Below are positions 1-64,000 of a stretch of 64,000 bases of DNA, piece by piece; positions within the stretch are counted from its first letter, which is position 1, and the number at the start of each line of letters is the position of its first letter. The notes under the pieces were generated by a model, which ran no database searches, was not told the DNA's origin, and worked only from the letters and a program-made list of their open reading frames with translations. The DNA is from Ectothiorhodospiraceae bacterium WFHF3C12. Lineage in GTDB: Bacteria > Pseudomonadota > Gammaproteobacteria > Nitrococcales > Nitrococcaceae. A program made the translations under genes and the position numbers. The stretch covers positions 1 to 64,000 of the forward strand of contig JACDUA010000014.1 of NCBI GenBank assembly GCA_013519935.1. Direction: 5' to 3'.

Positions 1-6
1 GCTAGC

Positions 7-1035
7 TGTGACCTTCCAGTAGGTTGTTCACTCGGGACCTACCCGGAAGACTGGAGGTGCGAACCAAACCATCCCTCCAGGAGGCCCGAGTGAACAACCA
101 TCAAAATGCCCGATTGACCGTCTATGGTCGAGAGCTGCTGGTCCGCCGTGTCGTCGAGCACGGTCTGCGCCCCAGCGAGGCCGCGCAGGCCGCCGGGGTC
201 AGTACGCGCACGGCCTACAAGTGGCTGCGCCGCTATCGCGAAGGGGGCCGAGCGGCGCTGGCGAACCGCAGCTCCCGGCCCTCATGCTGCCCCCACGCGA
301 TCAGCGCCGGCTGCCGTGAGCGCATTATCGCGCGCCGCCGCACGCGCCAGTGCTACCACCAGATCAGCCAGGCCCTGGGTGTTGGGCGGGCCACCGTGGC
401 GCGGGTGCTGCGCCGGGCCGGGCTGAACCGTCTCGCCGACCTGGAGCCCGCCCCCGCGCCGCGGCGCTACGAGCATCCTCATCCCGGGGCGCTGGTGCAT
501 CTCGACATCAAAAAGCTCGGGCGCTTTCAACGCCCCGGCCACCGCGCTACCGGGGACCGTCAAGCCGGCCATTCCGCGGGCGCCGGCTGGGAGTACGTGC
601 ACGTGAGCATCGACGATCACTCGCGCATCGCCACCGCCAGCATCCACGCCGACGAGCGCGCCGGCAGCGCCTGGCGCGCGCTGCTGCAGGCGGTGCGCTA
701 CTACCGCCGCCTCGGCGTGCGCGTCGAGCGGGTGCTCACCGACAACGGCGCCTGCTACCGCTCCCGGGGATTTTGGCGCCTGTGCCGGCGCCTTGGTATC
801 CGCCACAAACGCACCCGCCCCTATACGCCCCGCACCAACGGCAAAGCCGAGCGCTTTATCCAGACCGCGCTGCGCGAGTGGGCCTATGCCCGCGCCTACC
901 AACACTCCGAGCAGCGTGCTCGCCACCTGCCGTACTGGCTGCACCAGTACAACTGGCACCGGCCTCACGCTAGCCTCGGCAAACGTCCACCCGTCTCGCG
1001 CCTTCCAGGCGTGAACAACCTGGTGGGTTTACACA
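7..1035 (+). mobile_element. Complete IS481-family insertion sequence with target duplication
   Basis: The element has imperfect terminal inverted repeats of about 24 bp. The left end starts TGTGACC and carries AGGTTGTTCA; the right end, read inward, starts TGTGTAAACC and carries the same AGGTTGTTCA. It is flanked by a perfect 6-bp direct repeat GCTAGC at 1-6 and 1036-1041. This fits the NCTAGN target described for IS481. One DDE transposase gene fills the interior. Ends, duplication and frame are all intact, so the insertion looks recent. Confidence 0.9.
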
Positions 1036-1040
1036 GCTAG
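90..1040 (+). CDS. IS481-family DDE transposase
   Basis: This transposase would cut and rejoin the ends of its own IS. An N-terminal helix-turn-helix of the Leu-zipper/HTH_28 kind (EAAQAAGVSTRTAYKWLRRY) is followed by an rve integrase core. The likely acidic residues lie in VHLDIKKLG, in LTDNGACY and in the NGKAERF block. It has 316 residues, normal for IS481. I chose GTG at 90 because an AGGAGG ribosome site (79-84) sits 5 nt upstream; a TTG at 24 would add 22 residues inside the terminal repeat. The TAG stop (1038-1040) lies in the duplicated target GCTAGC, so the host target site supplies the stop codon. Confidence 0.9.
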   Translation: MNNHQNARLTVYGRELLVRRVVEHGLRPSEAAQAAGVSTRTAYKWLRRYREGGRAALANRSSRPSCCPHAISAGCRERIIARRRTRQCYHQISQALGVGRATVARVLRRAGLNRLADLEPAPAPRRYEHPHPGALVHLDIKKLGRFQRPGHRATGDRQAGHSAGAGWEYVHVSIDDHSRIATASIHADERAGSAWRALLQAVRYYRRLGVRVERVLTDNGACYRSRGFWRLCRRLGIRHKRTRPYTPRTNGKAERFIQTALREWAYARAYQHSEQRARHLPYWLHQYNWHRPHASLGKRPPVSRLPGVNNLVGLHS

Positions 1041-1139
1041 CCCCCGTGCCCACGGAAAACCGGTACGATTCGCAAAAAAGAGGGCCGGCGGCGGGATATG
1101 GGTCCACCCACCTCCGACGCTATTGCACGTTACGCCCTC

Positions 1140-2543
1140 TCAAACGTCAAGCGAGAGCTCCTTGATCTTGCGCGTCAGGGTGTTCCGGCCCCAGCCCAGA
1201 AGCTTCGCGGCCTCCTGGCGGCGCCCCCCGGTACGCCGCAGCGCCGAGACGATGAGAATGCGCTCGACCCGCTCGGGCACCTCGGCCAGCGCCCCTTCGT
1301 GGGCATCGGCCAGGGCCTGGTCGGCCCAGCGGGTCAGGGCGTCCTCCCAGTCCCCGCTGCCCTCGCCGTGGCGCTCGCCGCCCTGCTGGCCGATCTCGGG
1401 CGGCAGGTCCTCCATGCGTACTTCCTTGGCGCTGGCCATTACCGTGAGCCAGCGGCAGACGTTCTCCAGCTCGCGGACATTGCCCGGCCAGCCGTGGCCC
1501 ATGAGATAGCGCTCGACCTCGGGGGTGAGCACCTTGGTCTCCACGTTGAGCTCCTGGGCGGCCTTGGTGAGGAAATAGCGGGCCAGCATCGGGATATCGG
1601 TCTGGCGTTCGCGTAATGCCGGGAGGTGGACGCGAATGACGTTGAGCCGGTGGAAGAGGTCCTCTCGAAAACCACCGGACTTGACCATCTGCTCCAGGTC
1701 CTGGTGGGTCGCGGCGATGATGCGGACGTCCACGCGCTGAGGCGTATGGGCGCCCACCCGGTAGAACTCGCCGTCGGCCAACACGCGCAGGAGCCGGGTC
1801 TGCAGCTCCGCGGGCATGTCGCCGATCTCGTCGAGGAACAGCGTGCCCCCGTCGGCCTGCTCGAAACGGCCATGCCGCGTCTGATTGGCCCCGGTGAAGG
1901 CACCTTTCTCGTGGCCGAAGAGCTCGGACTCCATGAGGTCCCGGGGGATCGCCGCCATGTTCAGGGCGATGAACGGATGATCCGCCCGCGGGCTGTGCCG
2001 GTGCAGCGCCTGGGCGACCAGCTCCTTGCCGGTGCCGGACTCTCCGTTGATGAGGACCGTGATGTTGGAGCGCGACAGCCGGCCGATAGCCCGGAAGACC
2101 TCCTGCATGGCCGGGGCCTCGCCGATGATCTCCGGCACCCGTTGCTGGGTGCCGGCGTCCAGGCTGGTGGTGCTCTTTGCGCTATTGGCCGCCCGCTGCA
2201 CCAGCGCGACCGCGTCATCCACGTCGAAGGGCTTGGGCAGATACTCGAAGGCCCCGCCCTGGTAGGCCGAGACCGCGGCGTCGAGGTCCGAGTGGGCGGT
2301 AATGACGATCACCGGGAGGTTGGGATGGCGGCCGTGAACCGCGTCCAGCAGATCCAGCCCATTGAGCCCCGGCATCCGGATGTCGGTGATCATGACGGCC
2401 GGCCGCTCGCGGTCCAGCTCCGTCAGCGCGCTGTCGCCGTTCTCGAAGGAGGTGACGGTCCAGCCCGCCTGGCCCAGGGCCTTCTCCAGCACCCAGCGTA
2501 TGGACCGGTCGTCGTCGACAACCCAAACCGTCTTGTTCTGCAT
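1140..2543 (-). CDS. glnG: Nitrogen regulation response regulator NtrC (NR(I))
   Basis: A sigma-54 activator that, when phosphorylated by NtrB, drives glnA and other nitrogen-starvation promoters. The receiver domain (residues 4-120) has DDD at 10-12 and the phospho-acceptor Asp54 in TDIRMPG. The central AAA+ domain has Walker A GESGTGKE and the sigma-54 contact loop GAFTGA. The C-terminus is a Fis-type helix-turn-helix ([20 protein letters not shown]). Length is 467 residues, typical of NtrC. The ATG at 2543 gives the usual residue numbering; a GTG one codon earlier is also possible. It lies 99 bp downstream of ntrB in the same direction and is probably co-transcribed with it. Confidence 0.96.
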
Positions 2544-2642
2544 CACTTCGACACCGCCTGTTCTGCTGTCCCGTTGATCGTGGCGAGGGACTCGCGCCCG
2601 GCCGGCCCGCTTTCCGGGTGGCTGGCCGGCGGGCGGTAAGCC

Positions 2643-3698
2643 CTATTCATCACGTTCCTCCAGAGGCAGGGAAATGGTGAATGTGGTGTTGCCGGGCTGG
2701 CTGCTGCACTCGACCAGCCCGCCGTGCTGGCTCACCAGGGTCTGGGCGATGGACAGTCCGATACCCGAGCCCTGGGCCCGGGTCGTCACCATCGGATAGA
2801 AGATCTGGTCCTGGAACTCGGGGGCGATTCCCGGGCCGTTGTCCACGATGTCGATGCGGGCCACCAGTTTGTGGGTGATGTTGCCGATGGTGAACAGCCG
2901 CTGGGTCCGCGTGCGCAGCAGGATCCGGCCGTCCTTCCCCACGGCCTGCATGGCGTTGCGCACGATGTTGAGCACGGCCTGGATGAGCTGGTCCGGCGCC
3001 ACCTGGATGTCGGGGATGCTGGGATCGTAGTCCCGGGAAATCTGGACCCCCTTGGGCGCCTCCGCCTGAACCAGGTGCCGTACCCGCTCCAGGATCTGGT
3101 GGATGTTCACCAGGCGTTTCTCGGGCTGGGCGTCGGGACCGAGCAGCCCGTTGACCAGGGCCTGCAGCCGGTCGGCCTCGCTGATGATCACCTGGGTGTA
3201 CTCCCGCAACTCGTCGTGGTCCAGCTCGCGGTCGAGGAGCTGGGCCGAGCCGCGTATCCCGCCGAGGGGGTTCTTGATCTCGTGGGCCAGGCCGCGGATT
3301 AGTTCGCGGATCGCCCGGTTCTGGGCGATGAGCCGGTGTTCCTTGCTGATCCGCAGATGCCGGTCCAGCGCCGTGAGCTCCAGCAGGATCCGCCCGTTCT
3401 CCATGGGCGTGACCGAGCATTCCACGGTGATGTAGTGCTCCGGGCCGGCGGCGATCTGGGTCTCGCGCTCGGTGTAGGTGGCCCCCTGGGCCACCGCGCG
3501 GTCGATGGCGTCGGTGAGCTTGGCGAACCCGGGCACCACCTTGCGGATGTCCTGTCCGTTGGTCTGCCGGGTGCTGACGCGAAACAGCACCTCAGCCGCC
3601 GGGTTCAGATAGTCCACGCGGTAGTGCTCGTCGATCAGCACCACGGCGGTGGCCAGGTTCTCCAGCAGGTCAAGGCGTTTGTTCTTGCGGATATTCAT
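2643..3698 (-). CDS. glnL: Nitrogen sensor histidine kinase NtrB (NR(II))
   Basis: A cytoplasmic sensor kinase/phosphatase that adds or removes phosphate on NtrC under control of a PII protein. An N-terminal PAS-like segment (LIDEHYRVDYLNPAAEVLF) precedes the dimerisation helix with the phospho-acceptor His in GLAHEIKNPLGGIRG. The ATPase domain follows, with the N box (NIVRNAMQA), the G1 box (DNGPGI) and the G2 box (GSGIGLSIA). I start at ATG 3698 (351 residues, the usual NtrB length); an open frame runs further upstream, but its extra 68 residues look unlike the family. No transmembrane segment is seen, as expected. Confidence 0.95.
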   Translation of the reverse strand: MNIRKNKRLDLLENLATAVVLIDEHYRVDYLNPAAEVLFRVSTRQTNGQDIRKVVPGFAKLTDAIDRAVAQGATYTERETQIAAGPEHYITVECSVTPMENGRILLELTALDRHLRISKEHRLIAQNRAIRELIRGLAHEIKNPLGGIRGSAQLLDRELDHDELREYTQVIISEADRLQALVNGLLGPDAQPEKRLVNIHQILERVRHLVQAEAPKGVQISRDYDPSIPDIQVAPDQLIQAVLNIVRNAMQAVGKDGRILLRTRTQRLFTIGNITHKLVARIDIVDNGPGIAPEFQDQIFYPMVTTRAQGSGIGLSIAQTLVSQHGGLVECSSQPGNTTFTISLPLEERDE

Positions 3699-3946
3699 CA
3701 CGACCACGGGATTTGCAAGAAACAGGCCAGTGCACGCTCCCGGCGCAGCGCGCCCCGAAACAGTGCTAACTGCGTGTTTCCCGGGGAGGGAAGGGTGTCG
3801 AGTCCAGGGCATTGTACGGTAAACGCTCTGCAGGACGCACCAAAGTGGTGCGTAACGGACGGCTCGTGATGGTGCGCGGGCGGCGACGATTGCCCGGGCC
3901 ATGCGCGTTCTGCCGGGGGAAGGCTCTCGGCTGCGGCGTGGCCGCC

Positions 3947-4480
3947 CTAGTTCACGGTGGGCTGGTGCTTGTAGAAGGTGATGGTCTCGCTGCGTTCGAG
4001 CTCTCGGCCGGCGGCGTCACGCACGACGGCGGTGATGGTGTGAGTACCGCGGTAGACCGGGCCGATGGCGAATTCCAGGCGCTCGCCACGGGCCGCCGTC
4101 TCGCCGTCGTACAGGATCTCCACGGTATGGCCGCGGCGCAGCTCCGGCTGTGCCGTGACGCGGACTGTAATCGTCTGCTCGACGCCCCGGATGGTGGCCT
4201 CCTGACCGGGCGAAGTGATGGCGACGCGCTCATAGGCCGGCGCATCGGCCCCTTCCGTGTCGGCCGTGCCTGAACGGCGCGGTGACGGCTGGCCGGGGGA
4301 TTCGTAGACGGTGGCCGGCGGCAGATCGATGGTCTCGGCACCCTCCGGCGGCTCGTCACCGTAGTGGATGTTGCCCTGCTCGTCCGTCCACTTGTAGATC
4401 TTGGCCGTGGCCGGCAGCGCGATAGCGAGCAGTACCAGCGCGATTACGAAGCGCGAAGGGCGCGAACGGCGGTCAGTCAT
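3947..4480 (-). CDS. DUF4124 domain protein, exported
   Basis: A 177-residue protein of unknown role. After a short basic start, a hydrophobic segment (FVIALVLLAIALPATA) looks like a cleavable signal peptide. The mature N-terminus carries the DUF4124 signature KIYKWTDEQGNIHYGDEPP. The C-terminal half is rich in beta-strand-like sequence with an Ig/fibronectin-like flavour (ITVRVTAQPELRRGHTVEI). I chose ATG 4480 because it begins the signal peptide and has GGAGTG upstream; an upstream in-frame start would place 26 extra residues before it. It sits between glnA and ntrB, an arrangement known in other gammaproteobacteria, but no link to nitrogen control is established. Confidence 0.85.
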   Translation of the reverse strand: MTDRRSRPSRFVIALVLLAIALPATAKIYKWTDEQGNIHYGDEPPEGAETIDLPPATVYESPGQPSPRRSGTADTEGADAPAYERVAITSPGQEATIRGVEQTITVRVTAQPELRRGHTVEILYDGETAARGERLEFAIGPVYRGTHTITAVVRDAAGRELERSETITFYKHQPTVN

Positions 4481-4551
4481 TGCGGCACTCCATGCGTTCT
4501 TACTTCCCTTATGCGTGCATGCGTCCCATTTTGCAACGGCTGAAGTCGATA

Positions 4552-4819
4552 CAGCCACGGATGGACACGGATTCTCGACCGGTTCCGCGGGCGGCGCGCC
4601 CAGGGGAGGAGCGTCGGTGTCGAAAGGAGGCCCCGGAAAGACTGTTATCTTCGCGTGTTGCGTAGGCCCGCGTTCGCCTCAATAACCGGCGACGGCTTGT
4701 GGGGGCGCCGTCCCCGCCGCGATACGGGCGCTATTGAGGCCCTGGAACGGTACCGAGTCACCAGTATTCAGTCGGAACATCCAGACGAATCCGTGTGCAT
4801 TTGCATTCATCCGCGGCCA
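4552..4819. repeat. MITE/REP-like element with inverted ends
   Basis: The 340-bp gap between the DUF4124 gene and the glnA terminator holds no gene. Its left part (4552-4577) reads GCCACGGATGGACACGGATT. Its right part (4786-4819), read on the minus strand, reads GGCCGCGGATGAATGCAAAT and continues to CACACGGATTC. The two ends are therefore imperfect inverted copies of one degenerate unit. A similar inverted pair lies at 28121-28264. The unit is built on iterated GGATGAACAC-like words, which suggests a small non-autonomous repeat. Confidence 0.5.
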
Positions 4820-4824
4820 GATCC

Positions 4825-4852
4825 AAAAAAAAGCCCCCGGTAACGGGGGCTT
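4825..4852 (-). terminator. Rho-independent terminator of glnA
   Basis: Read on the minus strand, the hairpin AGCCCCCG-TTAC-CGGGGGCT is followed at once by a run of T (the A tract at 4825-4832 on the plus strand). It begins about 20 bp past the glnA stop. It would separate most glnA transcription from the downstream DUF4124-ntrB-ntrC genes. Confidence 0.9.
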
Positions 4853-4873
4853 TCGGTTTGAACCGCGTCGCGC

Positions 4874-6289
4874 TCAGACGCTGTAGTAGAGGTCGAACTC
4901 CACCGGATGGGTGGTCATGCGCAGCAACTGGACTTCCTCGGCCTTGAGCGCCAGGTAACCGTCGATCATGTCGTCCGTGAATACACCGCCGGTGGTGAGG
5001 AACTCGCGGTCGTTGTCCAGGGCATTCAGGGCCTGCTCCAGGGAGAAGGCGACCTTGGGGATGTCCTTCTCCTCTTCCGGCGGCAGGTCGTAGAGGTCCT
5101 TGTCCATGGCGTCGCCGGGATGGATCTTGTTCTGGATGCCGTCCAGGCCCGCCATGAGCATGGCCGAGAACGCCAGGTAGGGGTTCGCGGTGCTGTCCGG
5201 GAAGCGGACCTCGATCCGGCGCGCCTTGGGGTTGGAGACCCAGGGGATACGCACCGAGGCGGAGCGGTTGCGGGCCGAATAGGCCAGCAGCACGGGCGCC
5301 TCGAAGCCCGGCACCAGGCGCTTGTAGCTGTTGGTGGAGGCGTTGGCGAAGGCGTTGATGGCCTGGGCGTGCTTGATGATGCCGCCGATGTAGTACAGCG
5401 CCGTCTCCGAGAGGCCGCCGTACTGGTCGCCGGCGAACAATGCTTCGCCCGTCCTGCCGATGGACTGGTGGACATGCATGCCGTTGCCGTTGTCACCGAC
5501 CAGCGGCTTGGGCATGAAGGTGGCGGTCTTGCCGAAGGCGGCGGCCACGTTGTGGACGCAGTACTTGAGCACCTGCAGCTCGTCGGCCTTCTTCACCAGG
5601 GTGTTGAACTTGGTGCCGATCTCGCACTGGCCGGCCGTGGCGACCTCATGGTGGTGAACCTCGGTTTCCAGGCCCATCTCCTCCATGGCGAGGCACATGG
5701 ACGCGCGCAGGTCATGCAGCGAGTCCACCGGCGGGACCGGGAAGTAGCCGCCCTTCACGCCCGGGCGATGGCCCATGTTGCCGTCCTGGTAGACGCGCTC
5801 GGAGTTCCACTGGGCCTCTTCGGAGTCGATCTTGTAGAAGCTGCCGGACATGTCGGCGCCCCAGCGGACATCGTCGAACACGAAGAACTCGGGCTCGGGG
5901 CCGAAGAAGGCCACGTCGCCGATGCCGGTGGACTGCAGGTAAGCCTCGGCCCGGCGGGCGACGGAGCGCGGGTCGCGCTCGTAGCCCTGCATGGTGCTGG
6001 GCTCGATGATATCGCAGGTCAGGTTGACCGTCGGCTCATCGTAGAACGGGTCGAGGACGGCGGTGGTGGCGTCGGGCATCATGATCATGTCCGACTCGTT
6101 GATGCCCTTCCAGCCCTGGATGGAGGAGCCGTCGAACATCTTGCCGTCTTCGAACATGCTCTCGTCCACGGTATGGGCCGGAACGGTCACGTGCTGCCAT
6201 TTGCCGCGGGTGTCCGTGAAACGGAGGTCAACGAACTGGGCCTCCGTCTCCTTGATGAGCTTGAGAACGTCGTCTGCGCTTTGGGTCAT
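4874..6289 (-). CDS. glnA: Type I glutamine synthetase
   Basis: Makes glutamine from glutamate, ammonia and ATP in the cytoplasm; it is the main ammonia-assimilating enzyme. The 471-residue length and motifs fit dodecameric GSI-beta: [10 protein letters not shown] near the N-terminus, the metal/glutamate site [20 protein letters not shown], and the ATP region [10 protein letters not shown]. The conserved tyrosine in [10 protein letters not shown] is the expected adenylylation site, so activity is probably controlled by GlnE. ATG 6289 is preceded by GGGAGGT at good spacing; longer upstream readings run through the promoter. Transcription appears to come from a sigma-54 promoter activated by NtrC. 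Confidence 0.98.
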
Positions 6290-6344
6290 TGTCTTCGACC
6301 TCCCGTGAGAAGAATGCGCGTGGATGCGGTTCGGCCCCACTGTT

Positions 6345-6360
6345 AGCAGGAACCATGCCA
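6345..6360 (-). promoter_or_regulatory. Sigma-54 (-24/-12) promoter of glnA
   Basis: On the minus strand the sequence TGGCATGGTTCCTGCT matches the sigma-54 consensus TGGCAC-N5-TTGCA, with the invariant GG and GC dinucleotides exactly 10 nt apart. Transcription would begin near 6333, leaving a leader of about 44 nt before glnA. The NtrC-type sites upstream support the call. Confidence 0.85.
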
Positions 6361-6424
6361 GAGCCTGAAGTACCGCTCCGGCGGGTATTTTTGGTGCACG
6401 GGTGAGGGCCGTGCACCAGAGAAG

Positions 6425-6472
6425 TGCACCATCGGAGTGCGGTTGGGGCATCATACGCACCGAGATGGTGCA
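6425..6472 (-). promoter_or_regulatory. Paired NtrC-binding sites (enhancer) for glnA
   Basis: Site 1 (6456-6472), CGCACCGAGATGGTGCA, matches the 17-bp dyad TGCACC-N5-GGTGCA at 11 of 12 positions. Site 2 (6425-6441), TGCACCATCGGAGTGCG, matches at 10 of 12. Their centres are 31 bp apart, about three helical turns, and lie roughly 100 and 130 bp upstream of the predicted start. The enteric glnA enhancer has a similar layout. A further pair of arms, TGGTGCAC (6392-6399) and GTGCACCA (6411-6418), lies closer to the promoter. Confidence 0.75.
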
Positions 6473-6533
6473 GTGAGCGACGTCCCTAGCGGATCAATTT
6501 ATCACGGCCGAGTGCGGGCTGTCGGCAGGCCGA

Positions 6534-7055
6534 TCAATGGCGGGTACGGGTGTCGATAGTGGGCGAAGCTGGCTCGCTCTCCCCGGCGAAGCAGCCCGGC
6601 ATGAGCTCGGCCAGATCCGGCCGGTCGCGCAGGGCCCACAGCACGCCGGCCAGGGATTCGAAGGCATGGGCCAGACTGTCGTAAAGGTCGCCGAGGGAGG
6701 ACGGCGTGCCCTCGGCGACCTCGCTGTAGGCGGTGCGCCCGAGGTCGATGAAATAGCTCGGGCTTACCCGCCGGCGAACGGCCTGCTCCGGGAAGAGGCC
6801 GGCGTAGAGTAGGCACTGGTCGCCCACGTCGCGCAGGCTGGCCTTGCGGTAATGACCGCCCTCGGTGAGGGCATCGAGAAAGCGCAGTGCCAGGACGCTG
6901 CGGACCAGCTCGGGCCGGCCGAGGTAATGAAGCAGGGTCAGGACCAGGTAGCTCTCCCGCTCCTCGTCGAGGGGGAATTGTACCCGGTCGGCGGCCTCCT
7001 GAAGCACCCGTTGCCACGTGGCCGCCGCGCTGGATTCGAGGATTAGCTCAGTCAT
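6534..7055 (-). CDS. Conserved hypothetical protein upstream of glnA
   Basis: A 173-residue soluble, mostly helical protein that I do not recognise. The middle includes VLTLLHYLGRPELVRSVLALRFL and LYAGLFPEQAVRRRVSPSYF. The tail is acidic and low in complexity. There is no signal peptide, membrane segment or catalytic motif that I can name. ATG 7055 is preceded by GGGAGGG at 8-9 nt, which fixes the start against a longer frame. It points toward glnA, but the sigma-54 control region lies between them, so it is probably a separate unit. Confidence 0.75.
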   Translation of the reverse strand: MTELILESSAAATWQRVLQEAADRVQFPLDEERESYLVLTLLHYLGRPELVRSVLALRFLDALTEGGHYRKASLRDVGDQCLLYAGLFPEQAVRRRVSPSYFIDLGRTAYSEVAEGTPSSLGDLYDSLAHAFESLAGVLWALRDRPDLAELMPGCFAGESEPASPTIDTRTRH

Positions 7056-7218
7056 CGTCGTCACCCTCCCTCGCGCCGGCGCATTCGTGTCGGCGTCATA
7101 ACCCTCATTTAAGGCCGGCCGGCGGCAAGGCGCAAGCGGCGGCACACCGGACACGCAACGCTGGCTCGTTTTCAACCTAACCCCGCTCGCGGGAGAATAT
7201 TGTGCAGCACGTCACGGC

Positions 7219-7248
7219 CTTACATGGGCGGGAAGGCGCGCGGTATAC
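7219..7248 (+). promoter_or_regulatory. Possible sigma-70 promoter for glyQ
   Basis: A good -10 box, TATACT (7243-7248), lies about 90 bp before glyQ. A weak -35 candidate, CTTACA (7219-7224), is 18 bp upstream. The sequence between 7056 and 7340 shows no gene. Confidence 0.4.
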
Positions 7249-7340
7249 TCACTCGCCTGTCCGGCCGGGGGCGCCAGTGAACCATCAGCAAACCGCACGG
7301 GCCGGAAAACACATCGGACTGACGTCGGGAACCGGCAGGA

Positions 7341-8240
7341 ATGACCTTTCAAGAGCTGATCCTCGCCCTGCAGCGATACTGGGCCGAGCGGGGCTGCGTG
7401 GTATTGCAGCCGCTGGACATGGAAGTGGGCGCGGGCACCTTCCATCCCGCGACCTTTCTCCGCGCCATCGGCCCGGAGCCCTGGAATGCCGCCTACGTCC
7501 AGCCCTCCCGGCGCCCCACGGACGGGCGCTACGGCGAGAATCCCAATCGCCTGCAGCATTATTACCAGTTTCAGGTGGTGATGAAGCCCTCGCCGCTGGA
7601 CTTCCAGGACCTGTATCTCGGCTCGCTGGAGGCCCTGGGCTTCGACCCGCTGACCCACGACGTGCGCTTCGTCGAGGACAACTGGGAATCCCCGACGCTG
7701 GGGGCCTGGGGACTGGGCTGGGAGGTCTGGCTCAATGGCATGGAGATCACCCAGTTCACGTATTTCCAGCAGGTGGGCGGCCTGGACTGCGACCCGGTCA
7801 TGGGCGAGATCACCTACGGCCTGGAGCGCATCGCCATGTACGTCCAGGACGTGGACAGCGTCTACGACCTGGTGTGGACCCGGGGGCCATCCGGCGACGT
7901 AACCTATGGCGACGTCTTCCTCCAGAACGAGCAGGAGATGTCCCGGTACAACTTCGAGGAGGCCGACGTGGACAGCCTGTTCGGCTGGTTCGACACCTGC
8001 GAATCCGAGAGCCGGCGACTGGTCGCGGAGGGCCTGGCGCTGCCCGCATACGAAATGGCCCTGAAGGCCTCCCATACATTCAATCTACTGGATGCCCGCC
8101 ACGCCATCTCGGTGACCGAGCGCCAGGGCTACATTCTTCGCGTCCGCACCCTGGCGCGCGGCGTGGCCGAGGCCTACTACAACAGCCGCGAGGCGCTGGG
8201 ATTCCCGCTGGCCGCCGAGGAGGACAGGAACCATGGCTGA
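7341..8240 (+). CDS. glyQ: Glycyl-tRNA synthetase alpha subunit
   Basis: The catalytic subunit of the alpha2-beta2 glycyl-tRNA synthetase; it activates glycine and charges tRNA-Gly with the beta subunit. The 299-residue length is typical. Class II synthetase motifs are visible: [19 protein letters not shown] at the start, [20 protein letters not shown] (motif 2 region) and [19 protein letters not shown] (motif 3 region). The gene overlaps glyS by 8 bp, the usual translationally coupled layout. Confidence 0.97.
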
Positions 8241-10323
8241 CGACGGCGTCCAGGCGCTACTCATCGAGCTCGGCACCGAGGAGCTGCCGCCGACGGCTCT
8301 GCGCCAGCTGCGCGATGCCCTGGCCGCTGGTATCGAGCAGGGGTTCGCCCAGCGGGAGGTCGCTCACGGCGACGTGAGGCGCTTTGCCAGCCCCCGTCGC
8401 CTGGGCCTTCGCATCGACGCCGTGCCGTGTCGCCAGCCGGACCGGATCGTCGAGCGCAGGGGTCCGGCGGTGGCTGCCGCCTTCGACGACGACGGCAATC
8501 CCACGAAGGCCGCGGAAGGCTTTGCCCGATCCTGCGGGGTAGCCGTCTCGGAGCTGGAAACCCTGCCGGATGACAAGGGCCCGCGCCTGGGCTACCGGGC
8601 CACGCAGCCCGGCCAGACCATCGGCGAGCTGCTACCGGAAGTCCTCGACCAGGCGCTGCAGCGGCTGCCGATACCCAAACGCATGCGCTGGGGACGCTCC
8701 CGCGCGGAGTTCGTCCGTCCCGTGCACTGGTTGGTGGTGCTGCACGGCGATGCCGTGCTGCCCATGCGACAGCTGGATGCCGAAGCGGGCCGCGAGACGC
8801 GTGGTCACCGGTTCATGGCGCCCGGGCGTATCGCCCTGAGCCACGCCGACGAGTACGAGGGACGCCTGCGCGAGGAAGGCCGCGTAATCGCCGATATGGA
8901 CGCACGCCGCCAGGAGGTCGAGCGGCAAGTGCACGCGCTGGCGGCCGAGCTCGGCGGCGAGGTCGTGGCGGACGACGCTCTGCTCGACGAGGTCTCCGCG
9001 CTGGTGGAGTGGCCCGTGGCGCTGGCCGGGCGTTTCGACGAACGTTTCCTGGAGGTGCCGGCCGAGGCACTGATATCCAGCATGCAGGGGCATCAGAAAT
9101 GCTTCCCCGTAAGGGACCGGGATGGGGCCCTGCTGCCGGTTTTCATTACCGTCTCCAACATCGAGAGCCGCGCTCCCGAGCGGGTCGTCGAGGGCAACGA
9201 ACGCGTGATCCGGCCCAGGCTGGCCGATGCCGCCTTTTTCTGGGAGCAGGACCGGCGCCGGCCTTTGGCGCAGCGGCTGGACGGGCTCAAGCGGGTGCTG
9301 TTCCAGAAGCAGCTGGGCAGCGTCTACGAAAAGAGCGAGCGGGTGGCCGGGCTCTGCGGCTACCTGGCGGAGGGCCTGGGCGGCATCCCCGCGGCCGAGG
9401 CCCGGCGCTCCGGTTGGCTGAGCAAGTGCGATCTGGCCACGGAGATGGTCGGCGAGTTCCCGGAGCTGCAGGGTATCATGGGCCATTATTACGCCGTCCA
9501 CGACGGTGAGGCGGCGGCGGTAGCAGACGCACTCGAAGCTCAGTACAGGCCGCGTTTCGGCGGTGACGAAACGGCGGCCGGGCGCTGCGGCCAGATACTG
9601 GCCATCGCGGACCGGGCCGACACGCTGGTCGGCATTTTCGCCGCCCTTGGCGCACCCTCGGGCGCCAAGGACCCCTTCGCGCTTCGCCGGGCGGCCCTGG
9701 GCCTGGTACGCACCATCATCGAGCGCGGCCTGGACGTGGATCTGCGGGACCTGCTGGAGCAGGCGGCGACCGCCATGCCGGCGACGCTGGATGCCAGGGC
9801 GCAGGTGGAGCCGGTGCTGAGCTTCTGCTTCGAGCGCCTGCGCGCCTACTATCAGGATCAGGGCGTAGCGCCGGAGGTTTTCGAGGCCGTGGCTGCGCTG
9901 CGGCCGGTGCGCCCCCTGGACTTCGATGCCCGGGTTCGGGCCTGCCAGCGATTCCTGGACCTGCCGGAGGCCGAAAGCCTCACGGCGGCGAACAAGCGCA
10001 TCCGCAACATTCTCCGCCGCGCCGACAGCGCGGACCTCGGCGAGGGCTACCGCGAGGGGGAGCTGGCAGAGGCCGCGGAGCAGGCGCTGGCCCGGGAGCT
10101 CGGCGAGGTGGCCGCCCGGGTGGAAGACCTGATCGCCGAACGCGCCTACGCCCAGGCACTGGAATCCCTGGCGGGACTGCGCGAATCCATCGACCGGTTC
10201 TTCGACGAGATCATGGTCATGGCGCAGGAGCAGCGGACACGCGCGAACCGGCTGGGCCTGCTCGCGGAGATCGATCGGCTCTTCAGCGCCATCGCCGACA
10301 TCTCGCAGCTGCCGGGGCGCTGA
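8233..10323 (+). CDS. glyS: Glycyl-tRNA synthetase beta subunit
   Basis: The 696-residue beta subunit, which provides tRNA recognition for the GlyQ catalytic subunit. The N-terminus ([22 protein letters not shown]) is the family signature, and the internal [20 protein letters not shown] and [15 protein letters not shown] blocks are highly conserved. The C-terminal part has an HD-like region followed by an anticodon-binding helical domain of the arginyl-synthetase kind. The start overlaps the end of glyQ and the stop lies 9 bp before gmhB. Confidence 0.97.
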
Positions 10324-10332
10324 AGCGACGCC

Positions 10333-10893
10333 ATGAAGCTCGTGGTTCTCGACCGCGATGGCGTGATCAATCGGGATTCCAGCGCATACATCAAGGGTCC
10401 CGGCGAGTGGGAGCCGCTGCCCGGTTCGCTGGACGCCATCGCACGGCTCACCGCACGTGGCTTCACGGTCGTGGTGTGTACCAATCAGTCCGGCCTCGCG
10501 CGGGGACTATTCGACACGGCGGATCTAGCCCGCATCCATGGCCGCATGGACTCGGCCGTGCGCGCCGCCGGCGGGCGTCTCTCCGGCATCTACGTCTGTC
10601 CCCATGGTCCCGACGACGGCTGCCGGTGCCGCAAGCCCGAATCGGGTCTGCTCGAGGCGGTGGGGCGGCGTTTGGGCGTGAGCCTGGCGGGGGTGCCGGT
10701 GATCGGTGACAGTGCCCGGGACCTGGAGGCGGCCCGGCGCGCCGGCGCCAGGCCCATTCTGGTTCTCACCGGCAACGGCCGCCGCACCCTGGCCGCCGGT
10801 AACGCGGCGGGCATCGAACACTATACGGACCTGAGCGCCGCCGTGGACCAGCTGATCGAGGAGGCAGGGAACGTTGACAGCGAAGCCCCGTAG
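10333..10893 (+). CDS. gmhB: D-glycero-beta-D-manno-heptose-1,7-bisphosphate 7-phosphatase
   Basis: A HAD-family phosphatase that removes the 7-phosphate in the ADP-heptose pathway for the lipopolysaccharide core. The nucleophile motif is LDRDGVIN and motif II is VCTNQSGLARG. The zinc loop is CPHGPDDGCRCRKPESG, with the four-cysteine/histidine pattern typical of GmhB. Motif IV is IGDSARDLEAARRAG. Length is 186 residues, as expected. It lies between glyS and a PlsC-type acyltransferase and overlaps the latter by about 20 bp. This order is common in gammaproteobacteria. Confidence 0.93.
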   Translation: MKLVVLDRDGVINRDSSAYIKGPGEWEPLPGSLDAIARLTARGFTVVVCTNQSGLARGLFDTADLARIHGRMDSAVRAAGGRLSGIYVCPHGPDDGCRCRKPESGLLEAVGRRLGVSLAGVPVIGDSARDLEAARRAGARPILVLTGNGRRTLAAGNAAGIEHYTDLSAAVDQLIEEAGNVDSEAP

Positions 10894-11623
10894 AATACGC
10901 GGACTGCTTTTCGAGGTCGCCATCGCCATCGGCGTCTTCATCTGGGGACCACTATCGCTGCTGACCACCCCGTTTTCCTACCGGGTGCGTTACTGGTTCG
11001 TGCTGCGGTGGTGCGTGTATGTCATGTGGCTGCTGCGGGTGCTGTGCGGGGTCCGTATCGAGGCCGAAGGCACGGAGAACATCCCGGCGACCGCCGGCGT
11101 GGTCATGTGCAAGCACCAGTCCACGTGGGAAACGCTGGCGCTGCCGTTCTGGTTCCATCCCCTGACCTGGGTGCTCAAGCGCGAAGTCATCCGCCTGCCG
11201 GTCTTCGGATGGGCGCTCGCGCTGCTGGAGCCAATCGCCATTGACCGCGGCAGCCGCCATCGCGCGTTCCAGCAGGTAGTCGAGCAGGGGCGGGCACGGC
11301 TGGATCTGGACCGGTGGGTGGCGGTATTTCCGGAAGGCACGCGCGTGCCGGCGGGCTATCGCGGCCGTTACCTGCCGGGCGCCGCCTTCCTGGCAAGCAG
11401 GACCGGCCGGCCGGTGGTCCCTGTGGCGCACAACGCCGGCGAACACTGGCCGCGTCGGCGGGTCGCGAAGATCCCGGGCGTCATCCGCGTGCGCATCGGC
11501 CCGGCCATCGATAGCCAGGGGAAGAAACCGGCGGCACTCATGCAGGAAGTGGAGGCCTGGATCGAGGCCCAGATGCCGGAGATCTCGGACTTCGGCTACC
11601 CGGGGACCCTTCACGAGCCCTGA
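10874..11623 (+). CDS. plsC: 1-acyl-sn-glycerol-3-phosphate acyltransferase (PlsC family)
   Basis: A membrane-associated acyltransferase of about 249 residues that probably acylates lysophosphatidic acid. A hydrophobic N-terminal segment (LFEVAIAIGVFIWGPLSLL) is followed by the acyltransferase blocks. Block I is KHQSTWE, with Glu where HX4D enzymes usually have Asp; I recall this variant from related gammaproteobacterial proteins. Block III is FPEGTR and the last block is RPVVPVAHNAG. The proposed start is TTG 10874, inside the end of gmhB, with a GAGG-rich stretch upstream. A gene_symbol beyond the family level is not certain. Confidence 0.85.
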   Translation: MTAKPRRIRGLLFEVAIAIGVFIWGPLSLLTTPFSYRVRYWFVLRWCVYVMWLLRVLCGVRIEAEGTENIPATAGVVMCKHQSTWETLALPFWFHPLTWVLKREVIRLPVFGWALALLEPIAIDRGSRHRAFQQVVEQGRARLDLDRWVAVFPEGTRVPAGYRGRYLPGAAFLASRTGRPVVPVAHNAGEHWPRRRVAKIPGVIRVRIGPAIDSQGKKPAALMQEVEAWIEAQMPEISDFGYPGTLHEP

Positions 11624-11702
11624 TCGCTGGCCGAGTCAGCCAGGCGCCAACGTCGGCGCCCAGCGACTCCGGCGGCCCGGCGAAACCGGGCGCCCGAAAC
11701 GA

Positions 11703-15219
<3,517 letters not shown>

Positions 15220-15251
15220 TCACGATCCCACGGTCCCCGACCGGCATGCTC

Positions 15252-16352
15252 CTACAGCCGCATGGGCATAACGACATACTTGTCAGCGGTATTCCCCCTC
15301 CCGCGGATCAGCGCGCTGCTGTTGGCGTCCGTCAGCGCCACGTCCACCTGCTCCTCGTCCACCGCTGCCAACGCGTCGAGCATGTAGCTGGCGTTGAAAC
15401 CCACCTCCAGGGCCGGACCGTCATAGCCGGCGCTGACTTCTTCTTCCGCCTCTTCCTGTTCCGGATTGTTGGACTGGATGATCAACCGGTTCTCATCCAC
15501 CACGAACCGAACGCCCCGGTACTTCTCGTTGGACAAGATGGACGCGCGTACCAGCGCCTGGCGCAACGTTTCCCGATCGAGAGCCACCACGTACCCCCCC
15601 TCTTCGGGAATAACCCGCTGGTAATCCGGAAACCGGCCGTCAATCAGCTTCGAGGTGAATCGCAGCTCCGGCAGGGCAACCCGCACGTGATTCTCGCCCA
15701 GCTCCACGTGGACGCTGTCGTCACTGTGATCCAGCAGGCGCAGCAGCTCCTGCACGCCCTTGCGGGGCACGATCACCTGCTTCGGCTCACTCATGTCCAG
15801 CGACTGCTGCATCGTCGACAATGCCAGCCGGTGACCATCCGTCGCGACGGCACGCAATCCCGTGGGCTCCAGCTCCAGCAACAATCCGTTGAGGTAGTAA
15901 CGCACGTCCTGCAACGCCATGGAGAAATGCGTCTTGTCGATGAGGCGGCGTAGCGCGGACTGGGAAAGCTCCAGACCGTGCACGTCGCCGATCTCCTCCA
16001 CCGTCGGGAAATCCCCGGCCGGAAGCGTAGCCAGCGTGAATCGGCTCTGAGCTGCCCTGACCACCGCGCGGTCACCCTGAACGGTAAGCTCCACCCGGGC
16101 GGTGTCGGGCAGGTTGCGGACGATATCCACCAGCTTCCGTGCCGGCACGGTGATCTGCCCGGCCTCCGCACCCTCGACCGGTGTCCCCGCGCGCAGCTCC
16201 ACCTCCAGGTCCGTAGCGGTGATGTTGAGATGGTCCCCGTCCACGTCCAGCAGCACGTTGGACAGAACCGGCAGGGTCTGACGGCGTTCCACCACCCCGA
16301 TCACTGCCTGCAGCGGTTTCAGTAGCGCCTGGCGTTCCAGTTCGAATCGCAT
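15252..16352 (-). CDS. dnaN: DNA polymerase III sliding clamp, beta subunit
   Basis: A homodimeric ring that tethers the replicative polymerase to DNA. The 366-residue length and three repeated clamp folds fit. Recognisable words are MRFELERQALLKPLQ at the start, LPVLSNVLLDVDGDHL, ATDGHRLA in the middle domain, RFPDYQRVIPEEGG, and the C-terminal KYVVMPMRL. It lies downstream of the probable origin in the leftward dnaA-dnaN-recF-gyrB set. Confidence 0.98.
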   Translation of the reverse strand: MRFELERQALLKPLQAVIGVVERRQTLPVLSNVLLDVDGDHLNITATDLEVELRAGTPVEGAEAGQITVPARKLVDIVRNLPDTARVELTVQGDRAVVRAAQSRFTLATLPAGDFPTVEEIGDVHGLELSQSALRRLIDKTHFSMALQDVRYYLNGLLLELEPTGLRAVATDGHRLALSTMQQSLDMSEPKQVIVPRKGVQELLRLLDHSDDSVHVELGENHVRVALPELRFTSKLIDGRFPDYQRVIPEEGGYVVALDRETLRQALVRASILSNEKYRGVRFVVDENRLIIQSNNPEQEEAEEEVSAGYDGPALEVGFNASYMLDALAAVDEEQVDVALTDANSSALIRGRGNTADKYVVMPMRL

Positions 16353-16589
16353 GGCTCCACGAGGCTCCTATGCCTGGTTTTAGATTTAATCTTTTAAATA
16401 CCCTGTTATCCCTTATTGGGGCGCGGCCCCCAGTGGGGATAACTCCTGTTAGCCCGGAACATTCAGAATCTTACGACATCCCCATCCTGTTACCGTAACC
16501 CGTAGCGACAGGTGTGCTCGCTGAGGACAGCCTGTGGACGAATCCCGGCCAGCCGGAGCGGCCACCGTTTGAGGACAGGTTTTCCACAG
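16353..16589. other. Probable chromosomal origin of replication (oriC)
   Basis: This 237-bp gap between dnaA and dnaN contains an AT-rich tract (about 16380-16400, TTTAATCTTTTAAATA) that could be the unwinding element. Several DnaA-box-like 9-mers are near TTATCCACA: TTATCCCTT at 16406-16414, TGGGGATAA at 16434-16442, TGTGGACGA at 16533-16541 and TTTTCCACA at 16580-16588. None is a perfect box here; one perfect box lies on the other side of dnaA. Position and AT content support the origin, but box quality is modest. Confidence 0.6.
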
Positions 16590-17927
16590 CTAACTCGACA
16601 GGGTTCTCAACAGGATGGCGTAATCCTCCGACATACGCGTATCCGCCTCCATGAGCTCGGCGACCTTTCGGCAGGCGTGGAGCACCGTGGTGTGGTCGCG
16701 CCCGCCGAACGCGTCCCCGATCTCCGGGAGGCTATGGTTCGTCAGCTCTTTCGCCAGGGCCATGGCCATCTGTCGCGGGCGCGTAATCGAACGGCTGCGC
16801 CGTTTCGAGAGCAGATCCGCGACACGCATCTTGTAGTACTCGGCCACCGTTTTCTGGATATTCTCGATGGTCACCAGCTTGTCCTGCAGCGCCAGCAGAT
16901 CGCGCAGGGCGTTCTTGGTGAAATCCACCGTAATGCTCTGGCCGGTGAACTGGGCATTGGCGATGACCCGCCGCAGTGCCCCTTCCAGCTCGCGGATATT
17001 GGATCGAATGCGCTTGGCGATAAAGAACGCCACCTCGTCCGGCAGGTCCACCCCCTCCTGGCTCGCCTTGCTCATGAGGATGGCTACGCGCGTCTCGAGC
17101 TCCGGCGGCTCGATGGCCACCGTGAGCCCCCAGCCGAAGCGCGACTTCAGCCGCTCCTCCAGCCCGCTGACCTCTTTGGGGTAGCGGTCACAGGTCATGA
17201 CCACCTGCTGCTGCCCTTCAAGCAGGGCATTGAAGGTGTGGAAGAATTCTTCCTGCGAGCGCTCCTTGCCGGCGAAGAACTGGATGTCGTCGATGAGCAG
17301 TGCGTCCACTCCCCGGTAGTAGCGCTTGAACTCGTTGATGGCGTTGTGCTGCAGCGCCTTGACCATGTCCGCGACGAATCGCTCGGAGTGCAGGTACAGC
17401 ACCTGCGCGTCGGGCTTGCCCTGGACCAGCCGGTTGCCGATGGCGTGCATGAGATGGGTCTTGCCCAGCCCCACGCCGCCGTAGATGAACAGCGGGTTGT
17501 AGGCTCCGCCGGGGTTGGCGACCACCTGGGTGCTGGCCGCCCGTGCCAGCTGGTTGGATTTGCCCTCCACGAAGGTGTCGAAGGTGAAGTTGGGATTGAG
17601 GGAGCTCGCCGACGGTTTGTTCGCGGCCTTTGCCGGCGCCTCGCTGCGGGGCTTGACGGCGGCCGCGGGCTTCGGCGCACCGGCGCTGTTACCGATCTCG
17701 AGCGTCAACCGCGGTGGGTCCTGGGGCCGCAGCTGCTCCAGGTATGTCTCGATACGACCGGCGAAATGCTCCTTCACCCAGTCCAGGACGAACCGGTTGG
17801 GTGCGAACAGCCGCAGGGCCTCGCCATCCTCTTCCGCCTGCAACGGCCGGATCCAGGTGTTCATCTGCTGATCCGGGAGCTCGCGCTCCAGGCGCTGCAG
17901 GCACCCTTGCCATAGGGACTCGGCCAC
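16590..17927 (-). CDS. dnaA: Chromosomal replication initiator protein DnaA
   Basis: The AAA+ ATPase that binds DnaA boxes and opens oriC. Domain I is seen at the N-terminus ([25 protein letters not shown]), then a proline/alanine-rich linker. The AAA+ domain has Walker [11 protein letters not shown] and Walker [13 protein letters not shown]. The DNA-binding signature is [20 protein letters not shown] chose GTG 17927 because CAGGAG lies 7 nt upstream and the reading begins MAESLWQ (445 residues); a longer open frame would add 37 unrelated residues. Confidence 0.97.
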
Positions 17928-17989
17928 TACCGGACTCCTGACTGAAAATGCGAGGAATAGGTTCGGCAGTCTATACCCCGTGAGCGGAG

Positions 17990-17998
17990 TTATCCACA
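17990..17998 (+). promoter_or_regulatory. Consensus DnaA box upstream of dnaA
   Basis: TTATCCACA is a perfect DnaA box in the gap between dnaA and rpmH. It is 62 bp upstream of the dnaA start, where it could serve autoregulation of dnaA or origin function. Confidence 0.75.
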
Positions 17999-18020
17999 GG
18001 ACCGGCTCGGCGCGTGCAAA

Positions 18021-18050
18021 TTGACAGCGGGGCGGCAATCAAAGTAAATT
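18021..18050 (+). promoter_or_regulatory. Sigma-70 promoter of rpmH
   Basis: A perfect -35 hexamer, TTGACA (18021-18026), is followed after 18 bp by TAAATT (18045-18050). It lies about 90 bp before rpmH and would drive rpmH-rnpA-yidD-yidC. Confidence 0.65.
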
Positions 18051-18136
18051 CGCCGGCTCAGTTTCGCCCGCCCATCCGGGCGGCGCCCCCCTTGCATCCG
18101 GCTGGGTAGGCCGGGAAAACGAGAACGGGTACGGTC

Positions 18137-18271
18137 ATGAAGAGGACGTTTCAACCGAGCGTGATCCGCCGGAAGCGCATCCACGGCTTCCGCGCGCGCA
18201 TGGCAACCAAGAATGGCCGGCAGGTGCTCAAGCGTCGCCGTGCCAAGGGTCGTGCGCAGCTGACGCCGTAA
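18137..18271 (+). CDS. rpmH: 50S ribosomal protein L34
   Basis: A 44-residue, strongly basic ribosomal protein beginning [20 protein letters not shown] and ending [10 protein letters not shown], the canonical L34 sequence and length. It opens the rpmH-rnpA-yidD-yidC-mnmE series, which diverges from dnaA across a 209-bp gap, the usual arrangement near proteobacterial origins. Confidence 0.98.
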
Positions 18272-18272
18272 C

Positions 18273-18662
18273 TTGGGGCAGCCGGGGGACAGCGAGGGCG
18301 GCCGTGGCTATCCGCGACGCGCGCGGCTGACCCGCCCCGCGCAATTCCAGCGGGTTTTCCGCGGGGCCCAGCGATACGGCGACCGCTATTTCACCATCCT
18401 GGCAAAGCCCAACGACGAGACCCTCGCCCGCCTTGGGCTGGCGGTCTCGAAGAAGGTTTCCGGGCGGGCCGTGGTCCGTAACAGAATCAAGCGGCTGGTG
18501 CGCGAGTCATTCCGGCATCACTTGGCGGCAATCCCATCCCGGGACTTCGTGGTGATCGCCAAGCCACCGGCCGCCAAGGCGAGCAACCGTGAGCTGACAC
18601 AGGCTCTGGAACGGCAATGGCAACGTATTCAGGCATCCCCGGCGCAACGCTGCGAACGCTGA
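18273..18662 (+). CDS. rnpA: Ribonuclease P protein component
   Basis: The protein subunit that helps the RNase P RNA cut 5' leaders from precursor tRNAs. The family motif is [12 protein letters not shown], with [13 protein letters not shown] just before it and [13 protein letters not shown] near the N-terminus. I use TTG 18273, directly after the rpmH stop (129 residues). It gives the only standard-like start before the conserved part, but no clear ribosome site precedes it. The end overlaps yidD by about 45 bp. Confidence 0.93.
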
Positions 18663-18871
18663 TCCGCGGCTATCAGCTCACGCTGAGCCCGCTGCTGGGT
18701 CCGCGCTGCCGCTTTTTTCCGTCCTGTTCCGACTATGCCCTGGAGGCGCTGGAGCGTCATGGGGCAGGCTACGGCAGTTATCTGGCCGCGCGCAGGGTAC
18801 TGCGCTGCCATCCACTCAATCCCGGCGGGATCGACCCGGTCCCCGAGCCCAAAAGCGCAAAGGATTCCTGA
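18617..18871 (+). CDS. yidD: Membrane protein insertion efficiency factor YidD
   Basis: An 84-residue protein that assists YidC-dependent membrane insertion. The family motif [19 protein letters not shown] is present with its conserved cysteines, followed by [18 protein letters not shown]. It starts inside the end of rnpA and its stop codon overlaps the yidC start, so the genes are translationally coupled. Confidence 0.95.
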
Positions 18872-20550
18872 TGGAGAACCTACGGCTGGTGCTCTTCCTC
18901 GCCCTCGGCGTCGTCCTGATGCTGATCTGGAGCGCCTGGCAGCAGGATTACGGCACGCCGCCGCCTCAGTCGACCACTGAGCAGGCCCCGGCCGGTAGCG
19001 CCGATGACGGGGCCAGCCCGGCCGCACCCGGGGCGGCGGCGCCCGCGGAAAGCACGCCTTCGACTGCCGCGCCGGGTTCCGGGGCTGGCGAGGGCGACGC
19101 CACCACCGATACCGCGGCCGAGGCGCGGGACGTTCGCGTTCTCACGGATTTGCTGGACGTAACTATCAGCACCGAGGGGGGCACCATCGTCAGCGCCAGG
19201 CTGCGCAAGCACCCTGTCTCCAACGACAATCCCGAGCCATTCCCCCTGCTGCACCGTAACGGCGACCTGTTCGTCGCCCAGTCGGGCCTGCTGGGCCGGG
19301 ACCGCCCGGCGCCGGACCACCAGGCGGTTTACAGCGCCGAGCGCACGGACTATCGGCTCCAGGAAGGCGATGACGAGGTCGTCGTGGCCCTGCGCTGGAG
19401 CTCCGGCGACGGGCTGACCGTCACCAAGCGCTACATCTTCCACCGCGACAGCTACGAGGTTGACCTGGAACACCGGGTCGCCAACGAGAGCGGAACCCCG
19501 TGGCAGGGCTATCAGTACGCTCAGCTGCGCCGGACGCCGCCCGAGGAGGAGGGCAACATCCTCCTGATCGGCGCGCGTTCCTATACCGGCGGCGTTATTT
19601 ACTCCCCGGAGGAGAAGTACGAGAAGTTCGGTTTCGACGACATGGCGGAAACGGCCCTCAACCGGGACGTGCGCAACGGCTGGGTGGCCATGATCCAGCA
19701 TTATTTCCTCGCCGCCTGGATACCCCCGCGAGACACCACCACGCGGTTCTATACCCGCGCGGCCGCGAATAGCCAGTACATCATCGGTCTGTCCTCGCCC
19801 TGGCAGACCGTCCAGCCGGGCGGCAGCACCGTGTTCAACGAGAAGCTCTTCGTCGGTCCCAAGGAGCAGGACCGGCTGGAGCAGGTGGCGCAGGGGCTGG
19901 AGCTCACCGTCGACTACGGCGTGCTGACGTTCATTTCCGGACCGCTGTTCTGGTTGCTGAACCTCATCCACGGCGTGGTAGGCAACTGGGGCTGGGCCAT
20001 CGTGCTGCTGACCCTGGGTATCAAGATCGTTTTCTATCCGCTGTCCGAGACCAGCTACCGCTCCATGGCCAAGATGCGCAAGCTGCAGCCGAAGATGCAG
20101 CAGCTCAAGGAGCGCTTCGGCGACGACAAGCAGAAGATGAACCAGGAGCTGATGCAGCTCTACCAGAAGGAGAAGATCAATCCCCTGGCCGGCTGCCTGC
20201 CCATCCTGATCCAGATCCCGGTATTCATTGCCCTGTACTGGGTGCTGCTGGAGAGCGCGGAGCTGCGTGCCGCGCCCTGGATCCTGTGGATCGATGACCT
20301 GTCCGTGCGCGATCCCTATTTCGTGCTGCCGCTGCTGATGGCACTGAGCATGTTCATCCAGCAGCGCATCAGCCCGGCGCCCATGGATCCGATTCAGCAG
20401 AAGGTCATGATGGCCCTGCCGGTCGTGTTCGGTTTCTTCTTCCTGTGGTTCCCCGCCGGTCTGGTCCTGTACTGGGTGGTCAACAACAGCCTGTCGATCC
20501 TCCAGCAGTGGCTCATCAACCGCCGGATGGAAGCCCAGGGTACGAAGTAG
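18871..20550 (+). CDS. yidC: Membrane protein insertase YidC
   Basis: The inner-membrane insertase of the Oxa1/Alb3 family. An N-terminal anchor ([17 protein letters not shown]) is followed by an Ala/Pro/Thr-rich linker and a large periplasmic beta-domain (about residues 85-330). The conserved core begins near [19 protein letters not shown]. Landmarks include the cytoplasmic hairpin [20 protein letters not shown], the helix [20 protein letters not shown] and the last segments [20 protein letters not shown]. The 559-residue length is typical of the gram-negative form. Confidence 0.98.
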
Positions 20551-20557
20551 GCCGGCC

Positions 20558-21904
20558 ATGACGCCGGCGGCCGATACCATCTGCGCCATCGCCACACCGG
20601 CGGGGCGCGGCGGTATCGGGGTGGTGCGCCTGTCGGGCCCGGCTACCGCTTCCATCGCTAGGGCGGTGCTGGGCACGCCGCCCCGGCCGCGCCACGCCCA
20701 TTACGCCGGATTCCGGGACGCGCGGGGCGAGGCCCTGGATTACGGCATCGCGCTGTATTTTCCCGCCCCCCACTCCTTCACCGGCGAGGACGTCCTCGAG
20801 CTCCAGGGTCACGGCGGCCCCGTGGTCCTGGACGCCCTGATGGCGCGCCTGACCGAGCTCGGCGCGCGACCGGCACGGCCGGGTGAGTTCTCCGAGCGGG
20901 CTTTCCTCAATGGCAAGCTGGATCTGGCCCAGGCCGAGGCCATTGCCGATCTCATCGATGCCGGCACGGCAGCCGGCGCCCGGGCGGCCCTGCATTCCCT
21001 GCAGGGTGAGTTCTCGGAGAGCGTCCATGCCCTGGTGGAAATGGTCACGGCCCTTCGGGTCTACGTGGAAGCCGCCATCGATTTCCCGGACGAGGAGATC
21101 GATTTCCTGGCCGATTCCGACGTGGGCGAGCGCCTCGCGGCCATCACCGATGAGCTGCGCCGGGTCCGCCACAGCGCCCGCCAGGGCCAGCTGCTGCGGG
21201 ATGGCATGAACCTGGCCATCGCCGGTGTCCCCAACGCGGGCAAGTCCAGCCTCCTGAACCGGCTCGCCGGCTTCGACGCGGCCATCGTCACGGACATCGC
21301 GGGGACCACGCGGGATACCCTGCGCGAGCGCATCCAGATCGACGGCATGCCGCTGCACGTGGTGGACACGGCCGGACTGCGCGAGACCGAGGATGTTATC
21401 GAGCGCGAGGGCGTGCGACGGGCCCGGGCCGCCATCGAGAGCGCGGATGCCGTGTTACTGGTCGTGGATGACGCCCGTGGCCTGGGAGCGGCGGAGCGCG
21501 ACATCCTGGCGGAGCTGTCAGCCGCCTTGCCGATGACGGTGGTGTTGAACAAGATCGATCTCACCGGCGGCGAACCGGGTGCGGCGACGCTGGACGGGCG
21601 TGCAGCGGTCCGAGTCAGTGCCGCCACGGGCGCGGGCCTCGATGCGTTGCGCGGCCACCTCAAGGCCCTGATGGGCTATACCGGCGAGGAGCACGGCATC
21701 ATCGCCCGGCGCCGGCACCTGGACGCCCTGGAGCGCGCCGCGGGCCATCTGGATGCTGCCGCCGCGCAGCTTGGTGCGGGCGCCGGCGAGCTCCTGGCGG
21801 AGGAGCTGCGCCTGGCGCAGGACGCGCTCGGCGAGATCACCGGCCGCATCAGCTCCGATGAGCTGCTCGGCAGGATCTTCTCCAGCTTCTGCATCGGCAA
21901 ATAA
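20558..21904 (+). CDS. mnmE: tRNA uridine-5-carboxymethylaminomethyl modification GTPase MnmE
   Basis: Works with MnmG to modify U34 in the anticodon of several tRNAs. The N-terminal folate-binding domain begins [20 protein letters not shown]. The G domain shows G1 [13 protein letters not shown]2 [11 protein letters not shown]3 [10 protein letters not shown] and G4 NKID. The C-terminus ends CIGK, the catalytic-cysteine signature of the family. Length is 448 residues. Its partner gene mnmG lies 2 kb downstream on the same strand. Confidence 0.98.
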
Positions 21905-22008
21905 CGGCGCCGGGCAAGGGAGCCCGGGGCCGCGGACCGAAGCCCCCTTCACTCCATCGATCGCGCCTGGGAACTCCGGCGCGCCCGCCGGAAGCGGTTC
22001 GGGCATCG

Positions 22009-22149
22009 CTAGTGGCGTTTCTCCTCGTCACGGATATGGCGAATAAAGAAACCGATGAAGAAACCGGCCATGCCGAGCATGAAAAGAATCACCGCCGCGC
22101 TCAGCCAGAAATCGGGGCGCGCGCGCACCAGTTCGAGAAACGACTCCAT
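22009..22149 (-). CDS. Small membrane protein (DUF3149-like)
   Basis: A 46-residue protein with one central hydrophobic helix (LSAAVILFMLGMAGFFIGFF) followed by a basic/acidic tail (RHIRDEEKRH). The pattern ILFMLGMAGFFI-FFIR resembles DUF3149, a family of tiny proteobacterial membrane proteins of unknown function. It reads opposite to mnmE and converges on it. The start is ATG 22149. Confidence 0.65.
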   Translation of the reverse strand: MESFLELVRARPDFWLSAAVILFMLGMAGFFIGFFIRHIRDEEKRH

Positions 22150-22427
22150 GACGCGTCTCCTGAAGGCGAAAGTGACGTCCTGCCCTTCAGGATAGCCGGT
22201 GGCGCCGGGTCGGCCACCTCATGCACACCCGGCCCGGGCTGTGGCCGTCCCGGGCGTTGGCAGGGGTAGCGGCGGATCGGCGCCTGAATGTCGGCAAATA
22301 CCGCGAGGCGGCCCAGCTGACAGCCCGGCGGCGCGAGGAATGAGCGAGACGCCGGCGCCGGCGTGACAAAGCCCGCCTCCATGCGCCGGGCGCGGATCGC
22401 GCCCTGAACAGCGGGTTCCGCACGCGG

Positions 22428-23669
22428 TCACCCGTTTAGGGCGCTGATGAGGGCCTTGGCCTGGCGCGTGTCCGGATTGCGGGGGAAGTGCTTCACCACG
22501 TAGTCCAGGATGACCCTGGCCTGATCGTCCCGTTCCAGGTCTTCCGAGAATACCCGCGCCGCGAGCACGTACAGTGACGGCGTGGCCGGGTGTTCCGGAT
22601 AGCGCTTGTGGAAACCGTTCACCAGCTGCACTGCCAGCTTGCCGTCGCCGCGCTCGCGCAGGGCCTGGGCCAGCGGGGCGTAATCCTCTCCGCGCCCCGG
22701 GCGGAAGGCGGGATCGTCCCGTACGCAGTCGAGATGGACGTTCACGGCATCGCGCAGACGCTGGGCATCCAGATATTCGCTGATCAGCTGCCGGCCATTT
22801 CTCGCCAGCAGTGGCCGGTCGCCGGAAAGCTGGGCGATGCGATGAAGCCGCTGCTTGAGCTCCAGCCGCTCCGGATGACGGGCGATGACCGCCAGCAGCT
22901 CGGCCTTGGCCGCACCGTATTTCTCCTCGGCCAGGAACTGCTCGAAGAGCTGCAGTTCGTCATCCATGGACTGGCCGTCTCCGGCCTCGATTACGGCCTC
23001 CGGCAGAAAATCCAGTTCCACGTGGAACTGGTACACCACGTAGCCCATCAGGTGGAACATCACGAACGTGAAGTAGTAGCCGGCGAACAGCGAGACCACG
23101 TACAGCAGCAGGGCTGGCACCGACCCCGCGAGCAGCGCCCCCACGGCACCGCTGCCGACGTAGAGCAGCACCAGCATGCCGTAGAGGGCGGCGTAGGGCG
23201 CACCGATTCGCTGGATCATCTGGCCCAGCAACAGGGGGTTGATGGCCGCTGTCAGGCTTGCCGTGGTGGCCAGCGTGATAATGCTCGCCGGCAGCAGGAT
23301 GAGCGCGACGATGGCGAACAGCAGGGCGGCCACGGCGCCGAAGCCCTGGGCGATGAGCACCACCAGCAGACCCAGCAGGAAATAGATGGCGAACTGCTTC
23401 AGCGGAATGACGATGCCCGTGCCCGAACGATCGCTGCTGATCTCCGGCGGATCCATGTAGCCCTCGGCCGTCTCGGCGAGGACCTCGTAGGCGTACTTCA
23501 TGATGCCGAGGCTCAGTGCCAGCATGGCCAGCGGCCCCAGGATGGGGATCATGGAGAAAACCACACCGAGCCCTGTGCCGCCGAGCAGCACCCACAGCGA
23601 CGGCTTGCGGAACGGATACTGGAAGAAATGCGGAATGCGGTGCCAGAACGGCGTGATCTTGACGGCCAT
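22428..23669 (-). CDS. Multi-pass membrane protein with C-terminal TPR-like repeats
   Basis: A 413-residue protein of unknown role. The N-terminal half (residues 20-225) holds about six hydrophobic segments, such as VLLGGTGLGVVFSMIPILGP, FAIYFLLGLLVVLIAQ and LLLYVVSLFAGYYFTFVMF, resembling DUF4013-type proteins. The C-terminal half is soluble and helical with TPR-like spacing (LQLFEQFLAEEKYGAAKAEL, then HFPRNPDTRQAKALISAL). ATG 23669 has GAGGGA upstream and precedes the hydrophobic core; an upstream open frame was not used. A parS palindrome lies inside the gene and encodes FHVE. I cannot assign a function. Confidence 0.8.
   Translation of the reverse strand: MAVKITPFWHRIPHFFQYPFRKPSLWVLLGGTGLGVVFSMIPILGPLAMLALSLGIMKYAYEVLAETAEGYMDPPEISSDRSGTGIVIPLKQFAIYFLLGLLVVLIAQGFGAVAALLFAIVALILLPASIITLATTASLTAAINPLLLGQMIQRIGAPYAALYGMLVLLYVGSGAVGALLAGSVPALLLYVVSLFAGYYFTFVMFHLMGYVVYQFHVELDFLPEAVIEAGDGQSMDDELQLFEQFLAEEKYGAAKAELLAVIARHPERLELKQRLHRIAQLSGDRPLLARNGRQLISEYLDAQRLRDAVNVHLDCVRDDPAFRPGRGEDYAPLAQALRERGDGKLAVQLVNGFHKRYPEHPATPSLYVLAARVFSEDLERDDQARVILDYVVKHFPRNPDTRQAKALISALNG
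23014..23029. promoter_or_regulatory. parS site 3 (ParB-binding)
   Basis: AGTTCCACGTGGAACT is a perfect 16-bp palindrome with the parS core GTTCCACGTGGAAC. It lies within the membrane/TPR protein gene, about 3.4 kb from parA. Confidence 0.85.
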
Positions 23670-23847
23670 AGGTCCCTCTTGGTTTTGGCGGCCGCGCCGG
23701 CCACGGCCGGCCTTCCTTCTCTCACGGCTTATGCTTATCCGGTCTGCGCCGGCTGTCCGCCCCATTCTGGCGCCGACGCCGTTGCTTGTCACCCTCGCCG
23801 CCGTCTCATAAACTGTCGGGCTGTCCGAAACATGCCCCCTCTCATCG

Positions 23848-25746
23848 GTGAGCCCAGTGGATTACGCAGAACGCTTCGATGTCATCGTCGTCGGCGGTGG
23901 TCATGCCGGTACCGAGGCGGCGGCCGCGGCCGCGCGGATGGGCGCGTCAACGCTGCTGCTGACCCAGAACATCGAGACCATCGGCCAGATGAGCTGCAAT
24001 CCCGCCATCGGCGGCATCGGCAAGGGCCACCTGGTCCGCGAGGTCGACGCCATGGGCGGCGTCATGGGCCGTGCCATCGATCGCGGCGGCATCCAGTTCC
24101 GCACGCTCAACAGCCGCAAGGGGCCGGCCGTCCGTGCCACCCGCGCCCAGGCGGATCGCTCGCTGTATCGGCAGGCGGTACGCGAGGCCGTGGAGACCCA
24201 GCCCAACCTGTCACTGTTCCAGCAGTCCGTCGACGATCTCATCGTGGAAGACGGCCGTGTGCGCGGCGTGGTCACCCAGATGGGGCTGCGTTTCAGGGCC
24301 GAGGCCGTGGTACTGACCGTGGGCACCTTCCTGGGCGGGCGGATCCATATAGGCGAGTCCAACTACGGTGGCGGCCGCGCCGGCGATGCACCGGCCAATG
24401 CGCTGGCCGAGCGGTTGCGCGCCCTGCCGTTCCACGTGGATCGACTCAAGACCGGCACACCGCCGCGCATCGATGGCCGCAGTATCGACTATGGCCGACT
24501 GGCCGAGCAGCCCGGCGACGATCCTGCCCCGGCGTTCTCGTATTGGGGACGGACGCATCCGCTGCCCCGGCAGCTGCCCTGCCACATTGCCTATACGACG
24601 GAGCAGACCCACGAGCTGATCCGCGGGGCCCTGGATCGCTCGCCCATGTACTCGGGCACCATCGAGGGCGTGGGACCGCGTTACTGTCCCTCCATCGAGG
24701 ACAAGGTCGTCCGCTTCGCCGACAAAACGAGTCACCAGATCTTCGTCGAACCCGAGGGCCTGCAGACCCACGAGGTCTATCCCAACGGCATCTCCACAAG
24801 CCTGCCGTTCGACGTCCAGCACGCGCTGGTGCGGAGCATTCCCGGTTTCGAGAACGCTCACATCACCCGGCCCGGCTATGCCATCGAGTACGATTTCTTC
24901 GATCCCCGGGACCTGCGACCGAGTCTGGAGACGCGATACCTGCCCGGGCTGTTCTTCGCCGGCCAGATCAACGGCACCACCGGTTATGAAGAGGCGGCCG
25001 CCCAGGGTCTGGTGGCGGGCATTAACGCCGCAGCGCAGGTGGCCGGGCGCGAGCCGTTCTGCCCGCGCCGGGATCAGGCCTACATAGGCGTGCTCATCGA
25101 CGATCTGATCACCCAGGGCACCCTGGAGCCCTACCGGATGTTCACCAGCCGTGCCGAATACCGGCTGCAACTGCGCGAGGACAATGCCGATCTGCGCCTC
25201 GCGCCCATTGCCCGGGACTACGGGCTGCTCGGCGACGAGCAATGGCGGGCCTTCGAGGTCAAGCGCGAGGCCATCGAGCGTGAGCGCCGGCGTCTTGCGG
25301 ATACCCTGGTGCGCCCGGAGCACCTGCCGGTGGCTGACGCCGAGCGGGTGCTGGGTGCCCCGCTGAAGAAGGAGCAGCGGCTCTTCGAGCTGTTGCGCCG
25401 CCCGGAAGTGAGCTACGCGGCGCTGATGAGTCTCCCGGGCGCCGGCGACGGCGTCACTGACCCGGCCGTGGCCCAGCAGGTGGAGATCCAGGCCAAGTAC
25501 GAGGGTTACCTGCAGCGACAGCACCAGGAGGTCGAACGGGCCAGCCGCTATGAATCGGTAACCCTGCCCGATTCACTGGACTATGCGCAGGTGCAAGGGC
25601 TGTCCAGCGAGGTGCGCGAGAAGCTTGCCCGCCACAGGCCGGCGACCGTTGGTCAGGCCGGGCGCATCCCCGGTGTGACGCCGGCGGCCATTTCCCTGCT
25701 GCTGGTGCATCTGAAAAAGGAGGGCGGGCTGCGTCGCAGTGCCTGA
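23848..25746 (+). CDS. mnmG: tRNA uridine-5-carboxymethylaminomethyl modification FAD protein MnmG
   Basis: The FAD- and NADH-dependent partner of MnmE in U34 tRNA modification. The N-terminal dinucleotide-binding motif is [19 protein letters not shown]. GidA signatures include [20 protein letters not shown] and [16 protein letters not shown], and the C-terminal helical domain ends LKKEGGLRR. Length is 632 residues from GTG 23848; a second GTG at 23857 is an alternative start. The end overlaps rsmG by 8 bp. A near-parS sequence occurs at 24429-24442. Confidence 0.97.
24429..24442. promoter_or_regulatory. Degenerate parS-like site in mnmG
   Basis: GTTCCACGTGGATC differs from the parS core by one base (A to T at position 13). 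It is a weak candidate for ParB binding, and could equally be chance codon use for PFHVD. Confidence 0.4.
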
Positions 25747-26407
25747 CATGGCCGAATCCGTCCCCGCCGTCGCCGCCCGGCTCGCCTCGGGCCTGGAAGC
25801 ACTGGATCTCGAGCTGCCGGCGGGTTTGCCGCGCCGGCTGCTGGCCTATCTGGGGCTGCTCAGCCGCTGGAACCGGGCCTACAATCTGTCGGCCATCCGC
25901 GACCCCGAGGAGATGGTCACCCGGCACATCCTCGACAGCCTGGCGGTGCTGCCCCACGTGGCCGGCCCCCGCGTCCTGGACGTGGGCACCGGCGCCGGGC
26001 TTCCGGGGCTGGTCCTGGCGCTGGCGCGGCCGGACTGGCAGCTCACGCTGCTCGACAGCAACGCCAAGAAGGTGACCTTTCTCCGCCAGGCCCGGCTGGA
26101 GCTCGGCATCGACAACATCCACCCGGAGCAGGCCCGGGTGGAGCGCTTCGCCGCCCTGGGGGCCTTCGACACCGTGATCAGCCGGGCCTACGGCTCGCTG
26201 CGGCTGTTCTATCGCCAGACCGCGCCGTTGTGCGCGCCGGGTGGCCGCCTGGTGGCGATGAAGGGCCGGCTGCCGCAATCGGAAATAGCGGAGTTGGCGG
26301 ACGATGAGGTAACCTTTCGGAGCCACCGTCTGACCGTCCCCGGCCTGGAGGCCGAACGGCACGTAATCATCATGGACCCGGAGCACAGCCCAACGGGCAT
26401 GGGGTGA
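25739..26407 (+). CDS. rsmG: 16S rRNA (guanine527-N7)-methyltransferase RsmG
   Basis: Methylates G527 of 16S rRNA using S-adenosylmethionine. The AdoMet-binding motif is [20 protein letters not shown], preceded by the family block [20 protein letters not shown] and [10 protein letters not shown]. The 222-residue frame starts at GTG 25739, overlapping mnmG; ATG 25748 is another possible start. The stop overlaps the region before parA, so mnmG-rsmG-parA-parB is probably one transcription unit, as in many proteobacteria. Confidence 0.96.
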
Positions 26408-26412
26408 GTCTT

Positions 26413-27201
26413 ATGGCAAACATCATTGCAGTGGCGAACCAGAAGGGCGGGGTCGGCAAAACCACCACCTGCGTCAATCTGGCCGCCTCCCTGGCCGCCA
26501 GCAAGCAGCGCGTGCTCCTCATCGACATGGACCCTCAGGGGAACGCCACGGTGGGCAGCGGCTTCGACAAGGACGAGCTGCAGCCGAACAATTACGATGT
26601 GTTGATGGGCGAGTGCAGCATCCGCGAGGCCACGGTCGGCGTGGAGTCCGCGGGCTATGATCTGCTGCCGGCCAACGGCGACCTGACCGCCGCCGAGGTG
26701 GCGATGATGGAAGCCAAGGGCCGCGAGCAGCTGCTGCGGCGGTTGCTCGCCGGAGTGGATACCGGCTATGACTACATCCTGCTGGACTGCCCGCCGTCGC
26801 TGAATATCCTCACGGTCAACGCCCTGGTGGCCGCCCATCGGGTGATGATCCCCATCCAGTGCGAGTACTACGCGCTGGAGGGCCTGACCGCCCTGCTCAA
26901 CACCATCCGCCGGGTGCAGCAGACCGCGAACCCGGATCTGGAGATCGAGGGACTGGTGCGGACCATGTTCGACCCGCGCAATAACCTGGCCAACCAGGTG
27001 GGCGCGCAGCTCATTCAGCACTTCGACGACAAGGTCTACCGCACCATGATTCCGCGCAACGTGCGTCTCGCCGAGGCGCCGAGTCACGGCAAGCCGGCGC
27101 TGCAGTACGACCGCAGTTCCCGCGGGGCCATCGCCTACATGGCGCTGGCCAGCGAGATCCTGCGCCGGCAACGCTCCGCCACGGCAGCCCGGGCGAGCTG
27201 A
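26413..27201 (+). CDS. parA: Chromosome partitioning ATPase ParA (Soj)
   Basis: A deviant Walker-type ATPase that forms gradients on the nucleoid and moves ParB-parS complexes. The motif KGGVGKTTTCVNLAASLA has the signature lysine near the start. DMDPQGNATVGSG and DYILLDCPPSLNILTVNAL are also seen. There are 262 residues from ATG 26413, which has GGGGTGAG a few bases upstream; GTG 26404 is a less likely start. The gene overlaps the rsmG end closely and lies 8 bp before parB. Confidence 0.97.
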   Translation: MANIIAVANQKGGVGKTTTCVNLAASLAASKQRVLLIDMDPQGNATVGSGFDKDELQPNNYDVLMGECSIREATVGVESAGYDLLPANGDLTAAEVAMMEAKGREQLLRRLLAGVDTGYDYILLDCPPSLNILTVNALVAAHRVMIPIQCEYYALEGLTALLNTIRRVQQTANPDLEIEGLVRTMFDPRNNLANQVGAQLIQHFDDKVYRTMIPRNVRLAEAPSHGKPALQYDRSSRGAIAYMALASEILRRQRSATAARAS

Positions 27202-27209
27202 GGAAGGCC

Positions 27210-28076
27210 ATGTCGAACCGACGTCGAGGATTGGGGCGTGGACTGGACGCGCTTCTGGGCAACCCGGAAGACATGGCGGAGGAAGCCCGCGATCGCGGTG
27301 AGCTGCGCAAGCTGCCGGTGGATCAGCTCCAGCGGGGCCGCTACCAGCCGAGGAACGATTTCGACGAGGGCGCCCTGCAGGAGTTGGCGGATTCCATCCG
27401 CGCTCAGGGCGTGGTCCAGCCCATCGTGGTCCGGCCGCTGGCCACGGGCAGCTACGAGATCGTCGCCGGCGAGCGCCGCTGGCGGGCCGCGCAGCTCGCC
27501 GAGCTCGAGGAAATCCCGGCCATCGTCCGGGATATCCCCGACGAAGCCGCCATCGCCGTCGCGCTCATCGAGAACATCCAGCGGGAGGACCTCAATCCCC
27601 TCGAGGAGGCCGGTGCGCTGAAGCGCCTGGTGGAGGAGTTCGGTATGACCCATCAGGCGGTTGCCGACGCCGTGGGCCGCTCCCGGGCCAGCGTGAGCAA
27701 CCTGATGCGGCTGCTGGACCTGGCCCCCGAGGTGAAGGCCCATATCTCCGCCCGGGAGCTGGAGATGGGTCACGCCCGCGCGCTCGCCGCGCTGAGCCAT
27801 TCCCAGCAGGCCCAGCTGGCCGCCAAGGTGGTGCAGAAGGGACTGTCCGTGCGCGAGACCGAGTACCTGGTGCGCCAGCTGCTGGAGGGCAAGGGACAGG
27901 GCAAGGCCAAGCAGCCCCCGAGAGAGGACCCGAACATCCGTGCCCTGCAGAGCGACCTGGCCAGCCGTCTGGGGGCCGACGTGCGCATCCAGCACGGCAA
28001 CAAGGGCAAGGGCAAGCTCGTCATCAACTACAACAGCCTGGACGAGCTCGACGGCATCCTCGAGCACATCCAGTGA
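27210..28076 (+). CDS. parB: Chromosome partitioning protein ParB (Spo0J)
   Basis: A CTPase and DNA clamp that loads at parS and spreads along DNA. The start RRRGLGRGLDALLG is the usual ParA-interacting end. The CTP-binding motifs GERRWRAAQLAEL and ENIQREDLNPLEEA are present, followed by the helix-turn-helix MTHQAVADAVGRSRASVSNLMRLL. The C-terminal dimerisation domain ends with GKGKLVINYNSLDELDGILE. Length is 288 residues. Matching parS palindromes lie at 14174, 14789 and 23014. Confidence 0.97.
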   Translation: MSNRRRGLGRGLDALLGNPEDMAEEARDRGELRKLPVDQLQRGRYQPRNDFDEGALQELADSIRAQGVVQPIVVRPLATGSYEIVAGERRWRAAQLAELEEIPAIVRDIPDEAAIAVALIENIQREDLNPLEEAGALKRLVEEFGMTHQAVADAVGRSRASVSNLMRLLDLAPEVKAHISARELEMGHARALAALSHSQQAQLAAKVVQKGLSVRETEYLVRQLLEGKGQGKAKQPPREDPNIRALQSDLASRLGADVRIQHGNKGKGKLVINYNSLDELDGILEHIQ

Positions 28077-28120
28077 TGGGTGCAGGATGGGCGGACGCCC
28101 CCTCGGCCGCCTAAAGCCGT

Positions 28121-28264
28121 TGGCCGCGAATCAACGCGAATACACGCAAATATTCTCGAACCGCGGACTTGCGGTGCGGGCAAGTTAGCCCCAGGGGAGG
28201 ATTGCCCGCCCCAGTCTTCGGCTTGACGGAGCAATCGGCGTTCATTCGCGTTCATTCACGGCCA
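28121..28264. repeat. MITE/REP-like inverted pair between parB and atpI
   Basis: The left arm (28121-28151) begins TGGCCGCGAATCAACGCGAA. The right arm (28238-28264), read on the minus strand, begins TGGCCGTGAATGAACGCGAA. About 85 bp separates the two arms. They resemble the arms at 4552-4819, so the two loci probably share a dispersed repeat family. No gene is seen between 28077 and 28334. Confidence 0.55.
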
Positions 28265-28334
28265 CGCCTTTTGACCTTCTCCGGATGGTAGTGCGGGTGC
28301 GGACGCACCTCAGCAGCCAAATCCCAACTTCTTG

Positions 28335-28363
28335 TTGAACCTGCAAGGGCTTATCTCTATACT
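28335..28363 (+). promoter_or_regulatory. Sigma-70 promoter of the atp operon
   Basis: TTGAAC (28335-28340) and TATACT (28358-28363) are separated by exactly 17 bp. They match five of six -35 positions and five of six -10 positions. Transcription would begin near 28370, giving a leader of about 110 nt before atpI. Confidence 0.75.
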
Positions 28364-28478
28364 CCTGCGCTGGCCGCCACAGGGGTTTCTTTGCGGCGAC
28401 TTCCTGCGGGAAGGTCGCGCACCGATCGCCGGCGACCGGGGGTTCCGTCAATTCGAGCCGCGAACGGAGATCCGCCGC

Positions 28479-29725
<1,247 letters not shown>

Positions 29726-29756
29726 GTTTTCCCTGACTATTCACCATCACCCATAG

Positions 29757-30071
<315 letters not shown>

Positions 30072-30133
30072 GCGAAAGCCGCAGATAGCATCGAGCGAAG
30101 CGCAGACAGGCGCAGTACCGAGAGGAGTCCGCT

Positions 30134-30604
30134 GTGAGTATCAACGCCACACTGATCGGCCAGATCATCGTCTTCGCGTTCCTGGTCTGGTTCACGATGA
30201 AGTTCGTGTGGCCCCCGATCACCCGGGCCATGGAGGAGCGGCAGAAGAAGATCGCCGAAGGCCTCCAGTCCGCCGAGCGGGGTGAGCACGAGCTGGAACT
30301 GGCCCAGAAGCGGGCGACGGAAGTCCTCAAGGAGGCGCGCGAGCAGGCGGCCGAAATCGTCGATCAGGCCAACAAGCGTGGCAACGACATCGTCGAGGAA
30401 GCCAAGACCAACGCTCAGCAGGAAGCCGAGCGCATCGTCGCCAATCAGCGTGCACAGATGGATCAGGAGCTGCAGAAGGCCCGCGAGGAGCTGCGCGGGC
30501 AGGTCACGGAGCTCGCCATCAGTGCCGCCAGCAAGATCCTTGAGCGCGAAGTCGACGCCAAGGCCCACAAGGGGCTGATCGACGATCTGGCCAAGCAACT
30601 GTAA
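30134..30604 (+). CDS. atpF: F1Fo ATP synthase subunit b
   Basis: The peripheral stalk subunit. A single N-terminal membrane helix ([20 protein letters not shown]) is followed by a long charged coiled coil (roughly residues 35-150), giving 156 residues in total, the standard length. The start is GTG 30134 with GAGGAG upstream. It is followed by atpH after 12 bp. Confidence 0.97.
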
Positions 30605-30616
30605 AGGCAGGAGACG

Positions 30617-31153
30617 ATGGCGGAACTGAGCACCATCGCCAGGCCCTATGCGCAGGGCGTATTCGAGGTGGCCAAGGCCGCCGGGAATCTGCAGCAGTGG
30701 TCGAATATGATGTCCGTGGCTGCTGAGGCGTCGCAGGTGGAGAGCCTGGCGCCGCTGCTGAATACGTCGCTCGTCAATCGCACCGAGCTGGCCGAGCTGT
30801 TTATCGAAGTCTGCGGGAAGAGCCTCGACGATCAGGGCAAGAACCTGATCCGGCTGCTGGCGGACAACCGTCGGCTGGGGTTGCTGCCGCAGATCCGCGA
30901 GCAGTTCGAGCTTTTGCGCGGCGAGGCGGAAGGCACTCTCCAGGCCACACTGATCGCCGCCCAGGACGTGGATCAGGCGACGCAGGATCAGGTGGCCAAG
31001 GCCCTGGGCCAGAGGCTCAATCGCAAGGTGGCGCTCAGCACGGAAACCGACCCGAGCCTGCTCGGTGGTGCCGTGATCCGCGCCGGGGATTTGGTTATCG
31101 ATGGATCGGCCCGCGGTCGGCTTGAACGCCTGGCCGACGCCATGAGCCGATAA
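30617..31153 (+). CDS. atpH: F1Fo ATP synthase subunit delta
   Basis: The 178-residue peripheral-stalk subunit that joins subunit b to the top of F1. The family N-terminus is [19 protein letters not shown], and the C-terminal signature is [21 protein letters not shown]. It lies between atpF and atpA with short gaps. Confidence 0.97.
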
Positions 31154-31166
31154 GAGGACGACGTTT

Positions 31167-32708
<1,542 letters not shown>

Positions 32709-32726
32709 TCGAACGGCGGGGTTCCC

Positions 32727-35035
<2,309 letters not shown>

Positions 35036-35077
35036 GGCATCGCCGGTTCACGCTAACGGCTCAGACTAGGTAGCACT

Positions 35078-35497
35078 ATGGCCATGACCATGCACGTCGA
35101 CATCGTGAGCGCTGAGGAGTCCATCTATTCGGGTACCGCGGAATTCGTGGTGGCCCGTGCCTCCGAGGGCGAGGTGGGCATCCTGCCGCGGCACGTCCCC
35201 ATGCTGGTGCAGCTTCAGCCCGGGGAGGTGCAGGTGCGCGCTCAGGGTGGTGAAGAGCAGTTCTACTACGTCTCCGGCGGGATGATGGAAGTCCAGCCCC
35301 ACGTGGTCACCGTCCTCGCCGACACGGCCGTCCGCGCCAAGGACCTAGACGAGGCGGCCGCGGCGGAGGCCAAGCGCCGGGCCGAAGAGGCATTGCGCGA
35401 TCGCACGACGGAAATGGACTATGCCCGCGCCCAGGCGGAGCTCGCCGAGGCGGCCGCCCAGTTGCGGGCTATCCAGAAGCTGCGCAAGCGGACTTGA
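35078..35497 (+). CDS. atpC: F1Fo ATP synthase subunit epsilon
   Basis: The 139-residue subunit at the foot of the gamma shaft that can inhibit ATP hydrolysis. The beta-sandwich N-terminus is [15 protein letters not shown], with [19 protein letters not shown] inside it. The C-terminal helical hairpin is rich in Ala, Arg and Glu. ATG 35078 gives MAMTMHV; the ATG codons at 35084 and 35090 are also possible starts. Confidence 0.96.
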
Positions 35498-35548
35498 TCG
35501 GCGCCATGCCCCGCTGGGCGGGGTACTGGTGCAGCGCTGGTGATCGGC

Positions 35549-35580
35549 AAAGGCGTAGCTTCGGCTGCGCCTTTCGTTTT
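35549..35580 (+). terminator. Rho-independent terminator of the atp operon
   Basis: The stem AAAGGCGTAGC-TTCG-GCTGCGCCTTT has a stable UUCG tetraloop and is followed by CGTTTT. It lies about 50 bp past atpC. A second GC-rich hairpin (CCCCGC-TGG-GCGGGG) lies just upstream at about 35508-35523. Confidence 0.88.
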
Positions 35581-35627
35581 AGTAGCCTGGGCAGGCAGCC
35601 CCCGCCCGGCAAAATAACGGAGGGAGC

Positions 35628-36998
35628 ATGGTGTCCGCTGCCCCATTGAGTATCGTCATCCTGGCCGCCGGGCAAGGCACCCGGATGCGCTCCACCCTGC
35701 CGAAGGTCCTCCATCCGGTGGCCGGCCGCCCCATGCTGGCCCACGTGCTGGACACCGCACGGAGCCTCTCGCCCCACGGGATCTACGTGGTTCATGGCCA
35801 TGGTGGTGAGCAGGTGCGGGAGGCCCTGGACGCCGAGGATCTGGCCTGGGTCGAGCAGGCCGAACAGCTCGGAACCGGGCACGCGCTGATGCAGGCCCTG
35901 CCCGCCATCCCCGACGATCATCGGGTCCTGGTACTCTGCGGCGACGTGCCGCTGGTCCGTTCCCCCACGCTGGCACCGCTTATCGAGCAGGGTGGTATTG
36001 GACTGGCCCTGCTCACCATCACCCTGGACGATCCCACGGGCTACGGCCGGATCGTTCGCGACGCGGCCGGCCAGGTCCAGCGTGTCGTCGAGCAGAAAGA
36101 CGCCACCGACGCGGAAAAGGCGATCCGGGAGATCAACACGGGCGTCCTCTGCGCGACGGCGGCGCGGTTCCGCCGCTGGATGGGCGCTACGGGCAATGAC
36201 AACGCCCAGGGCGAGTACTACCTGACCGACGCCATCGCGCTGGCCGTGGCGGAGGATCTCCCAGTCATCACGGCGGAAACCCGGGATCCCATGGAGGTGC
36301 AGGGCATCAACAATCGCCAGCACCTCGCGCTGGTGGAGCGCGCTTGCCAGCGCCGCCTGGCGGATGCCCTCATGACCGAGGGGGTCACGCTGATGGACCC
36401 CGCGCGGCTGGACGTTCGAGGGACCCTGGCCTGCGGCGCCGATACCGTGATCGACGTGGGCTGCGTCTTCGAGGGTGAGGTGACGGTTGGCAGCGGCGTC
36501 AGCGTGGGCGCCCATTGCGTCATCCGTGACGCTCGACTCGCCGACGGCGTCACTGTGGAGCCCCACAGCATCATCGACGGCGCCGAAATCGCCGCCGACT
36601 GCAATGTCGGACCGTTCGCCCGCATCCGTCCCGGGACGCGTCTCGACGCAGGGGCCCGCGTAGGCAACTTCGTCGAGACCAAGAACGCACAGGTGGGGCC
36701 CGGCTCCAAGATCAACCACCTGGCCTACGTGGGCGACGCCGAAGTGGGCCGGGACGTGAACATCGGCGCCGGCACCATCACCTGCAACTACGACGGCGCC
36801 AACAAGCACAAGACGGTCATCGGCGACGGCGCCTTCATTGGCTCCGACACCCAGCTGGTCGCCCCGGTGAAGGTGGGCCGGGGCGCGACCATCGGCGCCG
36901 GCTCCACCATCGTCGCCGATGCGCCCGACAACCAGCTCACCCTCAGCCGTTCGCGCCAGACCAGCATCCCGGACTGGGAGCGGCCGAAGAAGGACTAG
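35628..36998 (+). CDS. glmU: Bifunctional N-acetylglucosamine-1-phosphate uridyltransferase / glucosamine-1-phosphate acetyltransferase
   Basis: Carries out the last two steps to UDP-GlcNAc, the precursor of peptidoglycan and lipopolysaccharide. The N-terminal uridyltransferase has the motif [19 protein letters not shown] and the LCGDVPLV and NTGVL blocks. From about residue 230 the C-terminus is a left-handed beta-helix of hexapeptide repeats, with the acetyltransferase block [20 protein letters not shown]. Length is 456 residues. ATG 35628 follows GGAGGGAGC. Confidence 0.98.
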
Positions 36999-37042
36999 GG
37001 ACGCCCGGCGGCCGCTTTCTCACGGTTGGTGAATGCCCCCGG

Positions 37043-37259
37043 GTAGGAGCGCCGCAAGGCGCAATTCGCTCGAGGCATCGCAACCACGCGATCCGCGGTG
37101 CCGCTCCAACAGAGGCCGGCCCCACGGCTCAAAGCGAGCACCGTGGGAGCGCCGACCCGGCTCGAACGCCCCTGTTTGCCGAACTGGGACAATTCGCGGC
37201 GAGGACGCCGCTCCCACGCGGGCTGCGCCGAACCGTAGGAGCGGCCCGTGGCCGCGAAC
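37043..37259. repeat. Cluster of five REP-like palindromes in alternating orientation
   Basis: The 395-bp gap between glmU and glmS holds no gene but carries five related GC-rich palindromic units starting GTAGGAGCG or GTGGGAGCG. They lie at 37043-37069 (+), 37087-37110 (-), 37143-37166 (+), 37191-37217 (-) and 37235-37259 (+). The last reads GTAGGAGCGGCCCGTGGCCG. The head and alternation match REP/BIME elements of gammaproteobacteria, which are mobilised by RAYT (TnpA-REP) transposases. Confidence 0.7.
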
Positions 37260-37393
37260 GGTCTCGCGCGAGTGCCACCGGCGCGCCCCTGTTTGCTGTG
37301 CCGCGCATCTGCCTTAAGCTAACGCCGAACGCGGCAAGCTCGCGACGCCGCCGCGCCTTTTGTAGTTACTCCAATACGCGAGGGAAGACGCCA

Positions 37394-39226
37394 ATGTGCG
37401 GAATTGTAGGGGCCGTCGCTGAACGGCAGGTCACGCCCATACTCCTGGAAGGCCTGCGGCGGCTCGAGTACCGCGGCTACGATTCCGCCGGGATCGCGGT
37501 GCTGAACGACCGGGGTGCCATCCAGCGCCAACGCACCGTGGGGAAGGTGGAGCAGCTCACCGCGGCGCTGGACGGGGACAGCCCCCGCGGCACCACCGGC
37601 ATCGCCCACACCCGCTGGGCCACCCACGGCGCCCCCTCCGACGCCAATGCCCACCCCCACGTCTGCCGCGACAGCGTGGCCGTGGTGCACAACGGCATTA
37701 TCGAGAACTTCGAAGCCCTTCGTCAGGACCAGGTGGCCGACGGCTACGACTTCACGTCGGAAACCGACACCGAGGCCGTCGCCAACCAGGTCCACCGGTA
37801 TCTCGCCCGCACAGGCGATCTGCTGGAGGCCGTCCGCCTGTCTGTCAGCGACCTGCACGGCGCCTACGCCCTGGGCGTGATGACCGCTGGCGGCGAGGGC
37901 CGGATCATCGCCGCCCGGCTCGGCAGCCCGCTGGTCATCGGTATCGGCATCGGCGAGAACTTCATCGCCTCGGACGTGGCAGCGCTGCTCCCGGTGACTC
38001 AACAATTCATCTTCCTGGAGGAAGGCGACATCGCGGACGTCCGCCGCGAGGGCGTCACGGTCTACGACCGGGATGGCAACCAGGTCGAGCGACCCATCAA
38101 GAAGAGCCAGCTCACCGCTGACGCCGTCGAGCGCGGTGAGTACCGCCACTTCATGCTCAAGGAGATCTTCGAGCAACCGCGCGCCGTGGCCGAAACCCTG
38201 GAGGGCCGGATCTCCGAGACCCGTGTGCTCGAGGCCGCCCTGGGCAACGACGCCGCGAAGATCCTGGACGAGACCCAGCGCGTGCAGATCGTCGCCTGCG
38301 GCACCAGTTACCATGCCGGCCTGGTCGCCCGGTACTGGTTCGAGACCTACGCCGGGCTGCCCTGTGACGTGGAGGTGGCCAGCGAATTCCGCTACCGCCG
38401 TCACGTGGTCCCGGCGAACACCCTGTTCGTCACCATCTCCCAGTCCGGTGAGACCGCCGACACCCTGGCCGCCCTGCGGGAGGCCAAGCAGATGGGCTAC
38501 GCGGCGACCCTGGGCATCTGCAACGTGCCGGAGTCGTCCCTGGTGCGGGAATCGGACCTGGTGTTGATGACCCGCGCCGGACCCGAGATCGGCGTCGCCT
38601 CCACCAAGGCCTTCACGACCCAGCTCGCCGCCCTGCTCCTGCTGGTCATCGCCGCCGGCCGCCACCAGGACCTGTCCACGAAGCTCGAGGCGGAGCTGGT
38701 GGATGCGCTGCGTCACCTGCCCGGTCAAATCGAGGCCGCCCTCGAGCTGGACGAAGACATCGCCCAACTGGCGGAGGACTTCATCGAGAAACGCCACACC
38801 CTGTTCCTGGGCCGGGGCATGCATTTCCCCATTGCCATGGAAGGGGCGCTCAAACTTAAGGAAATCTCCTACATCCACGCCGAGGCATATCCCGCCGGCG
38901 AGCTCAAACACGGCCCCCTGGCGCTGGTGGACAGCGAAATGCCCGTGGTCACCGTCGCCCCCGGGGACGAGCTGGTGGAGAAGCTGAAATCCAACCTCCA
39001 GGAGGTCCGCGCCCGGGGCGGCGAGCTCTACGTCTTCGCCCACCCCAACGTGAAGCTGCGCGGCGAAGATGGCTACACCGTCGTCCAGGTCCCGGCCACC
39101 AGCACGGTAACGGCACCCATCGTGGACGTCATCCCGCTACAGCTGCTCGCCTATCACGTGGCAGTGCTCAAGGGCACGGACGTGGACAAGCCGCGTAATC
39201 TCGCCAAGTCCGTGACGGTGGAGTGA
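37394..39226 (+). CDS. glmS: Glutamine-fructose-6-phosphate aminotransferase (isomerizing)
   Basis: Makes glucosamine-6-phosphate from fructose-6-phosphate and glutamine, the first step to UDP-GlcNAc. The N-terminal class II glutaminase begins MCGIVG with catalytic Cys1 after Met removal, and has RWATHG. Two SIS domains follow ([31 protein letters not shown] and [17 protein letters not shown]). The end [13 protein letters not shown] is the conserved segment whose DNA is read by TnsD in Tn7 targeting. Length is 610 residues. The accessory island begins directly after its stop. Confidence 0.98.
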
Positions 39227-39258
39227 GCCGCCGTCCGGCCCCTGCTTTGCTGGATCGA

Positions 39259-39332
39259 GGGAATTAAGTTTGAGACGGTTGGAATGAGTTTGAGACAGTC
39301 CAGCCTATGTTTTGGAATAGGTTTGAGACGGA
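39259..39332 (+). repeat. Iterated direct repeats just after glmS, candidate transposon end
   Basis: Three direct copies of GGAAT-(R/T)AG-GTTTGAGAC-like words occur, with the core TTTGAGAC at 39269-39276, 39289-39296 and 39322-39329. A weaker fourth copy, GGAATGGGCTTAAGGCGA, lies at 39463-39480. Such iterated sites resemble the TnsB-binding repeats in Tn7-type ends, or repeats in IS21-type ends. I could not find a clear terminal TGT or a target duplication, so the exact boundary is open. Confidence 0.5.
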
Positions 39333-39959
39333 CACGCGCTACGGACCACGTGAACCTGACTGCAGGCATTCGCTCGCTTCACTGGTTCTTGAGCGGGCCG
39401 CCTGAGGCCGACGGATTTCTATTAGCAATTCCCAGAGGGCATGAAGCTCAGGACAGTCGGTTGGAATGGGCTTAAGGCGACTTGGTCCAGATCCTCAGTG
39501 GTAACAGTGGATCACTGAGGCCGTGATTGATGTGCAACACTGCCTGATAACAGGCATGCGTTTTCCCGCTCGTCCGACATACTTCGTGGCCCGGTTTGCC
39601 GGAATCGCCTCCCGCCTGAAGCGCTAGGTGACGTCCCGAATGCCGGAATGTGAGCGCCGACCCTCGTCGTCCACCGATAACTTCCGAGCAAGAGCGCGAC
39701 CCCGCTGAGGATACCCGCCAACTCAGCCCAGGGCTTCCGAGAATGGGCTTTCACCCCTTTTTTGGTTGGAGTTTCAGGAACGATAGAGACGCTACTGTGC
39801 ATCAGGCGTTGACACACAACCGCTACTAGCATATCTTTACCCAAGCTCTGGCAGTACAGTAGAGCTTCTCGAAGCGCTGGGTCAGGGTGAAAGGGTGCGG
39901 CAGGTGGCGGCCTGCCGCAGTGCTTCAACACGCAATCGTCTCTGAATGGAGCTAAAGCG
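39333..39959. other. Gene-poor stretch between the glmS-side repeats and the first cargo gene
   Basis: No convincing gene is seen in about 630 bp. A 139-codon open frame on the minus strand (39512-39931) has no ribosome site or recognisable domain and low-complexity composition, so it is not called. The fourth weak copy of the direct repeat lies at 39463-39480. Confidence 0.5.
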
Positions 39960-40241
39960 ATGGCAGTCTATCAAATCGACTACGACCTGCGTAAGCAGCG
40001 GAACTATCAGGCCCTCTACGACAGGCTCAAAAGCTACTCCGCCTGGTGTCGGCCGCTGGAGTCCACTTGGGTTATCGAGACCACCCAGACTGCGTCCCAG
40101 GTTCGGGACTATTTGAAGGGCGCGATCGACCCCGACGATGGGATTCTGGTGACACGGCTCTCTGGCGAGGCTGCATGGGCCAACTTGCGTGATGGGGCTT
40201 CCCGTGCCTTGAAGGACCTGCTGGAACGCCGGGCGGCGTGA
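39960..40241 (+). CDS. Cas2/SinR-like small protein
   Basis: A 93-residue protein beginning AVYQIDYDLRKQRNYQALYD and continuing YSAWCRPLESTWVI. This is the ferredoxin-like pattern of a small family often annotated as SinR-family or Cas2-like, related to the Cas2/VapD fold. The first beta strand ends in an Asp (YDL), as in Cas2. There is no cas1 and no CRISPR array in the window, so a role in adaptation is unlikely; a toxin-like RNase or regulatory role is possible. ATG 39960 has GGAG upstream. It is the first gene of the restriction-modification series. Confidence 0.7.
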   Translation: MAVYQIDYDLRKQRNYQALYDRLKSYSAWCRPLESTWVIETTQTASQVRDYLKGAIDPDDGILVTRLSGEAAWANLRDGASRALKDLLERRAA

Positions 40242-40284
40242 TGTGCTTGGCGCCATGGAAGGCGCCCAACCTAAAGAGGGGCGA

Positions 40285-40875
40285 ATGTCACAGAGCGTAT
40301 CAATTGGGGATATCGCGGAGGTGCGCAGCGGGTACACGTTCCGGCGGGCTACATCGGAGTCGGACGCGAACGGGCTGCTGGGCCTTCACATTGGCGATAT
40401 TCGGGAAACCAGCGTTGTCGACCCATCGCGGCTGTCGGCCATCGAGTGGCAAAGTGAGGGGCGGCCGCCAGTGCTTGAACCGGGGGACGTGGTGTTTGCG
40501 GCGAAGGGTAGTTACAACCGCGCCGCAGTATTTCGCGACGAGGAAAGTCAGGTCGTGCCGTCGAACCAGTTCCTCGTGCTGAGGGTGCGGAATAGCGGAC
40601 CTATCTCGCCGGAGTTCCTGTGCTGGACCTTGAACTACAAAGAAACCCAGAGGCGGCTGGCCGAGCTTCAGTCGGGAACCAGTATCTTCTCCATAAGCAA
40701 GAAGGCTCTTCAAATCTTCACGGTGTCGCTGCCACCGCGTGAGACCCAGAACAAGCTCCTCCGACTGAATGCCCTCTGGGAAGAAGAGCGGCGCCTGTCG
40801 GAGGCACTCATTGAGAACGGAGAGACCATGGTGCAAGGCATGTTTCAGCGGTTACTTACCGGAGCAGTGGAATGA
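40285..40875 (+). CDS. Half-size type I restriction specificity protein (single TRD)
   Basis: A 196-residue HsdS-like protein with only one target-recognition domain. The start SVSIGDIAEVRSGYTFRRAT matches the HsdS TRD opening, and VVPSNQFLVLRVRN and QSGTSIFSISKKAL are typical blocks. The end LPPRETQNKLLRLNALWEEE through MVQGMFQRLLTGAVE is one conserved helix repeat. A full HsdS has two such halves. It has AGAGGGG upstream and its stop overlaps the hsdM start (ATGA). It may act as a dimeric S subunit, modulate the full-length HsdS, or be a remnant. Confidence 0.8.
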   Translation: MSQSVSIGDIAEVRSGYTFRRATSESDANGLLGLHIGDIRETSVVDPSRLSAIEWQSEGRPPVLEPGDVVFAAKGSYNRAAVFRDEESQVVPSNQFLVLRVRNSGPISPEFLCWTLNYKETQRRLAELQSGTSIFSISKKALQIFTVSLPPRETQNKLLRLNALWEEERRLSEALIENGETMVQGMFQRLLTGAVE

Positions 40876-42386
40876 GCAACACGATCAACCAGGACCAGAT
40901 CAACAAGGCCGTATGGCGCGCCTGCGACACCTTCCGCGGCACTGTGGACCCGAGCATCTACAAGGACTACGTGCTCACGATGCTGTTCGTGAAGTACCTG
41001 TCGGACGTCTGGCAGGACCACTGGGAGCAGTATCAGCAAGAGCATGGCGACCACCCGGAGCTGATCCAGGAGTTGATGAAGAACGAGCGCTTCGTGCTGC
41101 CGGAGGGCGCCAACTTCTACGACCTGTACAAGCGTCGCCATGAGCCGGGTAACGGCGAGCGTATCGATAAGGCGCTGCATGCCATCGAAGAAAACAACAG
41201 CCAGAAGCTGAATGACGTCTTCCAGGACATCAGCTTCAACTCCACCAAACTGGGCGACGAGAAGCACAAGAACGAGATCCTCAGGGCGCTGCTGGAGGAT
41301 TTTCATCGACCGGAACTGAACCTGCGCCCCAGCCGCATCGGCCGGCTGGATATTATCGGCAACGCCTACGAGTACCTAATCGCCCAGTTCGCTGCGACGT
41401 CCGGCAAGAAGGCCGGCGAGTTTTACACGCCGGCGGAGGTTTCCGAGCTGATCGCCGAGGTACTGGCCCCGAAGGAAGGCGACGAGATCTGCGACCCGGC
41501 CTGCGGCTCGGGCTCGCTGCTGCTGAAATGCGCCAACCAGATCAAGAACGCCTTCAACGGCTCGAAACGCTTTGCCCTGTACGGCCAGGAGGCCATCGGC
41601 AGCACCTGGGCGCTGGCGAAGATGAACATGTTTCTGCACGGGGTGGACAACCACAAGATCGAGTGGGGGGATTCCCTGCGCAATCCCAAGCTGTTGGACG
41701 AGAAGGGCCGGCTGAAGCTGTTCGATGTGGTAGCTGCCAATCCGCCTTTCTCATTAGACAAGTGGGGCCATGAAGGCGCCGGCGACGACCCCTACGGCCG
41801 CTTCCGCCGTGGCGTACCGCCGAAAACCAAGGGCGATTACGGCTTTATCCTGCACATGATCGAAACCCTTAAGCCCGGCACCGGACGGATGGGCGTGGTC
41901 GTCCCACATGGCGTGCTTTTCCGAGGTTCCAGTGAGGGCAAGATCCGCAAACAGTTGGTCGAGGAGAACCTGCTGGATGCCGTGATCGGCTTGCCGGAGA
42001 AACTCTTCTACGGCACCGGCATACCGGCGGCGATTCTGGTGTTCCGCCAAGACAAGACCGACGAGAACGTGCTATTTGTAGACGCCAGCCGGGAATTCCG
42101 GGCGGGCAAGAACCAGAACGCCCTATCCGAAGAGAACATCCGCAAGATCGTCGAGACGTACGCCGCCCGCACCGATGTGGACAAATATGCTCACCTCGCC
42201 ACGCCGAAAGAGATCGCAGAGAACGATTTCAATCTGAACATCCCCCGCTACGTGGATACCTTCGAGGAAGAGAAAGAAATCGACCTCATAGCGGTGCGGA
42301 CCGAGCGCGAGCAGCTCAAGGAGAAGCTGGCGGCGCTGGAACAGGAGATGGATGGCTATCTGAAGGAGCTGGGTTATGGTTCCTGA
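40872..42386 (+). CDS. hsdM: Type I restriction-modification system DNA methyltransferase subunit
   Basis: The N6-adenine methyltransferase subunit, which needs HsdS for sequence specificity. The N-terminal helical domain (INQDQINKAVWRACDTFRG) is followed by the catalytic domain, with AdoMet motif DPACGSGSLLLKCANQ and catalytic motif NPPF in VVAANPPFSLDKWG. The C-terminus is a coiled segment (RTEREQLKEKLAALEQEM). Length is 504 residues. It is coupled to the half-HsdS upstream by ATGA and overlaps hsdS by 11 bp. Confidence 0.96.
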   Translation: MSNTINQDQINKAVWRACDTFRGTVDPSIYKDYVLTMLFVKYLSDVWQDHWEQYQQEHGDHPELIQELMKNERFVLPEGANFYDLYKRRHEPGNGERIDKALHAIEENNSQKLNDVFQDISFNSTKLGDEKHKNEILRALLEDFHRPELNLRPSRIGRLDIIGNAYEYLIAQFAATSGKKAGEFYTPAEVSELIAEVLAPKEGDEICDPACGSGSLLLKCANQIKNAFNGSKRFALYGQEAIGSTWALAKMNMFLHGVDNHKIEWGDSLRNPKLLDEKGRLKLFDVVAANPPFSLDKWGHEGAGDDPYGRFRRGVPPKTKGDYGFILHMIETLKPGTGRMGVVVPHGVLFRGSSEGKIRKQLVEENLLDAVIGLPEKLFYGTGIPAAILVFRQDKTDENVLFVDASREFRAGKNQNALSEENIRKIVETYAARTDVDKYAHLATPKEIAENDFNLNIPRYVDTFEEEKEIDLIAVRTEREQLKEKLAALEQEMDGYLKELGYGS

Positions 42387-43605
42387 GGGGTGGGTAGCTA
42401 CACAGATTGCCGAACTGGCTACGTTTCGCTCTGGGGGTACGCCTGGGAAGGCGGAGCCGTCTTACTGGGGTGGCAGCGACCCCTGGATTTCCGGAAAGGA
42501 TCTCAAGAACCATTATCTTGATAGAAGCGTAGATCAGTTAACAATTAAAGGTTTTAAGCGTGCTAAGCGGGCTCCCGCCGGGGCCACTCTCATTCTCGTC
42601 CGAGGAATGACGCTCTTAAAGGAATTCCCCGTAGGATACACTCTCAGAGAAGTTGCATTTAACCAAGACCTTAAGGCATTGATACCGTCAACCAGTGTTG
42701 ATGGCCTATTTCTTTCTTTTCTCTTGGCTGGCGAGCAGCATCGAATTAGGCAGTTAGTGACGACAGCCGGCCATGGAACCGGGCGGCTGGATACTCAGTT
42801 GATCAAAGAATACCCGGTTAACCTTCCCCCCCTAGTAGAGCAGAAGAAGATCGCTAAGATCCTCTCCACCTGGGACGAAGCCATTACTACGACAGAGCAG
42901 CTTCTGGCCAACAGCGAGCAGCAGAAAAGCGCCCTGATGCAGCAGTTGCTGACGGGCAAGAAGCGGTTGCCGGGATTTGAGGGAAAGTGGACCTATGTTC
43001 AGGTGGGAGACGTGTTTCGCCGGGTAACAAGAAGGAATGGAGGTCGGAGTCACAACGTTGTAACTATCTCAGGACGTCGAGGACTCATTCGGCAAGAAGA
43101 GTTCTTCAAGAAATCAGTGGCGTCAGAAACTCTGGATGGCTACGTCTTGCTGAAGAAAGGGGAGTTTGCGTACAGCAAGAGTTATTCGAACGGATACCCC
43201 ATGGGTGCCATTAAGCGCCTAAACCGTTATGACGAAGCGGTCGTATCGACACTATATATTTGCTTCGACGTGGCGGACGAAGGCCAGGCCGACAGGGATT
43301 TCTTCGAATACTTCTTTGAAGCGGGACTCCTTAATCATGGTTTAAGCAAAGTGGCGAATGAAGGTGGTCGGGCGCACGGTCTTCTGAACGTGAAGCCATC
43401 TGACTTCTTCTCTTTGAAGATACCGCTCCCTCCAATTGAAGAGCAGCGGAGAATAGCCGAAGTCATCGGTTCAGCTGAGCAAGAGGTCTTGGAGATTGAA
43501 AGGGATTTGTCACTGCTGAAGCAAGAGAAGAAAGCCCTGATGCAGCAGCTCCTTACTGGAAGGCGCCGCGTCAAAGTGGACGAGGCCGAACAGGCCACCG
43601 CCTGA
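42376..43605 (+). CDS. hsdS: Type I restriction-modification system specificity subunit
   Basis: A 409-residue DNA-recognition subunit with two target-recognition domains (about residues 5-155 and 210-370). The two conserved helical regions contain QQKSALMQQLLTGKKRLPGF and EKKALMQQLLTGRRR. Each TRD recognises half of the bipartite target. Much of 42500-42850 and 43000-43500 is visibly richer in A and T than hsdM and hsdR on either side, a common sign of exchanged TRDs. The 5' end overlaps hsdM. Confidence 0.94.
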   Translation: MVPEGWVATQIAELATFRSGGTPGKAEPSYWGGSDPWISGKDLKNHYLDRSVDQLTIKGFKRAKRAPAGATLILVRGMTLLKEFPVGYTLREVAFNQDLKALIPSTSVDGLFLSFLLAGEQHRIRQLVTTAGHGTGRLDTQLIKEYPVNLPPLVEQKKIAKILSTWDEAITTTEQLLANSEQQKSALMQQLLTGKKRLPGFEGKWTYVQVGDVFRRVTRRNGGRSHNVVTISGRRGLIRQEEFFKKSVASETLDGYVLLKKGEFAYSKSYSNGYPMGAIKRLNRYDEAVVSTLYICFDVADEGQADRDFFEYFFEAGLLNHGLSKVANEGGRAHGLLNVKPSDFFSLKIPLPPIEEQRRIAEVIGSAEQEVLEIERDLSLLKQEKKALMQQLLTGRRRVKVDEAEQATA

Positions 43606-43636
43606 GACCGAGCATGACCAGGAGCCGGAGAGCACC

Positions 43637-46600
43637 TTGTCGGAGAAAGTGACCCCCAACACCAGCGAGCTTTACGCCTCCCATATTCCGGCCCTGATCA
43701 CGCTGATGAAGCTGGGTTGGGAGTACCGCTCGCCAGCGAAAGTGATGGAGCAGCGCGGAGACTCCACGCGCGAGGTACTGCTGCGCCCGGTGCTGATCGA
43801 ATTTTTGCGTCAGCACCGCTTCGAGTACAAGGGCGACACCTATCCGCTCTCCAGTGAGGGCATCCAGCAGGTGCTCACGACTCTGGCCACGCCGGGACTG
43901 GCTGAGGGGCTGATGTCCGCCAACGAGTCGGTGCACGACATGCTCACCCTGGGCATCACCGTCAATGAGTTCATGCCCGATGGTAAGCGGCACGCGGTCA
44001 CCGTGCCGTTGGTTGATTGGGACGATATCGAGCGGAACAGCTTCCTGGTTACCGAGGAAATGGAGGTACAGAACGCCTCCGCTACCGGCCATCGTCGGCC
44101 GGACGTCGTAGGCTTTCTCAACGGCATTCCGGTGGTGGTGATCGAAGCCAAGCGGGCCGCATCCGGCAACCCCAACAAGTCCATGATCGACGAGAGCGTC
44201 AGCCAGATGCTGCGCAACCAGGGGGTGCGGGAGATCCCCTACCTGTTCGCCTTCGCCCAGGTGCTGGTGGCGGTCAGTCAGACCCAGGGACGTTACGGCA
44301 CCGCCCGCACGCCGAGGAAGTTCTGGTCTCTCTGGCAGGAGGACCAGATCACCGAGGCCGAGCGCGAGACGATTGTGAACCGGCCGCTCAGCGACGACCA
44401 AGTCGACGCGCTATTTACCGACCGTGCCCCGCGCGTCCGTAAGCACTTCGAGCAGCTCTGGTCGAAAACTGTTCTGCCTACGGAACAGGACGAGCTGCTT
44501 ATCGGCATTCTCAGCCCGGCGCGGCTGCTGAAGCTGCTGCGCTACTACATCCTGTTCTACAAGAACGAGAAGATCATTGCCCGCTATCAGCAGTTCTTCG
44601 GTATTGAGGAACTGCTGGAGAAGGTCAGTCACGTGGACGCCAAGAGTTCCCGCCAGGGTGGGGTGATCTGGCATACCACCGGCTCCGGCAAGTCCTTCAC
44701 CATGGTGTTTCTCAGCAAGCTGCTAGTGCTGCACGAGTCCCTCAAGCAGTGCCGCGTGGTGGTGGTCACCGACCGGGTAGATTTGGAGAAGCAGCTCTCG
44801 CGCACCTTCGCCGCCGCGGGCGCATTGGGTTTGACCTCGGTGAGTAGCGGTGAGGCTGGCAATGCCCGGGTGGGCTCCGGTCGCGAGCTGGCCTGGCAGA
44901 TCGGCAAGGGCAACCAGCGCGTGATCTTCACGCTGGTGCAGAAGTTCATGTCCGCGATCAAGTACAAGGAGTGCTACAACCCAAGCGAGAATCTGCTGGT
45001 GCTGGTGGATGAGGGCCACCGCAGCCACGGTGGTGAGAACCACCAGCGCATGCGCAAGGCGCTGCCCCGGGCGGGTTATATCGCCTTCACCGGAACTCCA
45101 TTGCTCAAGAAGGACCGTCAAGAGACGGTCGATACCTTCGGGCCCATCGTCCACGCCTACACGATGCGCCGGGCCGTGGAGGACAAAACGGTGGCGCCGC
45201 TGCTGTACGAGGAACGCCACCCGACGTTGGACGTGAACCAGGAGGCCATCGACAACTGGTTCGAGACGATTACCCAGGGGCTGAGCGACGACCAGAAGGC
45301 TGACCTGAAACGGAAGTACGCCAAGCGCGGTGCCATCTACGGCGCCGAGAACCGCATCCGGCTGATCGCGTGGGACATCGCGATTCATTTCAATGAGCAC
45401 TTCAAGAAGCTGGGCAAAAGCCTGAAGGGCCAGGTTGCTTGCGACAGCAAGCTTTCCGCCATCCGCTTGAAGAAGTTCCTGGACGAAACGGAGTTGGTCA
45501 CTTCCCGCGTGGTGATCTCGCCGCCGGACACCCGCGAGGGGCACAGTGAGGTGGATGAGGCCGAGCTGCCGGAGGTGCAGCAGTGGTGGGCGAACAACGT
45601 CCAGGGTGACCCCTACGAATACGAGCGCCAGGCCATCGAGCACTTTGGTATGGAGGGCGACCCCGATCTATTGATCGTGGTGGACAAGCTGCTCACGGGG
45701 TTCGACGAGCCGCTCAACGCGGTTTTGTACATCGACAAGCCGCTAAAGGGGCACAACCTGATCCAGGCCATAGCGCGGGTGAACCGGTTGCACGAGGAAA
45801 AGGCCTACGGTCTGTTGATCGACTATCGGGGCATCCTCGCCGAGCTGGATACGGCCATAAAGGATTACCAGAACCTGGAGGAACACACCCAGGGCGGCTA
45901 TGACATCGACGACATCGACGGTCTCTACCGGAGTGTGAGCACGGAGTACAAGCGCCTGCCCGAGCTGCACGAGAATCTCTGGTCCTTCTTCCAGGGCGTG
46001 GAGAACACCTACGATCAACAGGCGTTCCGGCAGGTGCTGATGCCGCGTTACGAGACCGACAGCGAGGGCGTCGAGTACGACGCGCGTCAGAAGCTGCGTG
46101 AGGACTTCTATGAGGCGCTTACGAAATTCGGCGTGTGCCTGCAGGTGGCCCGCTCATCTCACTCGTTCTTTGAGGACAACTCCTTTACCGAGGCGATGCT
46201 CAACACCTACAAGCGGGACCTCAAATTCTTTACCGAACTCCGCCAGATCGCGCGCCAGGACGCCCAGGAGACGGTGGACTACAGCGCCTACGAGAAGCAG
46301 ATCCGCAAGCTCGTGGATCGAGACGTGATGGGGCTGAAGGTCAAGGAGGGCGAGGGCGCCTACGAGGTGGATCGGCTCGGGCAAGACCCGGAAGAGTGGG
46401 ACGACCAGAAGACCCGCAACGAGGCGGATACCATCCGCACCCGGACCCGGAAGACCATCGAGCAGGATCTGCAGGATGATCCCTATGCCCAGAAGGTGTT
46501 CTCCGAGCTGTTGAAGAAGGCCATCGAGGAGGCCGATGCGCTGTTCGATCACCCGGTCAAGCAATATGCCCTGTTCCGGGAGTTCGAGGAGCAGGTAACC

Positions 46601-46927
46601 GAGCGGCGCACGCCGGGTATCCCAGAGGAGTTGGCCAACAAGCCCCACGCCAAGGCTTACTTTGGTGTCTTTCGCTTGGTGATGGGCGATGAGGAGATCG
46701 ACACACGGATGGAGGAGGACGCCGGCGAATTGATCCAACTGGCGCTGACGATCGACGAGACCGTGGCCGACGTGGTGGCGGAGAACACACTGAATCCTGG
46801 TGGTATCGATGCCGGCATTCGTAAGATGCTGCTGCCGGATTTGTTCAAGCGCTTCGGTTTGGACAACGCCAACCGGATCCTGGACCAGATCGTCCACATC
46901 GTGAGAGTCGGGTTGAGACGTGAGTGA
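43637..46927 (+). CDS. hsdR: Type I restriction endonuclease subunit R
   Basis: The translocating nuclease subunit, 1096 residues. The N-terminal PD-(D/E)XK nuclease shows RRPDVVGFLNGIPVVVIEAKR. The SF2 motor follows with Walker A HTTGSGKSFTMVFLSKLL, the DEGHRS box, FTGTPLL and later motifs such as QAIARVNR. The C-terminal helical region probably contacts HsdM. The start is TTG 43637 with GGAG upstream, and MSEKVTPNTSELYASHIPAL is a normal beginning. The gene overlaps the metallopeptidase gene by 8 bp. Confidence 0.95.
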   Translation: MSEKVTPNTSELYASHIPALITLMKLGWEYRSPAKVMEQRGDSTREVLLRPVLIEFLRQHRFEYKGDTYPLSSEGIQQVLTTLATPGLAEGLMSANESVHDMLTLGITVNEFMPDGKRHAVTVPLVDWDDIERNSFLVTEEMEVQNASATGHRRPDVVGFLNGIPVVVIEAKRAASGNPNKSMIDESVSQMLRNQGVREIPYLFAFAQVLVAVSQTQGRYGTARTPRKFWSLWQEDQITEAERETIVNRPLSDDQVDALFTDRAPRVRKHFEQLWSKTVLPTEQDELLIGILSPARLLKLLRYYILFYKNEKIIARYQQFFGIEELLEKVSHVDAKSSRQGGVIWHTTGSGKSFTMVFLSKLLVLHESLKQCRVVVVTDRVDLEKQLSRTFAAAGALGLTSVSSGEAGNARVGSGRELAWQIGKGNQRVIFTLVQKFMSAIKYKECYNPSENLLVLVDEGHRSHGGENHQRMRKALPRAGYIAFTGTPLLKKDRQETVDTFGPIVHAYTMRRAVEDKTVAPLLYEERHPTLDVNQEAIDNWFETITQGLSDDQKADLKRKYAKRGAIYGAENRIRLIAWDIAIHFNEHFKKLGKSLKGQVACDSKLSAIRLKKFLDETELVTSRVVISPPDTREGHSEVDEAELPEVQQWWANNVQGDPYEYERQAIEHFGMEGDPDLLIVVDKLLTGFDEPLNAVLYIDKPLKGHNLIQAIARVNRLHEEKAYGLLIDYRGILAELDTAIKDYQNLEEHTQGGYDIDDIDGLYRSVSTEYKRLPELHENLWSFFQGVENTYDQQAFRQVLMPRYETDSEGVEYDARQKLREDFYEALTKFGVCLQVARSSHSFFEDNSFTEAMLNTYKRDLKFFTELRQIARQDAQETVDYSAYEKQIRKLVDRDVMGLKVKEGEGAYEVDRLGQDPEEWDDQKTRNEADTIRTRTRKTIEQDLQDDPYAQKVFSELLKKAIEEADALFDHPVKQYALFREFEEQVTERRTPGIPEELANKPHAKAYFGVFRLVMGDEEIDTRMEEDAGELIQLALTIDETVADVVAENTLNPGGIDAGIRKMLLPDLFKRFGLDNANRILDQIVHIVRVGLRRE

Positions 46928-47669
46928 TATCCAGCGGCCGCACGGCAAGACCTATGCGGTGCAATACGGCGAACGGCAGCTGGAGTTCTACTGGCGCGCA
47001 CGAGACGCGGACCGGCACAAGGCGAGAATTCACGTCTATCCGAATGGCTTAGTGGAAGTGGAGACGCCCCAGGAAACCACTCTGGCTGAGGCCAAGGAGG
47101 CGCTGCTCAAACGTGCCCGCTGGGTGACCCGGCACCTTAGCGACATCGAGGCGCGCCGGGCGGCAGTGCTGGAGCGCCAGTACGTCAGTGGCGAGACCGT
47201 CTTCTATCTGGGCCGCCGGTATACGTTGAAGGTCATTCCCTCAAGTGCCGAGCAACACGTGAAGATGCTTCGGGGGCAGGTGCGCGTTACCACGCGGGAC
47301 ACCGCGCCGGCGGTCGTCAAGGCAAGGCTCACCGGTTGGTATCGGGAGCGCGGGAGAGAGGTGTTTCTGCGGCGGCTACAGGCGGTGAGTGATCGTCTGT
47401 CATGGGTGGAAGGGTTGCCGTCCTGGTCGATCCGGGTGATGAAAACTCAATGGGGTAGCTGCTCACCATCCGGAGCGATCATTCTTAACCCGCATTTGGT
47501 CAAGACCCCGACCGGTTGCATTGATTACGTCATCCTCCACGAGCTCTGTCACCTCAAGGAACATAACCACAGCGCCGGTTTCTACCGGCTGCTCAAGCAG
47601 GCCATGCCGAACTGGGAAGACGTCAAGATGCGGTTGGATGGATTGTCCGAACTGTATTTGAATGAGTAG
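46920..47669 (+). CDS. YgjP/SprT-like zinc metallopeptidase (DUF45)
   Basis: A 249-residue protein of the YgjP/WLM (DUF45) group. The metal motif is HELCHLKEHNHSAGFYRLL, an HExxH followed by a downstream His, and WGSCSPSGAIILNPHLV is the family block just before it. No signal peptide is present. It overlaps the end of hsdR and is the last gene in the cluster; this family is often found next to type I restriction genes. Its role there is not known. Confidence 0.9.
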   Translation: MSDIQRPHGKTYAVQYGERQLEFYWRARDADRHKARIHVYPNGLVEVETPQETTLAEAKEALLKRARWVTRHLSDIEARRAAVLERQYVSGETVFYLGRRYTLKVIPSSAEQHVKMLRGQVRVTTRDTAPAVVKARLTGWYRERGREVFLRRLQAVSDRLSWVEGLPSWSIRVMKTQWGSCSPSGAIILNPHLVKTPTGCIDYVILHELCHLKEHNHSAGFYRLLKQAMPNWEDVKMRLDGLSELYLNE

Positions 47670-47901
47670 GGTTGTAACGGATGCAGGATCGCACCGCTAG
47701 ATCGTTCCGCGCTTTAGCGGCATCGCTGGACTGCACTTGCTGTAGTGTCGGCGAGTATATCAGGACATGCTGCGATCGCTGTCGAGCCCAATGAACTTAG
47801 TCGACGTCGCGCGTAGCCTATAACACGGTGAGGCGAAGAACCGTAGGGAATTCAGTCACCGTCTGGCGGAGAACACCGCTGCACCAACAATGAAACCTCC
47901 G

Positions 47902-48861
47902 TTACGATTCAAGCTGGGGTATGTTCGGATAATCAATTCCGCGCAAGTCGTAGTAATCCTTACCGGCACCGGTAGCCAAATTTGTCACTGTCGTGCGGTT
48001 GAACTGGGCGCTCACTCGTTCACCGACGTGAAGGCGCTGCACTTGTGAGAACATTGACTGCGGGAAAGTAGCGCGAATCACATTGCCTTGGTCGGAGTCT
48101 ATCTCTATTCGTCCATTGCGCCCTATCAGATGGACCACACCCTCGATCTGAACAATGTCTTGTGTTTGAGCTGAAATCTGATGCAGCCGCTCCGATAATG
48201 CAGCGATCGTCTTTGTGTCTCCCATCCACTCATACTTCGAGTCATTGGGGGCACGCCACGTGACCGAGGCCTCAAGCTGAGCCTTTTTTAGAGCGTCAAT
48301 CAAGTTCACCAATCTTTTAGTGCCACGGTCTCCTACAGCATGCACTTTTTCCATCAAGGCATCTTCACGTTGGAAGTCGGCGAGCAACGAAAAGGTAGTC
48401 TCCAATGTCTCTTCGAGAAGGCTGTGACCGAGCAGATCAGGATTCGTCTTGCCCGTGATGAATACGCGAGTCGAGCCAGCCGCCAGCCCACCGAACCGCA
48501 ATCCAAGCGCTTCTTTGAGTTCTTCCCGAAATGGCCCCCTAGCTTCTAACCCGCGCTCATGTCTGCTTGCGGCGGCGTATAAAAACCTCGCTATATGGGT
48601 GGCGAGGCCGCCCAGTAGATCCAGCGGCAAAGTTCCATGCTGGGCGTTCTCTCCGGAAAGCCGCAATTCCACTACTTCGACCCCGCGCTGAGCCTTCTCC
48701 TGCGCCAACTGTTGCTGAAGCTCGTCAACGTGCGCACGCATGGACGCAACGGCCAGTTCTTGTGCAAAGTCGTTAGGCGCTTGCTCGTGCTGGGACTCAA
48801 GAGCCTCAAGTTGCTCGGTAGCGCTTTCGAGTAGGCTCTCAGTGCGACCTATGTCAATCAT
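47902..48861 (-). CDS. Coiled-coil protein paired with a nucleotidyltransferase-like gene
   Basis: A 319-residue protein that I do not recognise. Residues 1-60 form a charged coiled coil (SLLESATEQLEALESQHEQA through DELQQQLAQEKAQRG). A mixed middle region follows (PLDLLGGLATHIARFLYAAA and GSTRVFITGKTNPDLLGHSL). The C-terminal part (residues 240-319) looks like a small beta-barrel (IEGVVHLIGRNGRIEIDSDQ). Its ATG is 2 bp from the upstream gene's stop, so the two are almost certainly co-expressed. Together they form a compact two-gene module within the defence cargo. Confidence 0.75.
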   Translation of the reverse strand: MIDIGRTESLLESATEQLEALESQHEQAPNDFAQELAVASMRAHVDELQQQLAQEKAQRGVEVVELRLSGENAQHGTLPLDLLGGLATHIARFLYAAASRHERGLEARGPFREELKEALGLRFGGLAAGSTRVFITGKTNPDLLGHSLLEETLETTFSLLADFQREDALMEKVHAVGDRGTKRLVNLIDALKKAQLEASVTWRAPNDSKYEWMGDTKTIAALSERLHQISAQTQDIVQIEGVVHLIGRNGRIEIDSDQGNVIRATFPQSMFSQVQRLHVGERVSAQFNRTTVTNLATGAGKDYYDLRGIDYPNIPQLES

Positions 48862-48863
48862 CT

Positions 48864-49319
48864 TTATAGCCCCACCTCGACGATGCCCTTGGGGCGGCCA
48901 TCTCTGTCATGTCCGAAGAGGTTCCGCCAATAGCGCTCCTGATCGGCGTCACCCTCCAGCATCAGATAGACATCGCAGCTGAACCTCTGTTTCACGGTTT
49001 GTCGCTCGGTACCAAAGATCTGGCGCAGCGCTTCCTTCTCCTGCTCACCAAGCGCGTTGAGGCAACGAGCTTCCGCTATTACGACTAGGTCAACATCGGC
49101 AGGTTCAGGCTTGTTTGATAGAAATGAGCCGTCTATCCAGACTCTGAACGGCCTGCCGATTAGTTGAGCTAGGTTCTCAAGGAAGACGTGCAGCCTAGAG
49201 TACAGGTACTCTCTGTGCTCTTTGCCGTCGTTGAACGCATCGACAAGCATTTCCTTCATATCGGGCACCGACATCGGGTGAATCCCAGCGTCCAACAATG
49301 GCTCGTAGTCAGCTGCCAC
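48864..49319 (-). CDS. Nucleotidyltransferase-like protein (DUF6932-like)
   Basis: A protein of about 151 residues. The block FRVWIDGSFLSNKPEPADVDLVV fits the minimal nucleotidyltransferase pattern GS-x(n)-D-x-D, and AGIHPMSVPDM upstream resembles the start of DUF6932 proteins. Such folds occur in MNT, AbiE and related antiphage or toxin-antitoxin proteins. The start is uncertain: GTG 49319 gives a family-like N-terminus and has AGG-rich sequence upstream, while longer and shorter starts exist (the frame opens at 49382). It precedes the coiled-coil gene with a 2-bp gap. Confidence 0.65.
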   Translation of the reverse strand: MAADYEPLLDAGIHPMSVPDMKEMLVDAFNDGKEHREYLYSRLHVFLENLAQLIGRPFRVWIDGSFLSNKPEPADVDLVVIAEARCLNALGEQEKEALRQIFGTERQTVKQRFSCDVYLMLEGDADQERYWRNLFGHDRDGRPKGIVEVGL

Positions 49320-49476
49320 AACCCTAATCCTATCCCCACCGAACCCCACTTGTACGATGCGCGAAAGCGCGCAAGAAGACAACCGAGCCTGCCGAACCTT
49401 ATTTTGGTCGAGAACGGCCCTCGGCGGTTAGCTGCGCCGAAGGCAGGTGATACTGATCACCCGACCGCCCGGCCTA

Positions 49477-49701
49477 CGTCCCTAGGCCACTGAGTTCCAT
49501 CAGCACCTCGCCCAGCTAGCGGTCGATGAAGGCGCGGGACCGCACCACGTCAGACTGAGGGGCAACGCAGGCCAAGCCACGGGAGCGAACTCGGTCATAG
49601 TCGTCGCGGACATGGCTGGCCACGGCTTCAACGTCCACCAGCCGGCCCTGGTTCCGTTCAAACAGGAGGTCGTGTTGGAACTGGTTTCGCGCAAGAGGCG
49701 T
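49477..49701 (-). pseudogene. Decayed phage terminase small-subunit-like fragment
   Basis: On the minus strand the frame reads LLFERNQGRLVDVEAVASHV then RDDYDRVRSRGLA. This resembles the C-terminal part of Nu1/terminase small subunits, where RLV-D-E-V and a later RVRSRLLA-P are typical. The frame has a stop at 49516-49518 and has neither a start codon nor an N-terminal domain. It is probably a relic of a prophage. The rest of 49383-49957 shows no gene. Confidence 0.35.
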
Positions 49702-49957
49702 TCACTCTCGGTTCACGTCCACGGTATTCTGGGGTCGAGGAATTCGGGATCGCGCCTAACCTTTCAACACACGCCAGCTTATTGAATGGCCGCTACTAGC
49801 CGGTCGCGGTCCGTCAAATCTCTGCGTCTCACAACGGAATGCGTCCCGGAGCTGGTTGACCCGCGATCGGCGCGCGCCGAGTAGAAGGCTCTCGCGTGAC
49901 CCGACATGCGATCCGACCTATCCTCACGGATGAGCACTAAAGAGACAGGAGCACGAC

Positions 49958-50590
49958 ATGCCGGAACTAGACGAGCATGGCCAGCCGCACCCTGCGATCA
50001 ATTACCGAAGGAACCTGACCAAGGCTACGGAGTCGCTGCTCGGTCTTTGTCGAGGCCTGCTCGCGGACCAGAGGCTATCAGCCGAAGAGATCGTCTTCTT
50101 GGACACATGGCTACGCGAGAACGAAATCGTAGAGCACCAGTGGCCAGGCAGCGTCATTGCCGAGCGCGTCAGGCAGGTAATGGCGGATGGAGTGGTTTCG
50201 ACGGAGGAATCCGAAGACCTCCAGCAAACGCTGGAGCAGATCCTTGGCGGCGGGTTTGACGAGGGTGTCGTATCTGGGAACGCTACGAGTCTGCCACTCG
50301 ACGATGCAGAGGCGGTTGAAGTCGACGGCAGCACCTTCTGTTTCACCGGCAAGTTCATTTTCGGGCCGCGGAGAAAGTGCGAGGATGCGGTTGTCTCGCT
50401 GGGCGGTGAGGTTGCGCCGCGGGTCACCAAGGCTATCGACTACCTCGTCATCGGCGCTTTGGCCAGCCGGGACTGGGCGCATACCAGTCACGGTCGCAAG
50501 ATCGAGGCAGCTTTGGATCACAAAGAGAAAGGCAGGGAGATCCTTATTATTGGTGAAGAGATGTGGGCCGATCACATCTCCAGGAAATAG
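49958..50590 (+). CDS. BRCT-domain protein
   Basis: A 210-residue protein. The C-terminal half is a BRCT domain of the DNA-ligase type: GSTFCFTGKFIFGPRRKCED, then VVSLGGEVAPRVTKAIDYLV and GRKIEAALDHKEKG. The N-terminal half (residues 20-100) is helical with acidic stretches (LRENEIVEHQWPG, MADGVVSTEESEDLQQTLEQ) and recalls TerB-like regions. It is not a ligase, as no nucleotidyltransferase domain is present. ATG 49958 has AGGAG upstream. BRCT-only proteins of this type occur in mobile islands; a role in binding damaged or phage DNA ends is conjecture. Confidence 0.85.
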   Translation: MPELDEHGQPHPAINYRRNLTKATESLLGLCRGLLADQRLSAEEIVFLDTWLRENEIVEHQWPGSVIAERVRQVMADGVVSTEESEDLQQTLEQILGGGFDEGVVSGNATSLPLDDAEAVEVDGSTFCFTGKFIFGPRRKCEDAVVSLGGEVAPRVTKAIDYLVIGALASRDWAHTSHGRKIEAALDHKEKGREILIIGEEMWADHISRK

Positions 50591-50682
50591 ATAGGAGCGG
50601 TCTGGCCTCCACGCGTCCGGCGGTAGGAGGCCAGGGTCCAACTGATCGGCTGCTACCGTGCCTATCGTACGCGCAGTGCAGC

Positions 50683-51000
50683 CTAATTGACGCGTAGGTC
50701 ATCGAGTGACTTCCCTGCCTCCTCCCACTCGCGGAGCCACGCCGGCTTGCGCCCTTTTCCGCTCCACGTCTTCTTCGGGTCGGTGGGGTGGCGGAACTTC
50801 ACGGTAGCTTTAGACTTCCCCGAGGCGGTCGTCTTGCCACCGACGATTTCCTCGAGCGTCAGACCGTACTTGGCCGCCACTTCTTTCATCTCGCTCTGAG
50901 CCCGCTTGGCGTCCTCCTTTCGGCGGGACTTGATCTCCTTGTCGATGTCCTTCTTCAGCTGGTGAAGCTGCGGCACGGTGTACTTCGTCAGATCGGTCAA
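50683..51000 (-). CDS. H-NS family nucleoid-associated protein
   Basis: A 105-residue DNA-binding protein of the H-NS/MvaT-like histone family. The N-terminal coiled-coil oligomerisation part is PQLHQLKKDIDKEIKSRRKE. The C-terminal domain has the AT-hook-like loop in TWSGKGRKPAWLREWEEAG. It starts at TTG 51000 with AGGAG 8 nt upstream. Such genes are frequent on islands, where they silence AT-rich cargo, so it may repress this island's genes. Confidence 0.92.
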   Translation of the reverse strand: MTDLTKYTVPQLHQLKKDIDKEIKSRRKEDAKRAQSEMKEVAAKYGLTLEEIVGGKTTASGKSKATVKFRHPTDPKKTWSGKGRKPAWLREWEEAGKSLDDLRVN

Positions 51001-51336
51001 TGTGGGTACTCCTACGTTTGCCTAGCGACAAGTTGCCACAACTTTGTACCGCGTTAAATAAGAGCCAACCACCGCACTATTCTTGATTGAGAAGACCACG
51101 CATTTAGTGGCATGAACTCGAGAGATGCTGTCTCACGTGTTTAGGCTCTTCATTGCTGGCGAAAATGATTGAGAACGGCGATGAGGTGCTCCTAGGGGTG
51201 CCTAGAGCATTGGCCACTTATTGTTAATCCAATCGCTGCCGGACTAAGCTTCCGGGGGATCATCAGAGCTGTTGCAGTCGCGCACCGGCAAAGACCATTG
51301 TGGTCGCATAAGAATCTGCACTATCGCGGGGGTGGC
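51001..51336. other. Divergent intergenic region between the H-NS gene and the giant helicase gene
   Basis: This stretch of 336 bp has no gene that I can support and is visibly richer in A and T than the flanking genes. It must hold the promoters of the H-NS-like gene (minus) and the nuclease-helicase operon (plus). I could not pick a convincing -35/-10 pair. Confidence 0.4.
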
Positions 51337-54300
51337 ATGGATTCCGATCAAGAGGGCGAAGCGCTCGGACTCGAGGTGACGCTAGCCGAGCGAGTCAACT
51401 TCGCTTGTCAGCAAAACGATGTACCCCTCCTGCGGGATCTGGTTCTCCAGAACCGGGGCGGGGATCAGCTCAATGGACTCACTCTGGAGATCTCATCGGA
51501 CCCTGCCTTTTTGAAGGCACGAACCTGGCACGTTGATCGCCTGGGCGCCGGGGACACGCTTCATATTGATGACCGGCGTGTCTCTCTTGACCCGGGTGTT
51601 CTCTGGCAGCTGTCGGAGGCAATCACCGCAACAGTCCATATCCGGGTTACTGACGGCGATACGGTGCTCCAGAGCGTTGACCAGTCGGTGGAATTGCTGG
51701 CGCGCAACGAATGGGGCGGTGCCAGTTACATGCCTGAAATGATCGCGGCGTTCGTCACACCGAACGACCCGGCGATTGACCGGCTCCTCAAGGACGCATC
51801 GCAGGCACTCGGGAAGGCGGGCCTGAACACTTCGCTCGACGGGTACCAAACGGAAAGCCCCCAGCGCGCGGCACATATCGTCGCCGCGATCTGGTCCAGT
51901 GTTTGCGGAGTTGGGTTGAGCTACGCGACCCCGCCGGCCAGCTTCGAGCGCAGCGGGCAGAAGGTCCGCACACCCTCGCACATCGTCGAGGGTGGGTTGG
52001 CGACCTGCCTCGACCTCACACTGCTCTTCGCGAGCTGCCTTGAGCAGGCCGGCTTGCACCCGATTATCGTGTTCACGCGCGGACACAGCTTCGTCGGCTG
52101 CTGGTTGCAGGACGAGCAGTTTTCCTCCGTTACCGTTGACGACGTTACCAGCCTTCGAAAGCGGATCCAGCTAAAGGAGGCGCTCTTCTTCGAGACCACG
52201 TTTGTCACACAGGAGCCGAGGCCGAAGTTCAAGTTTGCGATGAAGCATGCTGGCGAGGCGCTCGCCGAGGAGAACGACGAACAATTCGAGCTCGCGATCG
52301 ATGTCCATCGTGCCCGCATGCAGCGCATCCGCCCGATTCCCACAGGGCGCGAGCCGGAGCCCAAAGCGAGCGAGCCGGTGGCTGATGCAGCTTCAGAGCC
52401 GGCGGTCGAGTTAGAGGGACTGGACCAGATCCCGAGCGACGCGACGACGGTTGAACAGGAGGTCGCGGAGTCGCCGAAGAGCCGCCTGGATCGCTGGCAA
52501 CGAAAGCTTCTGGACCTGTCTCTGCGGAACCGACTGCTCAACTTCAAGCCATCGAAACGCGCCATCGCAATTCAATGTCCCGATCCGGGCCAGCTGGAGG
52601 ACCGTCTAGCCGACGGTATGAAGATCCAGGTCATGCCTTCGCCGCGGATGATGGACGAGGAGAGCGGGCGCTCGGCCGACCTTTACCGTCGCCAGCATGG
52701 CGAGGATGCGGACGAGGGCTACGCGCTTGATGCGCTACGCCGCAACGAGGTCATCGTCGATTTGCCGCCCGACGAGCTGGATAGACGGCTGGTCGAGTTG
52801 TATCGAGCCGCACGCGCTGCGCTCCAGGAAGGCGGCGCCAATACACTCTTCCTCGCCTTTGGCTTCCTGGTTTGGACGAAGGGTGACGGAAAATCGGATA
52901 GGCGTTATCGCGCACCGCTGATCCTGGTGCCCGTGCAGCTTGAGCGCCGCAGCGTGCGCTCGGGCATGAAGCTTGTCCTCCACGATGACGAGGCGCGGGT
53001 CAACCCCACTCTTCTGCAGATGCTCGAGCAGGATTTCGCCCTGCGCGTCCCAGAGTTATTGGGGCCGATCCCGACCGATGAACACGGTCTCGATGTCCAA
53101 GGCATCTGGAACGCCATGACCCGCGCGATTCGGGACCAGGAAGGCTGGGAAGTGACCGAGGACGTAGTCCTGTCAACGTTTTCCTTCTCCAAGTACCTCA
53201 TGTGGAAAGACCTGGTTGACCGCACCGATGTTCTCAAGGATAACGCGGTCGTTCGGCACCTCATCGATACTCCGAAGGAGGTCTATCGCTCGGAAGTCAC
53301 CTTCCCGGATCCGCGGCGATTGGACTACGACTATCCGCCGGAGCAGACCTTCACACCATTGCCCGCGGACTCCTCTCAGTTGTCTGCGGTTATGGCGGCG
53401 GCCGCGGGCAAGGACTTTGTTCTGGAGGGGCCGCCAGGTACGGGCAAGTCGCAGACGATCTCCAACATGATCGCCCAATGCCTAGCGGAAGGGCGGACCG
53501 TGTTGTTCGTCTCGGAAAAGACGGCCGCCCTCGATGTGGTGTATCGCCGGCTCCGCGATGTCGGTCTTGGCGAGTTCTGCCTGGAACTCCACTCGAGCAA
53601 AGCACGCAAGCTTGACGTCCTTGAACAACTTCGATCCGCTTGGGACTCGCAGGCGGATCTTGACGCCGAGCAGTGGGAGCGCGAGGCGAAACGGTTGGCG
53701 TCGCTGCGCCAGGAGCTGAATGCTTTCGTCACTCATCTCCACCACCGCTATCCGAACGCACTAACGCCGCACTACGCGATCGGTAAGGTGATCGGTGGCC
53801 GTGATGTGCCGCGGGTCAATGTTGGCTGGAACTCGCCGGAGACGCATGACGCGGATGCGTTGCAGGAGCTGCGTGATATTGCCGAGCGTATCGACATCAA
53901 TAGCGCGGAGCTTGGTAGCGTCGCGGAGAGCGCCTTCACCGGCGTTGCTGAACCTGATTGGTCACCGAGTTGGCAGCACGATCTGATTGATGCCGCGAAG
54001 CGGGCTATGCCAGTCCTCCGGACGTTTGCCGACCACGCACGAGCTCTTGAAGAGTCCTGTGGTCTGCCTTCCGCGCCTTTGACACGGGACCGCCTCAGGA
54101 GCCTCTCCTCATTGGCCAAGGTATTGCCTTGGGCCTACGGCCGGAACTATGCCTTCGCCCTCGAGCCTCAGGGGCCTCAAACGATTTCCGAACTCAAGCA
54201 AGGTCTGGAGCTGCTTGAGCAGCGTCGTAGCACGCTGGCCCAACTGTCGGTTGAGTACAGGCCGGATGCGTTGTCCGACCTGCCGATAGGGGAGCTGAAC

Positions 54301-57300
54301 GAACTCTGGGCGGAGGCAGAATCGACCTGGTGGCCACGCAAGGCAATCCTTAGGCGCCGAGTCCGCAAGACGCTCCGGAACGCGGTCCACGCCCGAAGGA
54401 AACCGAATGCGGACGTTGACCTTCCCCAGCTCAGTGAGATCAGGAGGCTCGACTCCGAGCTCGACAAGTATGACTACTTGAAAGCCGGGACGGCTGGTCT
54501 CTGGGATGGACTCGGTACCGACGCAGAAAAGGTGAGAGCCGCAGTGGATATCACCGGGCGCATCCGGGCGGCAATCGGCTCACTGGCTCAAGCTCCGGAT
54601 ACGCTCATCGACACCCAGGCCGCAGTCCGCCGTTTGCTAAGCGACGGCAATGCTTTGCTCTCCGAGGAAGCTACTGTGGGCCGGGCTGCCAAGTCGTATC
54701 GCGAATCCGACCAAGCTTTGAACGAACGGCTCGAGACGCTTACTGCGCTTACTCGCAATCCCGCCGAACACCTTCTCGCCGGAGATGTTCAGGACTGGCC
54801 CGAAGCGTTGGAGAAAAAGCTTGGTCGTTGGATTCAGGAAGAAAACCGACTGCGCACATGGTGCGCTTGGCGGCGAGTACGTGACGAGGCAATGGGACGC
54901 GGTCTCTCTCCCCTGGTCGAAGCTGTCGAGAACGGCAGTATTGAAACGGGACGAGTGCGGGAGGCATTCGAGGTCAACTATTGCCGATGGTGGATCGACG
55001 CCGTCGTCGATGGTGATGAGGTATTACGGGGCTTCGTGCCCGCAGAGCACGAGCGTCGAATCGCGGAGTTCGCACGGCTCGACGATGAGTTCACGAAGCT
55101 TACGCGCTCCTATATCCGGGCGAAGCTCTGCGGTTTTCTCCCAGCGAAGGACGAAGTGAAGCGCAGCTCCGAATGGGGAGTGCTCAAGCGTGAACTGGAA
55201 AAGAAGCGTCGCCACAAACCCCTTCGTCAGTTGGTTGAGGAAATGCCAACGGCGCTGACGAAGCTCACGCCTTGTTTGCTGATGAGTCCCCTATCGATAG
55301 CGCAGTATCTGTCACCGGAGCAGGCCCAGTTTGACGTGGTCATATTCGATGAGGCCTCTCAGATCCCCGTATGGGACGCAGTCGGTGCGATCGCTCGTGG
55401 GCGCCAGGCGGTGATCGTAGGCGATCCCAAGCAGCTACCGCCTACCAGCTTCTTCGAGCGGACTGAGGACGAAGATTACGAAGATGAGGATGTCGAGCGC
55501 GACCTGGAGAGCATCCTCGATGAATGCATGGGCGCCAACGTCCCGTTGGAGCGCCTGAACTGGCATTACCGCAGCCGTCACGAGAGTCTCATCGCGTTCT
55601 CCAATCAGCGCTATTACGGGGGCGGTCTGGTCACCTTCCCAGCGCCCGTAACCGAAGACCGGGCAGTCAGCTATCACCATGTCCCTGATGGCGAGTATCA
55701 GAAAGGTGGGGCCCGCACGAACCCCGAGGAAGCGAAAGCACTCGTCGCGGACATTATCGGCCGCATCAAGGACCCGGAGTTCGCAAATGCCGGCTTGTCC
55801 ATCGGTGTTGTAACGTTCAACACCGAGCAGCAACGCTTGATTGAGGACCTATTCGACTCCGAGCGCCGCAACGACCCGAGCATCGAGCCCTGGTTCGACG
55901 ACGATGCGCTCGAGCCGATCATGGTGAAGAACCTTGAGAGCGTTCAGGGTGACGAACGCGACATCATCTACTTCTCGGTCACCTACGGTCCGGATCAGCA
56001 CGGGCGGGTTTCAATGAACTTCGGTCCGCTGAACCGCGATGGTGGCGAGCGCCGCCTCAACGTCGCCATCACCCGTGCTCGTCATGCGCTGCGAGTATTC
56101 GCGGCGCTGAAGGCGGAGCAGATCAACCTGGCCCGCACCCAGGCTGTCGGCGTCCGGGACTTCAAGCACTTTCTGGAGTTCGCGGAGCGCGGCCCACGTG
56201 CTCTCGCAGAAGCCACTTATGCTGGAACGGCGGATTTCGACTCGCCTTTCGAACAGGCCGTGGCGTCTGCCCTGACTGAGCGGGGTTGGCAGATACACCC
56301 ACAGGTGGGCGTGTCGGGCTTTCGCGTCGATCTCGGTGTCGTGCACCCGGACGCGCCTGGCGTCTACCTAGCCGGCGTTGAATGTGACGGGGCGACCTAC
56401 CACCGGGCAGCCACCGCCCGAGATCGGGACAAGCTCCGCGAAGGCGTGCTCAGAGGGCTCGGCTGGGAGATCCTTCGGGTTTGGTCGACGGATTGGTGGG
56501 TGGACTCACCTGGTGCAATGGACAAGCTGGACGGTCGACTCAATGAACTGCTAGAGGCCTCTCGGGCAGCACGCGCAGCAAGCCAGGATTCGACGCAAGC
56601 GGTTCGTGCTGCGCAAGATGAAGTTGCCGACATCGACGATGGTGGCGCCGGATCCGCTCAAGTGATCGCGCCGCCTGCGTCAGCGCCTGCGAACGACAGC
56701 CCTTCAGTCGACATGGAGGAGACGCAAGTCGCAGAGAGATACGCAAGGGCACCGGCGGCACATGAAGGTGAATCTCTCTCGACTGCGCGGGGAGAGGCTG
56801 GGGACAGCAAGGTCACGACCTACCGGCAGTGTGCACTTGGAACCTACCTGGGAATCATCGATCCCGACCAGTTCTACGAGTCCTCCTATACACCGGTATT
56901 GTCGAAGCTTGTGGCGGTAGTCGTTGCCGAGGAGGGGCCGATCAGAGATGAGTTGCTCGTGCGCCGAATTGCCCGGGCCCACGGATTCCAGCGTGCGGGG
57001 CAACGAATCAGGAAACGAGTGCTCTCTATCGCTCGTCAAAAGGCCGTTACAACGGAAGAGGATGTTGGCACCTTTTACTGGCCAGAGGGGCTTTCTGAGC
57101 CGTGGCGCTGGTTTCGTGCGCCAGACGTAGGCGACGCGCGGTCCGTGGAAGACATCCCGATGGAGGAGCTTGTCGTGCTGTCGAGCCATCTCAGTCAGCA
57201 GGGTCATTCGGGTGAGAATCTCCTGCGAGAAATGGCGGCTGCGTGCGGAGTGAAGCGCGTGAGCAAGGCGATACGTGAACGCCTTGCGGATGCTACGGGG

Positions 57301-57318
57301 CAAAGCGCTTCGCCATGA
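51337..57318 (+). CDS. Giant DUF4011-helicase-Vsr-like nuclease-DUF3320 protein
   Basis: A 1993-residue protein. The N-terminal third includes a transglutaminase-like patch (GGLATCLDLTLLFASCLEQA, with RGHSFVGCW). DUF4011 follows near residue 385 (RLDRWQRKLLDLSLRNRLLNF). The SF1 helicase has Walker A GPPGTGKSQTISNMIA near 700, Walker B FDEASQIP near 1337 with GDPKQLPPTSFF, and motif VI RRLNVAITRARHALRV near 1575. A Vsr/DUF559-like nuclease lies near 1635-1720 (DSPFEQAVASALTERGWQ, FRVDLGVV, VECDG), then a DUF3320-like domain near 1825-1890. Multi-domain proteins of this design occur in antiphage islands. ATG 51337 follows GGGGGTGG. It overlaps the next gene by 4 bp. Confidence 0.88.
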   Translation: MDSDQEGEALGLEVTLAERVNFACQQNDVPLLRDLVLQNRGGDQLNGLTLEISSDPAFLKARTWHVDRLGAGDTLHIDDRRVSLDPGVLWQLSEAITATVHIRVTDGDTVLQSVDQSVELLARNEWGGASYMPEMIAAFVTPNDPAIDRLLKDASQALGKAGLNTSLDGYQTESPQRAAHIVAAIWSSVCGVGLSYATPPASFERSGQKVRTPSHIVEGGLATCLDLTLLFASCLEQAGLHPIIVFTRGHSFVGCWLQDEQFSSVTVDDVTSLRKRIQLKEALFFETTFVTQEPRPKFKFAMKHAGEALAEENDEQFELAIDVHRARMQRIRPIPTGREPEPKASEPVADAASEPAVELEGLDQIPSDATTVEQEVAESPKSRLDRWQRKLLDLSLRNRLLNFKPSKRAIAIQCPDPGQLEDRLADGMKIQVMPSPRMMDEESGRSADLYRRQHGEDADEGYALDALRRNEVIVDLPPDELDRRLVELYRAARAALQEGGANTLFLAFGFLVWTKGDGKSDRRYRAPLILVPVQLERRSVRSGMKLVLHDDEARVNPTLLQMLEQDFALRVPELLGPIPTDEHGLDVQGIWNAMTRAIRDQEGWEVTEDVVLSTFSFSKYLMWKDLVDRTDVLKDNAVVRHLIDTPKEVYRSEVTFPDPRRLDYDYPPEQTFTPLPADSSQLSAVMAAAAGKDFVLEGPPGTGKSQTISNMIAQCLAEGRTVLFVSEKTAALDVVYRRLRDVGLGEFCLELHSSKARKLDVLEQLRSAWDSQADLDAEQWEREAKRLASLRQELNAFVTHLHHRYPNALTPHYAIGKVIGGRDVPRVNVGWNSPETHDADALQELRDIAERIDINSAELGSVAESAFTGVAEPDWSPSWQHDLIDAAKRAMPVLRTFADHARALEESCGLPSAPLTRDRLRSLSSLAKVLPWAYGRNYAFALEPQGPQTISELKQGLELLEQRRSTLAQLSVEYRPDALSDLPIGELNELWAEAESTWWPRKAILRRRVRKTLRNAVHARRKPNADVDLPQLSEIRRLDSELDKYDYLKAGTAGLWDGLGTDAEKVRAAVDITGRIRAAIGSLAQAPDTLIDTQAAVRRLLSDGNALLSEEATVGRAAKSYRESDQALNERLETLTALTRNPAEHLLAGDVQDWPEALEKKLGRWIQEENRLRTWCAWRRVRDEAMGRGLSPLVEAVENGSIETGRVREAFEVNYCRWWIDAVVDGDEVLRGFVPAEHERRIAEFARLDDEFTKLTRSYIRAKLCGFLPAKDEVKRSSEWGVLKRELEKKRRHKPLRQLVEEMPTALTKLTPCLLMSPLSIAQYLSPEQAQFDVVIFDEASQIPVWDAVGAIARGRQAVIVGDPKQLPPTSFFERTEDEDYEDEDVERDLESILDECMGANVPLERLNWHYRSRHESLIAFSNQRYYGGGLVTFPAPVTEDRAVSYHHVPDGEYQKGGARTNPEEAKALVADIIGRIKDPEFANAGLSIGVVTFNTEQQRLIEDLFDSERRNDPSIEPWFDDDALEPIMVKNLESVQGDERDIIYFSVTYGPDQHGRVSMNFGPLNRDGGERRLNVAITRARHALRVFAALKAEQINLARTQAVGVRDFKHFLEFAERGPRALAEATYAGTADFDSPFEQAVASALTERGWQIHPQVGVSGFRVDLGVVHPDAPGVYLAGVECDGATYHRAATARDRDKLREGVLRGLGWEILRVWSTDWWVDSPGAMDKLDGRLNELLEASRAARAASQDSTQAVRAAQDEVADIDDGGAGSAQVIAPPASAPANDSPSVDMEETQVAERYARAPAAHEGESLSTARGEAGDSKVTTYRQCALGTYLGIIDPDQFYESSYTPVLSKLVAVVVAEEGPIRDELLVRRIARAHGFQRAGQRIRKRVLSIARQKAVTTEEDVGTFYWPEGLSEPWRWFRAPDVGDARSVEDIPMEELVVLSSHLSQQGHSGENLLREMAAACGVKRVSKAIRERLADATGQSASP

Positions 57319-60300
57319 ACCCGTCCGGTGAAGTCATAGCCCTGAGTGCATCTGATCTCGTTGGCCACCTCAACTGTGGTCACCTGACGGCCCTCGATTT
57401 TCAGGCCGCAAGAGGCCTATTGTCCCCGCCCGCTCATTGGGATCCCGTGCTTGAGATCTTGCGCGAGCGCGGCCGACGGCATGAGGAAGCCTTTGTAGAG
57501 CACCTGCGTGACGCTGGCATTTCTGTCTCGAAAATCGATGGCGTTGACGTGACCGCTGATGCCGTTGCGCAAACGCGTGACGCTATGGCGCAGTGCCACG
57601 ATGTCATCTGTCAGGCAGCGCTCCAGGACGGGCGCTGGTTGGGAAGGGCAGACGTCCTGCGTCGGGTCGAAGTACCGAGCGACCTCGGGGACTGGTCCTA
57701 CGAAATCATTGATACCAAGCTCGCTCGCGAGACCAAGGCGGGCACGGTGCTCCAGCTCTGTCTGTATGCGGATTTGCTGGAGCATATACAGGGGCGAGTA
57801 CCCGACTACGTCTATGTCGTCGCGCCATGGTCAGACTACGAACCCCAGGCATTCCGGGTCGCGGACTATAGCGCTTACTACCGGCGCGCGAAGCGCGCTA
57901 CGGAGATCGCGACCGACGGACCCGAAATCCCCGACGTCTATCCGGACCCGAAAGAGCATTGCGACGTCTGCCGCTGGCGTGAGCGCTGTGAGCAACGCCG
58001 ACGGGATGACGATCACCTTTGCCTGGTGGCGGGAATCACCAAGAACCAGATCAATGAGCTTCAAGCGAACGGCATAAACACCCGCACTGAGCTCGCTGCG
58101 ATGCCGTTACCAATGCCATGGAAGCCGCAGCGGGGCTCGCCGATCTCTTATGAAAAGGCCCGCGAGCAAGCGCGCATCCAGGTCGAGTCCGACAAGGCCA
58201 GAGAGCTTCGCTTTGAACTGTTGTTGCCCGTTCAACCAGAAGCCGGTCTTGGGCTCCTGCCGGAGCCGTCGGACGGTGACATCTTCTTTGACATCGAAGG
58301 TGACCCCTTTGTCGGTGAGCACGGCTTGGAGTACCTGTTCGGCTACCAGTACGACGGAGAGGACGGCTCGCCCAAGTACGTTGCGGATTGGGCGCTGGAC
58401 CGCGAGAGCGAGAAGGCCATCTTCGAGCGCTTCATCGATTTCGTGACAGAACGCCGCGAGCGTTATCCGGACCTGCACATCTATCACTTCGCGCCCTACG
58501 AACCGGGAGCCTTGAAGCGACTGATGGGCCGCTACGCCTCACGGGAGCGGGAGATTGATGACCTGCTCCGCGGGAAGGTCTTCGTCGACCTTTACAGCGT
58601 CGTGCGGAATGGGCTGCGCGCGGGTGTCGAGAGCTATTCAATCAAGAAGCTGGAGCCACTCTACGGCTTCCACCGGGAAACGGAGTTGACCGAGGCGAAC
58701 AAGGCGCTTGCGAGCGTCCAGGCGGGCCTGGAACTTGCCGATGGGGCGTCGATCGGTGATGAGGAGCGCGCCGTCGTTCAGCGCTACAACGCCGATGACT
58801 GTGCTTCGACGGCGGGCCTTCGTGACTGGCTTGAGGCACGCCGAAGCGAACTTATCGAATCCGGGACGGCCGTGCCGCGGCCCGAGCCGGGGCACGAAGC
58901 GAGTGAGGAGCTAACGGAGCGCGAGGCGCAGGTCCAGGCATTGATCGACCGTCTTACTGCGGATATTCCGGTCGACGTCGAAGAGCGGACCGCGGAGCAA
59001 CAGGCACGGTGGATTCTCGCCTACCTACTGGAGTGGCACCGGCGCGAGGAAAAGGCCACCTGGTGGGAGCACTTCCGGCTCGCCGGCCTGACCACGGATG
59101 AGCTCGTGGATGAGCGAGCGGCGCTGGCGCATCTCACCTTGCTCGAAACCGTCGACCAGACGAAGACCGGCATCCCCACACACCGCTATCGCTTCGAGGC
59201 CCAGGACACGGACCTACGTGGAGAGGAGAAGCTTAGGGCCGTGGGTGGGGAAGCAATTGGCCAAGCGGTTCGCGTATCCATAGATGACCGCACCATCGAC
59301 ATCAAGAAACAGAAGGCAACGGCGGACACCCATCCGGAAGCCGTGTACGCGCACACGGTGTTCAACAGCAAAGAGCAAGCGGGCGCGTTGTTCCGAATCG
59401 GGGAGTACGTAGCGGAGCACGGCATTGAGGGAGAGGGCCCTTATCGCGCTGCCCGCGCCCTGCTGCTCAGGGAGCCACCACCACTTGGTGGCCAGCCGAT
59501 CCGCGAGCCCGATGAGGTGGCGCTCGATGCCGCCTTGCGTGCCGCCGGTGTGCTCGAAGGCGGGGTTTATCCGATTCAGGGTCCGCCTGGTACGGGGAAG
59601 TCCTTTACGGGCGCAAGAATGATCTGCCGACTGGTCGAGCAGGGCAAGAAAGTCGGCATCACGGCAAACAGCCACAAGGTGATCCGGAACCTGATCGAGA
59701 AGGTTCTGGAAGCGTCGGACGAGATGGGTCTGGCGGTCCAGTGCACCCACAAGATCAGCGAGAAGGAGCCAGACCAGGATCGAATAATCCTGACGAAGGA
59801 CAACAAGGAGCTGTTCGGCGCGCTCAACGAGGGTCAATGCCAGGTCGCCGGCGGAACCAGCTTTCTCTGGTCGCGAGCCGAGGCCGAGGAAACACTCGAT
59901 GTTCTAGTCGTAGACGAGGCGGCACAGATGTCACTGGCGAATGTCGTGGCGGTTTCGCAGGCCGCACGGACGCTGATCCTGCTCGGGGATCCCCAGCAAC
60001 TGGACCAGCCGATGCAGGGAACACACCCCGACGGCACAGGCGTCTCCTGCCTGGAGCACATCCTCGGCGAGTACCATACGATCTCTAAGGATCGAGGCTT
60101 GTTCCTTGAGCGGACCTTCCGGCTGCACCCCGAAATCTGCGAGTTCGACTCCGAACTCTTCTACGATCACAAGCTAGTTGCCCAAGAGGGATGCGAACAG
60201 CAAGTCATCAGGGCGAGCGGGCCTCTCAGTGGCAGCGGTCTGCGCTATCTCCCCGTGGCCCATGAGGGGAACAAGAGCTCATCGATCGAAGAGGCTTCCG

Positions 60301-60722
60301 CCGTCGAGCGGGCCGTTCACGCGATCCTGGAGGGCGATCCCCACTGGACAGACCGCGATGGCGCGGAGCGATCGCTGACGCTCGACGACATTGTTATCAT
60401 CACCCCCTACAACGCCCAGGTCTTCGAGATACAGCAACGCCTGCCGGGTGCGCGCGTAGGCACCGTCGACAAGTTCCAGGGGCAGGAGGCTCCGGTCGCG
60501 ATCTATTCCATGGCAACTTCAAGTCACGCCGATGCGCCGCGCGGGATGGAGTTCCTATATAGCGCGAACCGCTTCAACGTCGCGATATCTCGGGCGAAGT
60601 GCCTGGCTGTCCTCGTGGCCTCACCCCAGGTGTTCGAGGCGGATTGCAGGACGCCGCGGCAGATCCAGTTGGCCAATGCCTTCTGCCGCTTTCTCGAGGT
60701 GTCCGAAGAGATTGCGGCTTAA
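57315..60722 (+). CDS. TM0106-type nuclease-helicase (RecB/Cas4-like, DEDD-like and SF1 helicase domains)
   Basis: A 1135-residue fusion. The N-terminus is a TM0106/RecB-like nuclease with GRADVLRR and EIIDTKLA as likely acidic and lysine residues. A Cas4-like cysteine set (Cys21, then CDVCRWRERC near 216-226) suggests an Fe-S cluster. Residues about 320-500 look like a DnaQ-like/RNase H_2 exonuclease: FFDIEGDPF, IYHFAPYEPGALKRL and YNADDCAST. The C-terminus is a Dna2/Upf1-type SF1 helicase with GPPGTGKSFTGARM near 756, VVDEAAQMS near 868, and RFNVAISRAKCLAVL near 1085. The start overlaps the preceding stop (ATGA), so the two proteins are translationally coupled. Confidence 0.88.
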   Translation: MNPSGEVIALSASDLVGHLNCGHLTALDFQAARGLLSPPAHWDPVLEILRERGRRHEEAFVEHLRDAGISVSKIDGVDVTADAVAQTRDAMAQCHDVICQAALQDGRWLGRADVLRRVEVPSDLGDWSYEIIDTKLARETKAGTVLQLCLYADLLEHIQGRVPDYVYVVAPWSDYEPQAFRVADYSAYYRRAKRATEIATDGPEIPDVYPDPKEHCDVCRWRERCEQRRRDDDHLCLVAGITKNQINELQANGINTRTELAAMPLPMPWKPQRGSPISYEKAREQARIQVESDKARELRFELLLPVQPEAGLGLLPEPSDGDIFFDIEGDPFVGEHGLEYLFGYQYDGEDGSPKYVADWALDRESEKAIFERFIDFVTERRERYPDLHIYHFAPYEPGALKRLMGRYASREREIDDLLRGKVFVDLYSVVRNGLRAGVESYSIKKLEPLYGFHRETELTEANKALASVQAGLELADGASIGDEERAVVQRYNADDCASTAGLRDWLEARRSELIESGTAVPRPEPGHEASEELTEREAQVQALIDRLTADIPVDVEERTAEQQARWILAYLLEWHRREEKATWWEHFRLAGLTTDELVDERAALAHLTLLETVDQTKTGIPTHRYRFEAQDTDLRGEEKLRAVGGEAIGQAVRVSIDDRTIDIKKQKATADTHPEAVYAHTVFNSKEQAGALFRIGEYVAEHGIEGEGPYRAARALLLREPPPLGGQPIREPDEVALDAALRAAGVLEGGVYPIQGPPGTGKSFTGARMICRLVEQGKKVGITANSHKVIRNLIEKVLEASDEMGLAVQCTHKISEKEPDQDRIILTKDNKELFGALNEGQCQVAGGTSFLWSRAEAEETLDVLVVDEAAQMSLANVVAVSQAARTLILLGDPQQLDQPMQGTHPDGTGVSCLEHILGEYHTISKDRGLFLERTFRLHPEICEFDSELFYDHKLVAQEGCEQQVIRASGPLSGSGLRYLPVAHEGNKSSSIEEASAVERAVHAILEGDPHWTDRDGAERSLTLDDIVIITPYNAQVFEIQQRLPGARVGTVDKFQGQEAPVAIYSMATSSHADAPRGMEFLYSANRFNVAISRAKCLAVLVASPQVFEADCRTPRQIQLANAFCRFLEVSEEIAA

Positions 60723-60765
60723 CGGGTCAGCGAGTTCAAGACCCTTGCCGAGACCGCAGCCACAC

Positions 60766-61065
60766 TCAGTCTCGCTCAATGGCCACACCCGCGAAGCCCC
60801 GCCATTCCCGTTCGACCGCCAAACACGCGCGATCCTTATTCGCGATGGCGCCGGCCGCACGACGCGTTGCGCCGACAACTTGGCCGAGTTTGGTGCTCGC
60901 TCTACTACCAAGCTCTCGCCTGATGCGGTTCGCGGCACCTTCGAGCTGCATTATCGGCCACTTCGCGTCTCTCTGCGTTGGCGCTGCGAGGACGTTATCA
61001 ATGAGCCGCCGCAATTCAGCCGCCTCTTGCTTCGACAGCTTCGGGGTGGTGTCCGAGACGTCCAT
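60766..61065 (-). CDS. Small hypothetical protein converging on the nuclease-helicase operon
   Basis: A possible 99-residue protein from ATG 61065. The sequence LSKQEAAELRRLIDNVLAAP followed by MQLEGAANRIRRELGSRAST is helical and of normal composition. No clear ribosome site is seen and no family is recognised. It lies tail-to-tail with the nuclease-helicase gene. Confidence 0.35.
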   Translation of the reverse strand: MDVSDTTPKLSKQEAAELRRLIDNVLAAPTQRDAKWPIMQLEGAANRIRRELGSRASTKLGQVVGATRRAAGAIANKDRACLAVEREWRGFAGVAIERD

Positions 61066-61995
61066 TGGGCCAGTGTAGGCGCACGCGCGGCAGGGATGCA
61101 CGGGTCGCTTAGCCACCCCCGGCTGTTGGCTCGGCCAGGCTAAAAGTTCGTGGGCTATTGCCGAAGTGAGCGCAACGATAGCCCTCAAGAGGCAGAGTGC
61201 GCAGTGGGACCATAAATCAATAAAATCCGTGTGTTGCGAGTCATCACCGGCTCAATCGGGATATTTAGACTCACAGAATGCCGCGCACGTCAATAGCTCA
61301 TCTTGACAAAGAGGCATTCGCTCACTATCATATGTGATTGTCGTCACGCAACAGGTTCGACGCAACGTATGACCAGTACCGTTTCCAGGCCGATGGGTCA
61401 CCGGCAAGTTGCCCGGAGTGGCCCGAGCCCTCGAACCACGCCAGCCGCAACCCAATCGGGTTCTATGAAGCGGCGAGAGATACCCGTCTAGCGGAAGCCC
61501 CGCCTCTTCTGTAACACCTAACACCGGTGCCCGATAGGGCAGCCGACGGAACCGTACGGCCAAATGCCCGGTTAAGGGTCCACGAAAGCCGTGGCCTCAA
61601 CAGGAGAGTTGCGTCCTTCGAGTTCGAAAGCTTGCCGTTTGTCGGCCCGCTAGTCTCATCAGGATCGATTCTCCGTGCAGCACGAAAGGACCCGGAGGGG
61701 TGAAGAGAAAGACAGAATTTATTTACGGATAAATGGCTCGTGTGGAGGTGGTCTTCCAGTAATACAACGCGTTTCAACAGGTTCGCTTCGGGCTAAATAA
61801 TTAATCAGAAATATAAGGCGGTAAGAAAGCAAGTACGAGCTACCGCTGGTAAGCAATTAATTTTAGTTAAAACAATTTGTTACGTACTCCGTGAGTGTCA
61901 CTTTTGACACTTGCAGCAGGGCGCTCTGTGTTCTACAAAAGCGTTCTGTTCTCAAGCGATTTTGCTACTTAAATCAGGCTCGAAAGAGGTGGGTG
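61066..61995. other. Gene-poor, AT-rich stretch with a palindrome before the tnsA region
   Basis: No convincing gene is seen in about 930 bp. From about 61690 to 61980 the sequence becomes markedly rich in A and T. An inverted repeat AGTGTCA-CTTT-TGACACT lies at 61894-61911. It could be an operator or part of a Tn7-like right end, since transposon ends of this class start TGT, but neither was proved. Confidence 0.4.
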
Positions 61996-62739
61996 ATGCG
62001 AAGAAAGGGGAGCGATCGAAAGGCAAAGCATAGCGCGTCGGATCGTGCGCTACAAACTGCCCATGCGAAAGACTTGGTAGGACGCTTCGCTACACAGGGC
62101 CAGGACGACACAGTACCCGACGCCTGTTCGTTCCACCCTGCCGCCACGGCGTATCAGGCTAGGCGATGCTCGGGACTGGACGGTTCTTTACCTACTTCAA
62201 CTCAGGTGAGCGGAAAGCCCCCTGGTGCCGGCAGGGGGCAAGCGCGCGGCACTAAGGACGGGCTGAACCGGCATAGCAGGGAAGCCGCAGATCATCAGGG
62301 CGACAGTGGATCGCTCGAGCGGCTGCTCCGCGCGATGGACGACGCCGCAGAAGAAGATGAAAAATTGCGGCTGCGTCGCAGCCTCTTACCTGCTGCCCCC
62401 GAGGCGACTCAATGCCCGCCCGAGTGGTCGGCAACCATCGTGCCCACACGCTTGGCTCTCGGCCCGCCGTCTTGGTACGCATTCTATGTAATAGAGCATG
62501 GCACACGCGCCGCCGTGGCCGTCCAAGTCGACGTGCTGCCCGCCGTAGACCGCCTCATCGTCGCGCTTGAAAGCCTCAGTCGATCGAGAGGTGCGCCGCG
62601 TTATCTCGAGTTGGATGACGGATGCCCCATGGCTATCGATCCGCTCTCGGACTGGTGCGCCCGCGTCGGGATTCGTCTGAATATCCCACTCCCGGGCCAG
62701 GGTGTCGGTAAGGGTGGTTTCGAAGGCGGCAGCCGATGA
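61996..62739 (+). CDS. Uncharacterised protein with a degenerate IS3-integrase-like C-terminus
   Basis: A 247-residue open frame from ATG 61996, preceded by AGAGGTGG. The N-terminal 120 residues are polar and unfamiliar. The C-terminal part (ALESLSRSRGAPRYLELDDG, then WCARVGIRLNIPLPGQGVGK) resembles the core of IS3-type OrfB around the second catalytic Asp, but the first catalytic Asp region reads VIEHGTR and the third acidic block is missing. The stop overlaps the next tnsA-like start by ATGA. It may be a fused relic or a domesticated protein; the transposase similarity was seen by eye only. Confidence 0.45.
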   Translation: MRRKGSDRKAKHSASDRALQTAHAKDLVGRFATQGQDDTVPDACSFHPAATAYQARRCSGLDGSLPTSTQVSGKPPGAGRGQARGTKDGLNRHSREAADHQGDSGSLERLLRAMDDAAEEDEKLRLRRSLLPAAPEATQCPPEWSATIVPTRLALGPPSWYAFYVIEHGTRAAVAVQVDVLPAVDRLIVALESLSRSRGAPRYLELDDGCPMAIDPLSDWCARVGIRLNIPLPGQGVGKGGFEGGSR

Positions 62740-62940
62740 AGAGGCGAAGGGGCATCACACCCGCGCTTCGTGATCGCTGGATTGCTCAGTGGAAGCGCGC
62801 GCTCACAGAAGGCCGTTACCGGCCATTCCTGCGGACGGAAGACATCCCGTCATCCGGCAATCGTGTCCGGATTCGCGGAGTCACCGCGGGCCGGACACAT
62901 CACGTGATGTCATTCAATGTAGCCGCGGCCCTGGAGGAGC
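62736..62940 (+). pseudogene. Truncated tnsA paralogue (N-terminal fragment)
   Basis: The frame begins MKRRRGITPALRDRWIAQW and continues EGRYRPFLRTEDIPSSGNRV to GRTHHVMS. About half of these residues match the start of the intact tnsA at 63183, and GRTHH-(M/L)S is the TnsA signature. Similarity stops near 62920-62940, before the catalytic residues, where it runs into an IS3-like frame. It is a paralogue and not a recent copy, so it implies a second Tn7-like element. Confidence 0.7.
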
Positions 62941-63186
62941 CCTTCATTCGTAGAGCGGCTCAACGGCAGCGACCGCCAATGCGTGCTCGACGCCTGGATG
63001 TTCATCGACTTCACGCATGTCCGCGAAGAGTCTGAGCGTTGGCTAGCCGTATACAACACCATGCGTCCCCACGACTCGCTCGGTGACATCTCACCAATCG
63101 AGTTCCTCAATGGCCGCGGTCACGCCGGAGTCTCTGCTTATGAGTGGGTCCAAACCGGGAAGTGGACAGGAGCCCTGAGCGAATGA
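62940..63186 (+). pseudogene. C-terminal fragment of an IS3-family OrfB transposase
   Basis: The plus-strand frame reads SFVERLNGSDRQCVLDAW, then REESERWLAVYNTMRPHDSL and GDISPIEFLNGRG. This is the last catalytic-Glu block and C-terminus of IS3-family OrfB (consensus F-E-x-FN, YN-x-x-RPH-x-SLG). No upstream part of the transposase precedes it in frame. Its stop overlaps the intact tnsA start as ATGA. Confidence 0.75.
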
Positions 63187-63989
63187 AGAAAGGTCAACCC
63201 ATCTCGCCTGATCTGAGAGATCGCCATATCGCCGACTGGCGCGAGCGACGCGACGCTGGTCGGTACCAACCTTTCATCCGGACGGAGCGTGCGCCATCAG
63301 GGGGCAACCGAGCTCGCGTGCCAGGTATCAAATCCGGGGGAAGGGAGCACCATACCCTTTCGCACAACGAGTACCTACTGTTCTGTCTACTGGAACACGA
63401 CGAGATAGTCCGGGCCATCTGGGAACAGTACCCGTTGCTCGAGGTGGACGAGACCGTTGCGATCGCCTGCGAACTGGGTATTCGCCATCCGCGATACCCG
63501 GGAACACGAACTGATGTGTGTATGACAACGGACTTCCTGGTTGACCTAACCGACGGGGGCCAACGGGCCTACGCAGTGAAGTCGGCCCATGCACTCGAAA
63601 ATGACCGTACTAAGCAGAAGCTTTCTATTGAGGAGGAGTACTGGCGCCGCAGGGGGGTGCCGTGGCAAGCGCTCACCGACGTCGAGTTGAGAATCGAGCG
63701 CTCAGAGAATATCGCCTTCCTCCACAGTTTTGGGCGCCTGAACCTCAAGCTGGCGGCGCATTCGTTGGATTGGTTCGAGGCCTTCAAGGCCGAATCCAAT
63801 AAGACGAAAGATGCGCAACTGGCGGACGTCGTCGAGGCTACGGCAGTAGACCTCGGGCTGACCTATCACGAGTCAGTCCAGATCTACTACTACCTCCAAT
63901 GGGTTGGTCGGATCTCGCTGCAGACAAGGCCCTATGAACTCGACCTGGTGGTACTGGAAAGCGGGCTCACCTTCCATGATCAGTGTTAA
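63183..63989 (+). CDS. tnsA: Tn7-like transposition endonuclease TnsA
   Basis: The 5'-strand-cutting endonuclease of a Tn7-like heteromeric transposase, which works with TnsB. The N-terminal nuclease domain has the opening ISPDLRDRHIADW, GGREHHTLSHNEYLLF and EQYPLLEVDETVAIACELG. The restriction-like catalytic set fits an upstream Glu, the Asp in CMTTDFLVDL and the Lys in AYAVKSA. The C-terminal domain is winged-helix-like (LAAHSLDWFEAFKAESNKTK to YYYLQWVGRISLQTRPYEL). Length is 268 residues, close to Tn7 TnsA (273). It reads in the same direction as glmS but lies 24 kb away; tnsB, tnsC and tnsD would follow beyond the window. Confidence 0.9.
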   Translation: MKKGQPISPDLRDRHIADWRERRDAGRYQPFIRTERAPSGGNRARVPGIKSGGREHHTLSHNEYLLFCLLEHDEIVRAIWEQYPLLEVDETVAIACELGIRHPRYPGTRTDVCMTTDFLVDLTDGGQRAYAVKSAHALENDRTKQKLSIEEEYWRRRGVPWQALTDVELRIERSENIAFLHSFGRLNLKLAAHSLDWFEAFKAESNKTKDAQLADVVEATAVDLGLTYHESVQIYYYLQWVGRISLQTRPYELDLVVLESGLTFHDQC

Positions 63990-64000
63990 CAGTGTTCTTG

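Follow-up and report, generated by a model that had tools for sequence, protein, structure and literature searches.

A ProA-family gene and an overlapping TM0106 nuclease-helicase gene in a low-GC island of an Ectothiorhodospiraceae bacterium

Within a 64,000-nt stretch of contig JACDUA010000014.1 from Ectothiorhodospiraceae bacterium WFHF3C12 (positions 1 to 64,000, hereafter the window), two giant nuclease-helicase genes overlap by 4 bp (ATGA) on the + strand, and our verdict is that they amount not to a new two-component system but to a member of a known antiphage family with a neighbour that is exchangeable. Judged from its sequence, gene 1 is a member of the already named antiphage family ProA and is not new; gene 2 is a common defence-island nuclease-helicase of the TM0106 family with interchangeable partners. 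The explanation we favour, and regard as probable, is that gene 1 is a single-gene ProA system and gene 2 an end-processing TM0106 helper acquired by the island. The candidate two-component system is thereby struck off and its parts are named, and the repeated presence of TM0106 genes next to defence systems of very different kinds, McrBC in two gene orders among them, becomes a lead for a shared accessory function that goes unnamed in all the defence libraries searched.

Architecture of the two genes

Both open reading frames (Table 1) are so long, with full-length family matches, that a chance model was unneeded, and their coordinates, lengths and ATGA overlap are as originally predicted. 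The domain list proposed for the two genes was confirmed by Pfam and NCBIfam, and the pair does contain the expected three nuclease domains and two motors. An upstream alternative start for gene 1 is possible at TTG 51298; the ATG at 51337 has GGGGGTGG ahead of it.

Table 1. Features of the window (positions in the 64,000-nt stretch)
Feature	Position	Strand	Evidence or remark
glmS	37298-39226		left flank of island
Low-GC island downstream of glmS: pair, type I R-M system, tnsA	39227..64000	.	GC shift, gene content
Type I R-M system	HsdM 40872, HsdS 42376, HsdR 43637
Small BRCT-containing protein, possible associated gene	49958..50590	+	weak PF00533
ProA-family giant protein (gene 1), 1993 aa	51337..57318	+	NCBIfam NF058533.1, PADLOC PDC-S37
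Ig-like beta-sandwich, ProA residues 5-123	51349..51705	+	AlphaFold2 model; VIA-align
Transglutaminase-like domain, ProA residues 127-331	51715..52329	+	alignment; VIA-align; PMC3710099 architecture
DUF4011, residues 390-563	52504..53025	+	PF13195 1.8e-51
Split SF1 helicase core of ProA, Walker A GPPGTGKS to AAA_12	53377..56103	+	PF13245, PF13086, PF13087
MTES_1575 Vsr-type PD-(D/E)XK nuclease, residues 1638-1733	56248..56535	+	PF18741 6.5e-34
DUF3320, residues 1844-1893	56866..57015	+	PF11784 2.1e-19
TM0106-family nuclease-helicase (gene 2), 1135 aa	57315..60722	+	TIGR03491 268 bits (cut-off 97); PF13482, PF13087, PF12705
Cas4/RecB-like PD-(D/E)XK region, residues 118-226, with C216, C219, C225; C21 further upstream	57666..57992	+	PF12705
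DEDD (RNase_H_2) exonuclease domain, residues 323-506	58281..58832	+	PF13482 2.5e-18
UPF1-like SF1 helicase domain (AAA_11/AAA_12)	59547..60623	+	PF13086/PF13087; SMUBP-2 and UPF1 chains
tnsA	63144-63989

Gene 1 scores 2370.6 bits against the curated NCBIfam equivalog NF058533.1, 'anti-phage protein ProA' (cut-off 1500, exceeded by 871), its residues 21-1974 matching all 1903 profile positions (1-1903) through the N-terminal module, DUF4011, the SF1 helicase, the MTES_1575 nuclease and DUF3320. PADLOC's PDC-S37, listed as a defence candidate, covers its C-terminal 1600 residues at 1291 bits. Together with the island context, these matches support the antiphage role that had been proposed for the gene. 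Hhe, a DUF4011 anti-phage protein with a related helicase-nuclease half, is by score a more distant relative than ProA: gene 1 reaches 880.8 bits in NCBIfam, far below its ProA score and short of the Hhe cut-off of 2000. A literature search on ProA, DUF4011 and TM0106 in defence found no paper describing ProA. That ProA belongs to the DefenseFinder system Prometheus is a guess on our part. Prometheus is named in passages of PMC12629846, PMC12447246 and other papers that give no gene content.

The architecture agrees largely with the giant MTES_1575-type proteins described in 2013, which combine an SF1 helicase, a transglutaminase-like peptidase, a Vsr nuclease (MTES_1575) and a winged helix (the wHTH of DUF3320), and which also carry HEPN (PMC3710099). 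Gene 1 shares the transglutaminase-like domain, helicase, MTES_1575 REase and DUF3320, but has no Pfam HEPN match, and a divergent HEPN can escape Pfam. The two N-terminal domains (residues 5-331), a beta-sandwich and a transglutaminase-like domain, did not feature in the original prediction. An AlphaFold2 model of the region has a pLDDT of 92.6; in VIA-align, residues 5-123 aligned with many beta-sandwich domains (Z about 9-10, 100-108 residues) and residues 127-331 with yeast PNGase 3esw_A, a transglutaminase-fold enzyme (Z 9.2, rmsd 4.0, 158 residues aligned), and C224, D226 and H250 of this second domain are invariant in an alignment of 24 homologues. This confident model supports the transglutaminase-like domain. 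Beta-sandwich domains dominate the VIA-align list for the N-terminal model; Foldseek gave weak matches only, mainly to transglutaminase 2 and to complement and glycosidase beta-sandwich domains, and the ProA N-terminus had no meaningful match by sequence in the PDB. Further along, the helicase core is UPF1/SMUBP2-like by sequence, and the nuclease retains catalytic E, D, ECD and H residues that are invariant in 21 homologues. A model of this nuclease domain resembles the homing endonuclease I-Bth0305I, whose structures 3r3p and 3hrl were the top small-domain Foldseek matches (TMt about 0.7, with weak E-values of 0.01-0.02).

Gene 2 matches TIGR03491, the TM0106 family of RecB-like nucleases, over residues 11-506 and well above the cut-off (Table 1), with Cas4-like cysteines and a DEDD domain; to this family description the gene and its 57-70% identical relatives add a C-terminal UPF1-like SF1 helicase. 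Across five homologues the cysteines C21, C216, C219 and C225, the nuclease residues, the DEDD residues (D326, E328, D425, D494/D495) and the Walker residues are invariant. Because such motif residues are conserved in homologues, both genes, with catalytic and cysteine motifs intact, look functional.

TM0106 genes among defence systems

A scan of genome contigs returned 578 relatives of gene 2, and 99 TM0106 loci were examined for their company. McrC occurs in ten of these, in the order TM0106-McrB-McrC at L058 and L060 and McrB-McrC-TM0106 at L053, L108, L109 and L133, with TM0106 and McrBC convergent at L065; that TM0106 stands before McrB or after McrC, depending on the genome, suggests repeated independent association. 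Other neighbours include BREX PglX/PglZ (L052), HmaA (L057) and DISARM DrmD (L063). A narrow panel of defence proteins was positive in 14 of 81 independent TM0106 loci and in none of 20 control regions, a small control set at arbitrary round positions in genomes of the same sample; loci L052-L065 had supplied the panel, making the census partly circular there, and only the 81 independent loci were counted.

Under the favoured explanation, ProA, as an MTES_1575-type giant SF1 helicase, would recognise or load on foreign DNA, translocate along it by means of its SF1 motor and use its Vsr-type nuclease for cutting, while the transglutaminase-like module at the N-terminus would be a regulatory or protease-like part. 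The TM0106 protein would then unwind and degrade the resulting ends with its UPF1-like helicase, Cas4-like nuclease and DEDD 3'-5' exonuclease, and in other genomes it may have the same end-degrading role beside McrBC, BREX, DISARM, Hma and type I systems. More tentatively, the two proteins could form one cut-and-degrade machine in the source lineage, with TM0106 a general plug-in end-processing module repeatedly recruited by unrelated defence systems (ProA, McrBC, BREX, Hma, DISARM); we hold this to be possible, with the balance tilting against it.

Gene 2 might instead be an independent neighbour that works for the island's type I restriction-modification system or in general DNA repair, with only a transcript in common with ProA. 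Relatives of gene 2 do lie near type I genes (L100, L127) and beside many other systems, and genome G193, at a locus where TM0106 is absent, has a ProA gene beside an HsdM that shares 89% identity with the one in the window. Overlapping genes are usually co-translated, however, and the restriction-modification genes of the window are more than 9 kb from gene 2 with other genes intervening, and we consider such independence rather unlikely.

Pairing of ProA with TM0106

The original prediction took the two genes for a fixed pair, which should show as conserved co-occurrence across genomes. Among 398 genomes of the phylum, ProA is found in 52 (32 of them over the cut-off) and the TM0106 helicase in 17; the two sets share four genomes, and the genes are adjacent solely in the source genome (1 of 52 ProA, 1 of 17 TM0106). 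A search of 54 genomes of the same order gave a similar picture for the nearest relatives: G435, of the same family, carries the ProA closest to gene 1 (69% identity across 1992 aa) with no TM0106 match and with a convergent, unrelated gene downstream, and G406 carries a TM0106 protein 70% identical to gene 2 with no ProA match. Gene 1 differs in this respect from the other ProA members examined, being trailed by an overlapping TM0106 gene that is absent from all 22 fetched neighbourhoods of its homologues. From the other side, none of the 99 TM0106 loci had an abutting DUF4011 gene or a ProA gene in a shared operon. Plasmids carry both families (85 records match ProA and 11 match TM0106), and no accession is shared between the 40 listed of the 85 ProA records and all 11 TM0106 records. 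The claim of a fixed pairing thus falls away and, with no conserved co-occurrence, the distinct two-component system built upon it is left unsupported. With ProA normally standing alone and TM0106 found in widely varied company, the pair does not give the impression of a new system with fixed members.

An obligate two-component system in the source lineage, in which ProA cuts, end processing falls to the TM0106 protein and both are required for defence, is in our view improbable. In its favour are the 4-bp ATGA overlap, the common strand and the similar third-position GC of the genes (0.70 in gene 1, 0.74 in gene 2), together with the presence of a DUF4011-type protein within the fetched 10-kb flanks of 6 of the 99 TM0106 loci, which is far more than the frequency of ProA would roughly predict. 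Yet most of these six proteins are of a different, kinase-DUF4011 type (L106, L115, L124, L055) and none overlaps TM0106; the remainder are a full ProA about 3 kb from TM0106 on the other strand (L132) and a partial match (L120). Neither nearest relative has the partner, and the phylum sample holds no second adjacent case. Few genomes in the ProA sample are close to the source genome, so a small clade with a fixed pair could be missed. The overlap suggests that both genes are jointly expressed here and may reflect real cooperation in the source lineage, which we count against the favoured explanation of a single-gene ProA system with an acquired helper.

That both proteins serve DNA repair, with no part in defence, is very improbable: the TM0106 helicase does resemble UPF1/DNA2-type enzymes, but NCBIfam curates ProA as anti-phage, and both families are patchy across the phylum, carried by plasmids and found in defence islands.

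The DUF4011/helicase proteins near TM0106 at L106 (2136-8528), L115 (1104-7367) and L124 (1091-7360) belong to a family related to the kinase-DUF4011 protein of L055 (12453-15965), about 2100 aa long if complete and mostly from rhizobial genomes.

The island around the pair

The pair lies in an island that begins behind glmS, where GC falls from 0.62-0.70 to 0.55-0.62, and that also carries a YgjP metallopeptidase gene and an H-NS-like gene. To the right, tnsC (TniB/AAA) and tniQ (TniQ) genes sit just past the window and form a tnsA/tnsC/tniQ operon with the tnsA of Table 1; neither Pfam nor NCBIfam gave a match for the open reading frame in the place of tnsB, which is a tnsB candidate by position alone. 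The glmS gene is the usual site of Tn7-like elements, and the glmS-flanking stretch with its tns-type genes looks like such an element, for which no matching far end was found. An 18-nt repeat (TTGGAATGAGTTTGAGAC) occurs in four copies behind glmS (39259-39478). Related copies, partly inverted, lie at two intergenic sites of the source genome (G000 C111:34752 and C139:19402) without tns genes, and the reading of these repeats as transposase-binding ends was downgraded on account of this recurrence.

Several island genes recur elsewhere. The small BRCT-containing protein encoded near ProA in the window has its BRCT-like part at the C-terminus, and a homologue (70% over 96 aa and 57% over 114 aa) is the immediate neighbour of ProA in G435 (L180 12999-13620), in a different relative orientation. 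The G193 locus with the closely similar HsdM (L080 1805-3337 and 5793-11612) has only a few kb between that gene and its ProA, which is just 46% identical to gene 1. Finally, the YgjP-like gene lies directly behind hsdR in the window (46920-47669), and a YgjP-like gene takes the same place in two unrelated type I loci (L100 22484-23197, L127 17244-17951).
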